The position numbers and the translations under genes were made by a program. Below the pieces are notes generated by a model. It had not been told where the DNA came from. It was given only the letters and a program-made list of their open reading frames with translations, and did no database searches. A stretch of DNA of 64,000 nucleotides from Planctomycetota bacterium (lineage in GTDB: Bacteria; Planctomycetota; Planctomycetia; Planctomycetales; Planctomycetaceae), in the NCBI GenBank assembly GCA_003388505.1, contig QQVO01000073.1:1-64000 (forward strand). The letters are read 5' to 3'. Of the stretch, positions 1 through 64,000 are shown one piece after another. The number at the start of each line of letters is the position of its first letter. The first letter of the stretch is position 1.

Positions 1-1
1 C

Positions 2-127
2 ATTGTCCTTCGCAACCACTTGCTCCGCCTCCGGGAGATGACCTTGTGGCTCGAATACCTGATCGCCGCCGAGTTCGGACTCGTGCTCACCAAAATCATC
101 CCAACCCAAGACGACCCAAGCCCTTAG
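2..127 (+). CDS. 3' end of a truncated hypothetical protein
   Basis: An open frame enters from the left edge and runs 41 codons to a TAG stop. The visible C-terminus (ending PTQDDPSP) is rich in Leu, Ile and Glu, consistent with an amphipathic helix. I recognise no family. It is followed after about 235 nt by the small ORF and serine recombinase of the integrated element, so it is probably element cargo. Only the last 41 residues are visible, so coding status rests on frame openness alone. Confidence 0.35.
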   Translation: MVLRNHLLRLREMTLWLEYLIAAEFGLVLTKIIPTQDDPSP

Positions 128-362
128 CCACCTCGACGTCGCTGAGGATGTGAACGCGAAATTTTGGAACTACTGAAATTCGTCGAAGTGGCGTGGCAAA
201 GCCAGAAGCCGCGCCCGACTAAGTAAGTGGGGGCGGACGATCTCCGCGTTCGATCTCCGATGACCATCAGCGACCAAAAACTGTCCGAGTCCATTTTTCG
301 CGCGTCCGCCGCGAACGCGGTCGCGTCTGCGCGTGGTCTTGTTCAGTCGAAGGTGGCGGAAG

Positions 363-587
363 ATGGATCAGGTTGCGATTCTGGTCGCGGAAGTGCTGCG
401 GACGGCTCCGCGATGGATCACTGCTGAGATTGTCCACGAGACGGTTGAGTTGTTTGAGCCGGTATATCAGCGACAATTGACTGCGGAAGAAGTCCGCGAG
501 ATGATCGTGAATGCGTCTCGCTTTTTCGACCTTGCAAAGCAATTGGAATTGAATGCGAAAGTTTGTTGCACTGGCGAGGGTGAGTAG
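363..587 (+). CDS. Small hypothetical protein preceding the recombinase
   Basis: Predicted 74-residue protein beginning MDQVAILVAEVL. I chose the ATG at 363 over an upstream start at 333 because a purine-rich GGTGGCGGAAG stretch sits just before it. The protein is mostly helical and acidic (AEIVHETVELFEPVYQRQL). Its end overlaps the recombinase start by 35 nt in another frame, which suggests translational coupling. I do not recognise a family. The position suggests an accessory factor such as a directionality or regulatory protein, but the sequence shows no DNA-binding motif, so that is inference only. Confidence 0.5.
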   Translation: MDQVAILVAEVLRTAPRWITAEIVHETVELFEPVYQRQLTAEEVREMIVNASRFFDLAKQLELNAKVCCTGEGE

Positions 588-2043
588 TCGTGAGCAGGAG
601 CGGGAAGGGTTTTCGCTCGACGTTCAGGTGGATGTGCTGCGCCAATATGCCGAGCGACGTGAAGGGGAGATCGTCAAGCTGTTCCGCGTAGCCGAGACGG
701 CGACCAAGCGGGACGAGCGGAAGACGTTTCGCGAACTGATCGAATACGTCCGAGCGAATTCCCGCAAGCTGGACGGGCTGCTGGTCTACAAGTTGGACCG
801 GGCGACTCGCAATCTGCAGGATTATGCGCTGCTCGAAGAAGTCGAATCGGACTACGGCGTCCCACTGATCGCAGTCTCGCAGCCGACCGATAACACGCCA
901 TCAGGTCGCTTGCAGCGTCGGATTCAGGCATCGTTCGCGGCGTATCAGACGGAGCAACAAGGTCAGGATGTGCGTGAGGGATTGGAACGTCGCGTCAAGA
1001 ACGGCTGGTTTGTGACGGTGGCACCGTTCGGCTATCGGAACGTCCGCGTTGATGGACGCAGCACGGTCGAAATTGACCCGGACCACGGGCCGAAAGTACA
1101 GCGAATCTTCGATCTGTATGCCTACCACGGTCATACGCTGGACTCGTTGCGCGACACGCTTTTCGCCGAGGGAGTGATCTACAAGCCGTCGCAGCCACGT
1201 TTCACCCGGAGTCATCTGCACTCGATCTTGAATCACCGCGCGTACAGCGGGGACGTGCCGTACCATGGCGATTGGCTGCCGGGACAGCACGAACCGTTGA
1301 TTGATCGGGGTACTTGGCAGCGGGTGCAGACGATGCTCAACCAACACGTTTATCGTTCCCACGAACTGCCTTTCGCCGGGGAATTGACCGAGTGCGGACA
1401 TTGCGGCCACCCGATCACGGGCGAGGCCAAGACGAAGCGCACGAAGAACGGCGAAAAGACCTACACCTACTACCGCTGCGCCCGGTACAACGTGGACGGA
1501 CATCCTAGAATCCGGCTCCCCGAACGGGAACTCGACGAGCAGATGCTGACGCTTCTCGGTCAACTCCGAATTGAGGACGACAGATTCCGCCAGTGGTTCA
1601 CGAATGTGCTCCGAGCGCGAGCCAAGGACGACCAGCAGGCTACGCGGGATCGCATCGACGCCTTGAATGAACAGCTTCGTCGAGTTCGCCAGCAACTGGA
1701 TCGCCTGATCGACTTGCGGGTGAGCGACGAGATCGACGAAGGAACGTTCAGCCGGAAGCAAACGGAACTCCGCGATCAGGAAGCCGAATTGCGGTTGCAG
1801 ATCGAGCCGTCGGACAAGGGCCGCCACGAGTTGGCGGACTTGGCCGTCAAGGCGTTTGAACTTTCGCAAAGCCTTGCTGAGAAATGGCTTGATGCCGATC
1901 ACGCCGTCAAACGACAGATTCTCGAAATTGTCTGTTTGAACTTTCGACTCGACGGCGCAAGTCTTGTCCCTGAATGGAGAAAGCCCTTCGACGTTCTCGC
2001 CGAAAAGCCTTCTGTCTCGTCTAGTCGGGGTGACAGGATTTGA
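553..2043 (+). CDS. Large serine recombinase (site-specific integrase)
   Basis: 496-residue serine recombinase that probably integrates and excises the element on its left. The N-terminal resolvase domain (about residues 3-150) has the RVSSREQ motif with candidate nucleophile Ser11 and the Arg-bearing KLDRATRN helix. A recombinase domain follows (about 160-260, with FGYRNV and HSILNHRAYSG), then a zinc ribbon from about residue 283 (CGHCG and a later Cys), then a charged coiled coil at about 355-420, the usual order for large serine integrases. The last 19 nt of the gene, including its TGA stop, lie in the antisense of the tRNA-Pro 3' end. This indicates that the element sits in that tRNA and that the C-terminal residues RGDRI are encoded by target-derived DNA. 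The upstream small ORF overlaps its start. Confidence 0.93.
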   Translation: MRKFVALARVSSREQEREGFSLDVQVDVLRQYAERREGEIVKLFRVAETATKRDERKTFRELIEYVRANSRKLDGLLVYKLDRATRNLQDYALLEEVESDYGVPLIAVSQPTDNTPSGRLQRRIQASFAAYQTEQQGQDVREGLERRVKNGWFVTVAPFGYRNVRVDGRSTVEIDPDHGPKVQRIFDLYAYHGHTLDSLRDTLFAEGVIYKPSQPRFTRSHLHSILNHRAYSGDVPYHGDWLPGQHEPLIDRGTWQRVQTMLNQHVYRSHELPFAGELTECGHCGHPITGEAKTKRTKNGEKTYTYYRCARYNVDGHPRIRLPERELDEQMLTLLGQLRIEDDRFRQWFTNVLRARAKDDQQATRDRIDALNEQLRRVRQQLDRLIDLRVSDEIDEGTFSRKQTELRDQEAELRLQIEPSDKGRHELADLAVKAFELSQSLAEKWLDADHAVKRQILEIVCLNFRLDGASLVPEWRKPFDVLAEKPSVSSSRGDRI

Positions 2044-2045
2044 AC
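2025..2045. other. Probable element/chromosome attachment junction in tRNA-Pro
   Basis: The recombinase reading frame runs into the 3' end of the tRNA-Pro gene and stops at a TGA that is the complement of the conserved TTCAA of the T-loop. Integrases that use tRNA genes typically recreate the tRNA 3' end at the junction. The tRNA is intact and its promoter lies on the other side, so chromosome is to the right and the element to the left. The exact core cannot be fixed without the other end of the element. Confidence 0.5.
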
Positions 2046-2099
2046 CTGCGACTTCCAGCTCCCAAAGCTGGCGCTCTAGCCAAGCTGAGCTACACCCCG
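2025..2099 (-). tRNA. tRNA-Pro (anticodon UGG)
   Basis: A complete cloverleaf can be drawn on the minus strand. The acceptor arm CGGGGTG pairs with CACCCCG, the D arm contains AGCTCAGCTTGG, the anticodon stem CCAGC/GCTGG encloses the loop TTTGGGA with anticodon TGG, and the T arm is GCAGG-TTCAAAT-CCTGT. The discriminator base is A. CCA is not encoded. The 3' end overlaps the 3' end of the serine recombinase gene. Confidence 0.96.
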
Positions 2100-2112
2100 C
2101 GTGTGCGTGAGA

Positions 2113-2142
2113 AGTGTACGGGCCGCTTCGATCGTCCGTCAA
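2113..2142 (-). promoter_or_regulatory. Sigma-70-like promoter of tRNA-Pro
   Basis: On the minus strand TTGACG (2137-2142) is followed by an 18-bp spacer and TACACT (2113-2118), about 14 nt before the first base of the tRNA. Both hexamers are close to the sigma-70 consensus and the position fits. It lies on the chromosomal side of the tRNA, so integration of the element leaves it untouched. Confidence 0.65.
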
Positions 2143-2166
2143 CGGCTTCTCTTTCGACCCAGCCGT

Positions 2167-2196
2167 GGCGAGCGGCGCGGCGTCAGCCCGCCGATG
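2167..2196 (+). repeat. GGCGAGC-type intergenic hairpin repeat, copy 1
   Basis: A 30-nt unit starts GGCGAGC, forms a stem of CGGCG and GG with CC and CGCCG around the loop CGTCAG, and ends GATG. A copy at 43217-43246 has the same length and differs at two positions that are paired with each other. A third copy at 26468-26495 keeps the head and the loop. Confidence 0.6.
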
Positions 2197-2243
2197 CGAA
2201 CGATTCCACAACGATCATTCTCGCCGAAATCTCCGCACCCGTG

Positions 2244-2272
2244 TGCTTCTGCGCGCGTCGACCGGGTACAAT
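2244..2272 (+). promoter_or_regulatory. Promoter of RNase P RNA
   Basis: A good -10 hexamer, TACAAT at 2267-2272, lies 7-8 nt before the inferred first base of the RNase P RNA. The matching -35 region at 17-bp spacing (TGCTTC) is weak. Position relative to the RNA 5' end is the main support. Confidence 0.5.
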
Positions 2273-2279
2273 TCGGATT

Positions 2280-2658
<379 letters not shown>

Positions 2659-2767
2659 TTTGATCTGGAAGTGCAAAGTGAAAAATCGAAGAGACTTCAT
2701 CCGCGGTCACCAATCAATTTGCACTCTGCACTTGTCACTTTGCATTTCTCACTCCCCCCGAATCGCC

Positions 2768-4813
2768 ATGCCCAGACTCTTCGTGCTCCTGTCCCTCCTG
2801 TTCGGTACGACTTCCTTCGCGGAAGAGTACGACCTCGTCATCTACGGCGGCACCTCGGGCGGCGTCGCGGCGGCCGTGCAGGCCGATCGAATGGGCAAAT
2901 CGGTTGTCCTGATCGAGCCGCGGGAACACGTCGGCGGACTGTCGGTCAGCGGACTGGGGTGGACCGATACCGGGAATAAAGCGGTCATCGGTGGCGTATC
3001 GCGCGAATTCTATCAGCGGGTGAAGAGCTATTACGACCGGGCCGAGGCGTGGATTTTCGAGCGGCCCGGCGACTATGCCACTTACAAACCGGATCAGGAC
3101 GCCATTTGGGCCTTCGAACCGCACGCGGCGGAGTGGGCGTTTGGGCGGATGCTGCGCGAGACCGATGTCGTCCTATTGCTGGGCAAGAGTCTGGCGCGGC
3201 CGGACGGCGTGGGAGTCAAAGAAGGACGGATCACGCATGTCGTCATGACTGACGGGAGTGTCTACTCGGGTGAGATGTTCATCGACGCCACTTATGAGGG
3301 TGACCTGATGGCGGCTGCCGGGGTGACGTACACGGTGGGCCGCGAGGCGAATGGTCAGTACGACGAAACTCTCAACGGCGTGCAGGTTGCGAATGCGATT
3401 CATCATCAGTTCACGCATCCGGTCGATCCGTTTATTCGGCCCGGCGAAGCCGCAAGCGGGCTCCTGTCGGGGATCGGTGACGGTCCCGGTCGAGATGGAG
3501 AGGCTGATCACCGCGTGCAGGCATACAACTTCCGTCTTGCGCTGACCGACGTACCAAAGAATCGCATCCCGTTTGAGAAGCCGGAGGGCTATGACCCGCT
3601 CGATCACGAACTGCTGCTGCGGAACTTTGAAGCGGGCGACCGCCGAATTCCACTGAGCATCCTGATGGTGCCCAACCGCAAGACCGACCTGAACAACAAC
3701 TTCGCCGTTTCGACCGACTGGATCGGGATGAACTACGACTATCCCGAAGGCAGCTACGATGAGCGCGCAGCGTTCGAGGAGAAACTGGAGACGTACGTGC
3801 GCGGCTTTCTGTGGACGCTGCAGAATCACCCTCGCGTACCGCAGGAGATTCGCGACCAGGTGGCCAAGTGGGGCTATTCGCGTGACGAATGGGTCGACAA
3901 CAACCACTGGCCGTACTGGTGCTATATCCGTGAGGCGCGGCGGATGGTGAGCGACTATGTGCAGACCGAGCATGACTGCCTGCGGACGCGAATGTGCGAC
4001 GATCCGGTCGGCATGGGCTCCTACAACATGGACTCGCACAACTGCCAGCGGTACGTCGACGAGCACGGCCACGTCCGTAACGAGGGAGACGTCCAGGTCA
4101 GCCCCGGTGGGCCGTACCTGATCTCGTACGGTGCGATCGTGCCGAAGCGCGACGAATGCGAGAACCTGCTGGTCCCGGTCTGCCTGTCGTCCTCGCACAT
4201 CGCCTACGGATCAATTCGCATGGAACCGGTGTTCATGATCCTCGGCCAATCCGCCGCCACCGCCGCCTGTCTCGCGCTCGATGCCGGAGTCGCCGTGCAG
4301 GACGTGGAGTACGCCGCATTACGCGAGCGGCTGCTGGCCGACGGCCAGGTGCTCGACATCCCGCCCGGTTCGATCGCACCGAGCGGGATCAATCCGAAGT
4401 CGCTGGACGGGATCGTGGTGGATGACACTCAGGCGGAAAAGGAGGGCGCTTGGTCTTCGAGCCGCTCGGTCGGCGGTTTCGTCGGTCGGAGCTACCTGCA
4501 CGACCTGAATGAAGGTCAGGGTGAGAAGTCGGTCACGTTCAAACTGCCGGTCGAGAAGCCGGGCCGGTACGAAGTGCGTCTGTCCTACACTCCGAATCCC
4601 AACCGCGCCACGAATGCTCCGGTGACGATCACCCACGCCGACGGTGAGACGATCGTGACCGTCAATCAACGCGACAAACCGGAGATTGAGGATGCATTCG
4701 TCTCGCTCGGCGAGTTCGAGTTCGCAGCCGACGAGGCTGCCAGCGTGACCGTCTCCAATGCCAATGCGGACGGATATGTGGTGGCGGACGCGGTGTGGGT
4801 GGTTCGGCCGTGA
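2768..4813 (+). CDS. Secreted FAD-dependent oxidoreductase with golvesin-like C-terminal domain
   Basis: 681-residue protein. The start at 2768 gives a Sec signal peptide (MPRLFVLLSLLFGTTSFA); an in-frame start further upstream would lie at the end of the RNase P RNA. Residues 21-57 form an FAD-binding fold with GGTSGGVAAA and an acidic end of strand two (LIEP), typical of the FAD_oxidored family seen in xanthan-lyase-like and ThiF/GidA-like proteins. The last 125 residues or so (from about 555, GAWSSSRSVGGFVGRSY onward) resemble a golvesin/xanthan-lyase C-terminal beta-domain likely to bind carbohydrate. The substrate is unknown; export and the C-terminal domain suggest a role on extracellular polysaccharide. 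It stands alone between rnpB and the Rieske gene. Confidence 0.88.
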   Translation: MPRLFVLLSLLFGTTSFAEEYDLVIYGGTSGGVAAAVQADRMGKSVVLIEPREHVGGLSVSGLGWTDTGNKAVIGGVSREFYQRVKSYYDRAEAWIFERPGDYATYKPDQDAIWAFEPHAAEWAFGRMLRETDVVLLLGKSLARPDGVGVKEGRITHVVMTDGSVYSGEMFIDATYEGDLMAAAGVTYTVGREANGQYDETLNGVQVANAIHHQFTHPVDPFIRPGEAASGLLSGIGDGPGRDGEADHRVQAYNFRLALTDVPKNRIPFEKPEGYDPLDHELLLRNFEAGDRRIPLSILMVPNRKTDLNNNFAVSTDWIGMNYDYPEGSYDERAAFEEKLETYVRGFLWTLQNHPRVPQEIRDQVAKWGYSRDEWVDNNHWPYWCYIREARRMVSDYVQTEHDCLRTRMCDDPVGMGSYNMDSHNCQRYVDEHGHVRNEGDVQVSPGGPYLISYGAIVPKRDECENLLVPVCLSSSHIAYGSIRMEPVFMILGQSAATAACLALDAGVAVQDVEYAALRERLLADGQVLDIPPGSIAPSGINPKSLDGIVVDDTQAEKEGAWSSSRSVGGFVGRSYLHDLNEGQGEKSVTFKLPVEKPGRYEVRLSYTPNPNRATNAPVTITHADGETIVTVNQRDKPEIEDAFVSLGEFEFAADEAASVTVSNANADGYVVADAVWVVRP

Positions 4814-5055
4814 GGCAGACGCTGACCGTGCGACACTTGACGTCTACCTTGTTTCGTGGGCATGAGGAATCGGGGATCGCGAGTATCACGGCCGTCGAGT
4901 AAGAATCGAATCGATTGACCGGTTACGGTGCTGGAAGCGCAGTTGATTCGACGGGCGTTACTGCTAAGGTGCGCTGCGGAGTATGCTCTCTGATCGTTGA
5001 TGATTCCCGCGCCCGGCGGCCGACTCGTTCCGGGCGATTCTCTGCAGGTGAGACG

Positions 5056-5367
5056 ATGTCCGAAGTGACCAAGGTTGCCACAGTCGCAGAAATTCCGCCC
5101 GGGGGGCGGAAGTCGATCATTGTGGACGAGTTGCCGGCCCTCTTGTTGCGAGCCGGAGACGACTTTTATTGCATCGAAGACGTCTGCACCCATGACGGGC
5201 AGCCGCTGACCGACGGGCCGTTCGAGGACTGCGTCATCACCTGCCCGCGGCATGGGGCCAGGTTCGACGTGAAGACCGGTGCGCCGCTTTGCATGCCGGC
5301 GACCGAGCCGGTTCGCGTCTATCCGGTCGAGATCCGCGGTGAAGACGTCTACGTAACGGTCGACTGA
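5056..5367 (+). CDS. Rieske [2Fe-2S] ferredoxin-type protein
   Basis: 103-residue soluble Rieske protein, about the size of the stand-alone ferredoxins of aromatic-ring dioxygenase and nitrite-reductase (NirD-like) systems. The cluster ligands are visible as C44-x-H46 (VCTHDG) and C63-x2-H66 (CPRHGARFD), 16 residues apart. There is no signal peptide or membrane anchor. The start at 5056 was chosen because the N-terminus MSEVTKVATVAEIPPGG matches where these proteins begin and a CAGGTGAG stretch precedes it. No oxygenase or reductase partner is adjacent, so its electron donor and acceptor are not known. Confidence 0.9.
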   Translation: MSEVTKVATVAEIPPGGRKSIIVDELPALLLRAGDDFYCIEDVCTHDGQPLTDGPFEDCVITCPRHGARFDVKTGAPLCMPATEPVRVYPVEIRGEDVYVTVD

Positions 5368-5556
5368 AGCGAAGGGAACCTGGAGGGGAGTCTGCGGAAG
5401 CCGGAAACGGACTTTCCACGGGCGAAAATCGACGTGCTGGAGAATTTCAATCCGACGCATCTGGTGCGGTGGAGGGGTGATCTCGCCGTATCGCAACGGC
5501 AGTCGTTGCTTGAGCAGACTGAAGGGATGGACTTGCTGCGGGTGTTCCCAGAGTGA
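5368..5556 (+). other. In-frame open stretch directly after the Rieske stop codon
   Basis: After the Rieske TGA the same frame stays open for 62 codons to the next TGA (5554-5556), encoding a segment ending LLEQTEGMDLLRVFPE. There is no ATG at its beginning. It could be a remnant of a longer C-terminus, a short gene from GTG or CTG, or chance. I cannot assign a function. Confidence 0.25.
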
Positions 5557-5579
5557 AATAACCGATCATCCTGCTATTC

Positions 5580-5960
5580 GTGGTATTGGGACTTGGCGAG
5601 AGGGAGCGTGGAGAGTATGCTTTGGTCGAAGTTCGAGCTTCTCTTGAGGAGCTTGTGAGACTGGCTGGAAACAAGCGAGGAACGCTGTCACTCTTTGTCG
5701 ACGCGTTTTCCGGCCGAGCGGGACATCGATCCGGGTTGGATTTCGAGGTTGTCTCGCAAAAACTTGCGTCGGCGTATTTGCCGAACGTTGCCGCCGCCAA
5801 CCATCGGTTGTGTGAACCGCTCTGGGAAGCCGCTGGCGTCAGTGATGACGCACCCCATTCCGTGACTTTCTTGTTTGTCCGGAATTCCCGTTCATGCGGC
5901 ATTTGCTCCGAGGCGCAGTCTGCCCAGACTCGCATCCCGCGGTGCGAGAAACTGTCGTGA
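5580..5960 (+). CDS. Hypothetical protein, uncertain
   Basis: A 126-codon frame from a GTG start. Its predicted protein has plausible alternation of hydrophobic and charged segments (VEVRASLEELVRLAG, SLFVDAFSG, DFEVVSQKLASAYLPN), but codon third positions are less GC-rich than in neighbouring genes and no ribosome-binding site is obvious. The frame on the opposite strand overlaps the helicase gene and is rejected. I do not recognise the family. It could be a young or decaying gene. Confidence 0.3.
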   Translation: MVLGLGERERGEYALVEVRASLEELVRLAGNKRGTLSLFVDAFSGRAGHRSGLDFEVVSQKLASAYLPNVAAANHRLCEPLWEAAGVSDDAPHSVTFLFVRNSRSCGICSEAQSAQTRIPRCEKLS

Positions 5961-6049
5961 ACGTTGTGCGATCTCCGTGCGGAGGTCGCCCGTCGATCCG
6001 ACGAAACCGCAGAAAACTTACAGCCATTTGACCCGTCGCAGCGGACGCG

Positions 6050-7438
6050 ATGACAGCGCCTGCGACCAGACATCAGGAAAATCCATTGACGAAGTTTGAA
6101 GACATTGAGTTGATTCCGGCGGTGCAACGTGCGCTGGCCGAGGAACAGTACGAGACGCCGACGCCGATCCAGGCTCAGACGATTCCAGCCGCACTGGAAG
6201 GTCGCGACATCCTTGGATGCGCTCAGACAGGGACCGGCAAGACAGCGGCGTTCGCGCTGCCGATTCTGGACAAGCTGGGACAGGCCAATCGCAAGTCCCG
6301 GCCGCATCGCCCGTTTGTACTGGTGCTGGCCCCCACGCGGGAGCTGGCAATTCAGATTGACGAGAGTTTTGCGACCTATGGCCGGCACTTGCACCTGCGG
6401 CGGGCGCTGGTGTACGGCGGGGTGGGACAGGGCCAGCAGGTTCGCGCACTCAGCCGCGGGGCCCACATCCTGGTCGCCACGCCGGGCCGGCTGCTCGACC
6501 TGATGAATCAGGGGCACATCGAGCTGGAAGACCTGGAGGTGTTTGTGCTGGATGAGGCGGACAGGATGCTCGACATGGGCTTCCTGCCGGATCTGAAACG
6601 GATCATCAGCCGGTTGCCGGAGAAGAGACAGTCGCTGTTCTTCTCGGCCACGCTGCCGCCGAAGATCGTCGAGTTATCGCGAAGTCTGCTGGACAATCCG
6701 GTGAGCGTCGACGTGACGCCGGAGACCACGAGCGTTGAACGAATCAGCCAGCAGATCCTGTTTGTCGAGCGGGGCGCGAAACAGGCGCTGCTCAAGAAAA
6801 CGCTCAAGGGCGGCGACGTCGAGCGAGCGCTGGTATTCACCAGGACGAAGCGGACTGCGAACCAACTTGCGAAAGTGCTGCTGAAAAGCGGGACGCAGGT
6901 GGCCGCGATCCACGGCAACAAGTCGCAGAACGCACGGCAGCGGGCGCTGGAGGCGTTCCGCCGCAACCACGTTCAAGTGCTGGTCGCCACCGACGTGGCG
7001 GCCCGGGGCATCGACATCGACGGGATTTCGCACGTCATTAACTTCGATCTCCCGATTGAGCCGGAAGCCTATGTGCACCGGATCGGCCGCACCGGACGAG
7101 CGGGGGCCGCGGGGATTGCCCTTTCGTTCTGCACCTCGGGAGAGCGCCGGGAATTGCGGGCGATCGAGCAGTTGATCGGCCAGCGGGTTCCGGTCTGCGC
7201 CGACCATCCGGCTCCAGACTCGGGGAATCAAGGAGCGCCTGGAGCGGACAGCGATCGTCAACCGGCGGCGCGAGACGGTTCGGGGCGACGTCCGCAGCGG
7301 CGGCCCGGCAGCCGGGCGCGTCGCGCGGCCGGGAAAGCGAACTCGGAACTCCCGAATCAACAGGCAAGACGACCGCGCCGCAGGTCGCGACGGTCTGACC
7401 GCCGACCGGCACAGCGAAGCGAGCAATCCGTTCGCTGA
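6050..7438 (+). CDS. DEAD-box ATP-dependent RNA helicase (RhlE-type)
   Basis: 462-residue RNA helicase that uses ATP to open RNA structures, probably during ribosome assembly or mRNA turnover. Motifs run in order: Q motif (about residues 15-46), Walker A CAQTGTGKT (57-65), PTRELA (95-100), TPGRL (144-148), DEAD (168-171), SAT (199-201), then a second RecA domain with VATDVAARGIDI and HRIGRTGRAG. The last 80 residues or so are Arg-rich and low complexity, typical of an RNA-binding tail in RhlE-like proteins. It is followed at short distance by a tiny basic protein gene and cspA, which suggests a cold-response group. Confidence 0.95.
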   Translation: MTAPATRHQENPLTKFEDIELIPAVQRALAEEQYETPTPIQAQTIPAALEGRDILGCAQTGTGKTAAFALPILDKLGQANRKSRPHRPFVLVLAPTRELAIQIDESFATYGRHLHLRRALVYGGVGQGQQVRALSRGAHILVATPGRLLDLMNQGHIELEDLEVFVLDEADRMLDMGFLPDLKRIISRLPEKRQSLFFSATLPPKIVELSRSLLDNPVSVDVTPETTSVERISQQILFVERGAKQALLKKTLKGGDVERALVFTRTKRTANQLAKVLLKSGTQVAAIHGNKSQNARQRALEAFRRNHVQVLVATDVAARGIDIDGISHVINFDLPIEPEAYVHRIGRTGRAGAAGIALSFCTSGERRELRAIEQLIGQRVPVCADHPAPDSGNQGAPGADSDRQPAARDGSGRRPQRRPGSRARRAAGKANSELPNQQARRPRRRSRRSDRRPAQRSEQSVR

Positions 7439-7487
7439 GGACACGGCAGATCAATATCATGCATCAACCCGTTTGAGGAGCAGACCA

Positions 7488-7655
7488 ATCGCGAAGAATC
7501 AAAACACTTTCGAGAAGCGCAAGCGGGAAGCAGACAAGAAGGCGAAAGCCCAAGCCAAACGAGAGCGACGCATTCTGCGAAAGCAGGGCGTCGAGACAGC
7601 GGACCCTTCGCCACCGACTGATGCGGAACCGGAAACTCCGGAGGAGTCCGACTGA
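7488..7655 (+). CDS. Small Lys/Arg-rich protein, possible ATC start
   Basis: 55-residue highly charged helical protein (KNQNTFEKRKREADKKAKAQAKRERR) with an acidic, Pro-rich tail. Similar tiny basic proteins, typically starting MAKNQNTFxKR, occur near helicase and cold-shock genes in other bacteria; this is from memory and not searched. A TTG at 7473 is in frame but lies inside the Shine-Dalgarno-like GAGGAG. Initiation at the ATC codon at 7488 would give ideal 7-nt spacing and the family-type N-terminus. It lies 49 nt after the helicase and 99 nt before cspA, probably in one transcript. An RNA- or ribosome-binding role is inference. Confidence 0.7.
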   Translation: MAKNQNTFEKRKREADKKAKAQAKRERRILRKQGVETADPSPPTDAEPETPEESD

Positions 7656-7754
7656 CGCTCGCGAAACGAAGCAGACGCGCGTGTGGTCACAATCGTGTGA
7701 ATGGTTCACGCACCGACGGCACGCGCACTATCCAGAGAGTATGGGAAGAGAGAG

Positions 7755-7952
7755 ATGCCAGAAGGCACGATCAAGAAGAAGACGGAAAAAGGGTTCGGAT
7801 TCATCGAAGATGGAACCGGCAACGACATGTTCTTTCACAGTTCGTCGGTGGAAGGGGGAGGCTTTGACGACCTGCGCGAAGGACAGCGCGTCTCGTACAA
7901 CGTCGGGCAGGGCCCGAAGGGACCGCGGGCTGAAAACGTGCGGCCTGCGTAG
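7755..7952 (+). CDS. Cold-shock protein, CspA family
   Basis: 65-residue single cold-shock domain that binds single-stranded RNA or DNA and acts as an RNA chaperone. RNP1 is KGFGFIE (12-18) and RNP2 is MFFHSS (25-30). The start at 7755 gives the usual MPEGTIKK N-terminus and is preceded by a purine-rich AGAGAG. The gene ends with two successive hairpin-T-tract terminators, and it sits behind an RNA helicase gene as in other cold-adaptation clusters. Confidence 0.95.
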   Translation: MPEGTIKKKTEKGFGFIEDGTGNDMFFHSSSVEGGGFDDLREGQRVSYNVGQGPKGPRAENVRPA

Positions 7953-7974
7953 TGCCCTCTGGGGGCACTGTTTT
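7951..7974 (+). terminator. First terminator after cspA
   Basis: A stem AGTGCCC/GGGCACT with a 5-nt loop is followed by GTTTT. It begins at the cspA stop codon itself, so the stop lies at the foot of the hairpin. Confidence 0.7.
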
Positions 7975-8017
7975 CGGGTTGGCTGTATTGCGAATCCGTT
8001 GACGACGTGAATGGATG

Positions 8018-8048
8018 CACCGGGAGCCGCACGGCTCCCGGTGTTTTC
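8018..8048 (+). terminator. Second, stronger terminator after cspA
   Basis: A perfect 12-bp inverted repeat (CACCGGGAGCCG and its complement) with a 2-nt centre is followed by TTTTC. It lies 44 nt after the first terminator and backs it up. Confidence 0.85.
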
Positions 8049-8112
8049 ATTGAGAGGCGTCGTGCGCGTCACACGACCTCCGTGGTTTCCGGCCGGCCAA
8101 CAGGCGACAACC

Positions 8113-8430
8113 ATGTCCTCCAAGAAACCGAAGCCGTTGATTTCAAGTCGCTCGCACGATCGCTGCCCGGTCTGCGGCGAGATCAGCTACTCACTCGGAG
8201 GCATGCATCCTCAGTGCGCGGTCCGGCGGGCGGACGAGAAGCGAATGAAGGGTCTCAAGCGCAAATCTGCGGCAATCAAGAAGCCGAAATCGTTCGGCGG
8301 CGTTCGGCCGTGGGAACGACTCTGTCCCAACTGCAAGACGGTGCAGCACGTCCGGAAGAAGGTTTGCGCGTGCGGCCATGAGTTTCCGGTCCGCGCCGGA
8401 ACACGGACAGACGAGGGTAACCACGATTGA
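8113..8430 (+). CDS. Small zinc-ribbon protein
   Basis: 105-residue basic protein with two Cys clusters: CPVCG (18-22) with H32 and C35 nearby, and CPNC (71-74) with CACGHEF (85-91). This arrangement can ligate two zinc ions. The Lys/Arg-rich segment between them (KRMKGLKRKSAAIKKPK) suggests nucleic-acid or ribosome binding. The start at 8113 was chosen for its MSSKKPKP N-terminus. It follows the cspA terminators, so it probably has its own promoter. No named family is recognised. Confidence 0.8.
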   Translation: MSSKKPKPLISSRSHDRCPVCGEISYSLGGMHPQCAVRRADEKRMKGLKRKSAAIKKPKSFGGVRPWERLCPNCKTVQHVRKKVCACGHEFPVRAGTRTDEGNHD

Positions 8431-8595
8431 CCGATACAGGCGAACCGAATCGCTCACCGCCGGAAGACAGCCGGCCGAGTGGTCCGAGGCTGCCTTGGTT
8501 CGTCTCAACCTTCCGTGATCCGCGGGAGTCGGGTATCGTATTTTCGCTGTGTGGTCCCTGGGGAATTCGCGCATGTCGAAGGAGGACAGCCAACA

Positions 8596-8919
8596 ATGCC
8601 GCTCTTTGAGATCGAGACGAACCTGCACATCATGATCGGGTGGGCCGATTCGCAGGAGGACGCCGAAGCGCTCGCCCGGAAACAGTACCCTGACGACGAG
8701 ATCCTCCGCGCCACGCGGCGGCCGAATGACCTGTGGGTGATCTCGAAGGGGTTGCTCGGAGTGGGCAGCGAGGCGGAACCGTGTGAAACGGCCCGGGACT
8801 GCCTCTCCCGCGCCTCGGGCGACAAACTGCACGCGATTCGGCTCTACATGCTCGATACGGGCGCCGATCTGCACGAGGCGCAGCGGGCCATCGAGACCAA
8901 CATGTCGATGGGGTGGTGA
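8596..8919 (+). CDS. Conserved-looking hypothetical protein
   Basis: 107-residue soluble acidic protein with an alpha/beta pattern: a first strand (MPLFEIETNLHIMIGWA), a helix rich in Ala and Glu (SQEDAEALARKQYP), another strand (LWVISKGLLGV), and a C-terminal helix ending NMSMGW. A strong AAGGAGGA precedes the ATG, so it is surely translated. I do not recognise the family; the N-terminal half looks like a small ferredoxin-like or ACT-like fold, which is a guess. It converges with the hydrolase on the minus strand. Confidence 0.8.
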   Translation: MPLFEIETNLHIMIGWADSQEDAEALARKQYPDDEILRATRRPNDLWVISKGLLGVGSEAEPCETARDCLSRASGDKLHAIRLYMLDTGADLHEAQRAIETNMSMGW

Positions 8920-8930
8920 CGCCGGCTCCG

Positions 8931-11060
8931 CTATGGGACCAGCCGCTTGACGACGGCAGCGGGCGTCAGCGAGGACGATTCCAGTTGCAGTTCCGCGTCG
9001 GCGGCTTGATACGCCGCCCGCAGGACGTCGATCCCGGACGCACCGGAATCGGATGGAGCCCCGAAGGCGGTCAACCGGCATGGCGCCGCGATCGCGGCAA
9101 GGCCGCCGATGTCGCCGTATCGGAGTCCGCCGGGGAGCAGCATGGGATCGTCCGGCTCGGTGACGTCGCCGAACGTGAATCCCAGCAGATCGACCGTCGC
9201 GGACGTCAGTTTCTCGCGGGAGACGGCAGCCGCCAGGAGCGTCCACGGTCCGGCTGCGCCTGTTCCGACCAGATGAACTCGCTCGACGTCTTCATGCCCG
9301 GCTGCACCGGCGATGATCGTCGTGATGTCGCGGACCCGCTCGGAAAGTAGCGGTCGGTTGTAGCCGAAGGTGTAGCCCGGATAGTTGGCATCGACCGACG
9401 GCCGCTTGTAGGCGGTGTTCTCGAATTCGCCGGTCAGGAAGACATCGGCGGAAATGACAATCCGACCGGCGTTGAGCAGTTCCCGCACCTGTTCGGTCGG
9501 CGTTCCGTCTTCGCCGAAGAGGTGCGACTTTCCTGCTCCGTCGATCCAGACCACTGCGTCGCCCTGAAATTCGCTCGGGACCAGAACGACGACAGGGATC
9601 TGTTCTCCGGACCCGGCCCGGCCGCAGTGGCCCTTAATCAGTTGATACGAATCGACCTGCGTTTCGTCGCGGATCGTGAATTCGATGGCGTTCGATCCGG
9701 ACGGACTCTCGCCCAGCAGGACATCCACCGCCGGGCCGACGATTTCGCGATAACTTTCCAGTTCGTCAGCACTCTCCGGCATCAGGGCCGCAAACTGTTC
9801 TTCCTGCTCGGCCGTCATGGCGGCGCGCAGTTCGGCGGCGGTTTTCGCGTCGCCGGGGACGGGATGGTCTTCATCGAAGACGGAGAGTTGTTCAGGCGGA
9901 ATGGGCCAGAAGTCGCTCTGGTCGGTCGCGGCGTCGTTGTCGAGGCCGAGGTGCTCGTTGAACCAGGCGAGCATCATCTCGCGGGCGACCTGGTTGTAGT
10001 TGTGCTGGAACTGCGGATAGCAGACTGCGTTGACCAATCCCGGCTGGTCGTACAGCGAATAGACCTGTTTGAGTTCGGGAAGCCCTTTGGTCTCGATGTC
10101 GATCGTCCAGTCGTCGGCGCCGCTGAGCGCCATGGGACGGGGCGCGAACAGGGCGGCCAAAGCGATGTTGTTGATATCGTGCCGCAGGCAGGAGGCGTTC
10201 TCACACACGCAGCCTCCCTGCATGGCGGTGGAGACCATGACGGCGGGAAAGGCGATGTCGGGCCGCTCGTCGATGGCGCACAGCATGAACGTCTGCGTTC
10301 CGCCGCCGCTGGCGCCGGTGACTCCGATGCGGTCCGTGTCCACGTCGGGAAGCGAGAGCAGGAAGTCGAGCGCGCGGATGGAATTCCAGGTCTGGAGTCC
10401 GAGTTTGTTCTGGATGCGGAGTTCGGCTTCAACGTCGTTGAAACCGGCGCGGTGATCGATGACGTTGCTGTCGGCGTAGCCGACCATGTCGTAATGGAAA
10501 ACGACGCATCCCAGTCGGGCCAATTGGACCATACGGGCCTGCAGCGGGAACCGCGCGCCGGACATGTACTCTTCCGCCCCGCTCTGGATTTGCTGCGCCG
10601 CGTTCTCCGGCCCGGCGTCGTAGAAGCGGCCGTTGGGCCAGTGGCCGTGCGGGCAGAGCACGCCGGGAATCGCACCGTCCGCTTCTTTCGGACGGTACAG
10701 GTTGCCGGTGACGTAGTGGCCGGGCCGGCTGGCGAAGTAGACCTTCTCGACGATGTAGTCGCCGCGATCGATGCGGCCGTGGATCACCGGATCGAGGGGC
10801 GTCTTTTCAGGCATCGGCCAGAGCCCGCACGAGATCAGCACCTGCTCGCGAATCTGCTGTGACTCTGCCTGCCAATTGTCGAGGGTCGCGGGCGGCGCCC
10901 AGGGGTGGTAGGCGTCTCGCAGATTGCGCGGCTCAGACAGTCGCGCATCGCCGGGGCCTTGATTCTCGGGAAAGACGCGAGAAACGTCCTGGGCACGGAC
11001 GATCGACGACGAGGCCCACAGTGCTGCCAGGGCGACGACAATTCGGAGCGGGCGCGGCAT
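8931..11060 (-). CDS. Secreted alpha/beta hydrolase (acetyl-xylan-esterase-like)
   Basis: 709-residue exported protein. A signal peptide (residues 1-23, LRIVVALAALWASSSIVRAQ) is followed by an alpha/beta-hydrolase domain with an oxyanion region PGVLCPHGHWPNGR and the nucleophile elbow GASGGG (249-254, Ser251). A candidate catalytic His is in QFQHNYN, near residue 360. The fold resembles the large acetyl-xylan-esterase/dienelactone-hydrolase-like proteins common in planctomycetes. The C-terminal 300 residues carry a second, weaker hydrolase-like repeat (VLVPSEFQGDAVVWIDGAG), which lacks a clear nucleophile elbow. It lies 30 nt downstream of the SGNH hydrolase gene, so the two probably form an operon for removing esters from polysaccharides. 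Confidence 0.85.
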   Translation of the reverse strand: MPRPLRIVVALAALWASSSIVRAQDVSRVFPENQGPGDARLSEPRNLRDAYHPWAPPATLDNWQAESQQIREQVLISCGLWPMPEKTPLDPVIHGRIDRGDYIVEKVYFASRPGHYVTGNLYRPKEADGAIPGVLCPHGHWPNGRFYDAGPENAAQQIQSGAEEYMSGARFPLQARMVQLARLGCVVFHYDMVGYADSNVIDHRAGFNDVEAELRIQNKLGLQTWNSIRALDFLLSLPDVDTDRIGVTGASGGGTQTFMLCAIDERPDIAFPAVMVSTAMQGGCVCENASCLRHDINNIALAALFAPRPMALSGADDWTIDIETKGLPELKQVYSLYDQPGLVNAVCYPQFQHNYNQVAREMMLAWFNEHLGLDNDAATDQSDFWPIPPEQLSVFDEDHPVPGDAKTAAELRAAMTAEQEEQFAALMPESADELESYREIVGPAVDVLLGESPSGSNAIEFTIRDETQVDSYQLIKGHCGRAGSGEQIPVVVLVPSEFQGDAVVWIDGAGKSHLFGEDGTPTEQVRELLNAGRIVISADVFLTGEFENTAYKRPSVDANYPGYTFGYNRPLLSERVRDITTIIAGAAGHEDVERVHLVGTGAAGPWTLLAAAVSREKLTSATVDLLGFTFGDVTEPDDPMLLPGGLRYGDIGGLAAIAAPCRLTAFGAPSDSGASGIDVLRAAYQAADAELQLESSSLTPAAVVKRLVP

Positions 11061-11090
11061 GGGAGATCTTTCCGTGGGGAGTTCCAGGCA

Positions 11091-11786
11091 TCAGGGCAGG
11101 TGCGGTTTCAGCAGTTCGGCCCAGGCGGCGTAACCTTCTTCGCTCAAATGCAGACCATCGTCAGCGAAGAGTTCAGGGCGAGGTTTGCCGTCGTCGCCGA
11201 GCATGACCGACTCGACGTCAATGAACTCGAGCCGGTCGTCTTCGGCGCAGGCGTCTGCAATGAGCTGGTTGGCTGCGCGAATCGACTCAATGAGACGCCA
11301 TCGGCTCAAGCTGGGCTTGATTCCGAGAAAGAGGATCCGGGTGTCGGGCAGGTCGTCATGAATCCGCTTGCAAAACGCGACGAAGTCATCGTGCACGCGC
11401 TCGGGAGACTTTTCGCGCGCCAGGTCGTTGTCTCCGGCGTAGAAGACGATCGCCTGCGGGTGGTGCGGCAGAATGAAGCGGGGCGCAAAATGCAGCGAGT
11501 CGGCGATTTCGCTGCCGCCGAATCCGCGGTTGACGCAGTCTCGTTCGGGGAACGAAGCCTGCAGATCCCATTTTCGAATGCTCGAGCTGCCGACGAACAG
11601 CACGCCGCCCGGTTTCGGGGAAGCCGTCTGGTCCTGCTGTTCGAACTCCGCGATCGCCGATTCCCAGCGAGCGAACGGATCGGGATCGTCGGCCCCGACG
11701 GGAGAGCACGCGGCGAAGACAAAGCAGAGTGTCGCGCCGACGACGGCGGCTCGACGGGATGTGCAGGTTCGATCACGACCGCTCAT
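11091..11786 (-). CDS. SGNH/GDSL-family hydrolase, exported
   Basis: 231-residue esterase-type hydrolase. The SGNH blocks are present: block I VGSSSIRKWD (65-73) with the Ser nucleophile, block II GFGGSEIADS, block III YAGDNDLAR with the Asn, and block V DDGLHLSEEGYAAW with the Asp and His of the triad. The N-terminus has a hydrophobic stretch ending FAAC (Cys27), a possible lipoprotein site with an imperfect lipobox. It is the first gene of a pair with the downstream alpha/beta hydrolase; both are probably carbohydrate esterases. Confidence 0.9.
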   Translation of the reverse strand: MSGRDRTCTSRRAAVVGATLCFVFAACSPVGADDPDPFARWESAIAEFEQQDQTASPKPGGVLFVGSSSIRKWDLQASFPERDCVNRGFGGSEIADSLHFAPRFILPHHPQAIVFYAGDNDLAREKSPERVHDDFVAFCKRIHDDLPDTRILFLGIKPSLSRWRLIESIRAANQLIADACAEDDRLEFIDVESVMLGDDGKPRPELFADDGLHLSEEGYAAWAELLKPHLP

Positions 11787-11805
11787 TGGGCACGCGCCTC
11801 CGGTG

Positions 11806-11823
11806 ATTGTGAACAGTCACAAT
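11806..11823. promoter_or_regulatory. Palindrome upstream of the SGNH hydrolase gene
   Basis: ATTGTGA and TCACAAT form a perfect 7-bp inverted repeat around ACAG, about 20 nt upstream of the SGNH hydrolase start. It is the right size for a dimeric repressor or activator site and its half-site TGTGA is CRP-like. No regulator is encoded nearby. Confidence 0.4.
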
Positions 11824-11968
11824 AGGGAGCGCAATGCTAGATACGAGGGCGCCGGCTTTCCAGCCACTGAGCAGCAGCGGCGCAATCGGCTCGCTTTCGT
11901 CGATTGCCCCGACATCGACCACTGCGATCAGTGGTCGACCGCGTGAGGCGTCCCAAGGCGGGCTGCGT

Positions 11969-12574
11969 TCAGAACGCGGTGGGCGTACCGAGTTTGGGCA
12001 GCGTCGTGGAATCCGGGCTGGCCGGAGTCGGTGTCGCAGGCGTCGGCTGGGGATTGTAGTACTCGCTCGCCGGAGCCGGTGAAGGCACGGGAGACGGGGT
12101 CGGCGAGAAGGTCTGGCTTTCAAAGGTCTGGGGCGCGAACGTCTGGGGAGCGAATGTCGGTTCGCTGGAGTAGCCGGGATACATCGGCATCATTGACGGC
12201 GAGTCGCCGCACGTTGAGCACCCCGGAGACATCGGCGCTCCGCTGACGTCTCCATACCAGTTGCCGGTCATCATCGGCGGGAAGGACGGCTCGCAGCCAC
12301 ACTGGTCGATCGGGCTCATCGGGGATGAGTAGAGGGGAGGCGCGAAACCGTACTGGTGCGGCGGATAGCACATCTGCTCGTGACGGCGGCGGTGCTTGTG
12401 CTTCGACCCGAACCACAGGCAGCCATCGTCGTCATCGTCGTCGTCGCATTCTTCCCATTCGTCCCATTCATACTGATCGACGCAGGCGTTGTGATGGCGA
12501 TGCCAGCGGTGGCAACCCACGAAAGCCATACAGACGAGGAGAAAGACGATTTTTCCGAAGGTGTGCATCGGCAT
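11969..12574 (-). CDS. Asp/His-rich lipoprotein with Pro/Ser/Thr tail
   Basis: 201-residue predicted lipoprotein. The start at 12574 gives a proper signal peptide with lipobox FVGC (Cys21). A short metal-binding-looking segment follows: HRWHRHHN, then WDEWEECDDDDDDDG, then KHKHRRRHEQMC. The rest is low complexity, rich in Met, Pro, Tyr and Ser, with a short repeat TFAPQTFAPQTF and Pro/Thr-rich stretches resembling cell-surface linkers. No enzymatic domain is seen. It is divergent from the HTH protein gene. Function unknown; divalent metal binding is inference from composition. Confidence 0.8.
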   Translation of the reverse strand: MPMHTFGKIVFLLVCMAFVGCHRWHRHHNACVDQYEWDEWEECDDDDDDDGCLWFGSKHKHRRRHEQMCYPPHQYGFAPPLYSSPMSPIDQCGCEPSFPPMMTGNWYGDVSGAPMSPGCSTCGDSPSMMPMYPGYSSEPTFAPQTFAPQTFESQTFSPTPSPVPSPAPASEYYNPQPTPATPTPASPDSTTLPKLGTPTAF

Positions 12575-13108
12575 TGTGAGACTCCCGGACAGAAGCAGTC
12601 TGTCCGTCGAAAAAGGGGCATTTGGAGGGGATAGCGCAGGGAGCGGACTCACCCTGGGGAGAACCGCCAGTCATCAGGATCGGCGGCGGCGGGTGGCGAA
12701 CTTTAACGATTGCGTCGATTTTTCCGATTCTCCCGGATGGCCGGCCGAGACTCGCCCGAGAGAATTTTCCGCGAGTGGAGAGGGCGCTTAAGACAAGGAA
12801 TCTCCTTGCTTTGCGTTGCCGGACTTTTAGAATGAGAAAAGCGGGCACGCACGAACGCGAAACTCCGGCCGGCCTCCTGGCATCGATCGTCGGAAACCGG
12901 AGAATAGTTACCGGCGTTACGGTGTGAATCGAACGGCGAATTGTGGCCCGGTTTCGCGTCGGCGGACGATGTTCGACTTGTCCGACCACGTCGACTTCAA
13001 CGTTCGTGCGCCCAACGACAGTCAACGAGGATTTCACGTCTCCCAGGTTCGGTTCGCCCGCCGTCGGCAGGCGTTCTCCGCAAGCGGTTATTCCGGAGCC
13101 CACTCAGC
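12575..13108. other. Divergent intergenic region
   Basis: 533 nt between the minus-strand lipoprotein gene and the plus-strand HTH gene. It holds a candidate promoter at 12806-12833, just after a small hairpin (CAAGGA/TCCTTG, 12794-12808). No RNA gene or convincing reading frame was recognised. Confidence 0.5.
12806..12833 (+). promoter_or_regulatory. Candidate promoter for the HTH membrane-tail protein
   Basis: TTGCTT at 12806-12811, a 16-bp spacer, then TAGAAT at 12828-12833. It reads toward the HTH gene with a leader of roughly 270 nt. Confidence 0.4.
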
Positions 13109-14452
13109 ATGTCATCCACACCAAAGAAGTACTTGAGTCTGGAAGAAGCCGCAGAGCGGCTTGGGATGTCGAACGATCAACTCGTGCGATTGCGTGAGGA
13201 CGGCGAGATCCGGGGCTTCGCGGATCGCGGCACCTGGAAATTCCGTGTCGAGGACGTGGACGAACTGGTTCGTTCGCGTCAGGCCGATTCGAATCCCGAC
13301 GTTCCGATGCTGGAAGATGAAGAGCCGCTTCCGGTCGGAGAAGACATGTCGGCGACGGTATTGAGCGACCCGCAGGCGGGAGACGACGTGGGCGAGCAGC
13401 CGACGGAAATCCGCCGGTCCGAGGAGTCGGAGGGGAGTTCGGACAGCGACGTGAAACTCGTCGGGGCCGATTCCGACAGCGACATCACACTGGCGCCGGC
13501 GGACGATCCCGCCGCCAGCGACAGCGACGTCAAGCTGGTGACCGAGCCGCTCGACATGGGCAGCGACAGCGACGTGAAGCTCGTTTCCGAACCGATCTCA
13601 GAGGGCAGCGACAGCGACGTGCAGTTGATCGAGCCGTCGCAGTCGGGAGACGACGGCAGTGACAGCGACGTGGCGCTGGTGGGGGGCGACTCGAGTGACG
13701 ATTCCGGCATTGCGCTCGACCTCGCGCCCGATGACAGCGAACAGGCGTCGGTCTTGTCGGATGACGTCGGGATGGCGCTGGAAACCGGCAGTTCGCTGAC
13801 GCTCGCCGCCGACAGCGGCATCTCGCTGGAAGCGGATGAGGGAATTACGCTCGACAGCGCATCGGACAGCGGCATTTCACTCGACACCGTGGGAGACAGC
13901 GGCATCTCGCTGGAGGACAGCGGCGAAGTGGCCGGGACGGTGCCGATGATGGATGCGGTGCCGGACGTCGAGGGAGTGGAGGAGACCAAATTCGAGATCC
14001 CCGCGATGGAAGGGGACAGCTCGTTTGAGCTGGAGATGGAAGACGACTCCGGCGACGACACCGGCGTGCTGGACCTGGAAGACTCCGGCGAAGTGCTGGA
14101 CGACGCGATCTTCGACCTGGACGAAGACGACTCAGGCTACGACGACGACGAACTGGAGGTCGCGCCCGAGATTCTCGGCGAAGACGACGAACTCGAAGAC
14201 CTCGACATCTTCGACGCCGACGAAGGGCTGTTCGAGGAGTCCGGCGCGAGTCAGGAATTCGCTGCGCCGGTCGGGCGCGAAGTCGAAGTTGAGACCGATT
14301 GGGGAGCGGGGACCGTCGCCGCCCTGGCGTTCTCCACCACGCTGATCGTGCTGGCCACGGTCGTGTCGTTCGATCTGGTGCAATCGATGTGGTCGGCCGA
14401 AGGGGGCGCGACGCCCATCGGCAGCATGCTGCTGGGCCTGTTCGGCGGCTGA
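13109..14452 (+). CDS. HTH-domain protein with acidic SDSD repeats and C-terminal membrane segment
   Basis: 447-residue protein. Residues 6-60 (YLSLEEAAERLGMSNDQLVRLREDGEIRG and following) form an excisionase/MerR-like winged helix. A very acidic low-complexity region follows: at least six SDSD(V/I)xL units, then several DSGISL(E/D) units, up to about residue 380. A hydrophobic helix near 400-422 (TVAALAFSTTLIVLATVVSFDL) and a short Gly-rich tail finish the protein. A DNA-binding-type head on a membrane tail suggests a membrane-tethered regulator or scaffold; the acidic repeats may be a flexible spacer. The start at 13109 fits the MSSTPKKYLS N-terminus. It is convergent with spoVG. Confidence 0.85.
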   Translation: MSSTPKKYLSLEEAAERLGMSNDQLVRLREDGEIRGFADRGTWKFRVEDVDELVRSRQADSNPDVPMLEDEEPLPVGEDMSATVLSDPQAGDDVGEQPTEIRRSEESEGSSDSDVKLVGADSDSDITLAPADDPAASDSDVKLVTEPLDMGSDSDVKLVSEPISEGSDSDVQLIEPSQSGDDGSDSDVALVGGDSSDDSGIALDLAPDDSEQASVLSDDVGMALETGSSLTLAADSGISLEADEGITLDSASDSGISLDTVGDSGISLEDSGEVAGTVPMMDAVPDVEGVEETKFEIPAMEGDSSFELEMEDDSGDDTGVLDLEDSGEVLDDAIFDLDEDDSGYDDDELEVAPEILGEDDELEDLDIFDADEGLFEESGASQEFAAPVGREVEVETDWGAGTVAALAFSTTLIVLATVVSFDLVQSMWSAEGGATPIGSMLLGLFGG

Positions 14453-14601
14453 GCAGGATCGACCCGCGAAGTTGCGTAAGGTCCACTCGGCGGACCGAGT
14501 TGCGTGCGCCCGTCACTGAGTCGTCACTGAGTAATGGTCCGCAGACCGACCCTGCTGGAGCACGGCGGACCGTACAGCAACTGTGACGACGTTGCGACGC
14601 C

Positions 14602-15237
14602 TCAAATGATGCCGGAACCGAAGTCGTCGTCCGCCTCGTCATCAGCGGACCGCACGACCCGCTCAAGCTGCGCCGCCTGCTGCGGAACCTGTGACGTGGA
14701 GCGTTGATGCGGGCCTGCCGGAATCGACGCGGCCGGCTCGATGCGCCGCCGGGTCTCTTCCGCATCGGACCTCGTCGAGACCGGTTCCTCGGACCAGTCG
14801 TCTTTGGAATCGAAGTCTTCGTCTTCGCCGAAATCGTCGTAGCGGCAGACATAATCGGGCTGCTGAGCCAGCACCTGCTCCTGCTCGAAGGCGTCCAGCA
14901 CGCGTTGCTGGATCAATTCCCGGCAGGCGGAATTGATCGGATGAGCGATGTCCGCGTAGAGCTTGGCGCGTCCGTCCTCTCCGCGGGCCGCGCGCTCTTC
15001 GGGCAGCTTCACTCCGCACTGACTGCAATGCACGGCTCTCAGGCAGTTCTTCGCGGAGCATTTCGGGCAGCGGTCGGTCAGCTTGCGGCTGGGCATCGCG
15101 ACGAAAGGGCCCTTGGTTCCGTTGATAATCTTCAGATCCCGGACGACAAAACACGCGTCGATCGTGATTGAGCAGAACGCCTGGAGGCGTTCGTGCGAGT
15201 CGTCCATCAACTTGATGCGAACTTCTGTGATATCCAA
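14602..15237 (-). CDS. spoVG: SpoVG-family protein with zinc-ribbon insertion
   Basis: 211-residue homologue of SpoVG, a small nucleic-acid-binding regulator in Firmicutes. Residues 1-55 ([19 protein letters not shown], then [20 protein letters not shown]) and 95-120 ([19 protein letters not shown]) match the canonical SpoVG fold. Between them sits an extra segment of about 40 residues with Cys57, Cys60, Cys65, Cys71 and Cys74 (CPKC, CSQCG), a likely zinc ribbon. An acidic, disordered C-terminal tail of about 90 residues follows. Translation starts at TTG 15237, preceded at good spacing by GGGAGG. It lies 125 nt downstream of ispE, as in Bacillus. Confidence 0.9.
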
Positions 15238-15362
15238 GGCTGCGTCCTCCCTGCAGGGTTGGTCCGGCGCGTTCCTGCGCTGGATGCGTATGATTCGAGC
15301 GGATTCAAGTGGTCGGTCCCGTGTGTTGTGTCGGCTTTTCCACTGCGTCGACAGCGCCGCCC

Positions 15363-16259
15363 TCAGACGGCGGCGCGAACGGCCCAGGCATGCCCGCCAA
15401 ACTCGGCCTTGAGTTGCGCTTCCAGCGACCGGGCGTGCCGGCTGGAAGCGCAGAGCCCATAGCAGGCGCTGCCGCTCCCGGTCATCATGCGCCCGTAGGT
15501 TCGTCCTCGCGAGAGCGCCGCCAGAGCGCGGGCGATCTGAGGATTGAGTCCCATCGCGGCGGGCTGCAGGTCGTTACGTAGCCGGCGCGCCGCCTGGCCG
15601 AGGCGGCCATCGCCCAGCGCCTGGAGCAACGGAGTCGAGTCCGACGGCGATTCCAATTGGCTGACGTCGAGCGCGCGAAACACATCGGCCGTCGACAAAC
15701 CGCTGCCCGGCCGGACGACGACGAAATGCAACGGGCCGCGCAGGACGCGCGATTGAATGATCTCCCCGCGGCCGGTGCAGACAGCCAGGGGGTTGGAGTC
15801 GAGAAAGAAGTTGACGTCGCTCCCGAGCCGCGCCGCCGCCCGGTGCAGTTGTTCGCGCGTCAGACCGGTTTTCCAGAGCGCGTTGAGTCCGACAAGTGCG
15901 GCGGCCGCGTCGGTGGAACCGCCTGCCAGACCGGAGGCCACCGGAATTCGCTTCGTCAGGTGGATCGCCGCGCCGCAGCGCGGGTTGGCGGCGTCGATCA
16001 ACAGCCGGGCGGCGCGGACGACAAGATTCTGTTCCGAATCCGGCAGGGCGTCGCTCGCCGCATGACGAGAGGAGCAGGAGAACTCGAGCACGCCGGGTGG
16101 AGCGGGAGTGAGCCGCAGGGTGTCGAACAGTCCGATCGACACCATGACCGTTTCCAGTTCGTGATAACCGTCCGACCGCCTGCCCCGGACACCTAAATAG
16201 AGATTGAGCTTTGCGGGTGCATCGACGACGAGGGACGATTCCTGCCAACGGAATCGCAT
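15363..16259 (-). CDS. ispE: 4-diphosphocytidyl-2-C-methyl-D-erythritol kinase
   Basis: GHMP kinase that phosphorylates CDP-methylerythritol in the MEP pathway to isoprenoids. About 298 residues, the normal length. The substrate-binding start [20 protein letters not shown] is followed by the ATP loop [17 protein letters not shown] (about 106-122) and GSDVNFFL with the catalytic Asp. A C-terminal GSGSACYGL matches GHMP motif 3. I prefer ATG 16259, which has AGGA upstream at fair spacing, over GTG 16268 three codons earlier. It precedes spoVG on the same strand and is divergent from the CxxCH protein gene. Confidence 0.95.
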
Positions 16260-16514
16260 GCGTATCACATCCTGTGAGTTGACTCCCGGTTGCCGGCGGA
16301 GTTGAGGACGGCGTCCCGTCCCTCAATCCGCCTCTGGATTCGCATCGAGTTGAATGACGTCGCGTGGACAGAAAAGCCGAACGCAGATTAGGATGATTCG
16401 CATGAAATGTTAAAAATCCCGCAGATCTTGTCAATATGGGATCCCAGGCGACGGGAGTTTGCGGCCGCGCCGAGACCGCATCGATTCAGGCGCGCCTGGC
16501 GTCAACATGCGAAA

Positions 16515-19500
16515 ATGCAATCAGTGAGAATCGGTCCTATCCGTGGTCATCCGCGTTCCGTTCGAATCTCTCGGAGAGCAACCCAATCGCGGATCGCCGC
16601 ATGCCTGCTCGCGACATTGCTCGCCGTGGGGGGACTGAGCATTGCGGACGATGACGTGGCGGAAGTTGATCGTCCGTCGGCCGCTTCGACTCCGGACGTT
16701 TCCGCCCTGCTGGCACGGAGGTGCCTGGAGTGTCACAGCGGTCTCGATCCCAAGGGCGGCCTCGACTTGACGGAGCGCCGCCGTGCGATCGAAGGGGGTG
16801 ACAGCGGGGCGGCGATCGTCCCCGGTCAGCCCGACGAAAGCCTGCTGTGGCAGTACGTGCGGGACGGCCGGATGCCGCCGGAGAAACCGCTCTCCGAAAA
16901 GGAGCGCGACCGATTGCAGGCGTGGATTGCCGGCGGAGCGGAGTATCTCCTCGATCCGATCGATCCGCTGCGGTACACGACCGAGTCGAGAGCCGGAATC
17001 GACTGGTGGAGTCTGCAACCGATTGAGCGACCCGCGCCGCCAATGATCGAAAATTCTGAAGCGGCCGCATGGGCGCACAATGAGATTGATCGATTCGTCG
17101 CGGCAAAGCTCGAGAAGAACGGCTTGGCGCCGTCCGGGACGGCGGAGCGGAGAGTTCTATTGCGCCGGGCGAGTTTCGGTCTGATCGGACTGCCTCCGAC
17201 TCCGGAACAACTGGACGCCTATCTGGCCGACACTTCGGAAGACGCTTACGAAGCGTCGGTCGATCGTCTGCTGGCGAGCGAACACTACGGCGAGCGCTGG
17301 GCCCGGCACTGGCTCGATGTCGTCCGCTACGGAGAAAGCCAGGGGTTCGAGCGGGACAAGCTGCGTCCCAACGCCTGGCCGTACAGGGACTGGGTCATAG
17401 ATGCGTTCAACAATGATCTTCCGTACGACGAGTTCGCCCGTATGCAGATCGCCGGAGACGTGCTTGCTCCGGGCGACGCCGACGCGATTGCAGCCACCGG
17501 CTTCCTGGTCGCCGGTCCGTATGATGAAGTGGGGCAGAACCAACAGAGCGCCGCCATGCGGGCCGTCGTGAGACAGGATGAACTGGAAGACATCGCCGGC
17601 ACGCTTGGCCAGACGTTCCTCGGGCTGACCGTCAATTGCGCCCGTTGTCACGACCACAAGTTCGATCCGGTGAGCCAGCGGGAGTACTACCAGCTCACGG
17701 CGGCGCTGGCCGGCGTGCGTCACGGCGAGCGCAAGATCATGACCCCCGACATGGAGCGGGAGATCGGAACTCTCACCGAACAAGTGACACATCTGCGGCA
17801 AAAAATCGAGAAATTGGAACAGCCGGTCATCCAGGCCGTACTGGCCGAACGCAACGCGGACCCGGCGGCAAAAACGGCGCCGCAACCAATCTCGCGGTGG
17901 ACGTTCGATGACGACCTCAAAGACGACATCGGCCCGTTGCACGGCGATGCGCACGGCTTGGCCCGCGTCGAAAACGGGTTCCTTCTGCTCGACGGCAAGG
18001 ACTCGTTCGTCTCGACCGTCCCGCTCGAACAGCCGCTGACCGAGAAGACGCTCGAGGCCTGGGTCAAACTTCACAACCTCGATCAGCGCGGCGGCGGAGT
18101 CGTCAGCCTGCAATCGACCGACGGGCGAGTCTTCGACGCGATCGTCTACGGGGAACGCGAACCGGCCCGCTGGATGGCGGGCAGCAACGGGTGGGTGCGG
18201 TCACAGGAATTCGGCGGTCCGGCCGAGACGGAGGCCGCCGACCGCCCGGTGCACGTCGCGATCGTCTACTCCCCGGACGGAACAATTACCCGCTACCGCG
18301 AGGGCCGGCCGTACGCCGAGCCATACGACAGCGGCGGCCCCGTCACGTTCGAGGCGGACGCGTCGCAGTTCGTCTTCGGACTGAGGCACGGGACAGCGGC
18401 CGGCGGCAATCGCATGCTGACCGCCGCCATCGACCAGATTCAGGTGTACGACCGCGCTCTCTCCGCCGAAGAAATCGCAATCTCCGCGCAGCGGCCCGAG
18501 GTGGTTTCTTACGAGACGATCTGGAAACGACTCCCGGCCGAACAGCGCGCCGCGTATGACGCGTTGCACGCCGAGGTCGACGCCGCCCGGCAGCGGATCG
18601 CGAGACTGAAAGACACCAGGGTCTACGCCGTCACGCCGCGCGAGGCGGAACCGACACACATCCTGCTGCGCGGAAATCCCGCCAGCCCGGCGGATGTCGC
18701 CGTTCCGGCCGGGATGAGCGCTGTATGCGGCGTCGATCCCGATTTCGGCCTGGCCGCAGACGCGCCCGAAGCCGAGCGGCGAGTTCGGCTGGCCGAGTGG
18801 ATCACCAGCCCGGACAATCCGCTCTTTGCACGAGTCATCGTCAACCGTATCTGGCATTACCACTTCGGCGCCGGACTTGTCGAATCTCCCAACGACCTCG
18901 GTTTCAACGGCGGCGATCCGTCGCATCCGGAATTGCTCGATTACCTGGCGGCGGACTTGATCGAGGGCGGCTATCGTCTGAAGCGGCTGCACCGGATGAT
19001 CGTGACGTCTGCGACGTACCGGCAGGCTTCACTGGCACGGCCGGAATGTCTCAAAATCGACGCGGCCAACCGGTTGCTGTGGCGGAAGTCCCCCATGCGG
19101 CTGGAGGCCGAGGCGCTGCGGGACGCCGTGCTCTCGGTGGCCGGCCAGTTGAATCCGCAGGTAGGGGGCCCGCCCTATCAGGACTTCACGACGTTCGTGT
19201 TCAACTCGCAGTTCTACGAGATGATCGACCCGGCCGGTTTCGAGTTCAATCGCCGCACGATCTATCGCACGTGGCTGCGGTCGGGCAGAAACTCGTTGCT
19301 CGATGCGTTCGACTGTCCCGATCCCTCGACCACAGCGCCCCGCCGGGCCGTCACAACGACTCCGGTGCAGTCGCTGGCTTTGCTCAATAACTCTTTCATT
19401 CTGCGGATGTCGGACGCGATGGCCCACCGCGTTGTCTCTGATGCGGGTGAAGATGAGGCCGCGCAGATCGACCGCATCTATCGACTCGCCTACGGGCGAA

Positions 19501-19610
19501 GTGCAAGCGATCGGGAGATCGCACGGCTGAGCCCGTTCGTCGAGCAGCACGGGTTACCCGCGCTATGCCGGGTCGTGCTGAACAGTAATGAGTTTCTGTA
19601 TGTCGAGTGA
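16515..19610 (+). CDS. Planctomycete cytochrome-like protein: CxxCH, DUF1549, LamG, DUF1553
   Basis: 1031-residue exported protein of a family greatly expanded in planctomycetes. A signal segment (about 27-45) is followed by a PSCyt1-type domain with CLECH (70-74), then DUF1549 containing CARCHDHKFDPVSQREYY. A LamG/concanavalin-like domain occupies about 465-690 (WTFDDDLKDDIGPLHGDAHG onward), and DUF1553 fills about 750-1020. The two CxxCH motifs suggest covalent heme, though this has been shown for few members. The start at 16515 was chosen over an upstream in-frame ATG because it gives a short basic n-region. The downstream DUF1501 gene is the usual partner. A role in polysaccharide or organic-matter use in the periplasm is inferred from the family. 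Confidence 0.9.
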   Translation: MQSVRIGPIRGHPRSVRISRRATQSRIAACLLATLLAVGGLSIADDDVAEVDRPSAASTPDVSALLARRCLECHSGLDPKGGLDLTERRRAIEGGDSGAAIVPGQPDESLLWQYVRDGRMPPEKPLSEKERDRLQAWIAGGAEYLLDPIDPLRYTTESRAGIDWWSLQPIERPAPPMIENSEAAAWAHNEIDRFVAAKLEKNGLAPSGTAERRVLLRRASFGLIGLPPTPEQLDAYLADTSEDAYEASVDRLLASEHYGERWARHWLDVVRYGESQGFERDKLRPNAWPYRDWVIDAFNNDLPYDEFARMQIAGDVLAPGDADAIAATGFLVAGPYDEVGQNQQSAAMRAVVRQDELEDIAGTLGQTFLGLTVNCARCHDHKFDPVSQREYYQLTAALAGVRHGERKIMTPDMEREIGTLTEQVTHLRQKIEKLEQPVIQAVLAERNADPAAKTAPQPISRWTFDDDLKDDIGPLHGDAHGLARVENGFLLLDGKDSFVSTVPLEQPLTEKTLEAWVKLHNLDQRGGGVVSLQSTDGRVFDAIVYGEREPARWMAGSNGWVRSQEFGGPAETEAADRPVHVAIVYSPDGTITRYREGRPYAEPYDSGGPVTFEADASQFVFGLRHGTAAGGNRMLTAAIDQIQVYDRALSAEEIAISAQRPEVVSYETIWKRLPAEQRAAYDALHAEVDAARQRIARLKDTRVYAVTPREAEPTHILLRGNPASPADVAVPAGMSAVCGVDPDFGLAADAPEAERRVRLAEWITSPDNPLFARVIVNRIWHYHFGAGLVESPNDLGFNGGDPSHPELLDYLAADLIEGGYRLKRLHRMIVTSATYRQASLARPECLKIDAANRLLWRKSPMRLEAEALRDAVLSVAGQLNPQVGGPPYQDFTTFVFNSQFYEMIDPAGFEFNRRTIYRTWLRSGRNSLLDAFDCPDPSTTAPRRAVTTTPVQSLALLNNSFILRMSDAMAHRVVSDAGEDEAAQIDRIYRLAYGRSASDREIARLSPFVEQHGLPALCRVVLNSNEFLYVE

Positions 19611-19670
19611 CAGCCATTACCGCGAGATTCCAACGCGACGCCGTCGGCACATCGAACCATCATCAACTGA

Positions 19671-19919
19671 ATGAGCGTGACACTATTCATCGCTGCTGCA
19701 CTGTCACTACTGGTAGCGGGTGAAGCCGTTGCCGGAGCGGCATTCTTTCCACGAGCGTATTCGATCATGGATCCTGTCATGGATAGCGGCCTGAGATCTT
19801 TCAACCCTGAACTCTTCGTTTACAGGGATGAGCACCCGACCTCCTTCTGGGTGCTGGTAACGATACACTCGTTTCTGGTCTCGCTCTTCTGGTTGATTTG
19901 TTGGTGGAGCTGGAATTGA
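19671..19919 (+). CDS. Small two-helix membrane protein
   Basis: 82 residues with two hydrophobic segments, TLFIAAALSLLVAGEAVAGAAF near the N-terminus and FWVLVTIHSFLVSLFWLICW at the C-terminus, separated by a polar loop. It lies between the DUF1553 and DUF1501 genes on the same strand, 60 nt after the first. No ribosome-binding site is obvious. I recognise no family. Confidence 0.5.
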   Translation: MSVTLFIAAALSLLVAGEAVAGAAFFPRAYSIMDPVMDSGLRSFNPELFVYRDEHPTSFWVLVTIHSFLVSLFWLICWWSWN

Positions 19920-19983
19920 TCGAAACGAAAGCCTCGCCGGTCGACACCGGCATGACATGCGGTTCGCCGCGAGTGGTATTCCG

Positions 19984-21441
19984 ATGAACGATCACAGAAG
20001 TACCCCACCTCGTGCCTCACGCCGAGATTTTCTCGATTGGACGGCACGTGGTCTGGGGGGTGCGGCTCTCGCGTCGCTGATGCTGCAGGATGGGACTCTG
20101 CAGGCGGCCATCACACCGGCGGAAGCCGATGATCCCTGGCCGCACCATCCCGCGCCGGCCAGGCGCGCGATTCACATCTGCCTCTGCGGCGGATTCAGCC
20201 AGGTCGATTCGTTCGATTACAAACCGGCTCTGGAAACGTACCACGGCCAGAAGTTCGGCGACATCGATTCGGCCGACGTGTTCTTCGGTCAGATCGGGTT
20301 GCTCCGCCAGAATGACTGGGCGTTCGAGCAGCGCGGCGAGAGCGGACTGTGGGTTTCGGAGCTGTTCCCACATCTGGCGACCGTCGCCGATGAACTGACC
20401 GTCATCCGGTCGATGTACGCCGAGACGTCGAATCACACGCCGGCGACGTTTCAGGAGAATACCGGCTTCCGCCTCAACGGATTTCCGACGGCGGGGGCGT
20501 GGCTTTCGTACGGGATGGGCGCTGAGACCGACGAACTGCCGGCCTACGTCGTGATCCCCGACGCGCGTGGTCTGCCTGCAGGCGGGTCGATCAACTGGTC
20601 CAACGGGTTTCTCCCGGCGCGGCATCAGGGGGTCGTCATCCGCAGCCAGGGAACGCCGATTGACGACCTGTTTCCCGCGCAGGACATCTCGCCCGACACC
20701 GACGCCGCGAGCCGCGATCTGTTGGCCGATCTGAACCAGCGACACCTCGAGGCGCGCGGGTTCGATGACACCATGGCGGCCCGCATCAAGAGCTATGAAC
20801 TGGCCGCCAGGATGCAGCTTGCCGTACCGGAAGTGACCGCGATCGACGGCGAAACCGAAGAGACCCACGCCCTGTACGGCATCGATCACGAGACAACGCA
20901 GGATTTCGGCCGCAGTTGCCTGCTGGCGAGACGGCTATTGCAGCGCGGCGTGAGGTTCGTCCAGTTGTTCTCGGGCGGGGCGTTCGGGTCGCCGCGGATC
21001 AACTGGGACGGTCACGAGGACATGCAGCAGAACCACGGGCGCGAAGCAGCGCGAATCGATCGCCCGGTCGCCGGCCTGCTGCACGACCTGCGGCGGACCG
21101 GAATGCTGGACGACACGCTGGTCGTCTTCACCAGTGAGTTCGGCCGCACGCCGTTCACGCAATCAGCCTCGGACGTGCTCGGGACGGGCCGCGATCACAA
21201 TCAATACGGGTTTACGACCTGGCTTGCGGGGGCCGGTTTGAAGCATGGGATCGCTTACGGCGAGACCGACGAGATCGGCTGGAAAGCAGTCGTCGACCGC
21301 ACGCACTGGCACGACTTCCATGCGACCGTGCTGCATCTGCTCGGGATCGACCACGAGCGGCTGACGTATTATCACAACGGCATCCAGCGCCGGTTGACGA
21401 ACGTGCACGGGCATGTCATCGACGCTATTCTCGACGCGTGA
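19984..21441 (+). CDS. DUF1501 protein, Tat-exported
   Basis: 485-residue protein of the DUF1501 family, related to the alkaline-phosphatase/sulfatase superfamily. The start at 19984 gives a Tat signal with SRRDFLDWTARGLGGAAL. The middle has the family motifs HICLCGGFSQVDSFDYKP, VIRSMYAETSNHTPA and FQENTGF; the end has FTSEFGRTPF and GRDHNQYGFTTWLAG, which carry potential metal ligands. It follows the DUF1553 protein as its usual partner, and is likely to act in the periplasm on an unknown substrate. Confidence 0.92.
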   Translation: MNDHRSTPPRASRRDFLDWTARGLGGAALASLMLQDGTLQAAITPAEADDPWPHHPAPARRAIHICLCGGFSQVDSFDYKPALETYHGQKFGDIDSADVFFGQIGLLRQNDWAFEQRGESGLWVSELFPHLATVADELTVIRSMYAETSNHTPATFQENTGFRLNGFPTAGAWLSYGMGAETDELPAYVVIPDARGLPAGGSINWSNGFLPARHQGVVIRSQGTPIDDLFPAQDISPDTDAASRDLLADLNQRHLEARGFDDTMAARIKSYELAARMQLAVPEVTAIDGETEETHALYGIDHETTQDFGRSCLLARRLLQRGVRFVQLFSGGAFGSPRINWDGHEDMQQNHGREAARIDRPVAGLLHDLRRTGMLDDTLVVFTSEFGRTPFTQSASDVLGTGRDHNQYGFTTWLAGAGLKHGIAYGETDEIGWKAVVDRTHWHDFHATVLHLLGIDHERLTYYHNGIQRRLTNVHGHVIDAILDA

Positions 21442-21452
21442 CGTCCCCGTAG

Positions 21453-21492
21453 CGCACGCTGCTAGCGTGCGACTCGCCGGTCGCAGCCGGCG
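21453..21492. repeat. Pair of adjacent hairpins between DUF1501 and PfkB genes
   Basis: The first hairpin has arms CGCACGCT/AGCGTGCG around GCT. Three nt later a second has arms CGCCGG/CCGGCG around TCGCAG. There is no T tract, so neither is a standard terminator. The second loop resembles the CGTCAG loop of the GGCGAGC repeat family. Confidence 0.5.
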
Positions 21493-21531
21493 GGCTTTGA
21501 TGGTTTTCGAGAGATTTCGCAGCACGAATTG

Positions 21532-22491
21532 ATGGCTGAAACTCGCTATGACGTTTTGTGCGCCGGCCTGATTGTCGCCGACCACGTCTGCGCACCGATC
21601 GAGAAAATCCCTCCGGCCGGTCAACTGGAAATGACCGATCGCATCGATCTGACGATCGGCGGCTGCGGATCGAACGTGGCGGTCGACCTGTCCCGGCTGG
21701 GACTGCGGGCCTGTGTGGCCGGCCGCGTGGGGAACGACGCCCTGGGACGACACGTCTGCCAGGTGCTCCGCGACGAAGGCGTGGCCTCCGAGCACGTGAT
21801 TTATTCCGACACGGCGCAGACATCGACGACGATGGTGGTCAACGTGAAGGGCGAGGACCGTCGCTTCATCCATGCGGCGGGCGCGAACGCCGAATTCACG
21901 GGACAGGAGATCCCGCCCGAGGCGATTCAAGCCGCTCGGGTGTTCTATGTCGGAGGGTTCGGCCTGAATGCCGCGCTCAGCGGGGAGAATGCGGCTGTGC
22001 AGTTTGAGGCGGCTCGTGCGGCCGGCGTCTTGACCGTGCTGGACGTGGTCGTTGGCGAGGAAGACGTCCCCGGGATGCTCGCGCCGGTGCTGCCGCACAC
22101 CGATCTCTTCTTGCCCAACACCGACGAAGCCCGCCTGATTACGGGCCTGGCCGATCCCGTCGAACAGGCGGAAAAGTTCCGTTCGCTCGGGGCCCGCTGC
22201 GTCGTGATTACGTGCGGGCAAGACGGTGCGGTGCTGGTGAACGACGAAGCATCACTGCGAGCGAACGCTCATGCGGTCAACCAAGTCGATCCGACCGGAG
22301 GGGGAGACGCGTTCGTCGCCGGTTTTCTGTACGGCCGTTTGAACGGCAAGGGCGCGGAGGACTGCCTGCGATATGGAGCGGCGCTGGGGGCGAGTTGCGT
22401 GCAGTCGCGCGGGGCGACAACGGGAGTGTTTCGACGCGACGAACTCGAAGCGTTCGTTGCAGATCACCCGTTGAGCGTTGGTCCCGCATGA
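21532..22491 (+). CDS. PfkB/ribokinase-family sugar kinase
   Basis: 319-residue kinase that transfers phosphate from ATP to a sugar or nucleoside. The N-terminal sugar-binding signature is GGCGSNVAVDLSRLGL, and the C-terminal PfkB signature is DPTGGGDAF (253-261) with Asp259 as the likely catalytic base. The middle has PNTDEARLITG and VVITCGQDGAV. The substrate cannot be read from the sequence. ATG 21532 was chosen over an in-frame TTG one codon upstream. It follows a DUF1501 gene at 90 nt with two hairpins between, and is convergent with the lipoprotein gene. Confidence 0.92.
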   Translation: MAETRYDVLCAGLIVADHVCAPIEKIPPAGQLEMTDRIDLTIGGCGSNVAVDLSRLGLRACVAGRVGNDALGRHVCQVLRDEGVASEHVIYSDTAQTSTTMVVNVKGEDRRFIHAAGANAEFTGQEIPPEAIQAARVFYVGGFGLNAALSGENAAVQFEAARAAGVLTVLDVVVGEEDVPGMLAPVLPHTDLFLPNTDEARLITGLADPVEQAEKFRSLGARCVVITCGQDGAVLVNDEASLRANAHAVNQVDPTGGGDAFVAGFLYGRLNGKGAEDCLRYGAALGASCVQSRGATTGVFRRDELEAFVADHPLSVGPA

Positions 22492-22532
22492 GTTCGCAGC
22501 AGCGCAGCGCGCCGCAGGGACGCATGTCGCCG

Positions 22533-22979
22533 CTACTCGAACTCTTCCTGCGGGCCGTCGAAAGCGCCTTCCGATCCCGGCAGAGTCTCTTGCGGGACGG
22601 TCGGCTGCAGCGGAATCGCTTCATTCGTGCCGGGGCGGAGCCAGTTTGGGATCAGGCTCCGCGCCTTGGGCTTCTCGGCTGGTTGGTCAACGACTTGGAT
22701 GGCCGCATTCTCCCCCGCCCTCTGCTCGGCGGTTTCGTTCTGATCGGTCCGCTCCGACGAGTTGCCGCGCGCCAGGGTTGCTCCCTCGCTTGGAGCGCCG
22801 GCATCAAGCCGCACGGCGTGCCGGCTGGACTGACACCCGGCGCCGAACAGAATCAGTGAGAGGCCGATCAGTACGGTGGGCACTTTCGCCGGTCGGCGCC
22901 TGGGAGAGGCAGCAATGCGGACCCTGCTTCCGTCGTGCGTGCATTGCGTCTGGTGACGTCGATCGAGCACCGAATTCAT
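22533..22979 (-). CDS. Small lipoprotein
   Basis: 148-residue predicted lipoprotein with a long basic n-region, a hydrophobic stretch VPTVLIGLSLILFGAGC and lipobox FGAGC at Cys49. If translation starts at the in-frame GTG (codon 20) the signal is of more usual length. The mature part is short, polar and probably disordered, with no recognised domain. It ends 41 nt from the convergent PfkB kinase. Confidence 0.65.
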   Translation of the reverse strand: MNSVLDRRHQTQCTHDGSRVRIAASPRRRPAKVPTVLIGLSLILFGAGCQSSRHAVRLDAGAPSEGATLARGNSSERTDQNETAEQRAGENAAIQVVDQPAEKPKARSLIPNWLRPGTNEAIPLQPTVPQETLPGSEGAFDGPQEEFE

Positions 22980-23372
22980 TCCGAATCCTCGATATTCTCA
23001 TGAAAGTGCCGCAGGCGGCGATCCGTCCGGCCGTCTCCGCTCAAAAAATGCGCTGACGCAACAGTAGCCAGTTCGACGCGACACACCTAAACTCATCTGG
23101 CAGCGAACGTGAATGCCGTCGGGGACGGAGTCTGCCGGTTTCGAGAAGCCGTCATGAATCGCGATCCGCTTGCGACTCCTCGACGTCCGGTTCCCATTGC
23201 TTTGGAACGCCCCGGGTGGACCACGCATTCTCGAACGCATTGCAACCTGTTGTCACCAAAGTGCTAACAACAAACAACGCGATGCAGATCCGGCGTAACA
23301 TCCTGTCTCGCATGACCTGAGCCTATTGCACTGAGGAGGCTTCGTTAGGGAGCGTGGGAACGGGCTGAATGT

Positions 23373-23513
23373 GCCCTCCAACCTGCATGGTTTGCGTGGC
23401 CGTTCAGGTCGGCTGCGGCAGCGCAAGGACTGGCAGACAACGACTTTGTTGGAACGACCCCTGCGAACCGACCTGAACGATCGAAATGCAGGCCGCAGGC
23501 GGGCAACGAGGGC
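23373..23513. other. Nested inverted repeats, possible structured RNA
   Basis: Three complementary pairs nest in register. GCCCTC (23373-23378) pairs with GAGGGC (23508-23513), CCTGCAT (23382-23388) with ATGCAGG (23486-23492), and CGTTCAGGTCGG (23401-23412) with CCGACCTGAACG (23468-23479). The apical part is about 55 nt and can form further small stems. Such nesting is unlikely by chance. It could be a structured RNA, the leader of the downstream gene, or a remnant of a mobile element. Confidence 0.45.
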
Positions 23514-23644
23514 GAATTAATGTGGCGAATTGAGCGCGAAATGCGCATGATGGAGAGCAGTTTGATAGCAGGAATCCCCAAACGCCGATAGACCGGTTTC
23601 CCTCCTTCGTTCCCCGATTAGAGCGCCTTGCGAATCAGCGTTGA

Positions 23645-23722
23645 CGATCTGTCTCGCGGAATCTCGGGCTCGACAGTCAAAAGACCGCGCTACGCGGACA
23701 CATGGTAGAGCAATCTGCTCTA
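23645..23722. repeat. 78-bp dispersed repeat, copy A
   Basis: Aligns without gaps to 46631-46708, with 64 of 78 positions identical by hand count. The ends are nearly invariant: both start CGATCTGTCTCGCGGAATCT and end with a hairpin of the form TRGAGCA-nnn-TGCTCTA preceded by CGCGGACACATGGT. Here it lies about 110 nt upstream of the halogenase-like gene. Confidence 0.7.
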
Positions 23723-23834
23723 GGCGGCGGAACATGCGGCGAATCGAAGAATCTTCACCCGGCGAGCTGCCGCCCCCTGCGAATGCGGCACCCTGCGCCG
23801 GCTTCCCACAGAATTCCAGTCAAAAAGTGAACTG

Positions 23835-25334
23835 ATGATCGACACCGGCATGAACGAACAGACGTTTGACGTGGCAATCATTGGCAGCGGTCCGGGCGGT
23901 TGCGTCGCCTCCACGTTCCTCGCCCAGAAGGGCTACAAGGTGCTCGTTTTGGAACGGGAAACGTTCCCCCGATTCCACGTGGGAGAGTCGCTGCTGCCCG
24001 GCACCCAGCCGATCTGGGAGCGGATGGGAATCGCGGACGAACTCCAGAACAGCGGCCACACCTTCAAAGCGGCCGGCGAGTTCCGCATCGGGCGGTTTCC
24101 CGACAGGGAAGAAATCTACTCGACGATCGGGTACTTCCATAACGTCCCCCGCGCCGACATGAGCCCCCGGCCGCACGCTTACCAGGTCGAGCGGGCTGTC
24201 TTCGACAAGCAACTCCAGGACTGCGCCCGGCGGCACGGGGTGACGGTCTGGGAAAAGACCAATGTGCAAGAAGTTCTGCTCGAAGGCAACAAGGCGGTCG
24301 GAATCCGTCTGCGGCGCAACGGTCAGGAGCAGACGATCCGGCCGAAGTTCATCATCGACGCCAGCGGCCGACGCTGCATTATGGGGCGCCAGCTCGACTG
24401 CATTGAACACGATCCGATCATCAAGACGTCCGCCGCGTTTGGACACTTCAAGGGCGTGCAGCGGGATCCAGGCTACCGGCAGGGCTTCTTCAACGGATAT
24501 TTCATACCGCACGGCTGGGTCTGGTTCATTCCGCTGGCGGGCGACGTGATGAGCGTCGGCACGGTCCAGAACCAGCCGGCCACCGACGACTGGAAGGACA
24601 AAAACTCCGAGGAGATCCTGCTGGAGACGATTAACAAGTACAAGTTCCTGCAGGACCGGTTCAAGAACGCCGTGCAGGTCGGGCGCGTCCGCGGAATGAA
24701 AGACCTCGCCTACACGACCAAGACCTACTACGGCGACGGGTGGCTCTCGATCGGAGACGCCAATTTCTTCGTCGATCCGCTGTACTCCTCCGGCGTCCAG
24801 ATCGCCCACAGCACGGCAGACGTCGCCGTCAACTGCGTGGACGAATTCCTGAAAAACGGCCGCGACATGCGGGCTCTCGAAAAATATCGCGACTACATCG
24901 ACGATTACCGGGTGCGCGTCTTCCGGCCGATGCGGTGCTTCTACCGCTGCATGCGGCACTACAAGACGATCGCCGGTTACGTGAAGTCGACCGGCTACTG
25001 GTTCGGCGACTTCAACAACTGGTTCCTCCGCCGCGCCTGCTGCTGGGGCACCGGGCGTTTCCATCGCCACAACTGGACCATCCAGTTGATGAGCCTGATG
25101 GGAAATCTCTCCGCCTGGGGGGCCCCGTTGATCGGCCTGGGAGGCTGGGACCGCTATACGAAGCACGCCTATACCGGCGCGCCGCTCGACATCCCGAAGG
25201 ATCCGCACGGCGGCCACGGCAGCGGGCATGACTTCACGCCGATGACGATCCGCGACGACGATCCGGTCGAAGAGACCTCGGAAGTGTTGACATCGGCGGG
25301 AGCCATGGAGATGGCGGCGACCAGCGCCGAGTGA
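23835..25334 (+). CDS. FAD-dependent oxidoreductase, halogenase-like
   Basis: 499-residue flavoprotein. The FAD Rossmann motif is GSGPGG (17-22), and FHVGESLLPG (47-56) and GWVWFIP (about 226-232) match the tryptophan/phenolic FAD-dependent halogenase and geranylgeranyl-reductase-like group. A second nucleotide contact is GDGWLSIGDANFFVDPLYSSGV. GWVWFIP is close to the GWxWxIP motif said to separate halogenases from monooxygenases, so halogenase activity is possible, but the catalytic Lys was not verified. No biosynthetic partner genes are adjacent. A second ATG at 23850 is an alternative start. Confidence 0.82.
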   Translation: MIDTGMNEQTFDVAIIGSGPGGCVASTFLAQKGYKVLVLERETFPRFHVGESLLPGTQPIWERMGIADELQNSGHTFKAAGEFRIGRFPDREEIYSTIGYFHNVPRADMSPRPHAYQVERAVFDKQLQDCARRHGVTVWEKTNVQEVLLEGNKAVGIRLRRNGQEQTIRPKFIIDASGRRCIMGRQLDCIEHDPIIKTSAAFGHFKGVQRDPGYRQGFFNGYFIPHGWVWFIPLAGDVMSVGTVQNQPATDDWKDKNSEEILLETINKYKFLQDRFKNAVQVGRVRGMKDLAYTTKTYYGDGWLSIGDANFFVDPLYSSGVQIAHSTADVAVNCVDEFLKNGRDMRALEKYRDYIDDYRVRVFRPMRCFYRCMRHYKTIAGYVKSTGYWFGDFNNWFLRRACCWGTGRFHRHNWTIQLMSLMGNLSAWGAPLIGLGGWDRYTKHAYTGAPLDIPKDPHGGHGSGHDFTPMTIRDDDPVEETSEVLTSAGAMEMAATSAE

Positions 25335-25374
25335 GGCGCTTCTGTTCGATCGGCGCGATTCTCATTCTTTGCGG

Positions 25375-25400
25375 CCCACGGGACGCCGCCCGTGGGTTTT
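25375..25400 (+). terminator. Terminator after the halogenase-like gene
   Basis: The stem CCCACGGG/CCCGTGGG with a 6-nt loop is followed directly by TTTT, 41 nt after the stop codon. Confidence 0.85.
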
Positions 25401-25630
25401 GGTTGCAGTCCGGTTGTGCCGCCTGTTCGACTTGGCGCGGTTGCCGTCGCGAGGTTGTCTGGAGAGGCTCATGCTGCCGACAATAACCAGCAGGGCCGGA
25501 TTGCGCGCTGCGGAGCGCATCGCGGAGCGACCGGGAACGCGCCGAAGTTCGATTTTCAGCCGATCGCGCCCGAATCTGATGCGAGCCCCCACCGCGCAGA
25601 GACTGCCCGACGTCCTCCCCGTCGATACCA

Positions 25631-26431
25631 ATGGCCGATCAGCCGACCGACATCGCGAACGATTCGCACGAGCGCTCCCTGCTCGATACGGTCTTCAAAT
25701 TGCCGGGCGCAGCCGCGCTCTCGGCACGACTGGGCCGTTCGGAACTGCGGCGGCGGCTGTTGCACATGGTCCCGGGCCTGCTGCCGTTCGTGCTGTGGGT
25801 CTATCCGCACGAGTACCCGTGGACTGACGAGACTCCGATTCGCGTGTGGGTGGCCGGTCTGGCGATCATTCTCGCCTTTTACGGGCTGCGGCATTTCCGG
25901 GAGATCGCCCGCAGCGGCGAAGGCAGCGGCGACACGTCGGTCCTCGGTTACAGTTTTTCGGTGCTCGGCGCGCTGGCGATTGCGCCGGACAACCCGGAGA
26001 TCACGTTGATCGTGCTCGTCATCCTGGCGTTCGGCGACGGTTCCGCCACGCTGGGCGGCATGCTGATGAAAGGCCCTACGCTGTTCTGGAACCGCGCCAA
26101 AACCTGGGCCGGTCTGATCAGTTTCTGGGTCGTAGGAACGCTTTTCGCAGCGGTCGTCTACTGGGGCGAGGTGGTCCCGCAGATTTCGTGGGAGACCGCC
26201 TTCCGCCAGGCGGGGCTGATTGTGATCTGCGCTGCGTTTGCAGAGTCGCTTCCACTGCGGATGAACGATAACCTGCGGGTCGGAATCGCCACACTGATCG
26301 CCTCACTGGCGGTCATCGCGGGTGAGTATCGTCCCGTGAAGATGCTCATCGTCGCCACGGTCGTGCTGCTCATCGTGCACCACCTGCAGCGGCGACGCCT
26401 GAACGCAGCGGCAGATTCCAACGGGGACTGA
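25631..26431 (+). CDS. SEC59/dolichol-kinase-like polyprenol or lipid kinase
   Basis: 266-residue polytopic membrane protein. After a polar N-terminus, six or seven hydrophobic segments follow. The motif FGDGSATLGG followed by RAKTWAG matches the CTP-dependent dolichol/phytol kinase and cytidylyltransferase-like family (SEC59, VTE5). Such enzymes phosphorylate polyprenols, phytol or diacylglycerol. The substrate here is unknown. The gene stands alone between a terminator and a repeat-bearing gap. Confidence 0.8.
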   Translation: MADQPTDIANDSHERSLLDTVFKLPGAAALSARLGRSELRRRLLHMVPGLLPFVLWVYPHEYPWTDETPIRVWVAGLAIILAFYGLRHFREIARSGEGSGDTSVLGYSFSVLGALAIAPDNPEITLIVLVILAFGDGSATLGGMLMKGPTLFWNRAKTWAGLISFWVVGTLFAAVVYWGEVVPQISWETAFRQAGLIVICAAFAESLPLRMNDNLRVGIATLIASLAVIAGEYRPVKMLIVATVVLLIVHHLQRRRLNAAADSNGD

Positions 26432-26467
26432 CCCCCGACAGGCGAGCGACCGGACGCGGCCCCCGCA

Positions 26468-26495
26468 GGCGAGCGGCCGGCGTCAGCCGGTCGTG
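26468..26495 (+). repeat. GGCGAGC-type intergenic hairpin repeat, copy 3
   Basis: Starts GGCGAGC, with stem GGCCGG/CCGGTC (one G-T pair) around the same CGTCAG loop as the copies at 2167 and 43217. A degenerate head, GGCGAGCGACCGG, lies just upstream at about 26440. Confidence 0.5.
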
Positions 26496-26563
26496 GCAAC
26501 CGAGCCAGGACAGTTTCTCAAACCAACTCAACGGCACGCACCATCCGGAGACCAACCGAGAGC

Positions 26564-27853
26564 ATGGGCGCCTGGGAGATCACCCTGAAGGATCTGCGGC
26601 TGCTGGCGCGGGACAAGCGCGCCGCCGTCATCCTGCTGCTGCTCCCGCTGATTTTCATTTACGTGATCGGAAAGTCGACCGGTCAAATCATGGATGCCCG
26701 GGAGGGCGGCGAGAAGGTCACCGTCGGCGTTGTCAATCTCGACAGTCCACAGTCTTCCGCGGACGACGCCGTGGATCGTGTGCCGGAAGGCCTGGCAGCG
26801 GATTTGATTGCGGAAATCAAAGGCCACCCCCACTTCGAAGTTCATCCGCTCAGCAACGAGCAAGCAGCCGAAGAGGCACTTGATCGCGGGCGCGCCATCG
26901 TGTTGCTCATCGTCGGGCGAGAGTTTGAGGAGCGCGTCGACAAGTTGGAATTGTCAGACATCCTCTATCCGCAATCCGGACGGCTGGCTGACGGACCGGA
27001 AGCGGCGCTCGACCTGCAGATCGTCACGAAACAGAGTCTGGCAAAGGTCGGAACTCTCGCCGGTGCAGTGATCTACGGGGATGCCGTCCGGATCGTTTCT
27101 CAACAAGTCGTCGACAAAGCCAAGCGGCAGGAAGCCCAGACGATCATTGAACGAAAGATGCTCCAGCAGGCGGAACGGAAAGCAGAGGAGAATCGACGGG
27201 AGACTCGCGCGGCCATCGTGAAACTGGCACAACAGTCCAAGTCTCCGAGCAGTGTCGTCTACGAGACCGTCGTGCCGTCATACACCGTCCTGTTCGTCTT
27301 CTTTCTGATCAACATCATGGCCCGCTCCTTCATTGCGGAGCGGGAACTGGGAACGCTCAAACGGTTGTTCATGGCGCCGATTTCCACAGCGTCGATTCTG
27401 GTCGGCAAGAACCTGCCCTTCCTTTTGCTCTCACTGCTCCAGACAGCGATGTTGTTTCTCTGCGGACGTATGATTTTTCAAATGTCGTGGGGTGTCGAGC
27501 CGTGGCTGCTATTGCCGGTCATCGTCTCAACATCTCTCGCCGCCACGTCCCTCGGATTGCTCGTTTCCACGCTCATCCGCACCGACGCCCAGGTTTCCGC
27601 GTACGCCAACTCGCTTGTCATCCTCCTCGCGGCCATTAGTGGTTGCTTCCTGCCTCGCCACATGCTCAGCGAGTCGATGCGACAAGTCAGCCTTGCCACG
27701 CCGCACGCCTGGGCGTTGATCGCTTACGACGAGATTCTCACGCACCAGACGATCGATCACGAAGTCGTCGCAAAGTGCTGCGGCATGCTGCTGGCGTTCT
27801 CCGCCCTCTTCTTCACGCTCGGCTGGCTGCGATTCCGGATGCGGGACGAGTGA
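26564..27853 (+). CDS. ABC-2-type transporter permease
   Basis: 429-residue membrane protein of the ABC-2 (NatB/DrrB/YhgE-like) type. One hydrophobic helix near residues 20-40 (AVILLLLPLIFIYVIG) is followed by a large soluble loop of about 200 residues, then five to six helices from about 240 onward, including FVFFLINIMARSF and LLPVIVSTSLAATSLGLLVST. The pattern is that of bacterial drug- and lipid-type exporters. No ATPase gene is adjacent on the same strand, so the partner is elsewhere or shared. Confidence 0.87.
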   Translation: MGAWEITLKDLRLLARDKRAAVILLLLPLIFIYVIGKSTGQIMDAREGGEKVTVGVVNLDSPQSSADDAVDRVPEGLAADLIAEIKGHPHFEVHPLSNEQAAEEALDRGRAIVLLIVGREFEERVDKLELSDILYPQSGRLADGPEAALDLQIVTKQSLAKVGTLAGAVIYGDAVRIVSQQVVDKAKRQEAQTIIERKMLQQAERKAEENRRETRAAIVKLAQQSKSPSSVVYETVVPSYTVLFVFFLINIMARSFIAERELGTLKRLFMAPISTASILVGKNLPFLLLSLLQTAMLFLCGRMIFQMSWGVEPWLLLPVIVSTSLAATSLGLLVSTLIRTDAQVSAYANSLVILLAAISGCFLPRHMLSESMRQVSLATPHAWALIAYDEILTHQTIDHEVVAKCCGMLLAFSALFFTLGWLRFRMRDE

Positions 27854-27913
27854 ATTTCGTCTGCGCGACAAGAGCCGGCAATCGAGCGCGTCGACGTCTC
27901 GTAATGCGCGGAG

Positions 27914-28606
27914 TCAGCTGAACCGGTCCCACAAGTCGTCGAAGACAGACTGGAACGAGCGTGCGGCGGCGGGATCGTTGATGACGACCAGATTCTCGTG
28001 GTTGACCCTCGATGCCGAGCGGGTCCAGTTATAACTGCCGGTGACGACGCGGACCGAGTCGAAAACCGCAAACTTGTGGTGCATGTGGTCGGGCGTGCGA
28101 TCGATCCGAACGGGGACGCCGGCCGCGTCAAGCCGTGCGATGTCGGAGCCGAGGTCGAACGACTTGTCGTCGTCGGTGACGATCCGCACGTTCACACGGC
28201 GCTGATGCGCCTGCAGAATGGCGTCTGTGATTCGATCGTCGGTGATGGTGAAGACGCAGACATCGACGCGGTTTCTGGCGTGCAGAAAGAGACTCTGCAA
28301 CCGTCGGAGGCAGTCGTCTCCCGGACTGAAGAACGACTCGACGCTCAGCGGGTCTTCTGCGGCCGAGTCGCCGGCGCGGAGCAGCTTGACGACGCCTTCC
28401 AGCCAGTCGAGCGCGTCACGGAACAGCATTCCGTTTTCAACCGCATCGGCGACTGCATCGAAAGCCGCCTTGCGATACGCCCCCAGCGTCGACGCCGTCG
28501 GGTTCGCCTCGGTGAGGACATCTCCCAGCGCACGGCGTTCCGCTCGGGAGAGCCTGCGATCGTCGAGGGTTTGCGCGAGTGCGTCGCGAAACTCGTCCGG
28601 CGTCAT
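27914..28606 (-). CDS. Phospholipase-D-like (HKD) protein
   Basis: 230-residue protein. The second half holds a PLD-type fold: DVCVFTITDDRITDAI, then the HxKx4D motif HHKFAVFD (H176, K178, D183) followed by GSYNWTRSA. Only one HKD motif is present, as in the Nuc-type endonuclease subgroup, which acts as dimers. The N-terminal 80 residues are helical and unassigned. There is no signal peptide. It is most likely a nuclease-like phosphodiesterase, but lipid activity cannot be excluded. Confidence 0.85.
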   Translation of the reverse strand: MTPDEFRDALAQTLDDRRLSRAERRALGDVLTEANPTASTLGAYRKAAFDAVADAVENGMLFRDALDWLEGVVKLLRAGDSAAEDPLSVESFFSPGDDCLRRLQSLFLHARNRVDVCVFTITDDRITDAILQAHQRRVNVRIVTDDDKSFDLGSDIARLDAAGVPVRIDRTPDHMHHKFAVFDSVRVVTGSYNWTRSASRVNHENLVVINDPAAARSFQSVFDDLWDRFS

Positions 28607-28743
28607 GAAATTGCGCGGGGTTCCGTTAAGCCCTATCAGGGCTTCATTTTCGGGTTGCTTTCACTGCGAATTCGTACGAAACCCTGCGGGATTCGTGCTT
28701 CCGTGAGAACCGCCCAACCTCAAAGTTGTGAACTGCCAAATCA

Positions 28744-30486
28744 CTAAGGTTGGCGAGGTCGCAGCAGTTCCGCCGCCGGTTCTTCCGGCGAATGAGACTC
28801 GCCTCGCGCCGACAGGACAGGCGCGAGCATGCGAATGTAGCCCTCATCCATCCGCACCTGCAATCGCAACTCGCCCTCTTTCGCCGTCATTTCCGCGTGC
28901 AAGCGGTCCTGATCCGTCTCGGCGAAAGCCGCCCGGGCCGCCGTGACAAACGCCTTCGCCTGCTGCTGCGACCCGCTGCTGACCAGTTCGATCCACGGCT
29001 GCATGCGAATGTCGACTTCGAGCAACGGATGCAGCCCGTCCGAACCGCGCGTCGATGGAGGAGAAGTCTCTCCGGAAAGGGCCTTGTCGAGATTCTGCGG
29101 CGCGTCCGAGCCTCCCAGCGCGAACCAGAATGCGTCGCGACCCGCGCCGACGTACATCGCCGGCTCATCGCCATACAGAATACGATCCTGCTTGCGGACG
29201 CGCTTGTGCACGATGCGGTGAAACGCAACGCCGCCCACCGTTCCAGCGTCCAGGTCGACCCGCTTGACGTCCTCGGAGTGCGCGAGAAACGGGAGAAACT
29301 GCCGGAGGGCCGCGTCGACGTCGTCTGATTTCTCAATGCCGACGCCCGCCAGCAGCACCATTTCGCCGGGCGCATCGCCAATGACTCTCAACGAGGCCTG
29401 CAACCGGCCCGCGTCCACCGTCGACTCGAGTGCGTCGAGAACCGTACTCAACGGCTGATCGAGAACGGCCTGTGCGGCGGGATCTTTCGCGAGATCACGA
29501 TCGATCTCAGCCCGCAGTTGGGTGACGACCTCAGAGAGCAATTCACGCCCCTCGCCGGTGACCATGAGACTGGCAGCGACCTCCACACCAGCGGGCTCCT
29601 CAACAGCCATTTCCGGAATCCTTGCATTCCCCGACAGATCGCCGAAGATTCGCGCCAGTTGACTTGCTTTCGCAGCTTTCAGCGTCGCCTCCAGTTCCAC
29701 TGCCTGGTCCTCGCGGGAGAACGTCAGTCCGAGCGTCAATCGCTCGCTGCCCACAACAACCTGTTCGATCAACCAGACCAGCGACTCACTGGCGCGGCTT
29801 CGCAATTCGAATTCGGCGTCGCTCTCATCGTCCCGGCGAATCAGATCCCGCGCCGCGTCCTGATGGAGCTTGGCAATGGCGGCGACCGCGTAGGCCGGCG
29901 GCAAGCCCCCGCGCTCAAACATCACGGCCGCGTCGTAACGGTTGGTCAGATCGCCGGTGATTTCGGAGATATCTGCCAACTCGCCCGAGAGAGACTTCTC
30001 CGATTGGGCGACATGCGCGTATCCGGCGGCGATGCGGACGTGCAGCGTTTGCTGTTTTGAGCGCAGCGCCCATTGGCCTTCGGACTCGCCGGGCGAAAAG
30101 CTCACGCCGTCAATCTTCGAGATTGTTTCTCTCAGCTCGTCCAGCCCAGCGACCGGCACGAATCCCACAACCTGCGGCTCCCCGCCGGGCGGCGGCAAGT
30201 CGACCAGCAGCCCGACGGGCCGCTCGCGGTCGATTCCCTCCAGCTCATTCAGAAACGCAAGAATCTCCCGCATCCGTTCAATCCGGGCGTCGGCGCCTGC
30301 CAACGCGAGCACGTACTCCACGCGGTCGATCACGACGTCGACACTTCGAGCGCAGATCACGACAGCCGGTTCGCGTGAGCCGGGGGACCGATCGTCCGCT
30401 GCCGCGAGGGACGCCGTCGCGGCCACACTCATTACCAGAAACCCGGCAATTCGGCTCCCGTTCCAGACTCGACAATTCGATCTCAT
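28744..30486 (-). CDS. Exported hypothetical protein
   Basis: 580-residue protein with a signal peptide (about residues 1-29, SRIAGFLVMSVAATASLAAAD). The mature protein is rich in alpha/beta segments with repeated LxxxLxA patterns and several segments resembling each other (VVGFVPVAGLDELRETI, ASLRVIGDAPGEMVLLAGVGI). It ends in an acidic polar tail. I recognise no family. The gene is upstream of the PLD-type gene on the same strand with a 137-nt gap that has a small hairpin. Confidence 0.75.
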   Translation of the reverse strand: MRSNCRVWNGSRIAGFLVMSVAATASLAAADDRSPGSREPAVVICARSVDVVIDRVEYVLALAGADARIERMREILAFLNELEGIDRERPVGLLVDLPPPGGEPQVVGFVPVAGLDELRETISKIDGVSFSPGESEGQWALRSKQQTLHVRIAAGYAHVAQSEKSLSGELADISEITGDLTNRYDAAVMFERGGLPPAYAVAAIAKLHQDAARDLIRRDDESDAEFELRSRASESLVWLIEQVVVGSERLTLGLTFSREDQAVELEATLKAAKASQLARIFGDLSGNARIPEMAVEEPAGVEVAASLMVTGEGRELLSEVVTQLRAEIDRDLAKDPAAQAVLDQPLSTVLDALESTVDAGRLQASLRVIGDAPGEMVLLAGVGIEKSDDVDAALRQFLPFLAHSEDVKRVDLDAGTVGGVAFHRIVHKRVRKQDRILYGDEPAMYVGAGRDAFWFALGGSDAPQNLDKALSGETSPPSTRGSDGLHPLLEVDIRMQPWIELVSSGSQQQAKAFVTAARAAFAETDQDRLHAEMTAKEGELRLQVRMDEGYIRMLAPVLSARGESHSPEEPAAELLRPRQP

Positions 30487-31092
30487 TTCAGGTATCCAGG
30501 ACGCTTCGAAGTTCGTTCAGTCTCACCGGTTGGTGCGTAGACCCGGAATCCGGCAGACACCGGGTTTCTCGAGCTGTCGGCAATCGGTTCTCGGAGAAGT
30601 CCGCCGTCAAAGGATGTCGCGGCGCACTCTTTCACGGGAGATACCCTGCTTCCGCCCCGCAAGTTGCAGAGATTCTAACGAGGCAGGGCCTCGGGCCATA
30701 CGAGCTGCCGCTCGAAAAGGGGAACCCGCTCCCGTTGGTCGCTGAAGCCAGACTCAACTGCCACGATTCCGGGGAAAACGAGATCTAACCAGGCACGGCC
30801 TCGGACCATGCGAGCTACCCGGCGGGAGAACGAATCGGTGGGCTTACGCCCTGCCGCTCGCCGGATCGCTGAAACTTGCCTCGAGTGCCACCACTTCCGC
30901 GGGAAATGCATTCCAGCACGTCGTTCTTTCGTGCCCATGACGCGGTGGTGGTCCGGTTGCCTCCTGCGTCGTCCGATTCACCCATCGATCGACGGGCGGC
31001 CGCCGAATATGATTCCCGAGGCTTCTCCATCGTCCGCCGCGGATTGCGGATGCGCGGAAGGGCCACGCAGGACTCAATCTGGGAAGAACGAC
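30487..31092. other. Intergenic region with a tandem direct repeat
   Basis: 606 nt between the divergent exported-protein and aminotransferase genes. No gene was found. It carries a degenerate direct repeat of period 110 (30671-30900). An upstream reading frame that joins the aminotransferase frame is not taken as coding, since its amino-acid pattern does not match that of a class I aminotransferase. Confidence 0.5.
30671..30900. repeat. Degenerate tandem repeat, about 110-bp period
   Basis: The first unit begins GATTCTAACGAGGCAGGGCC and the second, at 30782, GATCTAACCAGGCACGGCC. Both continue with CTCGG-CCAT-CGAGCT and share later blocks such as TCGCTGAA and GCCAC. The units differ by substitutions and small indels, so this looks like an old duplication. 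Confidence 0.55.
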
Positions 31093-32208
31093 ATGCCTAC
31101 CGACTGGATTGCCGATCGCATGCGGCACATTGACGCCTCCGGCATTCGGAAGGTCTTCGATCTGGCCGCCGAGATGACCGACCCGGTGAACCTCAGCATC
31201 GGGCAGCCGCATTTCGATACGCCGCAGCCGATCCGGGAGGCCCTCAAAGCGGCGGTCGATGACGGCAAGAACGCTTACAGCCAGACGCAGGGCATCAAGC
31301 CGCTACTGGAGAAGATCCAGTCTCAGGTCGACGCCCGGTACCGGCACGCCGACCGGCGGGCGTTCATCACCAGCGGGACAAGCGGCGCTCTGATGCTGGC
31401 CCTCTGCACGCTGGTTGACCCCGGCGACGAGGTGATCGTCTTCGATCCCTACTTCGTGATGTACAAGCATCTCACCACGCTGGCCGGCGGCAGAACTGTA
31501 GTCGTCGAGACCTATCCCGATTTCCGGATCGACCTCGATCGCGTGCGCGAGGCTGTCACCGATCGCACCAAAGTGATCCTCTTCAACAGTCCGGCGAACC
31601 CGACCGGCGCGGTTGCATCGGAGGACGAGGTGCGCGGCCTGGCCGAACTCGCGGCCGAGAGAGACATCGCGCTCATCAGCGACGAAATCTACCGTGTGTT
31701 CTGCTACGACCAGCCGCTCGTCAGTCCGGCCGAGTTCAACGAGCAGACGATCGTGATCGACGGCTTCAGCAAATCGCACTCGATGACCGGGTGGCGGGTC
31801 GGCTGGTGCCACGGGCCGGGTGAGATCATTTCGCAGATGATGAAGTTGCAGCAGTTCACGTTCGTCTGCGCACCCCATCCCGCGCAATGGGCGGCACTGG
31901 CCGCTTGCGATTTCGACGTCTCCGGGTACGCCGACGAGTACCGCGCGAAACGGAATTTCATGTGCGAGGAACTGTCAGACGTTTTCCACATCCAGGGGGC
32001 CCAAGGCGCTTTCTACATGTTTCTGCCCGCGCCATGGGGAACCGGGTCGGAATTCGTCGCGGAGGCGATTCGCAACAACCTGCTCATCATCCCCGGCAAC
32101 GTCTTCAGCGACCGCGACACGCACTTCCGGATCTCCTATGCGGCGGAAGACGCGACGCTCCAGCGGGGCGTGGAGATTCTGAAGCGGCTGGCGGAACGCG
32201 GCGATTAG
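31093..32208 (+). CDS. Pyridoxal-phosphate aminotransferase, class I
   Basis: 371-residue aminotransferase, fold type I. The motifs in order are SIGQPHFDTP (35-44), NPTG (169-172), DEIY (197-200) and SKSHSMTGWRVGW with the Schiff-base Lys227. A C-terminal Arg for substrate carboxylate is in FRISYA. It is close to the AspC/AlaT and MalY-like subgroup; the amino acid partner cannot be told from sequence. The start at 31093 was preferred over an upstream ATG because it gives the standard domain length. The ABC transporter operon follows at 194 nt. Confidence 0.92.
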   Translation: MPTDWIADRMRHIDASGIRKVFDLAAEMTDPVNLSIGQPHFDTPQPIREALKAAVDDGKNAYSQTQGIKPLLEKIQSQVDARYRHADRRAFITSGTSGALMLALCTLVDPGDEVIVFDPYFVMYKHLTTLAGGRTVVVETYPDFRIDLDRVREAVTDRTKVILFNSPANPTGAVASEDEVRGLAELAAERDIALISDEIYRVFCYDQPLVSPAEFNEQTIVIDGFSKSHSMTGWRVGWCHGPGEIISQMMKLQQFTFVCAPHPAQWAALAACDFDVSGYADEYRAKRNFMCEELSDVFHIQGAQGAFYMFLPAPWGTGSEFVAEAIRNNLLIIPGNVFSDRDTHFRISYAAEDATLQRGVEILKRLAERGD

Positions 32209-32402
32209 AGTCGCGACGAAAAGGTCGGTGCGCATCGAATCCAACAAATTCTGAACCGAACACGTATTTTCTGCGTTGGCTGCGTGACGAATCGCCGCCG
32301 ACCAGGATTCCACCGCCGCGGTTGACAAGCATTGCGGGGTTGCAGGATGCTCTGGTGGTTCGTTGAGTCCGCCGAGAGAATGCTGAGAGATGCCGCGGCG
32401 GG

Positions 32403-34337
32403 ATGCTCGATCGCATGGGGAACAGGCTGATGAGGCGACCTCGCATTGTCCGGAGTACGCATCTCGCCCTGCTTCTGTGCGTAATCCCCGGACTCGTCGA
32501 CAAAGCGGCGGCCCAGAGCCGTCTCCGCATCGACGAAGTCGTCTGGGGATTCGACGGGACGGTCGTTCCCCAGGCTTTCAATCCGGTGTCGTTCGTCGTT
32601 CACAACAACTCCTCGGAACGCTACGTCGGCAACCTCTGGATTCAGCAGACCAACTATGTCGACAAGGTCGACGCGCCGGTGTTGATCGGCGCAGACCCGG
32701 CGTCCCTGTTCCTTGAGCCGGGGACGCAGCGGCGCGTGCAGATGTGCGTCTATGTCGGCGACAGCAACGCGGAGTTTTCGGCCGCGTGGGGGCCGATCCC
32801 CGGACGTACGATGCTGGGCCAGTCTCAGGATCTGATGCGGCAACGCAACCTCACGATGGGCCGGCCGGCGACCGTGATCCTGTTCGACCCCAACGCCGTC
32901 ACGTCCATCACCGGCGGAAAAGTGCCGAGATTCGATGAGACTTTCTTTCCCATCTCGGTGACGGGAACCGCAGGGCTGGCCGCAGTGCTGCTGGACCACC
33001 AGCCGCAATGGCAAGAGGCACGGCAGCAGGCGTTTGTGGACTGGCTGCGGGCCGGCGGTGTCGTGCACCTGTTCCAGAAGCGAACGGGCGAGTTCCCGCG
33101 ATTCCGGGAACTGCTGGAACCGCTCAACTCCCCGCTCGAGGAATTCGCCGTCGGTCAGGGCCGCGTGGTGCATCATAATGCGCTGCTCTCCGAGGCGACG
33201 ACCGACTATGTGGAAACCGCCATCGCGCCGCATCTGGCTCTCCAACTCGAACCCGAACCGGAGCCCACCGAAGAAGGTCCCGAAGAGCAGAACTGGCAGG
33301 ATTATTCCTATGCATACACCAATTGGGCCCTGGCGCCGGAGATGTTCCCCCGGCTGAAGGAGATGACCCGCCCGGATCACAACTGGGCGTTGATCTATCT
33401 GATGGCGTTCGTTTACCTGCTGATTATTTTCCCGGGCTGCTGGCTGATCGGCCGCAATCGGGGCGACTACCGTGTCACGTACGGGGCGATGATCGGGGCG
33501 GTCGTGCTGTTCAGCATGGGTTTCAAGACGGTCGGCCAGCGCGGCTACGGCGAGCAGACCTCGCAGCACTCGGTTTCGATCGCGCGCCCGATCGACGACG
33601 AACGCATCCTCGTGAGGCAGTGGAGCAACTTCTTCGTCACCGACGGCGACGAATATCTCATCCACCACGAGGGGGGAACCGGACTGCTCTATTCGACGGC
33701 GCAGACGATGGAGGCTGTCGCCGGCGCCATCATCGCGCCGCCGCAGGGGCACTTCATCGTCGATATCCCCCCGTTTTCATCGCGGACGCTCGCTTCCGCC
33801 GGCGTTCAGCCGTGGAACGGCTTCTCGGCGCGGGTCGCAGAAATCAATGTCGACAGCCACCTGCGGGCTCTGAACCTCGAGTTAGCCGGAACGCTTCCTT
33901 CTGAGTCGGCGGTTGCGTACGTCGCCTTCCGCGACCAGGTCTACCGGATGAGACGACACGAGACGAGCCTGCAACTCGGTTCGTCGGAAGGGACGGTCGA
34001 GACCTTCCTTGAGCCCGGCAAGTGGAACGCGAATCTCTACGACTATGGAATGATGTACGGCGACAGCGGCCAGTCGCCGGAGAAGCTGTTCGAAACGTCC
34101 GTGCGGCCGATGATCGCGCATGACCTCGGCATCCACGACGAAGAGTCGCGACAGCGGACGTTCCTCTCAACAGACCGCTTGCGTCTCTACGTCTACACCG
34201 AGATGCCGCAGGAGATGTTCGCCGAGACGGAATATCTCGACGGCAGCGGACGGCTCGACTCGAGTCGCGAGGGACGCGTGCTGTACGTGCTTGACCTGGA
34301 ACGGCCGCAAACCGGCGAAACACAGACTGAAGAGTAG
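32403..34337 (+). CDS. Exported membrane protein in an ABC transporter operon
   Basis: 644-residue protein with an N-terminal signal or anchor (about 20-38, LALLLCVIPGLVDKAAAQ), a soluble region of about 290 residues, two transmembrane helices near 328-349 and 358-376 (ALIYLMAFVYLLIIFPGCWLIG and GAMIGAVVLFSMGF), and another soluble domain of about 260 residues. I recognise no named family; the mix of an exported soluble part and a membrane part suggests a substrate-handling or gating component. It ends 13 nt before the ABC ATPase gene. Alternative starts are the ATGs at 32415 and 32430. Confidence 0.75.
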   Translation: MLDRMGNRLMRRPRIVRSTHLALLLCVIPGLVDKAAAQSRLRIDEVVWGFDGTVVPQAFNPVSFVVHNNSSERYVGNLWIQQTNYVDKVDAPVLIGADPASLFLEPGTQRRVQMCVYVGDSNAEFSAAWGPIPGRTMLGQSQDLMRQRNLTMGRPATVILFDPNAVTSITGGKVPRFDETFFPISVTGTAGLAAVLLDHQPQWQEARQQAFVDWLRAGGVVHLFQKRTGEFPRFRELLEPLNSPLEEFAVGQGRVVHHNALLSEATTDYVETAIAPHLALQLEPEPEPTEEGPEEQNWQDYSYAYTNWALAPEMFPRLKEMTRPDHNWALIYLMAFVYLLIIFPGCWLIGRNRGDYRVTYGAMIGAVVLFSMGFKTVGQRGYGEQTSQHSVSIARPIDDERILVRQWSNFFVTDGDEYLIHHEGGTGLLYSTAQTMEAVAGAIIAPPQGHFIVDIPPFSSRTLASAGVQPWNGFSARVAEINVDSHLRALNLELAGTLPSESAVAYVAFRDQVYRMRRHETSLQLGSSEGTVETFLEPGKWNANLYDYGMMYGDSGQSPEKLFETSVRPMIAHDLGIHDEESRQRTFLSTDRLRLYVYTEMPQEMFAETEYLDGSGRLDSSREGRVLYVLDLERPQTGETQTEE

Positions 34338-34350
34338 CGGAAAGAACTCC

Positions 34351-35343
34351 ATGAGCGCCGCAACCGAGACCGCTGCCCCCCCGGCCGCCGGCACGAAAAC
34401 CGACGCCGTCATCGACGTCGAGAACGTGACCCACTTGTTCAAGGCTCATCGGGCGCTGGACGGCGTTTCGTTTCGCGTGTCGCCTCATTCGCTGCACGGT
34501 TTCGTCGGTCCCAACGGGGCGGGCAAAACGACCTCGCTGAAACTGATCTGCACGCTGCTCAAGCCGCAGACGGGACGCATCCGCGTCTTCGGCCATGACG
34601 TGCGGGACGAGGTGAAGGCGATCCGGCGCCGGATCGGATACATGCCGGACCACTTCAGCATGTACCGGCAGATGACGGTTTTCGAGTACCTCGACTTCTT
34701 CGGCGCCGCCTACGGGTTCTCGCTCAAGGAGCGCAACCGCATCGTCGCCGACGTGCTGGCCCTGACCGACATGGACGGCCGCAAGGACGACCTGATTCAG
34801 GGCCTCTCGCGCGGCATGCAGCAGAGAGTCAGCCTGGCGCGGGTGCTGGTCAACGATCCCGACCTGCTGCTGCTCGACGAACCGGCCTCCGGACTCGACC
34901 CGCGGGCGCGGATCGAGTTGATGGAGATCCTCCGCGAACTCAAGCGGATGGGGAAGACGATCTTCATCAGCAGCCATATTCTGAGCGAGCTGGCGGAATT
35001 GTGCGACAGCGTAACGATCATCGACCGCGGCAAGACGAAGTACAGCGGACCGATGGAGCATCTCCTGCACCGCGAGGCGGAGCACCCCACCTACCGGCTC
35101 CGGCTCGACGTCCCGATCGACGACTTCGACCAGACCCTGGCCGCGATGCCGGGTGTGATCGAGGTCGTGCCTGCTGAAGGCAAGCCGGAATATCGCGTCT
35201 CGATCGATGCCACGGCGACGGATCACTCGGCGCTGTTGCGCAACGTGCTCGATGCGGGTGCGTCGATTATGGTCTTCCAGAAAGACCAGCGGCACCTCAA
35301 CGAAGCGTTCATGGATCTGACCGAACGGGGGGTCCGGCAGTGA
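34351..35343 (+). CDS. ABC transporter ATP-binding protein
   Basis: 330-residue ABC ATPase. Walker A is GPNGAGKTT (53-61), the signature is LSRGMQQRVSLAR (152-164), Walker B is LLLLDEP (172-178), followed by the H-loop region ISSHILSE. A C-terminal domain of about 110 residues, ending QRHLNEAFMDLTERG, is of the type found in ABC-2 exporters. The start at 34351 follows the previous stop by 13 nt. Its stop overlaps the permease start in GTGA, showing translational coupling. Confidence 0.95.
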   Translation: MSAATETAAPPAAGTKTDAVIDVENVTHLFKAHRALDGVSFRVSPHSLHGFVGPNGAGKTTSLKLICTLLKPQTGRIRVFGHDVRDEVKAIRRRIGYMPDHFSMYRQMTVFEYLDFFGAAYGFSLKERNRIVADVLALTDMDGRKDDLIQGLSRGMQQRVSLARVLVNDPDLLLLDEPASGLDPRARIELMEILRELKRMGKTIFISSHILSELAELCDSVTIIDRGKTKYSGPMEHLLHREAEHPTYRLRLDVPIDDFDQTLAAMPGVIEVVPAEGKPEYRVSIDATATDHSALLRNVLDAGASIMVFQKDQRHLNEAFMDLTERGVRQ

Positions 35344-36899
35344 TCGCGAGGACGCTGGCGTTGCTGCACCGGGCGCTCCGCGTCGATGCACGCATGCTGC
35401 GGACTCATCTGTTTCGGGCCGCATTGGTCGGGATTGTCATCTTCGCTTTGTCCGACGCGCAGAACTCGTGGGCGGGGGCGCCCGGTCTCGAATTCTTCTC
35501 GTGGCTGCAGTTCTACAATTTCTGGTTCATCACGTTCGCCGGAGCGACGTTCTTCCCCACCTGCGTCACGGAGGAGAAGGAGGAACTCACGCTCGGCTTG
35601 CTCAAGCTGGCCGGCGTCAATCCGCTGTCCCTTCTGCTCGGAAAATGGACGCCGCGCCTCCTGGGCGCAGTCTTGCTGCTCAGCGTGCAGTTCCCCTTCA
35701 TGCTGCTCGCCATCACACTGGGCGGCGTGCTGATGCACCAGGCCGTCGCGTCGTACTGCGCGCTGGCGGCCCATCTGCTGCTGGTCGGCGCCATCGGCCT
35801 CTTTGCGTCTGTCGTCTGCAGGAAATCGACAGGCGCCTGCCTGCTGGCCGGCACTCTGCTGGCGGGGCTGATCCTGGGCCCCTACATCGCCATCGGCGTC
35901 GCGGAAGTGCTGGCCAATGCCGGGATTCTCTCCGATTCGACCGCGGCACTCATCGCCGCAGCCTGCGGATGGGTGCTCAACACTTCGGCGATATTGCGAA
36001 TCGACGCGATCATGGCGACCGGGTTCAACGAGTCGCCGCTCAGCCCGCAGGTGATCGCCAACCTTGTCGTCTCGGTCGCACTGTTCGCCGCATCCTGGGC
36101 GTTGTTCGGTCCCTGCACACGGAACGAACTCGCCTCGGTGGCGGCCGGCGGAGGCTGGTGGTCCCGTCTGATTCGCGTCGGCCGGGGCCGGCCATGGTCG
36201 ATGGCGATCCCCTGGAAAGAGTTCTCCCTCACCTGCGGCGGCGCGCCGGTCATCGTCCTCAAGGGCGTTGCCTATGCGGCACTGATCGCCGCGATCACGA
36301 CGTACAGCGCACTGGCGATGTACGGCTACAGCAACCCGGACCTCTCCGAGATGTTGGCCGCGATCATGCTGACAACAATGCTGGTCGTGCTGTTCGTGGA
36401 GGCGGCCGTGATCGCCGCGAGAATCTATCGCTCTGAAATCAGGGACCAGACGTGGCCCGGGCTGATTCTGCTGCCCCGCACGCTCCCGGAAACCGCCTAC
36501 GCCAAACTGGCGGGCAGCCTGCTGACTCTCGCACCGGCGACGGCCTTGTTGCTGACCGGGTTCATCATCGAACCTGAATACCTCGAGGAGTTTCTGGAGC
36601 ACGTCATTTTCGACGAGGCAATCCTCGGATTCGGCTATTTCATGTGCCAGATCGTGTTGTTTCTGCACCTGACGACGCTGCTGTCGATCCTGTGGACCTG
36701 GGCCGCATGGCCCGTGTCGATCTTCTTCGCGGGATTTATCGTGATCATGGGCAACGCGCTCGTGGGGAGCTGTTGCACTCTCAGCGGGCCCGTCGATGAC
36801 GAAGCGATTTTCTTCGTCGGCAGCGTTTGCAGCAGCGTTCTGATCGTGATCGTTCACTTGTGGATCGGACAACAGCTTTCGAGACTGGCGGCCGCTTGA
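35340..36899 (+). CDS. ABC-2 transporter permease 1
   Basis: 519-residue polytopic membrane protein with about twelve hydrophobic segments. GTG 35340 overlaps the ATPase stop by 4 nt. It shares the motif TCVTEEKEELTLGLL with the next gene, TCVTEEKEEQTLGLL, at the same place, so the two are paralogues and probably form a heterodimer. The gene order (exported protein, ATPase, permease, permease) suggests a dedicated exporter with an unknown substrate. Confidence 0.9.
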   Translation: MIARTLALLHRALRVDARMLRTHLFRAALVGIVIFALSDAQNSWAGAPGLEFFSWLQFYNFWFITFAGATFFPTCVTEEKEELTLGLLKLAGVNPLSLLLGKWTPRLLGAVLLLSVQFPFMLLAITLGGVLMHQAVASYCALAAHLLLVGAIGLFASVVCRKSTGACLLAGTLLAGLILGPYIAIGVAEVLANAGILSDSTAALIAAACGWVLNTSAILRIDAIMATGFNESPLSPQVIANLVVSVALFAASWALFGPCTRNELASVAAGGGWWSRLIRVGRGRPWSMAIPWKEFSLTCGGAPVIVLKGVAYAALIAAITTYSALAMYGYSNPDLSEMLAAIMLTTMLVVLFVEAAVIAARIYRSEIRDQTWPGLILLPRTLPETAYAKLAGSLLTLAPATALLLTGFIIEPEYLEEFLEHVIFDEAILGFGYFMCQIVLFLHLTTLLSILWTWAAWPVSIFFAGFIVIMGNALVGSCCTLSGPVDDEAIFFVGSVCSSVLIVIVHLWIGQQLSRLAAA

Positions 36900-36968
36900 C
36901 GACGTCGCGACGACAATCGCAACGAGCGGCACCAGGCGAATCCCTCAACCCGACAACTGGCAAGACGC

Positions 36969-38555
36969 ATGCTTGCGAAGTCATTCGTCCTGATGAACCG
37001 CAGCTTGCGGATCGACGACAAGCTGCTGCGGCTGCATCTGCTCCGGTTGGGAATTGTCGCAATCGTCGGGTTCTGTCTGTTTCTGGCGCACGTCAGTTCG
37101 GCGGTCGTCGGAGCGGCCGGCCTCAACTTCTTCTCGCAGATTATCTGGACCACGCTGCTGTTCTCGACGCTCGCCGGGGCCACGCTCTTTGCCACCTGCG
37201 TGACGGAAGAGAAAGAGGAGCAGACGCTGGGACTGCTCACGCTGGCCAACATCCGCCCGCTCGCGTTGATTTTCGGCAAGTTCGTCCCGCGTCTGGTGAC
37301 GGCGCTGATGATCATCACCGTCGTCTTTCCCTTCACGCTGCTCGCCATCACGCTGGGGGGCGTGACCTGGTCGCAAGTGTGGGCGGCCTATTGGATGCTC
37401 TTCGCCCATGTGGTCTTCATGGGCAGCGTGGGCTTGTTCTTTTCCGTCGTCTGCCGCAACTCCGGCTGGGCGATCACCTTCAGCGTGCTGGCCCTGCTGG
37501 CGTTCTTTGCTATCCCGCCGCTGGCTTCGTCGTTCCTTTCAACGGCGGTCAGCAACGGTTTCACCAGCGCCGCCCCGATCCGCGACGCCGCCGGCTGGAT
37601 GCGGGACGCCTCGGCCTTCGTCCGGACGAACGAAATCCTTTCCACCGGCTTCAACGAGGGCGCCTTCGGAACCCAGGTCGTCTCCAACCTGTCCGCCGCA
37701 GGAGTCATCTGCCTGTTGAGCTGGCTGTTGTTTCTGCCGTTCAACAAAGGTCTCGAAGCCTCCGTGGAGCAGGTCTCGGTGCTGGATCGCGGCATCCGTT
37801 TCAATAAACAGTCCCGCCGCGCGTGGCGGCAGGCGATCATCTGGAAAGACTTCTACCAGGTCGCGGGCGGGCCGACCTGGTGGGCGATCCGCGTTGCCGC
37901 GTTATTGCCCATTGCAATGGTCACCGGATTCACGGCGAACGATTTCGCTTTAGACTGGGATCTGCTCGAAGCGACCGGCGTAGCGCTGATGGGCTTGACG
38001 CTCTTCGGCGCCTTTCCGGTTGAATCCACGATCATCGCAGCGCGTCTGTATCGACGCGAGATTAAAGAGGGCACCTGGCCCATCCTGGCAGGACTGCCGC
38101 TTTCGATCGCACACATTTCCTACGCGAAAGCGGCGGGGGGACTGCTCGGTTTGGTCCCGGCGGCCGCTCTGTTCGTATTCGGGGGCGCACTGGCTCCGAG
38201 TCGCGTCGCCGATTGGCTGATCGGATCCGCCGGCGAAGGCCCCGCGCTGATCGTCGCGGTCGGATACTACCTCGTGCTGTTCGCCATCTTCCTGCACCTG
38301 ACGACGCTGTTCTCGATCCTGGTCAACGCCTGGGCCGGGGTCCTCCTCGCCCTGCTGACTTTCTGGCTCGGAGGCTGCTTCATGGGCCCCATCATGTTTC
38401 TGCCGATGATGATCATCAGTTCTTCGACCGCCGGCATGGAGGACGTCGCGGCCATCATCATTATGCTGGTGTACGGCACGGCGATTCTCGGAATCTGCTT
38501 CGGGCTGCAGGCTCTCATTGCGCAGCAACTGCGCTCGATCGCGGGCCGTGGTTGA
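36969..38555 (+). CDS. ABC-2 transporter permease 2
   Basis: 528-residue polytopic membrane protein, paralogue of the preceding permease over most of its length: the N-terminal RLHLLRLGIVAIVGF region, TCVTEEKEEQTLGLL, LLAITLGGVTWSQVWAAYW and the C-terminal LHLTTLFSILVNAWAG all have counterparts there. It lies 69 nt downstream and is the last gene of the operon; a small hairpin (AGCCTT/AAGGCT) overlaps its stop codon. Confidence 0.9.
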   Translation: MLAKSFVLMNRSLRIDDKLLRLHLLRLGIVAIVGFCLFLAHVSSAVVGAAGLNFFSQIIWTTLLFSTLAGATLFATCVTEEKEEQTLGLLTLANIRPLALIFGKFVPRLVTALMIITVVFPFTLLAITLGGVTWSQVWAAYWMLFAHVVFMGSVGLFFSVVCRNSGWAITFSVLALLAFFAIPPLASSFLSTAVSNGFTSAAPIRDAAGWMRDASAFVRTNEILSTGFNEGAFGTQVVSNLSAAGVICLLSWLLFLPFNKGLEASVEQVSVLDRGIRFNKQSRRAWRQAIIWKDFYQVAGGPTWWAIRVAALLPIAMVTGFTANDFALDWDLLEATGVALMGLTLFGAFPVESTIIAARLYRREIKEGTWPILAGLPLSIAHISYAKAAGGLLGLVPAAALFVFGGALAPSRVADWLIGSAGEGPALIVAVGYYLVLFAIFLHLTTLFSILVNAWAGVLLALLTFWLGGCFMGPIMFLPMMIISSSTAGMEDVAAIIIMLVYGTAILGICFGLQALIAQQLRSIAGRG

Positions 38556-38959
38556 GCCTTCCGAAGGCTTTCGCCGCGAAATCGCTACCAGCGGACGAGC
38601 CGGCTCCGGCGACAAAGCAGGCAGAAGCGAACCTCCCTGCAGACTCCCGACAACCGTGAGGCGGGATCGTGGCCCCCGAATCGGTTATTCCGGCCGCAGC
38701 ATGGATGCCGGGCGAAGCGCCGCGTGCGTTGCAGGTGTTGTCCTGTTTTTGCGGTCGCGCAGGAAGTTTTCATTGCCACCGCAGCGCGCGGTACGATACT
38801 ATGAATCCCATCGGGTTCTCTGCGCGCCGTCGTTACGAGACCCGGGAGCAGGAGGCCGGCCAGTCGGCTGTCACGTCCGTGCGATCGTTTCTGAGTCGCG
38901 CGAGGTTCTGTCGAACGAGTTGCCACGTCCCGCGAGGGCTACTGAAAAGGAAACCGCTC
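38556..38959. other. Intergenic region between the ABC operon and the Gly-rich gene
   Basis: 404 nt. It starts with a hairpin and short TTT at the ABC operon end (38555-38572), a weak terminator, and holds a sigma-70-like promoter at 38773-38802. No gene was found in it; a frame continuing upstream of the Gly-rich gene lacks coding character. Confidence 0.5.
38773..38802 (+). promoter_or_regulatory. Promoter of the Gly-rich exported protein
   Basis: TTGCCA (38773-38778), 18-bp spacer, TACTAT (38797-38802). Both hexamers are good. The leader to the start codon is about 150 nt. Confidence 0.55.
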
Positions 38960-39814
38960 ATGCTTCGGCCGCATTCCCTTTCGACCACCATTCAACGCCG
39001 GCTTGCGGGCCCCTTGTGTATCCTGTTGGTCTTTGCCGCTGCCGCGACAGCCGCCTCCCGCGACAAGCGCCCGATCACCAAACCGACCTACGATCCAGAC
39101 GCTCCGCGAGTCGGACTGTTCGAGGGCATCGAACAGGATGCTCTGGAAGTGCAGGTCATCCTGAAGGACGAGACCGGCGGCAACGTGCTGATCGAAAACA
39201 AGACCGACGAAGTGCTGACGGTCGAACTTCCCGAGGCGGTTGTGGGAGTGCAGGTCCTGCCGCAATTCGGCGATGATCTCGGACTCGGAACCGACACCGA
39301 CAGCGGCGGAGGAGGGGGAGGCCAGAACCAGGCCGCAGGCGGCGGATTCGGCGGCGGCGGACTTGGCGGTGGTGGACTCGGCGGCGGAGGGTTTGGCGGA
39401 GGAGGAGGCTTCTTCTCGATTCCCCCGCAACGGAAAGTCCGGGTTCCCGTCAACATGGTCTGTCTCGAGCATGGCAAGAAAGAGCCGCACCCCCGCGTGG
39501 AGTACAAGCTCATCCCGGTCACTGAGTTCTCCGACAATGCCACTCTGCACGAACTGCTGAAACTGGTCGGCACCGGCAAACTCAACCAGCAGGCCGCCCA
39601 GGCCGCGGCGTGGCATCTGGCGAACGACATGAGCTGGGAAGAACTCGCCTCCAAGAAGTATGAGCGGGTCCGCGCAGCCGACACGCCCTATTTCTCCCGG
39701 GCCCAACTCTTCGCTGCACAGAACATCGTCACCGCCTCGAAGCAACTCGCCGAAGCGGAAGAGAACGAGCCGGCCGAACCCCGCAGCGTTCGCGACCGCG
39801 TCTCGAGCCGCTGA
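38960..39814 (+). CDS. Exported protein with glycine-rich linker
   Basis: 284 residues. The start at 38960 follows GAAAAGG and gives a signal peptide (LAGPLCILLVFAAAATAAS). A first beta-rich part includes LEVQVILKDETGGNVLIENKTDEVLTVELP. A glycine-rich stretch of about 40 residues (GGGFGGGGLGGGGLGGGG and similar) then leads to a second part with IPPQRKVRVPVNMVCLEHGKKEPHP and a helical C-terminus with NQQAAQAAAWHLANDMSWEEL. The family is unknown to me. The linker coding DNA is repetitive and may vary in length between strains. Confidence 0.8.
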   Translation: MLRPHSLSTTIQRRLAGPLCILLVFAAAATAASRDKRPITKPTYDPDAPRVGLFEGIEQDALEVQVILKDETGGNVLIENKTDEVLTVELPEAVVGVQVLPQFGDDLGLGTDTDSGGGGGGQNQAAGGGFGGGGLGGGGLGGGGFGGGGGFFSIPPQRKVRVPVNMVCLEHGKKEPHPRVEYKLIPVTEFSDNATLHELLKLVGTGKLNQQAAQAAAWHLANDMSWEELASKKYERVRAADTPYFSRAQLFAAQNIVTASKQLAEAEENEPAEPRSVRDRVSSR

Positions 39815-39846
39815 GAGTGAGCGTCTCGGCGTCAATCGATTCAACC

Positions 39847-39882
39847 AGAGGCCCACGTTTTTCGAGAACGGGGCCTCTTTCT
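39847..39882 (+). terminator. Terminator after the Gly-rich gene
   Basis: AGAGGCCC pairs with GGGCCTCT around a 16-nt loop that can itself pair in part (CGTT/AACG). TTTCTTT follows. It lies 33 nt after the stop codon. Confidence 0.8.
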
Positions 39883-40060
39883 TTGCGCTCAGTCCACGGC
39901 GGAACACCCGCCTCAAAGGGAGCGGATTTCGTGTCCCGCCGGTCGATCGTCGCAGGCCGCAAAGCGCCGCCTGTTTCCGTCTGACCGGAGGCGCGTGTAG
40001 AATGGAGGTAGCCCCAGGTTCTCCCTCCACAAACCGCACCCCGCCCCAACGGCGATTGTC

Positions 40061-43000
40061 ATGATGCGCCGCATTCTTCCCAGCCTGTTGAGTTCCCTGA
40101 TCCTTGCCGGCTTCACGCTGACCGGCGCAAACGCCGACGACGGCCGCAGCGTCGATTTTGTGCAGGAGATCCGCCCGATCTTCGAGCAACATTGCTTCGA
40201 CTGCCACGGGGCCGAAACGCGCGAAGCCGGGCTCCGGCTCGATCGCAGCGTCGACGCGCTGGCGGGGGGCGATTCCGGCAAAGTCATTGTGCCCGACAAG
40301 CCCGATGAGAGCCGGCTGCTCCAACTGGTCTCCGGCGACGATCCCGAAAAGGTAATGCCGCCCGACAGCGAGGGACTGCCTGAAGAGCAGGTGGAACTGC
40401 TCCGGCGTTGGATCGAACAGGGCGCGGACTGGCCGGCCTCGGCCGACGCCGCGGCGACGGAGAGTTCGCACTGGGCGTTCCAACCGATCACACGACACGA
40501 TCCACCGGAGGTTGATGGCGAACTGGCCAACAATGCGATCGACGCATTCGTCCAGTCACGCCTCGCCGCCGAGGGGATCGAGCCGTCGCCGGAAGCCGAT
40601 CGTCCGACGCTGATCAAACGGCTCTATTACGACCTGCTCGGCCTCCCGCCCTCCCCGGACGCCGTGGACCGATTCCTCCCCGATCACTCGCCCACCGCGT
40701 ATGAGGACTTGGTCGACGAACTGCTCGCCTCGGAGCATTTCGGCGAACGCTGGGGACGGCATTGGCTCGACATCGCCCGCTACGCCGACTCGGACGGCTA
40801 CGAGAAGGACAATCCCCGCTACAACGCCTGGAAGTATCGCGACTGGGTCATCGACGCCATCAACGACGACCTGCCGTTCGACGAGTTCACGATCCAGCAA
40901 CTCGCGGGCGACCTGCTGCCCGATGCAACGCCCGACATGCTCCTGGCGACCGCCTTCAACCGGCAGACCCTCACCAACACCGAGGGCGGCACCGATCAGG
41001 AGCAATTCCGGGTGGAAGCCGTCTTCGACAGAACGGAAACGCTGGGAACGGTCTGGCTCGGCCTGACCGTCGGCTGCGCGCGGTGCCATACTCATAAGTA
41101 CGACCCGATCTCGCAGCGGGAGTATTACCGGCTTTTCGCCTTCTTCAACAACGGCGACGAAACGACGACGGCGATCGCCTCCGATCAGCAATTGATGGAC
41201 GAGTACCTCGTCAAGAAAGCGGCCTACGACGAACATCTGGCGCAGCTTGTGCAGCCGCTGAACGAGCGCCGCGCGGAACTGGCGGAACAGTTGCCGGAAT
41301 GGGAGGCCGCACAGCAGGCGCGGATCGCCGAGTACAAGGCCAGTCCGCAACAGTTTCACGTGTTGTCACCGGTGATTGTGCAATCGGAAAACGGCGCTGA
41401 GCTGACGACACAGGACGACGGTTCCGTCCTCGCCGGCGGAGAAAGACCGGTCCGGGATGTCTATGTCATGCAGGCGGACTTCGATCCGTCGGCGGTGACC
41501 GGCATCCGGCTGGAGGCTCTTGCGGATGACGCGCTCCCCTCGAAGGGCCCCGGACGGGCCGATCACGGGAATTTCGTTCTCAGCGAAATCACCGCCTCCG
41601 TCAGCGATCCGTCGAACCCCGATGCCGCGCCGACTGCGCTCACGTTCTCAGCAGCGCGGGCCGATCATTCGCAGAACGACTTCGACGCCCCCAAAGCGAT
41701 CGACGGAGTGGAAGACAACACCGGCTGGGCCGTTGCGCCGCAGTTCGGTAAAGACCACTTCGCGATCTTCTCCCTGTCCGAAGAATGCCTCTCGCAACTG
41801 GCGGCGCTCCCAGGCTCGCTGCGGTTGACCGTCCGGCTGAGCCAGCAATACGAGGCTTCGCCGCACACAATCGGCAAGTTCCGGCTGTCGGCCGTCACCG
41901 GACTGGACCCGGAATCACTCGGGCTGCCGGAGAACATCCGCGACATCCTGGCGGTCGCAACCGCCGAACGCACGGGCGAACAGACGACCGCTCTGCTCGA
42001 TTACTACGCCGGGCTGGATGAGACCTACCGGACGCTCAAAGCCAGGGTGGACGAATTCCAGAAAACCGAGCCCTTCAAACCGGAGATGGTCGTGCGGGTC
42101 ATCAAAGAGCGCATAGAGAATCCCCGCGAGACACGGATGTTCAAGCGGGGCGAGTTCCTCGATCCGCTCGATCCGGTCCAGCCGGGCACGCTCGACGTTC
42201 TCAACCCGCTGACCACCCCGGATGGTCTGCCACCGAATCGTCTGGACCTGGCGCGGTGGCTCGTCTCAGGCGAAAATCCTCTCACGCCCCGTGTGACGGT
42301 CAATCAATACTGGCAACATCTGTTCGGCCGCGGGCTGGTGAAGACCTCCAACGACTTCGGCACGCGCGGCGAAGAACCGACGCATCCCGAACTGCTCGAC
42401 TGGCTGGCTGACGAGTTCATTCGCCTGGAATGGAGCCGCAAGGAGATCATCAAGACCATCGTCATGTCGCATACGTACCGGCAGTCGTCGCGGTTCCGGC
42501 CGGAGTTGGCAGAAGTTGATCCGGAGAACCGTCTGCTCGCGCGGCAGAACCGGGTCCGCGTGGAGGCGGAGATTGTGCGCGACCTGCACCTGGCCGCTGC
42601 GGGACTGCTCGACCGTCGCATCGGCGGCCCGAGCGTCTTTCCGCCGCTGCCGCCCGGCATTGCCGAACTCAGTTACGCGAACAACTTCAAGTGGGGCAAC
42701 AGCGAATGGAACACCCGTCCCGACCGGCCAAGCGGCGTCGCGCCGAAGGACGACGTCTATCGCCGGGGGATGTACACCTTCTTCAAACGCACCGCCCCGC
42801 ATCCCAATCTAACCACGTTCGACTGCCCCGATGCCAACCTCACCGCCGTCGAGCGGAGCACGTCCAACACACCGCTGCAAGCGCTGATTACACTCAACAA
42901 CGACGTGTTCGTCGACGCCGCGCGCGGCATGGCCCGGCGCGTGCTGACCGAGGCGGAAGGCGACGACACAGCGCGGATCACCTGGATGCTGCGGTTGGTC

Positions 43001-43207
43001 ACCATCCGCACGCCGTCCGCAGGCGAGGTCGCCGAGTTCACCGGCCTGTTGTCGACCGCCAGAGAGTACTACTCCACCCATCCGGAAGAAGCCGCAAAGT
43101 TCGCCGGCCCCGAGTTGCCCGAGAGCATCGACCTCGTCGAAGCCGCCGCCTGGACCGCGACCGCCCGAATCGTGATGAACCTGGATGAGTTTATCGTCAG
43201 AGACTGA
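40061..43207 (+). CDS. Planctomycete cytochrome-like protein: CxxCH, DUF1549, DUF1553
   Basis: 1048-residue exported protein. A signal peptide (about 1-25, ILPSLLSSLILAGFTLTGANA) is followed by PSCyt1 with CFDCHG (45-50), DUF1549 with GCARCHTHKYDPISQREYY, a middle region with an F5/8-like or carbohydrate-binding fold (about 455-650, ALTFSAARADHSQNDF and TGWAVAPQFGKDHFAIF), and DUF1553 at the C-terminus. Unlike the protein at 16515 it has no LamG segment; the middle region replaces it. The DUF1501 partner follows at 106 nt. Its genomic setting does not show a substrate. Confidence 0.92.
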   Translation: MMRRILPSLLSSLILAGFTLTGANADDGRSVDFVQEIRPIFEQHCFDCHGAETREAGLRLDRSVDALAGGDSGKVIVPDKPDESRLLQLVSGDDPEKVMPPDSEGLPEEQVELLRRWIEQGADWPASADAAATESSHWAFQPITRHDPPEVDGELANNAIDAFVQSRLAAEGIEPSPEADRPTLIKRLYYDLLGLPPSPDAVDRFLPDHSPTAYEDLVDELLASEHFGERWGRHWLDIARYADSDGYEKDNPRYNAWKYRDWVIDAINDDLPFDEFTIQQLAGDLLPDATPDMLLATAFNRQTLTNTEGGTDQEQFRVEAVFDRTETLGTVWLGLTVGCARCHTHKYDPISQREYYRLFAFFNNGDETTTAIASDQQLMDEYLVKKAAYDEHLAQLVQPLNERRAELAEQLPEWEAAQQARIAEYKASPQQFHVLSPVIVQSENGAELTTQDDGSVLAGGERPVRDVYVMQADFDPSAVTGIRLEALADDALPSKGPGRADHGNFVLSEITASVSDPSNPDAAPTALTFSAARADHSQNDFDAPKAIDGVEDNTGWAVAPQFGKDHFAIFSLSEECLSQLAALPGSLRLTVRLSQQYEASPHTIGKFRLSAVTGLDPESLGLPENIRDILAVATAERTGEQTTALLDYYAGLDETYRTLKARVDEFQKTEPFKPEMVVRVIKERIENPRETRMFKRGEFLDPLDPVQPGTLDVLNPLTTPDGLPPNRLDLARWLVSGENPLTPRVTVNQYWQHLFGRGLVKTSNDFGTRGEEPTHPELLDWLADEFIRLEWSRKEIIKTIVMSHTYRQSSRFRPELAEVDPENRLLARQNRVRVEAEIVRDLHLAAAGLLDRRIGGPSVFPPLPPGIAELSYANNFKWGNSEWNTRPDRPSGVAPKDDVYRRGMYTFFKRTAPHPNLTTFDCPDANLTAVERSTSNTPLQALITLNNDVFVDAARGMARRVLTEAEGDDTARITWMLRLVTIRTPSAGEVAEFTGLLSTAREYYSTHPEEAAKFAGPELPESIDLVEAAAWTATARIVMNLDEFIVRD

Positions 43208-43216
43208 ATCACCCCC

Positions 43217-43246
43217 GGCGAGCCGCGCGGCGTCAGCCCGCGGATG
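43217..43246 (+). repeat. GGCGAGC-type intergenic hairpin repeat, copy 2
   Basis: 30 nt, differing from the copy at 2167-2196 only at positions 8 and 26. These two bases face each other in the stem (CCGCG/CGCGG here, CGGCG/CGCCG there), so the pairing is kept. The loop CGTCAG is the same. Confidence 0.6.
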
Positions 43247-43313
43247 CCACCGATCAACCCGAGTCACCGTTCATGCCTGAACCGGCACTCTAGGCCGATT
43301 ACGAGACAAACAG

Positions 43314-44825
43314 ATGGCTATCTCACTCAACCCCGATCTCCTCTCTCAGCGCCTCGACACAACCCGCCGCGACTTCCTCCTCAACGGCGCCGGCGGCATC
43401 GGCATGATGGGACTCGGCGCACTGCTCGCTCAAGATGGATTGGTGTCGGCAGCGGAAGGGACCGGCGTCGAATCGGCCAACCCGCTCGCCCCCAAGCCTT
43501 CCCATTATCCGGGGAAGGCGAAGTCATGCATCTTCATCTTCTTTGAGGGGGCGCCGAGCCAGCTTGACCTGTTCGACCCCAAGCCGAAGCTGACCGAACT
43601 GCACAAGCAGCCGTTGCCGCAATCGTTCATCGAGGGCGTGCGGTTCGCCTTCCTCAAGCCCGACACCGCCACGCTCATGGCGCCGCTGGCCCGCACGTGG
43701 CATCGTTACGGCGAGTGCGGGATGGAAATGTCCGACCTGCTGCCCCACATCGGCAGCATGGCCGACGACATCTGCCTGATCCGGTCGATGAATTCGACGC
43801 AGTTTAACCACCACCCGGGCCAACTCGTGATGCAGTGCGGCCGGCCGCACTTCGGCCTGCCCGTGATGGGCGCCTGGCTCACCTACGGGCTGGGGAGCGA
43901 GTCGCAGAACCTGCCCGGTTACGTGGTGCTCACCGCCGGACGCGGCAACTCCGGCGGCGCGACGATCTGGACCAGCGGGTTTCTGCCCAGCAGCTATGCA
44001 GGCGTTCTCTTCCGCGGTCAGGGCGAACCGGTCCTCAACCTGGAAAACCCGGACGGTCTCCCGGCCGAACTGCAGCGCGAAGGGCTCGACGTCCTCAGGG
44101 ACGTGAATACCGGCCGGCTGCAGGCGGTCGGCGACCCCGAAATCGCCGCCCGCATCGCGAGCTACGAACTCGCCTTCCGCATGCAGACCTCCGCGCCGGA
44201 ACTGATCGACCTCTCCGGCGAGACGAAGTCCACCCTCGAGATGTACGGCGTCGAACGGGAGACGCCCGAGGGGGGCGGCCGCGGCAGCGGCGGGAGCAAC
44301 ACCTATTCGCAGTTTGCGAGAAACTGCCTGCTGGCCCGCCGCATGGTGGAGCGCGGCGTGCGGTTCATCAACATCATTCATGCCTCATGGGACCACCACT
44401 CGAACCTCGACAACGAACTTCCCTGGAACGCCGCCATGGCCGATCAGCCGATCGCCGCGCTCATTGCCGATCTCAAGCAGCGGGGCCTGTTGGACGAGAC
44501 GATGGTCGTCTGGGGCAGCGAGTTCGGCCGCACGCCGCTGGGGGAGAACCGCAACGCCGACGGATCAGTCACCGGCCGCGACCATCACCCGTACGCCTTC
44601 AGCATGTTCCTGGCCGGCGGCGGAATCAAAGGCGGGCAGGTGTACGGAGCGAGCGACGAGTTCGGCTGGGGCGTGGCGGAGAACCCCGTGCCCCCGGCCG
44701 ACCTGCACGCGACCATGCTGCACCTGTTCGGGATGGACCACCTGAAGCTGACCTACCGCTATCAGGGCCGCGACTTCCGCCTGACAGACGTCGCCGGAAA
44801 CGTCGTCGAACCGCTGCTGGCGTAA
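43314..44825 (+). CDS. DUF1501 protein, Tat-exported
   Basis: 503-residue DUF1501 protein. A twin-arginine signal (TTRRDFLLNGAGGIGMMGL) is followed by family motifs IFIFFEGAPSQLDLFDPKP, LIRSMNSTQFNHHPG, WGSEFGRTPLG and TGRDHHPYAFSMFLAGG. It carries a glycine-rich loop (EGGGRGSGGSNTY) not seen in the other two copies in the window. Partner of the upstream CxxCH/DUF1553 protein and probably periplasmic. Confidence 0.92.
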   Translation: MAISLNPDLLSQRLDTTRRDFLLNGAGGIGMMGLGALLAQDGLVSAAEGTGVESANPLAPKPSHYPGKAKSCIFIFFEGAPSQLDLFDPKPKLTELHKQPLPQSFIEGVRFAFLKPDTATLMAPLARTWHRYGECGMEMSDLLPHIGSMADDICLIRSMNSTQFNHHPGQLVMQCGRPHFGLPVMGAWLTYGLGSESQNLPGYVVLTAGRGNSGGATIWTSGFLPSSYAGVLFRGQGEPVLNLENPDGLPAELQREGLDVLRDVNTGRLQAVGDPEIAARIASYELAFRMQTSAPELIDLSGETKSTLEMYGVERETPEGGGRGSGGSNTYSQFARNCLLARRMVERGVRFINIIHASWDHHSNLDNELPWNAAMADQPIAALIADLKQRGLLDETMVVWGSEFGRTPLGENRNADGSVTGRDHHPYAFSMFLAGGGIKGGQVYGASDEFGWGVAENPVPPADLHATMLHLFGMDHLKLTYRYQGRDFRLTDVAGNVVEPLLA

Positions 44826-44834
44826 CCGCGGCGC

Positions 44835-46472
44835 TCAGAATCCGAACACCTGCACCTCCGCCAGCCCGCTGAAGTTGCTGGAATTCCAGAGTTCGTTCGC
44901 CTTGAGTTTGACGTAACGTCCGCGCACCGCCGGGACGGAAACGATCACGCCGTAATCGGAGGTCTCTTCCGCTCCGGGCGCCATCGGGACGACTCCGGTC
45001 GCGTCCGGCTGGAGCGCGGTCGGCGTCGGACTCACGAAGACTTCCACCTGCTTCCAGCCCCGCGTCTGACCGCCCGGCTGGTTCAGATTCCAGAGTTTGA
45101 CGGCGGTCACCGTCCGCTCCTCGCCCAGGTCCAGAATAAGAATCCCGTCGGCCGAAACGGGATAGCACCACATCGTCGCCAGGTCGGTGGAGTTCCAGAC
45201 TCCGTCCAGAACGGCCTCCTTGGGGTTTTCCGGATACTCCGCTGAGACGCTGAACACCGACACGTCTGCGAGCGGTGCCGGCGAGACTTGCCGCGTCTCG
45301 ATCGCCAGGACACGCGCCATGCGCGCGGCTTCGCTCTGCTCCTCGGCCTCGGACGCCATCAGACTCTCCAGCCGCGCGGGAAGTTGTGTGAGAAGCTTCA
45401 GTTCGTCGGCAGTCGGGGGCTTTACGAAACCGCGCAGGCCGAGCAGATCCTCCTGTCCGTTGACGCGCACGGAGTGGGCCGCGCAGCGCAGCACCGCCGC
45501 CAACTCCGGCCCGTCGCTAAACATCATCGGCAGGAGTCTCAGCAGAGTTTCCTGCGGCGGATCGGGAACGTCGGACAGCGTTGTCAGCGCGATCTCCCTC
45601 TGGGCCGGAATCTCGGACGTCCGCGCGAGATCGAGCAACTCCGGCCCGGCGCCGGCCGCATCGCAACGCTTGATCGCCTCGGCCGCGTCCTCCCAACTCG
45701 CCTCCTGTTCAGGACTCTCAAGCACCGCCACCATCGCCGGCAACGTCGCAGACGGCCGTCTGAGCAGGCGGAGCGCCTCGAGCGAGTTCTTCACGAGCGT
45801 CGCGTCTCCCGGAGTTTGGGCACTGGCCGTTAGCAGAGGCAGCGCCGCTTCCGGCTCGGCGACCAGTTCCGCCTGGGCGGCCCGCACCTCGGAGCGCGTC
45901 TCGGAACCGAGCAGCTTCATCCACGCACCGAGCTTGCGCTGCGCCGCGCGAATCTCCTCAATGCGGGCGCGGTGGTCGGTGATCTGCTGCCGCTCTTCGT
46001 CGGTCGGCGCGCGGGACGCCGCAAAGTCGAGCGCCGCAACCGCATCGTCCAGTCTGCCGGTTTCAATGAGCCCGGGGACTTCGCTCAGCCGAGCCTCGCG
46101 CTCCTTTGCCGCGACAGCGGCGGTCTTCTCTTCGAGACCGGCTCTCAATTCGTCCAGAGCCGCAAGTTGTTCGGCGCCGGGCGCAGGTTCAGAGTTCGCG
46201 AGTTCCTCAAGCGAGCCGAGCGACTCTCGCGCCGCCTCGAGATCGCCCTGCTCCAGAGCGCGCTCGGTCTCGGCGATCAGCTTCGTCCACTCCGCATCGC
46301 GTTCATCGCTTTGTGAGACCGGTTCCGGAACGGGGTCCGGCTCGGGCTGTTCATCGGCGACAGGCGGCGGCTGTGCCGGTGAGGCATCCGGCTTCTCGGA
46401 GGTGCACCCGCCGGCGGCAGCCAGCCAGAGGCCGGCCAGCATTGCGGCGGTCCGCATTCGCTGCGTCTTCAT
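44835..46472 (-). CDS. Lipoprotein with coiled-coil region and discoidin-like C-terminus
   Basis: 545-residue lipoprotein with lipobox AAGGC (Cys23). Residues 30-60 are a Pro/Glu/Asp linker, and about 60-190 are Ala/Glu-rich helices resembling a coiled coil or short TPR-like repeats. A helical middle follows. The last 140 residues (VSVFSVSAEYPENPKEAV onward, with FVSPTPTALQP and GRYVKLKANELWNSSNFSG) look like an F5/8 type C (discoidin) domain that may bind carbohydrate. It is convergent with the DUF1501 gene, 9 nt apart, so the two transcripts may overlap. Confidence 0.82.
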   Translation of the reverse strand: MKTQRMRTAAMLAGLWLAAAGGCTSEKPDASPAQPPPVADEQPEPDPVPEPVSQSDERDAEWTKLIAETERALEQGDLEAARESLGSLEELANSEPAPGAEQLAALDELRAGLEEKTAAVAAKEREARLSEVPGLIETGRLDDAVAALDFAASRAPTDEERQQITDHRARIEEIRAAQRKLGAWMKLLGSETRSEVRAAQAELVAEPEAALPLLTASAQTPGDATLVKNSLEALRLLRRPSATLPAMVAVLESPEQEASWEDAAEAIKRCDAAGAGPELLDLARTSEIPAQREIALTTLSDVPDPPQETLLRLLPMMFSDGPELAAVLRCAAHSVRVNGQEDLLGLRGFVKPPTADELKLLTQLPARLESLMASEAEEQSEAARMARVLAIETRQVSPAPLADVSVFSVSAEYPENPKEAVLDGVWNSTDLATMWCYPVSADGILILDLGEERTVTAVKLWNLNQPGGQTRGWKQVEVFVSPTPTALQPDATGVVPMAPGAEETSDYGVIVSVPAVRGRYVKLKANELWNSSNFSGLAEVQVFGF

Positions 46473-46502
46473 AAGAGTGGTGCTGCATCAAAGTGAGATT
46501 GG

Positions 46503-46580
46503 CGGGTGCCACTGGCTCCGCCAGTGCGAACCAGAAAGGACGTCTACTCCGCGATGCACCGGCAAAGCCAGTGGCACCCG
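46503..46580. repeat. Long inverted repeat between the lipoprotein and TPR genes
   Basis: CGGGTGCCACTGGCT (46503-46517) is perfectly complementary to AGCCAGTGGCACCCG (46566-46580), enclosing 48 nt. The left arm also contains a smaller inverted repeat, ACTGGC/GCCAGT. There is no T tract in the direction of either gene. Confidence 0.6.
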
Positions 46581-46630
46581 TCATTTCAACGTTGACGAAG
46601 TGCTGCAGCGCGTTCCCAAACCATGACTGG

Positions 46631-46708
46631 CGATCTGTCTCGCGGAATCTCCGGTTCAAGAGCCTGAAAAACGCTCGACGCGGACACATGGTGGAGCAAA
46701 TTGCTCTA
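46631..46708. repeat. 78-bp dispersed repeat, copy B
   Basis: Counterpart of 23645-23722 (64 of 78 identical by hand count). Its terminal hairpin GGAGCAAATTGCTC ends in CTA, the stop codon of the minus-strand TPR gene, so the repeat abuts or slightly overlaps a coding region. Confidence 0.7.
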
Positions 46709-48397
46709 CTCGTCCTTCGATCCCCCCAGCGTCACGGTGATCTTGTATTCGGTCTGCAGGTGCGCGTGCGCCGTGCTCGCTTCTCCCGACTTGGGGTACT
46801 CCTTGCAGACCTTCTGGAATGCGAGAATCGCTTTCTCCTTCTGTTCCTGCTCTTCGTAGGTGCGGGCCGATTCAAGCTGGGCCCGCGGCGCTGCGGACGG
46901 CGCGCTGCCGATGATCCCGCCGTACAGCAGCAGGGCTTCGCCATACTCCTTGAGCGCCCGGTGGCAGGACGCCATGCGGAAATGCGTCTCCGGATAGTAT
47001 TCGTTGCACTGCCGGTAGTGCTGAATGGCTTCCTTGTACTGCCCCGCATGGTGATAGGTGTCCGCCAGCGCCCACAGCCAGGTGTCGATGTGCTCGACGT
47101 CCTGCTGCACGAGTTCGGTATAGATCGTGACGGCTTCGGGATAGTTGTGGGCCCAATGCCGCCAAGTCGCCGCCGCTTCGCCGATCCAGCGAAACGGCTC
47201 TTCCTCATCCTGCAGGCTCAACTGCCGATACGCCGCGACCGCCTGCTCGTAATTCTTCTCCTCGCGAAAACTGTTGGCGATCTGGTGCTTGCCTTCAACG
47301 TCGTCCTCGAAACGTCCATAAACGCTCCGCGCTGTCTCATATTGTCCGATCGACTTGTACCAGTTCCCCTGCCGCAACAGCGTCTCGTCGCTCGGACCGA
47401 AACGGCTGATGATTTGCTCATACGCGGCCTTCACCTGCGGCTCTCGTCCGGCCGCCGCCTGCAGATCGGCAACGGCATACCAGGCCGCTCGCGCGGCGTC
47501 TTCCAGTTCGGGGTCGGCGAGATCCTGCTCGATCCGTTCCTGCACCCAGGCCACGGCGCGATCGGCCAGACGCTCCGCCTGAGACGCCGTTTTCGAATCA
47601 GCCGCCAGCGTCCTGATCGGACCGCTGGCATACTGCACGACCTGCGGAATCAACTCGGTCGGCCCGTAGGTCGTCTCCAGCGCCTTGGCGCCGTCTTCGA
47701 AGTTGCCTTCCGAGAAGAAGTGCGAAGCGAGTTGCCGGGAGGCGTCGACGCAGATGCCCGCCACGTACCGGTTGTCGCGGGGCGTCTCGAACGTCAGTCG
47801 TTCCCACATCTCGAGCTGTGTCTCGACGTCCTCCTCACTCCGCGCGATCTCGATCATGTCGCGGGCGGCGTACGCGGCGATCTCGGCGTCGCCGTAGTCT
47901 TCGAACACGGTCGAATAGGCCTTTTTCGCTTTGCCGATTTCTCCCATGTCCTGGTACGTGCGCCCGATGTAATAGGCGGCCGTCATGGCGTCCGGAGACT
48001 CCGGCCAGTAGTCGATCACCGATTGAAATCCCTCGGTGATGGCCGTGTTGAGCTTTCGCAACTGCACCTGACACAGGCTCCATTTGAGCTGTGTGTAAGA
48101 GGCGACGGCGCTGTCTTCGTAGAGAGTGAGGAACTTCTCGTATTCCGCGGCGGCCGCTTTCCACTCGCTGCGCTCGTAATACTGCTCGGCCACTTTAAGC
48201 TGGAAGCGTTCCGCCTCCCGGATGTCGGGATAACGATCGAGCGCAAGCTGATCCAGACGCTGGGCGCTGGCCACAGACCCGCCGCACAGCACGAGCGCTG
48301 CGGTCAGGAGCATCGTTAAGGGCCGCGCGGCGGGCCGGTTTCCCGCAAACTGTCTCAGCGGGTCTGTCACGGCGCTTTGCGTCGCGAACTCAGCCAT
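46706..48397 (-). CDS. Exported TPR protein of the Exb-type operon
   Basis: 563-residue protein made almost entirely of tetratricopeptide-like helical repeats, for example ERFQLKVAEQYYERSEWKAA, then YIGRTYQDMGEIGKAKKAYS, and LLRQGNWYKSIGQYETARSVYG. A signal region (TMLLTAALVLCGGSVASA) precedes the repeats. ATG 48397 has GGAG at good spacing and overlaps the DUF4159 gene end by 31 nt. It resembles the YbgF/CpoB or BamD-like TPR proteins that act in cell envelopes, and is probably an adaptor. It is the last gene of the eight-gene operon. Confidence 0.88.
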   Translation of the reverse strand: MAEFATQSAVTDPLRQFAGNRPAARPLTMLLTAALVLCGGSVASAQRLDQLALDRYPDIREAERFQLKVAEQYYERSEWKAAAAEYEKFLTLYEDSAVASYTQLKWSLCQVQLRKLNTAITEGFQSVIDYWPESPDAMTAAYYIGRTYQDMGEIGKAKKAYSTVFEDYGDAEIAAYAARDMIEIARSEEDVETQLEMWERLTFETPRDNRYVAGICVDASRQLASHFFSEGNFEDGAKALETTYGPTELIPQVVQYASGPIRTLAADSKTASQAERLADRAVAWVQERIEQDLADPELEDAARAAWYAVADLQAAAGREPQVKAAYEQIISRFGPSDETLLRQGNWYKSIGQYETARSVYGRFEDDVEGKHQIANSFREEKNYEQAVAAYRQLSLQDEEEPFRWIGEAAATWRHWAHNYPEAVTIYTELVQQDVEHIDTWLWALADTYHHAGQYKEAIQHYRQCNEYYPETHFRMASCHRALKEYGEALLLYGGIIGSAPSAAPRAQLESARTYEEQEQKEKAILAFQKVCKEYPKSGEASTAHAHLQTEYKITVTLGGSKDE

Positions 48398-49833
48398 TTG
48401 CTGTACTCCACGTGCGAATAAAAGATCACGTTCGTGCCTAACTGATAGCACGCCTCGTAGATTTCCTTGGGAACGCCGGAATGGTCGTCGGTCCAGGCGT
48501 CGCCGATGTCTCCCGGGTGATAGTAACAGACCCAGCGCCCCTCAACCCGCCAGCCTAATGCGTCGGTGCCGCCGTGCGGCGCGACATACGGCAGGAAGGG
48601 AACCTGGTAGGGAACACGGTGAATCACGTCGTCCAGCGGAACCGGCACCGGGTCCACGTTGGGCAGCACGCGCCGCATCATGGCGACGAACTGATTGTGA
48701 AAGTGCCGGCTGCCGCCGTTGTCCCCGAACAGCATGCCGTGCTTCTCCAGCAGATACTCGCGCAGCACCTTCACCTCGTCGTTGGAGACGACGATGCTCT
48801 TCTGGCCCGTCATGTAGACGAGGGGGGGACTCTTCTCGGGGGGGAAGTTTGCCAGTTGAGAAATCAGCCGCGACTCGGTGCGCTCGGCGACCTTTTGTTT
48901 CGTCCGCAGCCCGTACTCGACCAGCATGTTCAGGTCGGCCCCGATCCCGAAGTCCTGATCCCAATCCCCCCCCTGGTATTCGAGCCGGATAAACCGCACG
49001 CGGCCCTGCGAGGTTCCGCCGGCGAATCCGGCGCCCGCGCCCTGGCCGTAACCGACCGTGTAGGCGTGTTCCGTGATCTCGTCGAACTGCAGCTTGACGT
49101 CGTCCAGGTCGCGAACGTTGAACTTGATCGAACTGAACGGATTGATGACGTACTTCTTCTGGATAACCCGTTGCACCTTCACCGTCTGGGCGATGGCCTG
49201 TTGTTGTCCGCCCCCGGCGGGCATCTCGTACACCTCGTGGCACCCGCCAACCTGGGTCAGCAGCATGAACACCAGTAGGAACGAGAGCGAATAACCCAGC
49301 AAGGTTGTCACCGACTGATTCAGCTTGCGGTTCTTCGTTCCGTAGTACCAGGCCTGCGTGTCTCGCGGGTCCCAGATCCGTTTCCCGGGCCGATCCTGCG
49401 CGTCCTGATCCGGCGTTCGCCGGCGTTGTCGCGCTCGATCGTAAGCAAACGAATCGACCCACCAGATCACCCAGGCCAGGCCGAGAACGAACACGATCGC
49501 AGTGCTGGCGCGGGCCAGCGTCGCCCGCAAGCCGCCCAAGCCGAATGCGTCGGCGACGAACACGCTGTACTGGCAGAGAACGACCGCGCAAGCGCTGGCG
49601 AACGCCGACGTCTTTTGCGAACTGCGGCGCTGGGGGCGCGTCCACCACCACAGCCAGACCAGTGACACGACGACGCCGGCCGTGAACACGCTCCAGGAAA
49701 CGACGCGGCCGACCAGGCCGGTCAACTGGTGGAAATACTGCCAATCCGCCCAGCAGGCCAGCCACAGCACTCCGAGCACACCGGTCGCGATCGTCGCCGT
49801 CCGGAGTTTCGATTTGTCAGGCTGGCCGACCAT
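48367..49833 (-). CDS. Membrane protein with C-terminal DUF4159 domain
   Basis: 488 residues. The N-terminal half has about five hydrophobic segments (VLGVLWLACWADWQYF, VVSWSVFTAGVVVSLVWLWWW, TAIVFVLGLAWVIWWV and so on up to residue 200). From about residue 280 the soluble part has RFIRLEYQGGDWDQDFG, LVYMTGQKSIVVSNDEVK and GMLFGDNGGSRHFHNQF, a DUF4159 pattern. The DUF4159 fold is thought to resemble glutamine-amidotransferase-like domains; activity is unknown. It overlaps the TPR gene downstream and is 58 nt from the small membrane protein gene upstream. Confidence 0.88.
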   Translation of the reverse strand: MVGQPDKSKLRTATIATGVLGVLWLACWADWQYFHQLTGLVGRVVSWSVFTAGVVVSLVWLWWWTRPQRRSSQKTSAFASACAVVLCQYSVFVADAFGLGGLRATLARASTAIVFVLGLAWVIWWVDSFAYDRARQRRRTPDQDAQDRPGKRIWDPRDTQAWYYGTKNRKLNQSVTTLLGYSLSFLLVFMLLTQVGGCHEVYEMPAGGGQQQAIAQTVKVQRVIQKKYVINPFSSIKFNVRDLDDVKLQFDEITEHAYTVGYGQGAGAGFAGGTSQGRVRFIRLEYQGGDWDQDFGIGADLNMLVEYGLRTKQKVAERTESRLISQLANFPPEKSPPLVYMTGQKSIVVSNDEVKVLREYLLEKHGMLFGDNGGSRHFHNQFVAMMRRVLPNVDPVPVPLDDVIHRVPYQVPFLPYVAPHGGTDALGWRVEGRWVCYYHPGDIGDAWTDDHSGVPKEIYEACYQLGTNVIFYSHVEYSKWLSSRRKAP

Positions 49834-49891
49834 AGGACTGGGAACATCTGTAACGAGTGAGGCGGGAGGCTGACGTCGTCAGCAGTGAAAA

Positions 49892-50380
49892 CTACTCGAC
49901 GCCGTCCAGCAGTGAATCGAGGTTGTTGTCCAGGGGATTCTCATCCGGCGCAGCCGTGCGCGTTTCATCGAGCCCCATCGCTTCGGTCGCTCGCTGCAGA
50001 TCGGGATCGCCGGTCGTCTCGGCGGCCAGCGGAGGCGTTGTTGCATTCTCCGCCGGTTGGCCGGCATCGTCACTTGAAGTCTCTGCCCTGGCCGGTGAAG
50101 CGGCGGCCTGCGGTTCGGTCCCGCCCATCCAGTACGGGATCAGAGTCAGCACGGCGACCAGCACCACGCACCCCACCGTCGCCTGCAAGATTCCCCGCAG
50201 CAGACTGCTCGACGACAGTTCGCCGAGCGTTTCCTGCGGACTCCGGCCCCGCAACCCGGCGATGAACTCCCGCAGTTCCTCGGCCGATGCGGCCGTCGAC
50301 GCTCGCACTCGCTTGCGGTCGCCCGTCATGCTCGTCAGCGGAGCCGTGCGCTCCTCGAATTCTTCGTTTCTGATCGCCAC
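49892..50380 (-). CDS. Single-pass membrane protein of the Exb-type operon
   Basis: 162-residue protein with a polar, probably cytoplasmic N-terminus of about 60 residues, one helix (LQATVGCVVLVAVLTLIPYWM), and a long acidic, Pro/Ala-rich exported tail that ends in DNNLDSLLDGVE. It starts at GTG 50380 with GAGGTG at 6-nt spacing. It is 21 nt downstream of the second exbD-like gene. The layout resembles a TonB- or PomB-like tether, but no TonB C-terminal domain is seen. No family recognised. Confidence 0.8.
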   Translation of the reverse strand: MAIRNEEFEERTAPLTSMTGDRKRVRASTAASAEELREFIAGLRGRSPQETLGELSSSSLLRGILQATVGCVVLVAVLTLIPYWMGGTEPQAAASPARAETSSDDAGQPAENATTPPLAAETTGDPDLQRATEAMGLDETRTAAPDENPLDNNLDSLLDGVE

Positions 50381-50401
50381 GGGTTCACCTCGATATTTGT
50401 C

Positions 50402-50809
50402 TTATCCATTGTTTCGTTCGTCGACGATATGCACCATTTCCCCCCCGGCCTCGCTGATCGCTTCGATCACCGGTTCGAACCGCTGGGCCAGGGTCTCCTT
50501 GTGGATTTTCAGCAGCACCGTGCGGCTACCGGCGGGACGGTCGCCGAGCAGACTCTCAATCCTGCCGCTCAGTTCAGCGACGCCAAGTTCGTCTCCATTG
50601 AGGTACAGGCGGTTGTCTTGATCCACGACGATGCTCACGAGCGAGTGTCCGGCATTCTCCAGGTTGGGCGCCTCGGCCGGCGACCATTGCAGATGGCTGT
50701 CGTCCTGGGAACGCGCAAGGATGACGAAGAAAATCAGCAGGTTGAAAGCGATGTCTCCCATCGCCATCGACGGCACCTCGGCTCGATGTTGTCGCCTTTT
50801 GATCTTCAT
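50402..50809 (-). CDS. ExbD/TolR-type protein 2
   Basis: 135-residue ExbD-type protein that, with an ExbB partner, uses the proton gradient to drive envelope work. Single N-terminal transmembrane helix MGDIAFNLLIFFVILARS; Asp19 at its start matches the essential proton-carrying Asp of ExbD/TolR. The soluble periplasmic domain ends with TVLLKIHKETLAQRFEPVIEAISEAGGEMVHIV, a typical ExbD strand-helix unit. It shares GDIAFNL(L/I) with the other ExbD-type protein. Confidence 0.9.
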   Translation of the reverse strand: MKIKRRQHRAEVPSMAMGDIAFNLLIFFVILARSQDDSHLQWSPAEAPNLENAGHSLVSIVVDQDNRLYLNGDELGVAELSGRIESLLGDRPAGSRTVLLKIHKETLAQRFEPVIEAISEAGGEMVHIVDERNNG

Positions 50810-50894
50810 CGTGACAGACCGGCCGCTCCGGACTCAATCAACAATTCCTCGTTCACAAACTTCCATTTCGGAACGCCTCTGCAGTGTCCGCATC

Positions 50895-50920
50895 TGTGCC
50901 CAAACAGAAGTTTGGGCACA
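50895..50920. promoter_or_regulatory. Perfect inverted repeat between the two ExbD-type genes
   Basis: TGTGCCCAAAC and GTTTGGGCACA form a perfect 11-bp inverted repeat around AGAA, in the 139-nt gap between the two exbD-like genes. No T tract follows on the minus strand, so it looks more like an mRNA hairpin or a protein-binding site than a terminator. Confidence 0.5.
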
Positions 50921-50948
50921 AGGTAAACACAATATGGCGCAAATCCGC

Positions 50949-51371
50949 TCATGGAACGACCACCTGTCGTTCTTCTTCAAGTTGCAGGGTAATCGTGCCG
51001 CCGGCGTCCTCGATCCGGCTGGTGAACTCAATCCAGCGGTCGTAAGGCAACTCCTTGTCGCTCTTCACAACGACCACACGATACTCCGGGCGGGTCTGCC
51101 CCTGCAGCCGCGCGGCGAGGACCGAATCAAACCGCGCCGGCTCGACAACCTCCCCGTTGACGATGACCGATGTGCGCGTCAACCGCACCTCGAGGTTCTG
51201 GTCTTCCTGTTCTTCGTCGACCGTTTCGCTGCTGGGGATGGTCTGTTTGCGTCCGCTGTCCGGCTGGACCGAAGCGCACACGAGAAAAAATACGATCAGG
51301 TTGAACGCAATGTCCCCCGTCGCCGATGTCGGCGGTTCGACAAGCAGGTCTCGACGGCGGCCTGATCGCAT
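50949..51371 (-). CDS. ExbD/TolR-type protein 1
   Basis: 140-residue ExbD-type protein. One transmembrane helix TGDIAFNLIVFFLVCASV with Asp20 at the position of the proton-carrying Asp. The periplasmic part includes VRLTRTSVIVNGEVV and RVVVVKSDKELPYDRWIEFTSRIEDAGGTITL. It differs from the second copy by a longer acidic linker after the helix, so the two are not recent duplicates. It follows the ExbB-type gene at 75 nt. Confidence 0.9.
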   Translation of the reverse strand: MRSGRRRDLLVEPPTSATGDIAFNLIVFFLVCASVQPDSGRKQTIPSSETVDEEQEDQNLEVRLTRTSVIVNGEVVEPARFDSVLAARLQGQTRPEYRVVVVKSDKELPYDRWIEFTSRIEDAGGTITLQLEEERQVVVP

Positions 51372-51446
51372 CTCACTTTCGGGCTACAAGTTTTTGGGAA
51401 CAGCGGCGGCTTCGCGACAGTTCTGTTCGTCCGCCGCCGCCATCGG

Positions 51447-52340
51447 TCAAGTCGACTCTGCGGAAACCGCCTCCCGTTTCTCCAACGCCATCTGCAGCGT
51501 CACCGCTTCGATCAACTCCGTTGCGGACTCTTCGACTTCCAGAACGAATGCATTGATCACGCCGGAGAAGTAGTTGAACGCCACGAACGCCGGCAGACCG
51601 ACGATCAGTCCGAACGCGGTCGTGAGCAGGGCGACGCTGATTCCGTCCGCCGCCGCTTCCACGATATTGGTTTCGCCCATCTGGGCGACGATGTCGCGGA
51701 ACGACGTAATCATTCCGGCCACCGTACCCAGGAATCCCAGCGTGGGAGCTGCGCTCGAAACGGTCGCCAGAATCGGCAGATGCTTCTCCAGCGCCGCAGT
51801 GACGTGCACGCCGTAGTCGTCCATCGACTTGACCACCTGCTCCTCAATCTTCGCAGGGTCGTAATCAAGCCGATCCAGAACCAGAAACTTCCTCAGACCT
51901 GCAGAGAGGATCGCGGCGACCGGTCCCTGTTCGCGATCGCACAATTGCAGCGCCTCCTCGACGCGATCCTGCTGAAGGAGTTCAAGAACCTCGCGCCGCA
52001 GGCGACTCGAGTCTGTTCGCAGCATTTTCAGACTGCGGAACCGCTCGATCATCACTCCGGCGGCGATGACGCCCATGATGAGAATCGGCCACATGAACAG
52101 CCCCCCCTGCCGCATCAGCCCCAAGGCGCCGCTGTCGAGGATGCGGTCCATCGCGCCCGGCGTCTCTTCGGAGACGACCGGCTCGGAGTCGGGCGACGGT
52201 TGATCGGCTGCCGGAACAGCATCCGCCGCCTCTTCCGCAGCGGGCGCGGAAGTCTCTGTCGACTCCGTGTCGGCCGCTTCGGGGGGACCGGAGGGCGGCT
52301 GGAACATCGCCAGCGTTGCTAACAACAGGAGACTCTGCAT
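51447..52340 (-). CDS. ExbB/TolQ/MotA-family proton channel protein
   Basis: 297-residue protein. A hydrophobic N-terminus (MQSLLLLATLAMFQ) and a Pro/Ala/Glu-rich linker precede a first channel helix (LFMWPILIMGVIAAGVMIERF, about 81-101). The two conserved channel helices are at about 190-212 (APTLGFLGTVAGM) and 233-253 (GISVALLTTAFGLIVGLPA). This is the ExbB/TolQ type, forming a proton-driven complex with ExbD-type partners encoded by the next two genes. The cleavable N-terminal region is longer than in E. coli ExbB. Confidence 0.93.
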   Translation of the reverse strand: MQSLLLLATLAMFQPPSGPPEAADTESTETSAPAAEEAADAVPAADQPSPDSEPVVSEETPGAMDRILDSGALGLMRQGGLFMWPILIMGVIAAGVMIERFRSLKMLRTDSSRLRREVLELLQQDRVEEALQLCDREQGPVAAILSAGLRKFLVLDRLDYDPAKIEEQVVKSMDDYGVHVTAALEKHLPILATVSSAAPTLGFLGTVAGMITSFRDIVAQMGETNIVEAAADGISVALLTTAFGLIVGLPAFVAFNYFSGVINAFVLEVEESATELIEAVTLQMALEKREAVSAEST

Positions 52341-52381
52341 GACAGCTTGGAATCAATCACAAGTGGGGACATCGAGGGAGA

Positions 52382-55300
52382 CTATTGATTTTCGATACTG
52401 TTGGCCTCGGACTCGAACTGCTGGAGCATCTCGGGCAGGGCCAACCGGCCTCGCGCGTACTTGGCTGCTTCACTCGCCGGGAAGTCCCAGCGGCAGCGGT
52501 TGTAACGCCGGAACGCTTCCGAGTTGTTGCCCCCCATGCGGTAGCTCTCTCCCGCCCAGAAGAGCGAGTCGGGGGCAAGCTGATCTTCGGGGAAGTCCTT
52601 CGCGAATCGGTCGAACGCCGTGCCGGCAGTCGTGAACTCTTCCGCCTTGTAGAAACATTGGCCGATGCGAAACGCGATCCGCGACGCGTGCTGATGGCTC
52701 TCAAAGCGCTCCAAAAACTTCTCGCCAACCTGGGCGGAAATGGAATACTCCTCCGCCTTGTAGAAGTGGTCGCAGATGCGGATCATCACGCTCGCAATCA
52801 GCGGACTCTTGGGGTAGGTCGCCGCCAGCGTCACGTAGGCTTCGAGCGCTTCGTCGAAGTCGCCCCGCTCTTCATACGACTGCGCCAGCTTGTACTGCGC
52901 GTCCGGTGCGAGCGAGTGCTCGGGGAACTGGTCGATGATTAACTGGTAGGCGCTGACCGCTTCGTCCCAGTCTTCCAGTTCCTGGGCGAATTGACCGAGC
53001 AGATAGGCGATTCGCGGCACGTACTTCGGATCCGGGTAGTCTTCCATCACTTCCCGCAACACGCGCCGGCCGGCTTCGAGGTCCGCCTGCTGATCGGTGT
53101 CGCGCCCCAGTTCCTTATGGCTCTTGAACAGTTCGAAGTAACTCTCCGCAATGGTGAACTTCGTTTCGACGGCGAGGTTCTCGTCGTTGAACGTCTTGCT
53201 GAAGGCGGCCACCAACCCGTCGGTCCCGATCACGACCGGAATCTGCCGCTCCAGAGTGGCGGTCCCCTCCTCGGTGCTTGCGGCCGGATCGGTGTAGCTC
53301 GCCCGAATCGTGTCGCCGAAGTAGCACTCCAGGAACGGATCGTCGGGCTTCAGGTTGTCGAGGGTCGGTTCGCCGGACGACTTCAGCGTCAGCGATCCGG
53401 TGAAGATCCCAGTGTGGGCGAGGGTTTCGTAGAGTTCGACCACTTCGTGCTCGCCAAACTCGGTTGTGATCTCGACCTGCACCGAGTCGCGCTCATCAGA
53501 CTGGTCCTGGTCGGGGTCGGTGACCATCAGGAAGATCTTCTCGCCGACGTGCAGTTCCGCGACGTCCAGATCATAGTCCCGATCGGTGCAGCGCAGCTCT
53601 CCGGTGGAGATCAATCGCCCCCGCGCTTCGAGCAAGGGCGGACCGCCCGGCAGGCGCGCCTCGTCCCGGTAACTCGCCACAATCGCATCCTTCCCGGTCA
53701 GGTTCAGCACGCGCGTCACCAGGTTCACGTTGCCGATGTCGGAATCAGACTCGTCCACCGTGCGCCCGATGAGGTCTCTGGGCATCTCGGCCGTCACCGG
53801 CACAAGCTGCGGGCTGTCTTTCCCGCCGAGCTGCATGATGACCTGTCCGATGAAGCGGCCCTCCTCGAGCGCAATCACGTCGGCCACGTCACGTGGAAGT
53901 TGACGGCTGCTGCCTGAGAATGCGCCCGAGAGTTCGCAATGCACGTCGACCGTTGCCCCCTCCGGAGTCGAGAGCGTGACGGTCACTTCGCTCCGGCTGT
54001 CCCGTGCGGCGTCCGGGTCGATCACCTCGACGGTCAGCGGCGCTTCGAAGGCGACATGGCTGACCGGCTGATCGGCCGCGGCAGGCTGGTAAGTGAACCG
54101 CGAGGGAATTCCCCGCCGCTCATCTCCGGGAATCACGCGCGTTTCCAGAATCCGCACTTTGCCCGCCGACGGGGTGTTGACGAACACCACCGACTCGCGG
54201 GGGACGGCGTGTCCCGGGAACGTGTTTTGAGAGTCGATGTACCGCACGTAAATGCGATCACCCGGCTGCACCTGGAACTTGCCGTCTTCCGCCTCGGCCG
54301 ACGTATCGATCTCCTTGCGGAACCGGCCGGTGTAGCGCTCGGTTTCCGTGGCGGTCAGTTCGACCGGTTCCCCGTCATTGACGATCACATCGAACTTGGC
54401 CGTGTCCTGACCGGCCGTCTGATCGAGATCGTAATCGATGATCTCGACGACGAATCGTTTGCCCGGATCGATGCGCATGATCCGCTTGGGAATCTCGACG
54501 ACGTTCCCGTTCCTCTGGCGTTCGAAGTCATAATCGATCGCGGCAACCGCCGCGTTGTAGTAAGTCGCCGTGAGCCGTTCCGAAAGCAGCCGGCTCCCGG
54601 CGTCGTCCCGGTGGGTGAACTCGTCGCTGTACGATCCGGTGACTACGTCCCCGCCGGCCAGTTCCAGCACGTTGTTGGTCGCGAGCGTGAGCAGATCGGC
54701 CTCGCTCGGAATGTGCACGTCGCCTGGCTCTTCGCCGGTGATCTCAATCGTGCTGATCGCGACCGCCTCTCCCACGTACTCGTCGACCTGGAACTTGATG
54801 TGCCGCAATTCGAGCGGTTCAAATGCGAAGGTCCACTCATTGGGGGCAAAGTCCGCCAGCGCGTCCTCGCGGGGCAGAGCAGGCCGCACCCGGTCGCCTT
54901 CGATCTCAAAATCCGCAGCCCGGAAGGGAAGCAGCGTGACTCGCCCGGCGTCCGGATCGGCGCGGGCAATGTTCGCAGACACCCCTTGCGCTCCGTCGGT
55001 TGTCGAGGCGAAGATCGTCAGATCGTGGCTGCCGCGCTCCAGCCAGAGATCGATCGTGCGATTGCCGGCGCCGACAGGAAGTTCGAGCCGCCCGTCGATC
55101 CACAGCGCCGACCGCACGCCGCGAATCAGTATCCTGGCCGCGCCGTCTCGCTCCTGGACCAGCTTGCCGTCCCAGAGCACTGCATATGGCCCCGCCGTCG
55201 TCTCGCCGTCCGGGGGCAGGGTCTGCCACTCCAGCGTGTCGACCTCGGTTTCCTCGAGCGGCGTTGCATTGCGACTGACGCTCAACACCTGATTCCACTG

Positions 55301-58300
55301 CGAAAGATTGTTGTAGTTCCCTTCAAAGACGCGCTGCTTCATGCGGCCGAATTCATCGACGCTCGCCTCCGGCTGCTCGACCGGCGGGTTGCTCGCAATC
55401 CGGAACCAGAATTGCCCGTCGTGACTGCCGTACAGTTCACCGCGAACCGGCGTGTGGCGGTCGGCGTTCGGTGAGGCGATGCGGACGCGCGAGACGACCT
55501 TCAGGTCTTTCATATCGACCGACAGCCACTTCGGCGAAGCGCCGTCCGGTTCGCTCATCCAGAAGGTCTCCGGATCCTGGTCGATCGCCATCACCGGGCT
55601 GTGCTCGATCGCGGTGTCGCTCGCCAGAGCGCCCGCCGGCAGTTCCGCCGTGGGAACCGTCCCCTCAAAGATGCCTGTATGAGAGCCGGTTTCTTCCAGC
55701 GTCACCTGCACGCTGTCGCCGCTCTCGGCGTCGAATTTGACCACGATGCCGTCTGCCGCGTCGGACAGGTCCCGGTCGGGATCGTCGACGCGAACATAAA
55801 TCGGATTCCCCGGCTTGATCTGGCTGGCGGGCCGCACGTCGGAGTACCTGCGATTTCGCTCGCGTTCCCGCGCCTCGCGCTCCAACCGCTCGCTGAACGT
55901 TTCCTCTTTCTCATCAATAATGCGGCTGCTGGCGATCCGCAAGCGGCCGTCCGACGCCACGCGAATCTCCACGTCGGACAGCGGCACACTCTTGAACTCG
56001 AGCTTGAAGTCGTCGGCGTAGTCTGACCGGACGATATCCTCGCCGCTGAGCTGCAGCACCCCGTCCCCGGCAGTGACCTGACCAAGCTGCGTCTCCAGGT
56101 CGGCCCGGAACAGTCCTTTGCCGGCGCCGCCGCTGGTGAGATAAATCTGTTCCCGGTCGCCGCCCGGCTCGGTGGTGACAATCACCGGGATCCGGCTGTG
56201 TCCCCGGCTGATGCCGAGGTCGCTGTCCTGCACCACGATCGACAGCGGCGTCCCCGGCGAATGCGTGCGCTTGCTGTTGCGGCCGAGTCGTCCCACCGTC
56301 CGCAGCAGGTTCAACTGATCGATGTAGCGTTCTTCATCCCCGTAAACTTCCGCCAGGTTGAACAACGCCTGATTCGCCAGTTCGATGTTCGGCACGCGTT
56401 CCAGCACGTTGCGGAAAATCTCCCGCGACTCGTCCTTGTCCCCTCGGCGGTACGCCACCACGCCCCGCAGGAATTCCGCCCGGACCACGATGTCGGATTC
56501 GCGGCTGCCGGCCAGCTTCTCAAACACCGCCTCGGCCTGATCGTAGACCTTCTGCGCCATGAACGCCTCGCCGATCCCGAACTCCGCTTCGATCGCCTGC
56601 GGAGTGTCGGGAAACCGGTTGAGCACCGACGTGTACTCGCTGCGGGCGATGTCGTAACGGCGAGCCCGGTCGAAATTCTTCGCCAGCAGCAACTGCACGT
56701 TTGCCTTCGTGGCGTCATCGAACTGCGGGTTTTCGCTGTGCTTGATCATCCAGCCCCGCAGCACGTCTTCCACGTACTCGTGGTTCTCGTCGCCCCCGGC
56801 GGCGATCAGACTGTCGCACACGAACAGCAACAGATCGACCGGCACTTCATCGCGGTGCTCATCGAACAGCGTCTTGTTCTCGACGTAACCGTCCAGCGCC
56901 ATGTCCCGGTCGCCGAGCCGCAGATAGAGCGCCGCCTGCAGCAGCGGCGCAACCGGGCTGTCTTCGTCGATCGTGAGCCCCACCGCCCCCAGCCGCGAGT
57001 AACTCTGTGCGACAATCGCGCGCCCGGCGTCGCGGCGGCTGTCGTTGATGTTCGGAATGTTGGCCAACATCCCGCTGGCCAGCGTGGCGGCCGAGAGATA
57101 GTCATTCTCCGCCAACCGCGCCTGCAGATAGGGAACCAGGGTGTCCCAGTCATAGGTGGAGTTGTCGACCATCCGCGTCACGGCGGCAAGTTGGCGAAGC
57201 CGGTCGACCGGTGCAGTCGCCTCGGGATTCTGGTTCAGGTCCATCAGAGAAAGCGTCGCCATCGCAGACGGCCTGCCGATCTCCATGTCCCGAACCGCCG
57301 CAAAAATGCGGGACTTCACGTCGTCGGCCGCTTCCTCATCGGCCCGGTACTGCTCAACCCAACTCCGCGCCGGCTGCTCTTCAACGCCCCAAGGCTGAAG
57401 CGGTCGCCCTGCCTGCCGAGCCCGCGATGTCGTCAGAATCGACTCGAACTGGTCGAGGTCGCCCGCTTTCAGAGCCAGGTCAGCCAGTTGCGTGGCGTAC
57501 CATCCGTGGTAGTCCGAATCGATCTGCAACCGTTCTGCAAGAAACGCCTGCTGCGCCGCCGGATCGTCCATCCTTCTCAAGAGCCGTTCGGCGCAAAGCC
57601 GCGAGTCGTTGTGATTCGGGTCGACGTCGAGATGGCTGCGCCAATAGGCCTCCGCCTCCGCCGTCAGTTCCAGATTCACGAGCAAGTCGCCGATGTAGTA
57701 GGCATAGGTCAGACTCGGGCCGAACGTCTCCTCCGCCGATTGAATCCACGTCAAAGCCTGACGCGCGAGGTCGGCGTCGGTGCTCTGGGTCGCAGCCAGC
57801 ATCAGCCGGCGAAGCACATCGGCGTTGTTCGATGTCGGCTCCAGGCCGATCAGGTGCACGGCCGCTTCGCGCGCCAACTCAGGCGGGCCGTAGTCGGTCG
57901 CGGCTGAGAGCCAATTGATCGCCGCATCGACGTCCTCGGGGAATCGCCGCACCAACAGACCGTAGGCGGGCACGCTCTCTGGGCGCTGTTCGCTCGGAGT
58001 GTAGTTTCTGAGGTAATAGGCGTTGCGTTCGAGCAGAACCCGCGCCATGGCGTCGTTCATCTCGGCGACTTTGCCGGTCTTGATCAATTGGTCGCGGGCC
58101 GGTTGCCCCTCCGCCCTCGGCTGTTCCGCCGCGACCCACGCCTGGACGAACGGGTCCGCCGCAAGCTGTTCGGCCTGCCGCTGAGCGATCTCGGCCCGCG
58201 CCTTCGTTTCCTCGTTGCCGGCCGCGCTCTTGGCCCAGGCCTCCAGTGTGCCTCGCAGCGAAGACAGGTGCAGGTTCGCCCGGATCATCTGCACGACCAG

Positions 58301-59704
58301 CATCACGTCCTGCTGGAACTGCTGATCCGACTCCGCACTGGTCAGCAGATACGCCACCGCCTGTTGCGTGTAGCTGTTGTCCGTCGGCGTCTCGGAGACG
58401 AGTTGCCGCAATACGGCCCGCGCCGCCGGAACGTCTTCCAGCCGGTCCCGGTGAACGTTGAAAGCCAGGACATAGCGCAGGTACGCCTTGTCCGAGGGGT
58501 TCGGATTCCGCTCAACGGCCGCCGCCAGCGCCGCCGCAGCCGCCATGTTTTCGGCCGGCTCATTCGGCGTTTGCTCAACGTAGTAGTAGGCGTTTGAACC
58601 GGACACGGCGTCGAATTCGAGCAATCGCCCGAACGCGGCGCGGGCCTGAACAGCGTCGCCGGCCGCCCGATACTTCATGGCCAGAGCCGCCTGCATCGCG
58701 AAGCGTTCCGTTCGGTCGGGATACTTCAGTGTGAACTCCTCGACAAGCGGGGCCATGTCGGCCGGGGTGGAGGTGGCGTCGTTGGAAAGCGCGACGATCA
58801 ATCGTTGGTGAACGTCGATTTCGTCCTCGACCGCCCGCGCCTTGCGAAACGATTCCACAGCATTCGCCCACTGCGACTGACGCCCGAAGTTCTCACCCGT
58901 GGTGTAGTGCACCCATCTCTGTTGTTCCGGCGTGAGCTGCAAACCTCTGCTGAGCGCCACCGCCCCGACGGCGTTCGATCGGGCCCACTCATTGCCGCGG
59001 TTCCACTGAGTCATCGACTGCTGGACCATCACCTGCGGCAACGGACCGTCCGGCAGCTTCTCCACAAGCTCGGCCGCCAGTTCCGCGCTTTGTGTGAACA
59101 CCGGCTTGCTGTTGACGATTGCATACAGTTCGACGGCACGGACCGCATGCCGGATGCCCACGTCATTGGCCCCATGCCGCCGCCAGATCGCGCGGTGCGC
59201 GTCGGCTGCGGCGGCGTAGTCGGTCGACTCATCCAGCGTTGCCGCCAGTCTCAATTCGATGTCGGCCGCCTCCGCCGCCTCGGGATACCGCTGCAGAAAC
59301 TGGCGGCAGTACGAGGCGTGGTCCGTGTTCCGCGAGGTCGCTTCCAATCCGTCGATCAGCTTCAGCATCACTTCCTTGTGCCGTTCGTCGGGCGAATGAA
59401 CCGCCACAAATCGCTGTGCCACGCGGGTCAGACCGAAGACCCGGCCATGCTCGTAGTACAGGTCGACAAGCTGCACCATCACGTCCGCCGCTTCCGGAGA
59501 AGTCTCCTTGTACTTGCCGAGTTCCGCCTCGAGACGGCTGGCTATCGCGTTCACAGGATCTTCCTCGCCTTGCGTCTCGGCATCGGCGTCAGCCGCCGAT
59601 TCCTGCGCGAAGGCCGAACCCGCAAGCATCAGACACGCCACAGCCGTGCCCAGGATCAAACAAGGCGAAAAACGACCCCTCAGTCGGCGACTTGTCCGTT
59701 TCAT
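52382..59704 (-). CDS. Giant 2440-residue exported TPR protein with beta-repeats, discoidin-like and PA14-like modules
   Basis: The signal region is RFSPCLILGTAVACLMLAGSAFAQ. TPR-type helical repeats extend to about residue 1120. Then come beta-rich units with the pattern DxDxD...D...V...ETxxHTGxFxG, near 1150, 1301-1350 (VDDPDRDLSDAADG, ETGSHTGIFEGTV), 1755-1800 (IIDYDLDQTAGQDTAKF), 1891-1920 and 2051-2100 (TDPDQDQSDERDSVQ, ETLAHTGIFTGSL). Between the first and later units lies a discoidin-like piece (about 1350-1420, PKWLSVDMKDLKVVSRVRI) and a PA14-like piece (about 1465-1600, FEGNYNNLSQW). C-terminal TPRs occupy about 2200-2430. I start at 59704; a longer version would overlap the previous gene. 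Probably an outer scaffold or ligand-binding partner of the ExbBD-type motor. Confidence 0.88.
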   Translation of the reverse strand: MKRTSRRLRGRFSPCLILGTAVACLMLAGSAFAQESAADADAETQGEEDPVNAIASRLEAELGKYKETSPEAADVMVQLVDLYYEHGRVFGLTRVAQRFVAVHSPDERHKEVMLKLIDGLEATSRNTDHASYCRQFLQRYPEAAEAADIELRLAATLDESTDYAAAADAHRAIWRRHGANDVGIRHAVRAVELYAIVNSKPVFTQSAELAAELVEKLPDGPLPQVMVQQSMTQWNRGNEWARSNAVGAVALSRGLQLTPEQQRWVHYTTGENFGRQSQWANAVESFRKARAVEDEIDVHQRLIVALSNDATSTPADMAPLVEEFTLKYPDRTERFAMQAALAMKYRAAGDAVQARAAFGRLLEFDAVSGSNAYYYVEQTPNEPAENMAAAAALAAAVERNPNPSDKAYLRYVLAFNVHRDRLEDVPAARAVLRQLVSETPTDNSYTQQAVAYLLTSAESDQQFQQDVMLVVQMIRANLHLSSLRGTLEAWAKSAAGNEETKARAEIAQRQAEQLAADPFVQAWVAAEQPRAEGQPARDQLIKTGKVAEMNDAMARVLLERNAYYLRNYTPSEQRPESVPAYGLLVRRFPEDVDAAINWLSAATDYGPPELAREAAVHLIGLEPTSNNADVLRRLMLAATQSTDADLARQALTWIQSAEETFGPSLTYAYYIGDLLVNLELTAEAEAYWRSHLDVDPNHNDSRLCAERLLRRMDDPAAQQAFLAERLQIDSDYHGWYATQLADLALKAGDLDQFESILTTSRARQAGRPLQPWGVEEQPARSWVEQYRADEEAADDVKSRIFAAVRDMEIGRPSAMATLSLMDLNQNPEATAPVDRLRQLAAVTRMVDNSTYDWDTLVPYLQARLAENDYLSAATLASGMLANIPNINDSRRDAGRAIVAQSYSRLGAVGLTIDEDSPVAPLLQAALYLRLGDRDMALDGYVENKTLFDEHRDEVPVDLLLFVCDSLIAAGGDENHEYVEDVLRGWMIKHSENPQFDDATKANVQLLLAKNFDRARRYDIARSEYTSVLNRFPDTPQAIEAEFGIGEAFMAQKVYDQAEAVFEKLAGSRESDIVVRAEFLRGVVAYRRGDKDESREIFRNVLERVPNIELANQALFNLAEVYGDEERYIDQLNLLRTVGRLGRNSKRTHSPGTPLSIVVQDSDLGISRGHSRIPVIVTTEPGGDREQIYLTSGGAGKGLFRADLETQLGQVTAGDGVLQLSGEDIVRSDYADDFKLEFKSVPLSDVEIRVASDGRLRIASSRIIDEKEETFSERLEREARERERNRRYSDVRPASQIKPGNPIYVRVDDPDRDLSDAADGIVVKFDAESGDSVQVTLEETGSHTGIFEGTVPTAELPAGALASDTAIEHSPVMAIDQDPETFWMSEPDGASPKWLSVDMKDLKVVSRVRIASPNADRHTPVRGELYGSHDGQFWFRIASNPPVEQPEASVDEFGRMKQRVFEGNYNNLSQWNQVLSVSRNATPLEETEVDTLEWQTLPPDGETTAGPYAVLWDGKLVQERDGAARILIRGVRSALWIDGRLELPVGAGNRTIDLWLERGSHDLTIFASTTDGAQGVSANIARADPDAGRVTLLPFRAADFEIEGDRVRPALPREDALADFAPNEWTFAFEPLELRHIKFQVDEYVGEAVAISTIEITGEEPGDVHIPSEADLLTLATNNVLELAGGDVVTGSYSDEFTHRDDAGSRLLSERLTATYYNAAVAAIDYDFERQRNGNVVEIPKRIMRIDPGKRFVVEIIDYDLDQTAGQDTAKFDVIVNDGEPVELTATETERYTGRFRKEIDTSAEAEDGKFQVQPGDRIYVRYIDSQNTFPGHAVPRESVVFVNTPSAGKVRILETRVIPGDERRGIPSRFTYQPAAADQPVSHVAFEAPLTVEVIDPDAARDSRSEVTVTLSTPEGATVDVHCELSGAFSGSSRQLPRDVADVIALEEGRFIGQVIMQLGGKDSPQLVPVTAEMPRDLIGRTVDESDSDIGNVNLVTRVLNLTGKDAIVASYRDEARLPGGPPLLEARGRLISTGELRCTDRDYDLDVAELHVGEKIFLMVTDPDQDQSDERDSVQVEITTEFGEHEVVELYETLAHTGIFTGSLTLKSSGEPTLDNLKPDDPFLECYFGDTIRASYTDPAASTEEGTATLERQIPVVIGTDGLVAAFSKTFNDENLAVETKFTIAESYFELFKSHKELGRDTDQQADLEAGRRVLREVMEDYPDPKYVPRIAYLLGQFAQELEDWDEAVSAYQLIIDQFPEHSLAPDAQYKLAQSYEERGDFDEALEAYVTLAATYPKSPLIASVMIRICDHFYKAEEYSISAQVGEKFLERFESHQHASRIAFRIGQCFYKAEEFTTAGTAFDRFAKDFPEDQLAPDSLFWAGESYRMGGNNSEAFRRYNRCRWDFPASEAAKYARGRLALPEMLQQFESEANSIENQ

Positions 59705-59798
59705 TCCCTCGCTCTCAATGGAGATTCGAGAAATGTGTCTCATGTTCTGTATCCCGTGTGTGGAGCGTTCAATCGCGGCAGCAGCGAATCCAGACTCT

Positions 59799-62153
59799 CT
59801 ACTGCGCGGCAGCGGCCAGCGCATCCGAGATTTTCTTGGCGTCGGTCGCCAGCGGGCTTTCGGGGTAGTCCTGAATCAACTGGTCGAACTTCTGACGCGC
59901 CTCCGCCCGACGATTCATCCGGTACAGACAGCGCCCGTAGTTGAACAGGATCACGTCGAGAAACCGCGCGTCGGGGTGGTTTCCGAGCACGGTCTCAAAC
60001 GTGTCGATGGCGCGGGAGTAATCCTGCTGCCGGTAGTAGTAGTTCGCCATCTGGGCGACGGCTTCTCCCACACGCCCGCTCTCCGGAAAATTGTCGAACA
60101 CGCGTTTGTATTCCTGAAACGCGCGATCATAGAGTTGCGCGGCGGCGCCTTCACTGTTCCGCTCCGCCGCGTCATCGCCCATCTGTTCATAGCACTGGGC
60201 GATCCCGAACTGCGCCTCGCCGCGCAACTGGCTTTCCTCCATGTTCACCAGCCGCGTGTAGATGCCGATCGCTCTCGTCAGCGCGCCTTGAGCACGGGCC
60301 ACGTCGGCGAGTTGCAGCAGCGCATCGTCGACGAAGCCGCTGTTGGGAAACTCCCGCTGCAGCCTCTCCGCCATCGCGGCGGCGAGTTCCAGCTTGTCGG
60401 TCTCAAAATAAATCTTCCACAACTGCACATAAGTCTCTTCCAGCAGTTTCCCCCTCAGCCGCGTCGCGTCCTGAACGATGTCTTCGCAGACGGCCAGCGC
60501 CTGGTCGTACTTCTCCTGGGCGTTCGTCTTGAGCCCGAACTCCTTGTAACGATTTCCAATGTTCGTCAGCGCATCGGCCGTCCGAAGCTGCGTCCGGATG
60601 CGCAATTCCTCGTCCGAGATCGCCGCCCGCGTCACCCGCACGCCGCCCAGGTTGCCCTCGATACACCTGGCTTCGAAGGCCACTTCCCGTTCGCCCCGCC
60701 CGGTAAACCGCTCGTCCAGATAACGCACGCGGACGACGTCCCCCGGCAGCGCCTGCAGCACGTCGTCGCCGGGCTCTCCCGCCTCGCCGATCGCGAGCGG
60801 CACGGTCGTACGAAAGATTCCCGAGTGCACAACGCCGTCGGTCTCTTCGCTCGCAGCGTCGGCCGGAGACTCCGCCGGAACATCCTGATCCGTCGCTTCG
60901 CCCGTCAGCGACTCCGGCGGCAGGCCGCTCAGTGTGACGACCGATCGCTCAACCGGCGTCTCCGTCAGATTCACCGAGACTTCATCAACCTTCTTGAACG
61001 GATCGATTTCGGTGGGATCCTGCTCCGAATCGCCGTCGTCGTCGTTGCTCGTCGCGGCGGCGATCTGCTCCGCTTCGAGTTCCTCATCGGACTTCAGCCG
61101 GAACAATTCCACAACCGCTGAGACGCTGTCCGCCGCATCCTTCAGATCCCGATCGGCGTCGATCACCTGCAGGTTGAGCGGCTTGCCCAACACAACGCCC
61201 CGCAGGACTTCCTGAAAGGCCCCGTCGTTGATGGTCACGGTCGCGTTGCCGACGACGGTGACCTCTTTCAACCGCGGCTGGTCGAACTGTTTGTCCGCAG
61301 TATGCCGGTCGACATACTCAACGTGAATGACGTCGTCTCCCTTCACTTCGAGCGTTCCATTCTCCGGTTCCGGCCGCCCCAGTCGCGTCGCGATGCTGCC
61401 CAGCACGATCCGCACGTTCCGTCCCACCGCAAAACACTCGACGATCTCCTCATCCCCCTGGGTCGTCGTCGCCTTCACCTTCACCGCTTCTCCCGGCTCG
61501 ATCGCGGCCAGGTCCGCGTCTTCAATCCGGATAAAGAACCGCTTCCCCGCCTCCAGCTTTTCGACCTGCTCGTCGTCGTCGTTGAGCGCGGTCCCCACTT
61601 TTTCCAAAGCTTCGATCGCCCGGCTGTAATGCCCCAACTGAAAATGTCCCAGCCCGATGTAGTAGTACGCCTCGTTCACCTGTGGGCTGACCGGGAACTG
61701 TTCGATGACGTCCCGCATCACCTGAAACGACTTGCCGTAATTGCGAGCCTCATAGAAGCACACGCCCATCTTCAGCGTCGCCTCTGCCCGCTGGGCTTCG
61801 TCCCGGTTTTCTTCCGAGGCAATTTCTTCAAAGTAGGTGCGGGCCCGGTCATACGCGCGTTCCTGCTCCAGAAAGTAGTCGCCGAGCCGCATCTGCGCGT
61901 CGAATCGATACCGGCTCCGCGGATACCGTTCCACAACCGACTGCCAGATCTCAACGGCCTTCGATGCTTCTTCCGCCTCGTAGCGGGCGTCCCCTGCCTC
62001 AATCAGTTTCCGCGCGGCCCGGTCTTCGACGAGTGAGCCGCGCACTGCCATGGAATCGTCTGCGGACTCGGAGTCCGCTGTCTGGGCCAGAACGTTCCCC
62101 CAGCAACACGAAACGATACAGCAGGTGATGACCGCGTGACGCATAACACTCAT
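59799..62153 (-). CDS. Exported TPR protein with beta-repeat insert, first gene of the Exb-type operon
   Basis: 784-residue protein. Signal peptide MRHAVITCCIVSCCWGNVLAQ, then TPRs (about 30-190), a beta-rich middle of about 350 residues, then TPRs to the end. The middle has the same kind of units as the giant protein: DVIHVEYVDRHT, LQVIDADRDLKDAADSVSAVV and VHSGIFRTTVPL. The first ATG at 62180 is possible, but 62153 gives a normal signal length. It lies 94 nt upstream of the giant gene. A terminator of the DUF1501 gene lies just upstream, so the operon promoter is probably in the 62154-62203 region. Confidence 0.87.
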   Translation of the reverse strand: MSVMRHAVITCCIVSCCWGNVLAQTADSESADDSMAVRGSLVEDRAARKLIEAGDARYEAEEASKAVEIWQSVVERYPRSRYRFDAQMRLGDYFLEQERAYDRARTYFEEIASEENRDEAQRAEATLKMGVCFYEARNYGKSFQVMRDVIEQFPVSPQVNEAYYYIGLGHFQLGHYSRAIEALEKVGTALNDDDEQVEKLEAGKRFFIRIEDADLAAIEPGEAVKVKATTTQGDEEIVECFAVGRNVRIVLGSIATRLGRPEPENGTLEVKGDDVIHVEYVDRHTADKQFDQPRLKEVTVVGNATVTINDGAFQEVLRGVVLGKPLNLQVIDADRDLKDAADSVSAVVELFRLKSDEELEAEQIAAATSNDDDGDSEQDPTEIDPFKKVDEVSVNLTETPVERSVVTLSGLPPESLTGEATDQDVPAESPADAASEETDGVVHSGIFRTTVPLAIGEAGEPGDDVLQALPGDVVRVRYLDERFTGRGEREVAFEARCIEGNLGGVRVTRAAISDEELRIRTQLRTADALTNIGNRYKEFGLKTNAQEKYDQALAVCEDIVQDATRLRGKLLEETYVQLWKIYFETDKLELAAAMAERLQREFPNSGFVDDALLQLADVARAQGALTRAIGIYTRLVNMEESQLRGEAQFGIAQCYEQMGDDAAERNSEGAAAQLYDRAFQEYKRVFDNFPESGRVGEAVAQMANYYYRQQDYSRAIDTFETVLGNHPDARFLDVILFNYGRCLYRMNRRAEARQKFDQLIQDYPESPLATDAKKISDALAAAAQ

Positions 62154-62203
62154 TTTGAATCTCGTTGTAAGACAGACCACGACGTTGATCGCACAGCCGT
62201 GAG

Positions 62204-62240
62204 AAACAAACGGCCGGACGGTCGCAAGTCCGCCCGGCCG
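62204..62240 (-). terminator. Terminator of the third DUF1501 gene
   Basis: On the minus strand CGGCCGGGCGG pairs with CCGTCCGGCCG (one G-T pair) around an 8-nt loop, followed by TTTGTTT. It lies 33 nt beyond the DUF1501 stop and separates that gene from the TPR-Exb operon. Confidence 0.8.
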
Positions 62241-62273
62241 CCCTTGTCGTGTGCATTGTCGCCGTCCGCGAAA

Positions 62274-63530
62274 CTACCCGAACAGTTCCATAACGGGTTC
62301 TCCGTTGTCGACCAGCTTCATCGGGCGCTGCAACGGGGTGATCACCTCCCGGTTGGGGTCGATCCCCAGGGTGTGGCAGAACGTAGCGTGCAGGTCGGCC
62401 ACTTGCACCGGACGATCCTCCACCTGCCGCCCCTCGGCGTCGGAACTTCCGATCACCGTGCCGCCGCGGATTCCGCCGCCGGCCAAAAAGGCGCTGAACA
62501 CCTGCGGGTAATGGTCGCGGCCGGCATCCGGGTTGATGGTTGGCGTGCGGCCGAATTCGCTCAGCATCACCACCAGCGTCTTCTCGAGCATTCCCGAATC
62601 GGCCAGGTCTTCAATCAGGGCGGCGAGCGCCGGGTCCATCACTTCGCCGTGACCCCGCATCGCCGGGAAGTTGTTGCTGTGCGTGTCGAATCCGCCCCGG
62701 TTGACCTGGACGAACCGCACGCCGGTTTCCACAAGCTGTTTCGCCAGCAGACAACCGCGGCCGAACGTGGTGTCGCCGTACCGGTTGATCGTCGTCGTCG
62801 GCACCTTGTCGAGTTCAAAGGCCTCCAGAGCGGGGCTGCGCATCAGACGCACGGCGTCCTCAACCGACGTCTTCGCGGCCGCCAGGCGCTCGTCGCTCTT
62901 CCCGGCGGCGAAGCGGTTGTTGAATCGGCTCAGCGTCTCCAGCCGCTTGTCCCCGCGAACCTGGCCGATCCCCTCCGGAAACGCCAGATACGGATCCTGC
63001 TCTCCCGGCGCGCCGACGTAATACGCCTCGCACATCTGGCCGAGATAGCTCGCCCGCGGCGCACGGCCGCTGATGGTCACGTAAGGGGGCAGATCGCCCT
63101 GCTTTTCCAACTCGTGAACGACCACCGACCCGAATCCGGGGTGGATCAGGTTGGCCGACTCGTTGTAGCTGGTCTGCAGGTTGTACGTCGCCCGGCCGTG
63201 CGCGCCCTGTGTTCCGGCAACCGACCGGATCAACGCACAGTGATGCATCTGCCGCGCGAGTTCCGGGAAGATCTCCGAGATCTGAATTCCCGGCGCCGAC
63301 GTCTCAATCGGATCGAACTCACCCTGCGTCGGCTGACCCGGCTTCGGATCCCACGTGTCGAGATGCGACATCCCGCCGCCGTTCCAGAACAGGATGACGT
63401 GCTCGGCTTTCGCCGCGTGGTCCGCCCCGACGTTCGCGAGCAGGTCGCGCACCTGAAAACCAAGGAAACTCGCGCCGGCGGCGCCGAGCATCGTACGCCG
63501 CGTCACCCTGTAGTCAAAACATCCGGACAT
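62274..63530 (-). CDS. DUF1501 protein, Tat-exported
   Basis: 418-residue DUF1501 protein. The N-terminus has RVTRRTMLGAAGASFLGF, a twin-arginine signal. Family motifs are HVILFWNGGGMSHLDTWDPKP, ALIRSVAGTQGAHGRATYNLQ (start), VVVMLSEFGRTPTINPDAGRDH and FSAFLAGGGIRGGTVIG. It is the shortest of the three DUF1501 proteins in the window. It follows its DUF1553 partner on the same strand with 48 nt between them. Confidence 0.93.
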   Translation of the reverse strand: MSGCFDYRVTRRTMLGAAGASFLGFQVRDLLANVGADHAAKAEHVILFWNGGGMSHLDTWDPKPGQPTQGEFDPIETSAPGIQISEIFPELARQMHHCALIRSVAGTQGAHGRATYNLQTSYNESANLIHPGFGSVVVHELEKQGDLPPYVTISGRAPRASYLGQMCEAYYVGAPGEQDPYLAFPEGIGQVRGDKRLETLSRFNNRFAAGKSDERLAAAKTSVEDAVRLMRSPALEAFELDKVPTTTINRYGDTTFGRGCLLAKQLVETGVRFVQVNRGGFDTHSNNFPAMRGHGEVMDPALAALIEDLADSGMLEKTLVVMLSEFGRTPTINPDAGRDHYPQVFSAFLAGGGIRGGTVIGSSDAEGRQVEDRPVQVADLHATFCHTLGIDPNREVITPLQRPMKLVDNGEPVMELFG

Positions 63531-63578
63531 GCCTGGGGCTCCTGAAATGGAATTCGACTTTGACCTGATCGTTCGAAC

Positions 63579-64000
63579 CTACCGAATGAATCGAAACTCG
63601 TTGCAGTTGAGCAGCAGCCACCGCAGATCGGCCATCCCCTCCAACGGAGTCTCTCCGCTCTCAACGATCTCGCGACCTTCGGCGAGTTCCTCGCGCGTCG
63701 GCTCGCGCGTCAGTGTTTCCTGATAGGCAAGTGCTACAGCAGCGTCCAAATCAGCGGACGGGCCGGTCAACAACTCGTACACCGGTTCCAGTTCGCCGAC
63801 CCGCGCCGACTCGTGCGTCAAACGACCGTTCAGCATCATCAACGCCTGCCGCATTGTGGGACTGCGGTCGCGATGCTCACCCAGCACCGCGCGGTCGGTC
63901 TGACCGAACACGCGAACGAAGTGCTCCGGATCGGCGGGAGAGATCATCCGCTGAGCAGAATCGAATTGCGGATTGTCGTCGATTTCCGCCCGGACGAACC
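63579..64000 (-). CDS. DUF1553-type protein, C-terminal part
   Basis: An open frame enters from the right edge and ends at 63579. The visible 140 residues match the DUF1553 C-terminus: a region with RSPTMRQALMMLNGRLTH and ALAYQETLTREPTREEL, ending with MADLRWLLLNCNEFRFIR, the usual NxxEFxxxx ending. The upstream parts (CxxCH, DUF1549) lie beyond the window. It is the partner of the DUF1501 gene that follows. Confidence 0.88.
   Translation of the reverse strand, partial: FVRAEIDDNPQFDSAQRMISPADPEHFVRVFGQTDRAVLGEHRDRSPTMRQALMMLNGRLTHESARVGELEPVYELLTGPSADLDAAVALAYQETLTREPTREELAEGREIVESGETPLEGMADLRWLLLNCNEFRFIR

What the first reader, a model, noticed from the sequence alone, without database searches (positions are those of the whole stretch)
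46706..62153. Eight-gene ExbB/ExbD-linked TPR operon: a candidate undescribed envelope machine
One strand carries, in order, a TPR/beta-repeat protein, a 2440-residue TPR giant, an ExbB-type channel, two ExbD-type proteins, a single-pass protein, a membrane DUF4159 protein and another TPR protein, with gaps of -31 to 139 nt. ExbB and both ExbD proteins keep key channel features (APTLGFLGTVAGM; Asp at the start of GDIAFNL). Known ExbBD users such as TonB, Tol-Pal and gliding motors have different partners; no TonB C-terminal domain, TolB or Pal is seen. I infer a proton-driven complex linking the inner membrane to long extracellular or periplasmic TPR scaffolds, specific to this lineage.
Basis: partly seen in the sequence, partly recalled or inferred. 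Interest (0 to 1): 0.85.

Follow-up and report, generated by a model that had tools for sequence, protein, structure and literature searches.

The report
Conserved eight-gene ExbBD envelope-machine operon
A block of eight neighbouring genes, kept in the same order across two bacterial phyla, encodes a probable proton-powered inner-membrane motor (ExbB plus two ExbD proteins) joined to very long exported scaffold proteins; no paper found describes this combination, so it looks like a new, untested kind of force-applying machine in the cell envelope.

Summary
On the minus strand, 62153-46706, eight genes encode: A, TPR+beta protein; B, about 2440-residue TPR/beta giant; C, ExbB; D and E, two ExbDs; F, single-pass protein; G, five-helix DUF4159 protein; H, exported TPR protein. 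Gaps run from -31 to 139 nt. The order is strongly conserved: C-D-E-F-G was in order in all 61 named loci where all five were found (42 labelled Planctomycetota or unassigned, 19 Verrucomicrobiota), and full A-H order occurs in both phyla. So it is a real unit, but not lineage-specific. Channel residues (ExbD Asp; the ExbB threonines matching TolQ T145/T178) are invariant. The window's genome has no TonB C-terminal domain and no TonB-receptor plug; TolB is absent from all 61 family genomes searched, so this is neither Ton nor Tol-Pal. A distant form of the operon has, at F's place, a short protein with a TonB/TolA-type transmembrane His; the window's form lacks it. Best reading: a proton-driven envelope machine acting on a long CpoB-like TPR/beta giant. 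The motor class is known; this partner set was not found in the papers searched. Its job remains inferred.

The parts
59799..62153 (-). Gene A: exported TPR - beta-domain - TPR protein (784 aa; signal peptide ...GNVLAQ)
   Evidence: local similarity to B (E 3e-19)
52382..59704 (-). Gene B: about 2440-aa giant; signal peptide, TPR-rich N-terminal part, chain of beta-sandwich domains with an F5/8C (CBM32-like) domain, C-terminal TPR superhelix like CpoB/YbgF (longest ORF starts at 59824)
51447..52340 (-). Gene C: ExbB/TolQ-type channel subunit (297 aa, acidic N-terminal extension)
50949..51371 (-). Gene D: ExbD-type subunit 1, channel Asp20
50402..50809 (-). Gene E: ExbD-type subunit 2, channel Asp in GDIAFNL
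49892..50380 (-). Gene F: single-pass protein: conserved cytosolic segment, one TM helix, disordered Pro/Ala-rich linker, conserved C-terminal NPLDxxLDxLLD-type peptide; no TM histidine
48367..49833 (-). Gene G: five TM helices + DUF4159 domain (class I glutamine-amidotransferase-like fold, no invariant cysteine inside the domain)
46706..48397 (-). Gene H: exported TPR protein (signal peptide; overlaps G by 31 nt)
44835..46472 (-). Gene I: lipoprotein (lipobox AAGGC) with F5/8C domain; next gene downstream in a few relatives only, optional accessory at most
62274..63530 (-). Gene J: DUF1501 protein; frequent upstream neighbour in the family, not regarded as part of the machine

Best explanation
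The operon encodes one machine. ExbB (C) forms a pentameric proton channel around a pair of ExbD subunits, probably a D/E heterodimer. Proton flow past the ExbD Asp and ExbB threonines moves the ExbD pair and ExbB against each other. F and G sit in the inner membrane beside the motor; F's disordered tail ends in a conserved acidic/leucine-rich peptide and G places a probably non-enzymatic amidotransferase-like domain in the periplasm, and together they hand the motion to exported TPR proteins (H, A, and the CpoB-like C-terminal TPR of B). Giant B, with its chain of beta-sandwiches and a CBM32-like glycan-binding domain, is the load: a long scaffold pulled on or re-positioned against the cell wall, outer membrane or surface glycans. 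Shown here: gene content, order conservation, channel residues, predicted folds of G and of half of B, export signals by eye, absence of Ton/Tol partners. Inferred: complex formation, D/E pairing, proton drive, TPR-peptide docking, force on B, glycan load.
For: Eight-gene order kept across two phyla with variable flanks. Two distinct ExbD types in every aligned close-form copy. Invariant proton-path residues that align with ExbD D25 and TolQ T145/T178. No TonB_C and no Plug in the window's genome; no TolB_N in 61 family genomes. In the distant form of the operon, the protein at F's place has a TM helix with a TonB/TolA-like His (e.g. SIIAHAALLGGTS) in nearly every copy where it could be picked out, plus a short tail with a conserved end. 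B's C-terminal TPR best matches the CpoB/YbgF TPR domain (2xev, Z 19.9, rmsd 2.2 over 124), its F5/8C region matches a CBM32-type domain (8ayr, Z 16.8, rmsd 2.0 over 122), and its beta chain finds the Nitrosopumilus S-layer first. G's domain matches 4i66 (Z 23.0, rmsd 1.9 over 186).
Against: The window-type F lacks the TM His in 70 of 71 copies, so TonB-style docking on ExbB is not supported for this subtype and the coupling route is unknown. Order conservation shows joint inheritance, not a physical complex. No complex prediction or experiment was possible. In at least three genomes (G042, G006, G031) the block is split A-B-C | D-E-F-G-H. No outer-membrane anchor is universally encoded. A signal peptide does not say whether B stays in the periplasm or reaches the surface.
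Confidence: 0.6

Rival explanations
1. It is a surface-motility or surface-polymer-moving motor of the Agl-Glt kind: the ExbB/D/E motor drags TPR/beta scaffolds and bound glycans along the envelope, giving gliding or laying down a coat.
For: Same motor recipe, one TolQ-like and two TolR-like proteins, with exported TPR proteins and a TPR giant, as in AglRQS-Glt (PMC3169522); S-layer-like beta chain and CBM32-like domain in B.
Against: No OM beta-barrel and no FHA-TonB protein in the operon; orthology to Agl/Glt proteins was not tested; no motility phenotype known for carriers.
Confidence: 0.18
2. It is a Tol-Pal substitute for outer-membrane constriction at division in bacteria that lack TolB.
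For: TolB_N absent in all 61 family genomes; ExbB closest to TolQ among NCBIfam and PDB models; CpoB-like TPR in B.
Against: Patchy distribution, 17 of 61 family genomes, does not fit a general division role; no Pal-like peptidoglycan-binding protein in the operon.
Confidence: 0.1
3. It energises outer-membrane uptake (Ton-type) for large nutrients.
For: ExbB/ExbD homology; glycan-binding-like domain in B; TonB_C is somewhat more common among carriers (7 of 17) than non-carriers (5 of 44) in the family.
Against: Window genome (98.8% complete) has no TonB_C and no Plug domain; 10 of 17 carriers lack TonB_C; no receptor in the operon.
Confidence: 0.07
4. The eight genes are co-inherited but not one machine: a channel used as sensor or signalling device beside unrelated secreted scaffolds.
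For: Split arrangement A-B-C | D-H in a few genomes; loss of the TM His in F.
Against: All 61 testable loci keep C-D-E-F-G order in both phyla while flanks vary.
Confidence: 0.05

Closest known systems
PVC vWA force-transducer operons (TPR + tolQ + two tolR + TM-vWA protein; PMC12204202)
   Same: PVC bacteria, one TolQ and a pair of different TolR-like proteins, a TPR gene, a TonB/TolA-like TM-His protein (present in the distant form of our operon). The window's genome also carries a vWA-type locus (L207).
   Different: No vWA protein here; instead a short-tailed F, a five-helix DUF4159 protein, a 2440-aa TPR/beta giant, a second TPR/beta protein and a trailing TPR protein. DUF4159 is not mentioned in that paper.
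Myxococcus xanthus AglRQS-Glt gliding machinery (PMC3169522)
   Same: One TolQ + two TolR motor; several exported TPR proteins; a giant TPR protein (GltI, 4132 aa, no signal peptide listed).
   Different: No OM-barrel or FHA-TonB component; our giant is exported and carries beta-sandwiches and F5/8C; DUF4159 has no listed counterpart. Sequence orthology not tested.
Tol-Pal (TolQRAB-Pal-CpoB)
   Same: TolQ-like ExbB; CpoB/YbgF-like TPR; a TolA-like TM helix in the distant form.
   Different: No TolA C-terminal domain, TolB or Pal; two ExbDs; giant scaffold.
ExbBD-TonB
   Same: ExbB/ExbD with conserved proton-path residues.
   Different: No TonB_C or TonB-dependent receptor in the genome; window-type F lacks the TM His.
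DUF4159 family, structure 4i66 (Hoch_4089, Haliangium ochraceum)
   Same: Fold of G's periplasmic domain (Z 23).
   Different: G adds five TM helices and is tied to an ExbB/ExbD operon; no function for either was found in the library searched.

Membership tests
ExbB/TolQ-ExbD/TolR proton-channel motors | MotA_ExbB and ExbD family match | tested here: met
   PF01618 91.5 bits; PF02472 57.3 and 56.1 bits, all above cut-off
ExbB/TolQ-ExbD/TolR proton-channel motors | TM Asp in ExbD and channel threonines in ExbB | tested here: met
   Invariant in all aligned copies; align with ExbD D25 and TolQ T145/T178
ExbB/TolQ-ExbD/TolR proton-channel motors | Proton flow and 5:2 assembly | not testable with these tools
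   Needs biochemistry or complex structure
Ton system | TonB C-terminal domain and TonB-dependent receptors | tested here: not met
   None in the window's genome
Tol-Pal system | TolB | tested here: not met
   TolB_N in 0 of 61 family genomes
Tol-Pal system | Pal | tested here: inconclusive
   None among the operon's proteins; not searched genome-wide
PVC vWA force-transducer operons | vWA protein with TonB-like TM helix beside tolQ-tolR-tolR | tested here: not met
   No vWA family match among the eight proteins; a vWA-type locus is elsewhere in the genome
TonB/TolA-type transducer (F) | TM histidine of the SHLS-type motif | tested here: not met
   Absent in 70 of 71 window-type F proteins; present in the distant-form proteins at the same place
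AglRQS-Glt gliding machinery | One TolQ and two TolR genes together | tested here: met
   Genes C, D, E
AglRQS-Glt gliding machinery | Orthologues of Glt proteins (GltG, GltJ, OM barrels) | tested here: inconclusive
   No OM-barrel, FHA or TonB domain among the eight proteins; direct comparison with Glt sequences not made
Class I glutamine amidotransferase-like (G domain) | Fold | tested here: met
   4i66 Z 23.0; GATase-type chains at Z 8-9.5
Class I glutamine amidotransferase-like (G domain) | Catalytic nucleophile Cys | tested here: not met
   The only invariant Cys (C198) is juxtamembrane; none is invariant inside the domain in 52 copies
Anti-phage motor systems (Zorya and other PADLOC families) | PADLOC model match | tested here: not met
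   No match for seven of the eight proteins; B not scanned

The most novel reading that the evidence does not exclude
A previously undescribed class of proton-driven envelope machine, shared by Planctomycetota and Verrucomicrobiota, in which a heteromeric ExbB/ExbD/ExbD motor works through a short-tailed transducer and a DUF4159 membrane protein on a giant exported TPR/beta glycan-binding scaffold, with TPR-peptide docking replacing the TonB/TolA C-terminal domain.
Probability: 0.45. Interest if true: 0.8.

Novelty: new variant of a known kind. Interest (0 to 1): 0.62.

Why it matters
How PVC bacteria without TolB, and often without TonB, deliver energy to their outer envelope is open. A tightly conserved, motor-bearing operon with a giant exported partner gives a concrete candidate, ties the uncharacterised DUF4159 family to a proton-driven motor, and suggests that TonB/TolA-like transducers can work without the classical C-terminal domain. 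It can be tested by gene removal in any cultivable carrier.

Tried and rejected
Lineage-specific origin: rejected. Ton and Tol-Pal membership: rejected on missing partners. Anti-phage motor (Zorya etc.): no PADLOC match (B not scanned). G as an active amidotransferase: no invariant domain Cys. F as a canonical TonB-like helix: rejected for the window's subtype but supported for the distant form. Gene I (lipoprotein) as a constant ninth part: found downstream in only 3 of 52 testable named loci. Transfer between phyla: a quick G tree nested Verrucomicrobiota inside Planctomycetota, but the four-gene careful tree has a very long branch to the outgroup, so root and direction are unsettled; only the single Verrucomicrobiota clade (100/99) is firm. 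Promoter/terminator scan gave no more than chance. Paper searches for DUF4159 or Hoch_4089 found nothing.
Full report
WHAT IS THERE. The minus strand of the window carries eight genes between 62153 and 46706. A is an exported TPR protein with a beta-domain middle; B is a giant of 2440 residues (the longest ORF is 2480, but the start at 59704 is followed by a clean signal peptide, MKRTSRRLRGRFSPCLILGTAVACLMLAGSAFAQ); C is an ExbB/TolQ; D and E are two different ExbDs (29% identical); F is a single-pass protein; G is a DUF4159 protein; H is an exported TPR protein. Gaps are 94, 41, 75, 139, 21, 58 and -31 nt.

IS IT MORE THAN CHANCE. G orthologues at 49-61% identity or better occur in 17 of 61 sampled genomes of the same family, the window's own included. 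Reading the surrounding DNA showed the order A-H, on one strand, in L036, L037, L040, L041, L042, L044 and L045, with the other loci ending at contig edges, missing a gene, or split. A scan of named genomes found 159 relatives of G; the best 80 lie in Planctomycetota and, at 46-52% identity, in Verrucomicrobiota. With profile HMMs of each gene, C-D-E-F-G were in order in all 61 loci where all five were found (42 of them labelled Planctomycetota or unassigned, 19 Verrucomicrobiota), B-H were in order in 42, and A-H in 14 Verrucomicrobiota loci (the flank was too short to reach A in most planctomycete ones). The gene after H varies from genome to genome, so the unit ends at H; the gene before A is often a DUF1501 protein in the planctomycete family. 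In G042, G006 and G031 the block is split into A-B-C and D-H; in G049 C stays with D-G, while A, B and H are not beside it.

A DISTANT FORM. Sixteen of 392 phylum genomes have a G-like hit at E<=1e-20, and 21 of 338 sampled Verrucomicrobiota do. Two of the former (the window's own genome and G274) and two of the latter (G440, G761) are the close form; the rest is a diverged version. In the longer planctomycete loci its order is H'-A-B-C-D-E-F'-G. There F' is a 120-220 residue protein whose TM helix holds a histidine in a TonB/TolA-like setting (FTVVVHVLFIGVFS, SIIAHAALLGGTS, SLAAHVAVLGLTS), followed by a disordered tail ending in a short acidic peptide and no globular C-terminal domain. In a third variant (L197, L198) the F-like segment sits towards the end of a multi-helix protein and also keeps the His. 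The window's form keeps the F architecture and a conserved C-terminal peptide (NPLDxxLDxLLD type) but lacks the His in 70 of 71 copies. So the transducer-like helix is ancestral or widespread, and the window's subtype has altered it. That F and F' are homologous rests on position, architecture and my reading of the TM segment, not on a significant profile match.

THE MOTOR. All 35 aligned ExbDs have the Asp that aligns with E. coli ExbD D25; the ExbB threonines that align with TolQ T145 and T178 are invariant. A functional proton channel is therefore likely, though not shown. The window's genome (98.8% complete) has several other ExbB/ExbD loci, one with the published vWA arrangement. It has no TonB C-terminal domain and no TonB-receptor plug domain, and TolB is absent from all 61 genomes of the family searched.

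THE PARTNERS. G is predicted as five TM helices followed by a class I glutamine-amidotransferase-like domain (pLDDT 82.6); the best solved match is Hoch_4089 from Haliangium (4i66, Z 23.0, rmsd 1.9, 186 residues). No cysteine is invariant inside the domain in 52 copies, so enzymatic amidotransfer is unlikely. The C-terminal 1200 residues of B fold as a chain of beta-sandwiches followed by a TPR superhelix (pLDDT 83.7). The TPR part matches the CpoB/YbgF TPR domain best (2xev, Z 19.9, rmsd 2.2 over 124); one beta domain matches a CBM32-type domain of an Akkermansia enzyme (8ayr, Z 16.8, rmsd 2.0 over 122; that the matched domain is CBM32-type is my own reading); Foldseek ranks the Nitrosopumilus S-layer protein first for the whole model, but with a poor global TM-score, which means similar building blocks rather than the same overall shape. 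B is best conserved at residues about 900-1450 and 2200-2480.

MECHANISM. The simplest account is a proton-driven motor in the inner membrane with exported TPR and beta scaffolds as its load, F and G being the transmission. Shown: gene set, order, channel residues, predicted folds, absence of Ton/Tol parts. Inferred: one complex, D/E heterodimer, proton drive, docking of the F tail or G domain onto TPRs, and a glycan or envelope load for B. Rivals are an Agl-Glt-like surface motor, a Tol-Pal substitute, a Ton-type uptake energiser, and co-inherited but separate parts.

WHAT IS KNOWN. A 2025 survey describes, in PVC and other bacteria, TPR + tolQ + two tolR + a TM-vWA protein as a new class of force transducer (PMC12204202); it does not mention DUF4159. 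The Myxococcus gliding machinery uses one TolQ and two TolR with TPR partners, including a 4132-residue TPR protein (PMC3169522). No paper in the library searched mentions DUF4159 at all; the library lacks most subscription journals. The finding is therefore a new variant of ExbB/ExbD-powered envelope machines, with an unusual set of partners and a wide but patchy PVC distribution.

LIMITS. No complex could be modelled, no experiment exists, and nearly all named carriers are metagenome-assembled genomes, so some gene absences and taxon labels may be assembly artefacts. Verrucomicrobiota copies form one clade (100/99), but where the root lies, and so whether the operon moved between phyla, is unsettled.

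Noticed in passing
L207 (own genome C21:102000-121900), 5155-9675: A vWA-type force-transducer locus of the published PVC kind: TM-His vWA protein, TPR protein, ExbB, two ExbDs.
   Followed up: partly
L206 (own genome C6), about 6531-13526: ExbB plus two ExbD-type genes followed by a 1221-aa FHA + PQQ beta-propeller protein; no family for the 311-aa TM protein before them.
   Followed up: partly
L208 (own genome C5), about 2809-9600: ExbB plus two ExbD genes behind a 1141-aa protein with weak TPR signal and a 365-aa TPR protein.
   Followed up: partly
L203 (own genome C12), 10597-16284: ExbB-like gene beside a 1070-aa TPR protein and an ABC-permease-like protein; no ExbD match anywhere on this contig in the genome-wide ExbD search.
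   Followed up: no
window 44835-46472 (-): Lipoprotein with an F5/8C domain directly downstream of the operon; the same gene follows H in a few relatives (L036, L040, L045, L119).
   Followed up: yes
L200, downstream of E: Two DUF4159 genes of about 530 aa in tandem in one distant-form operon.
   Followed up: no
L197 and L198, between E and G: F-like segment with TM His towards the end of a multi-helix membrane protein of about 370 aa.
   Followed up: partly
family genomes: TonB_C is more frequent among operon carriers (7/17) than non-carriers (5/44), Fisher p 0.026, uncorrected for relatedness.
   Followed up: no
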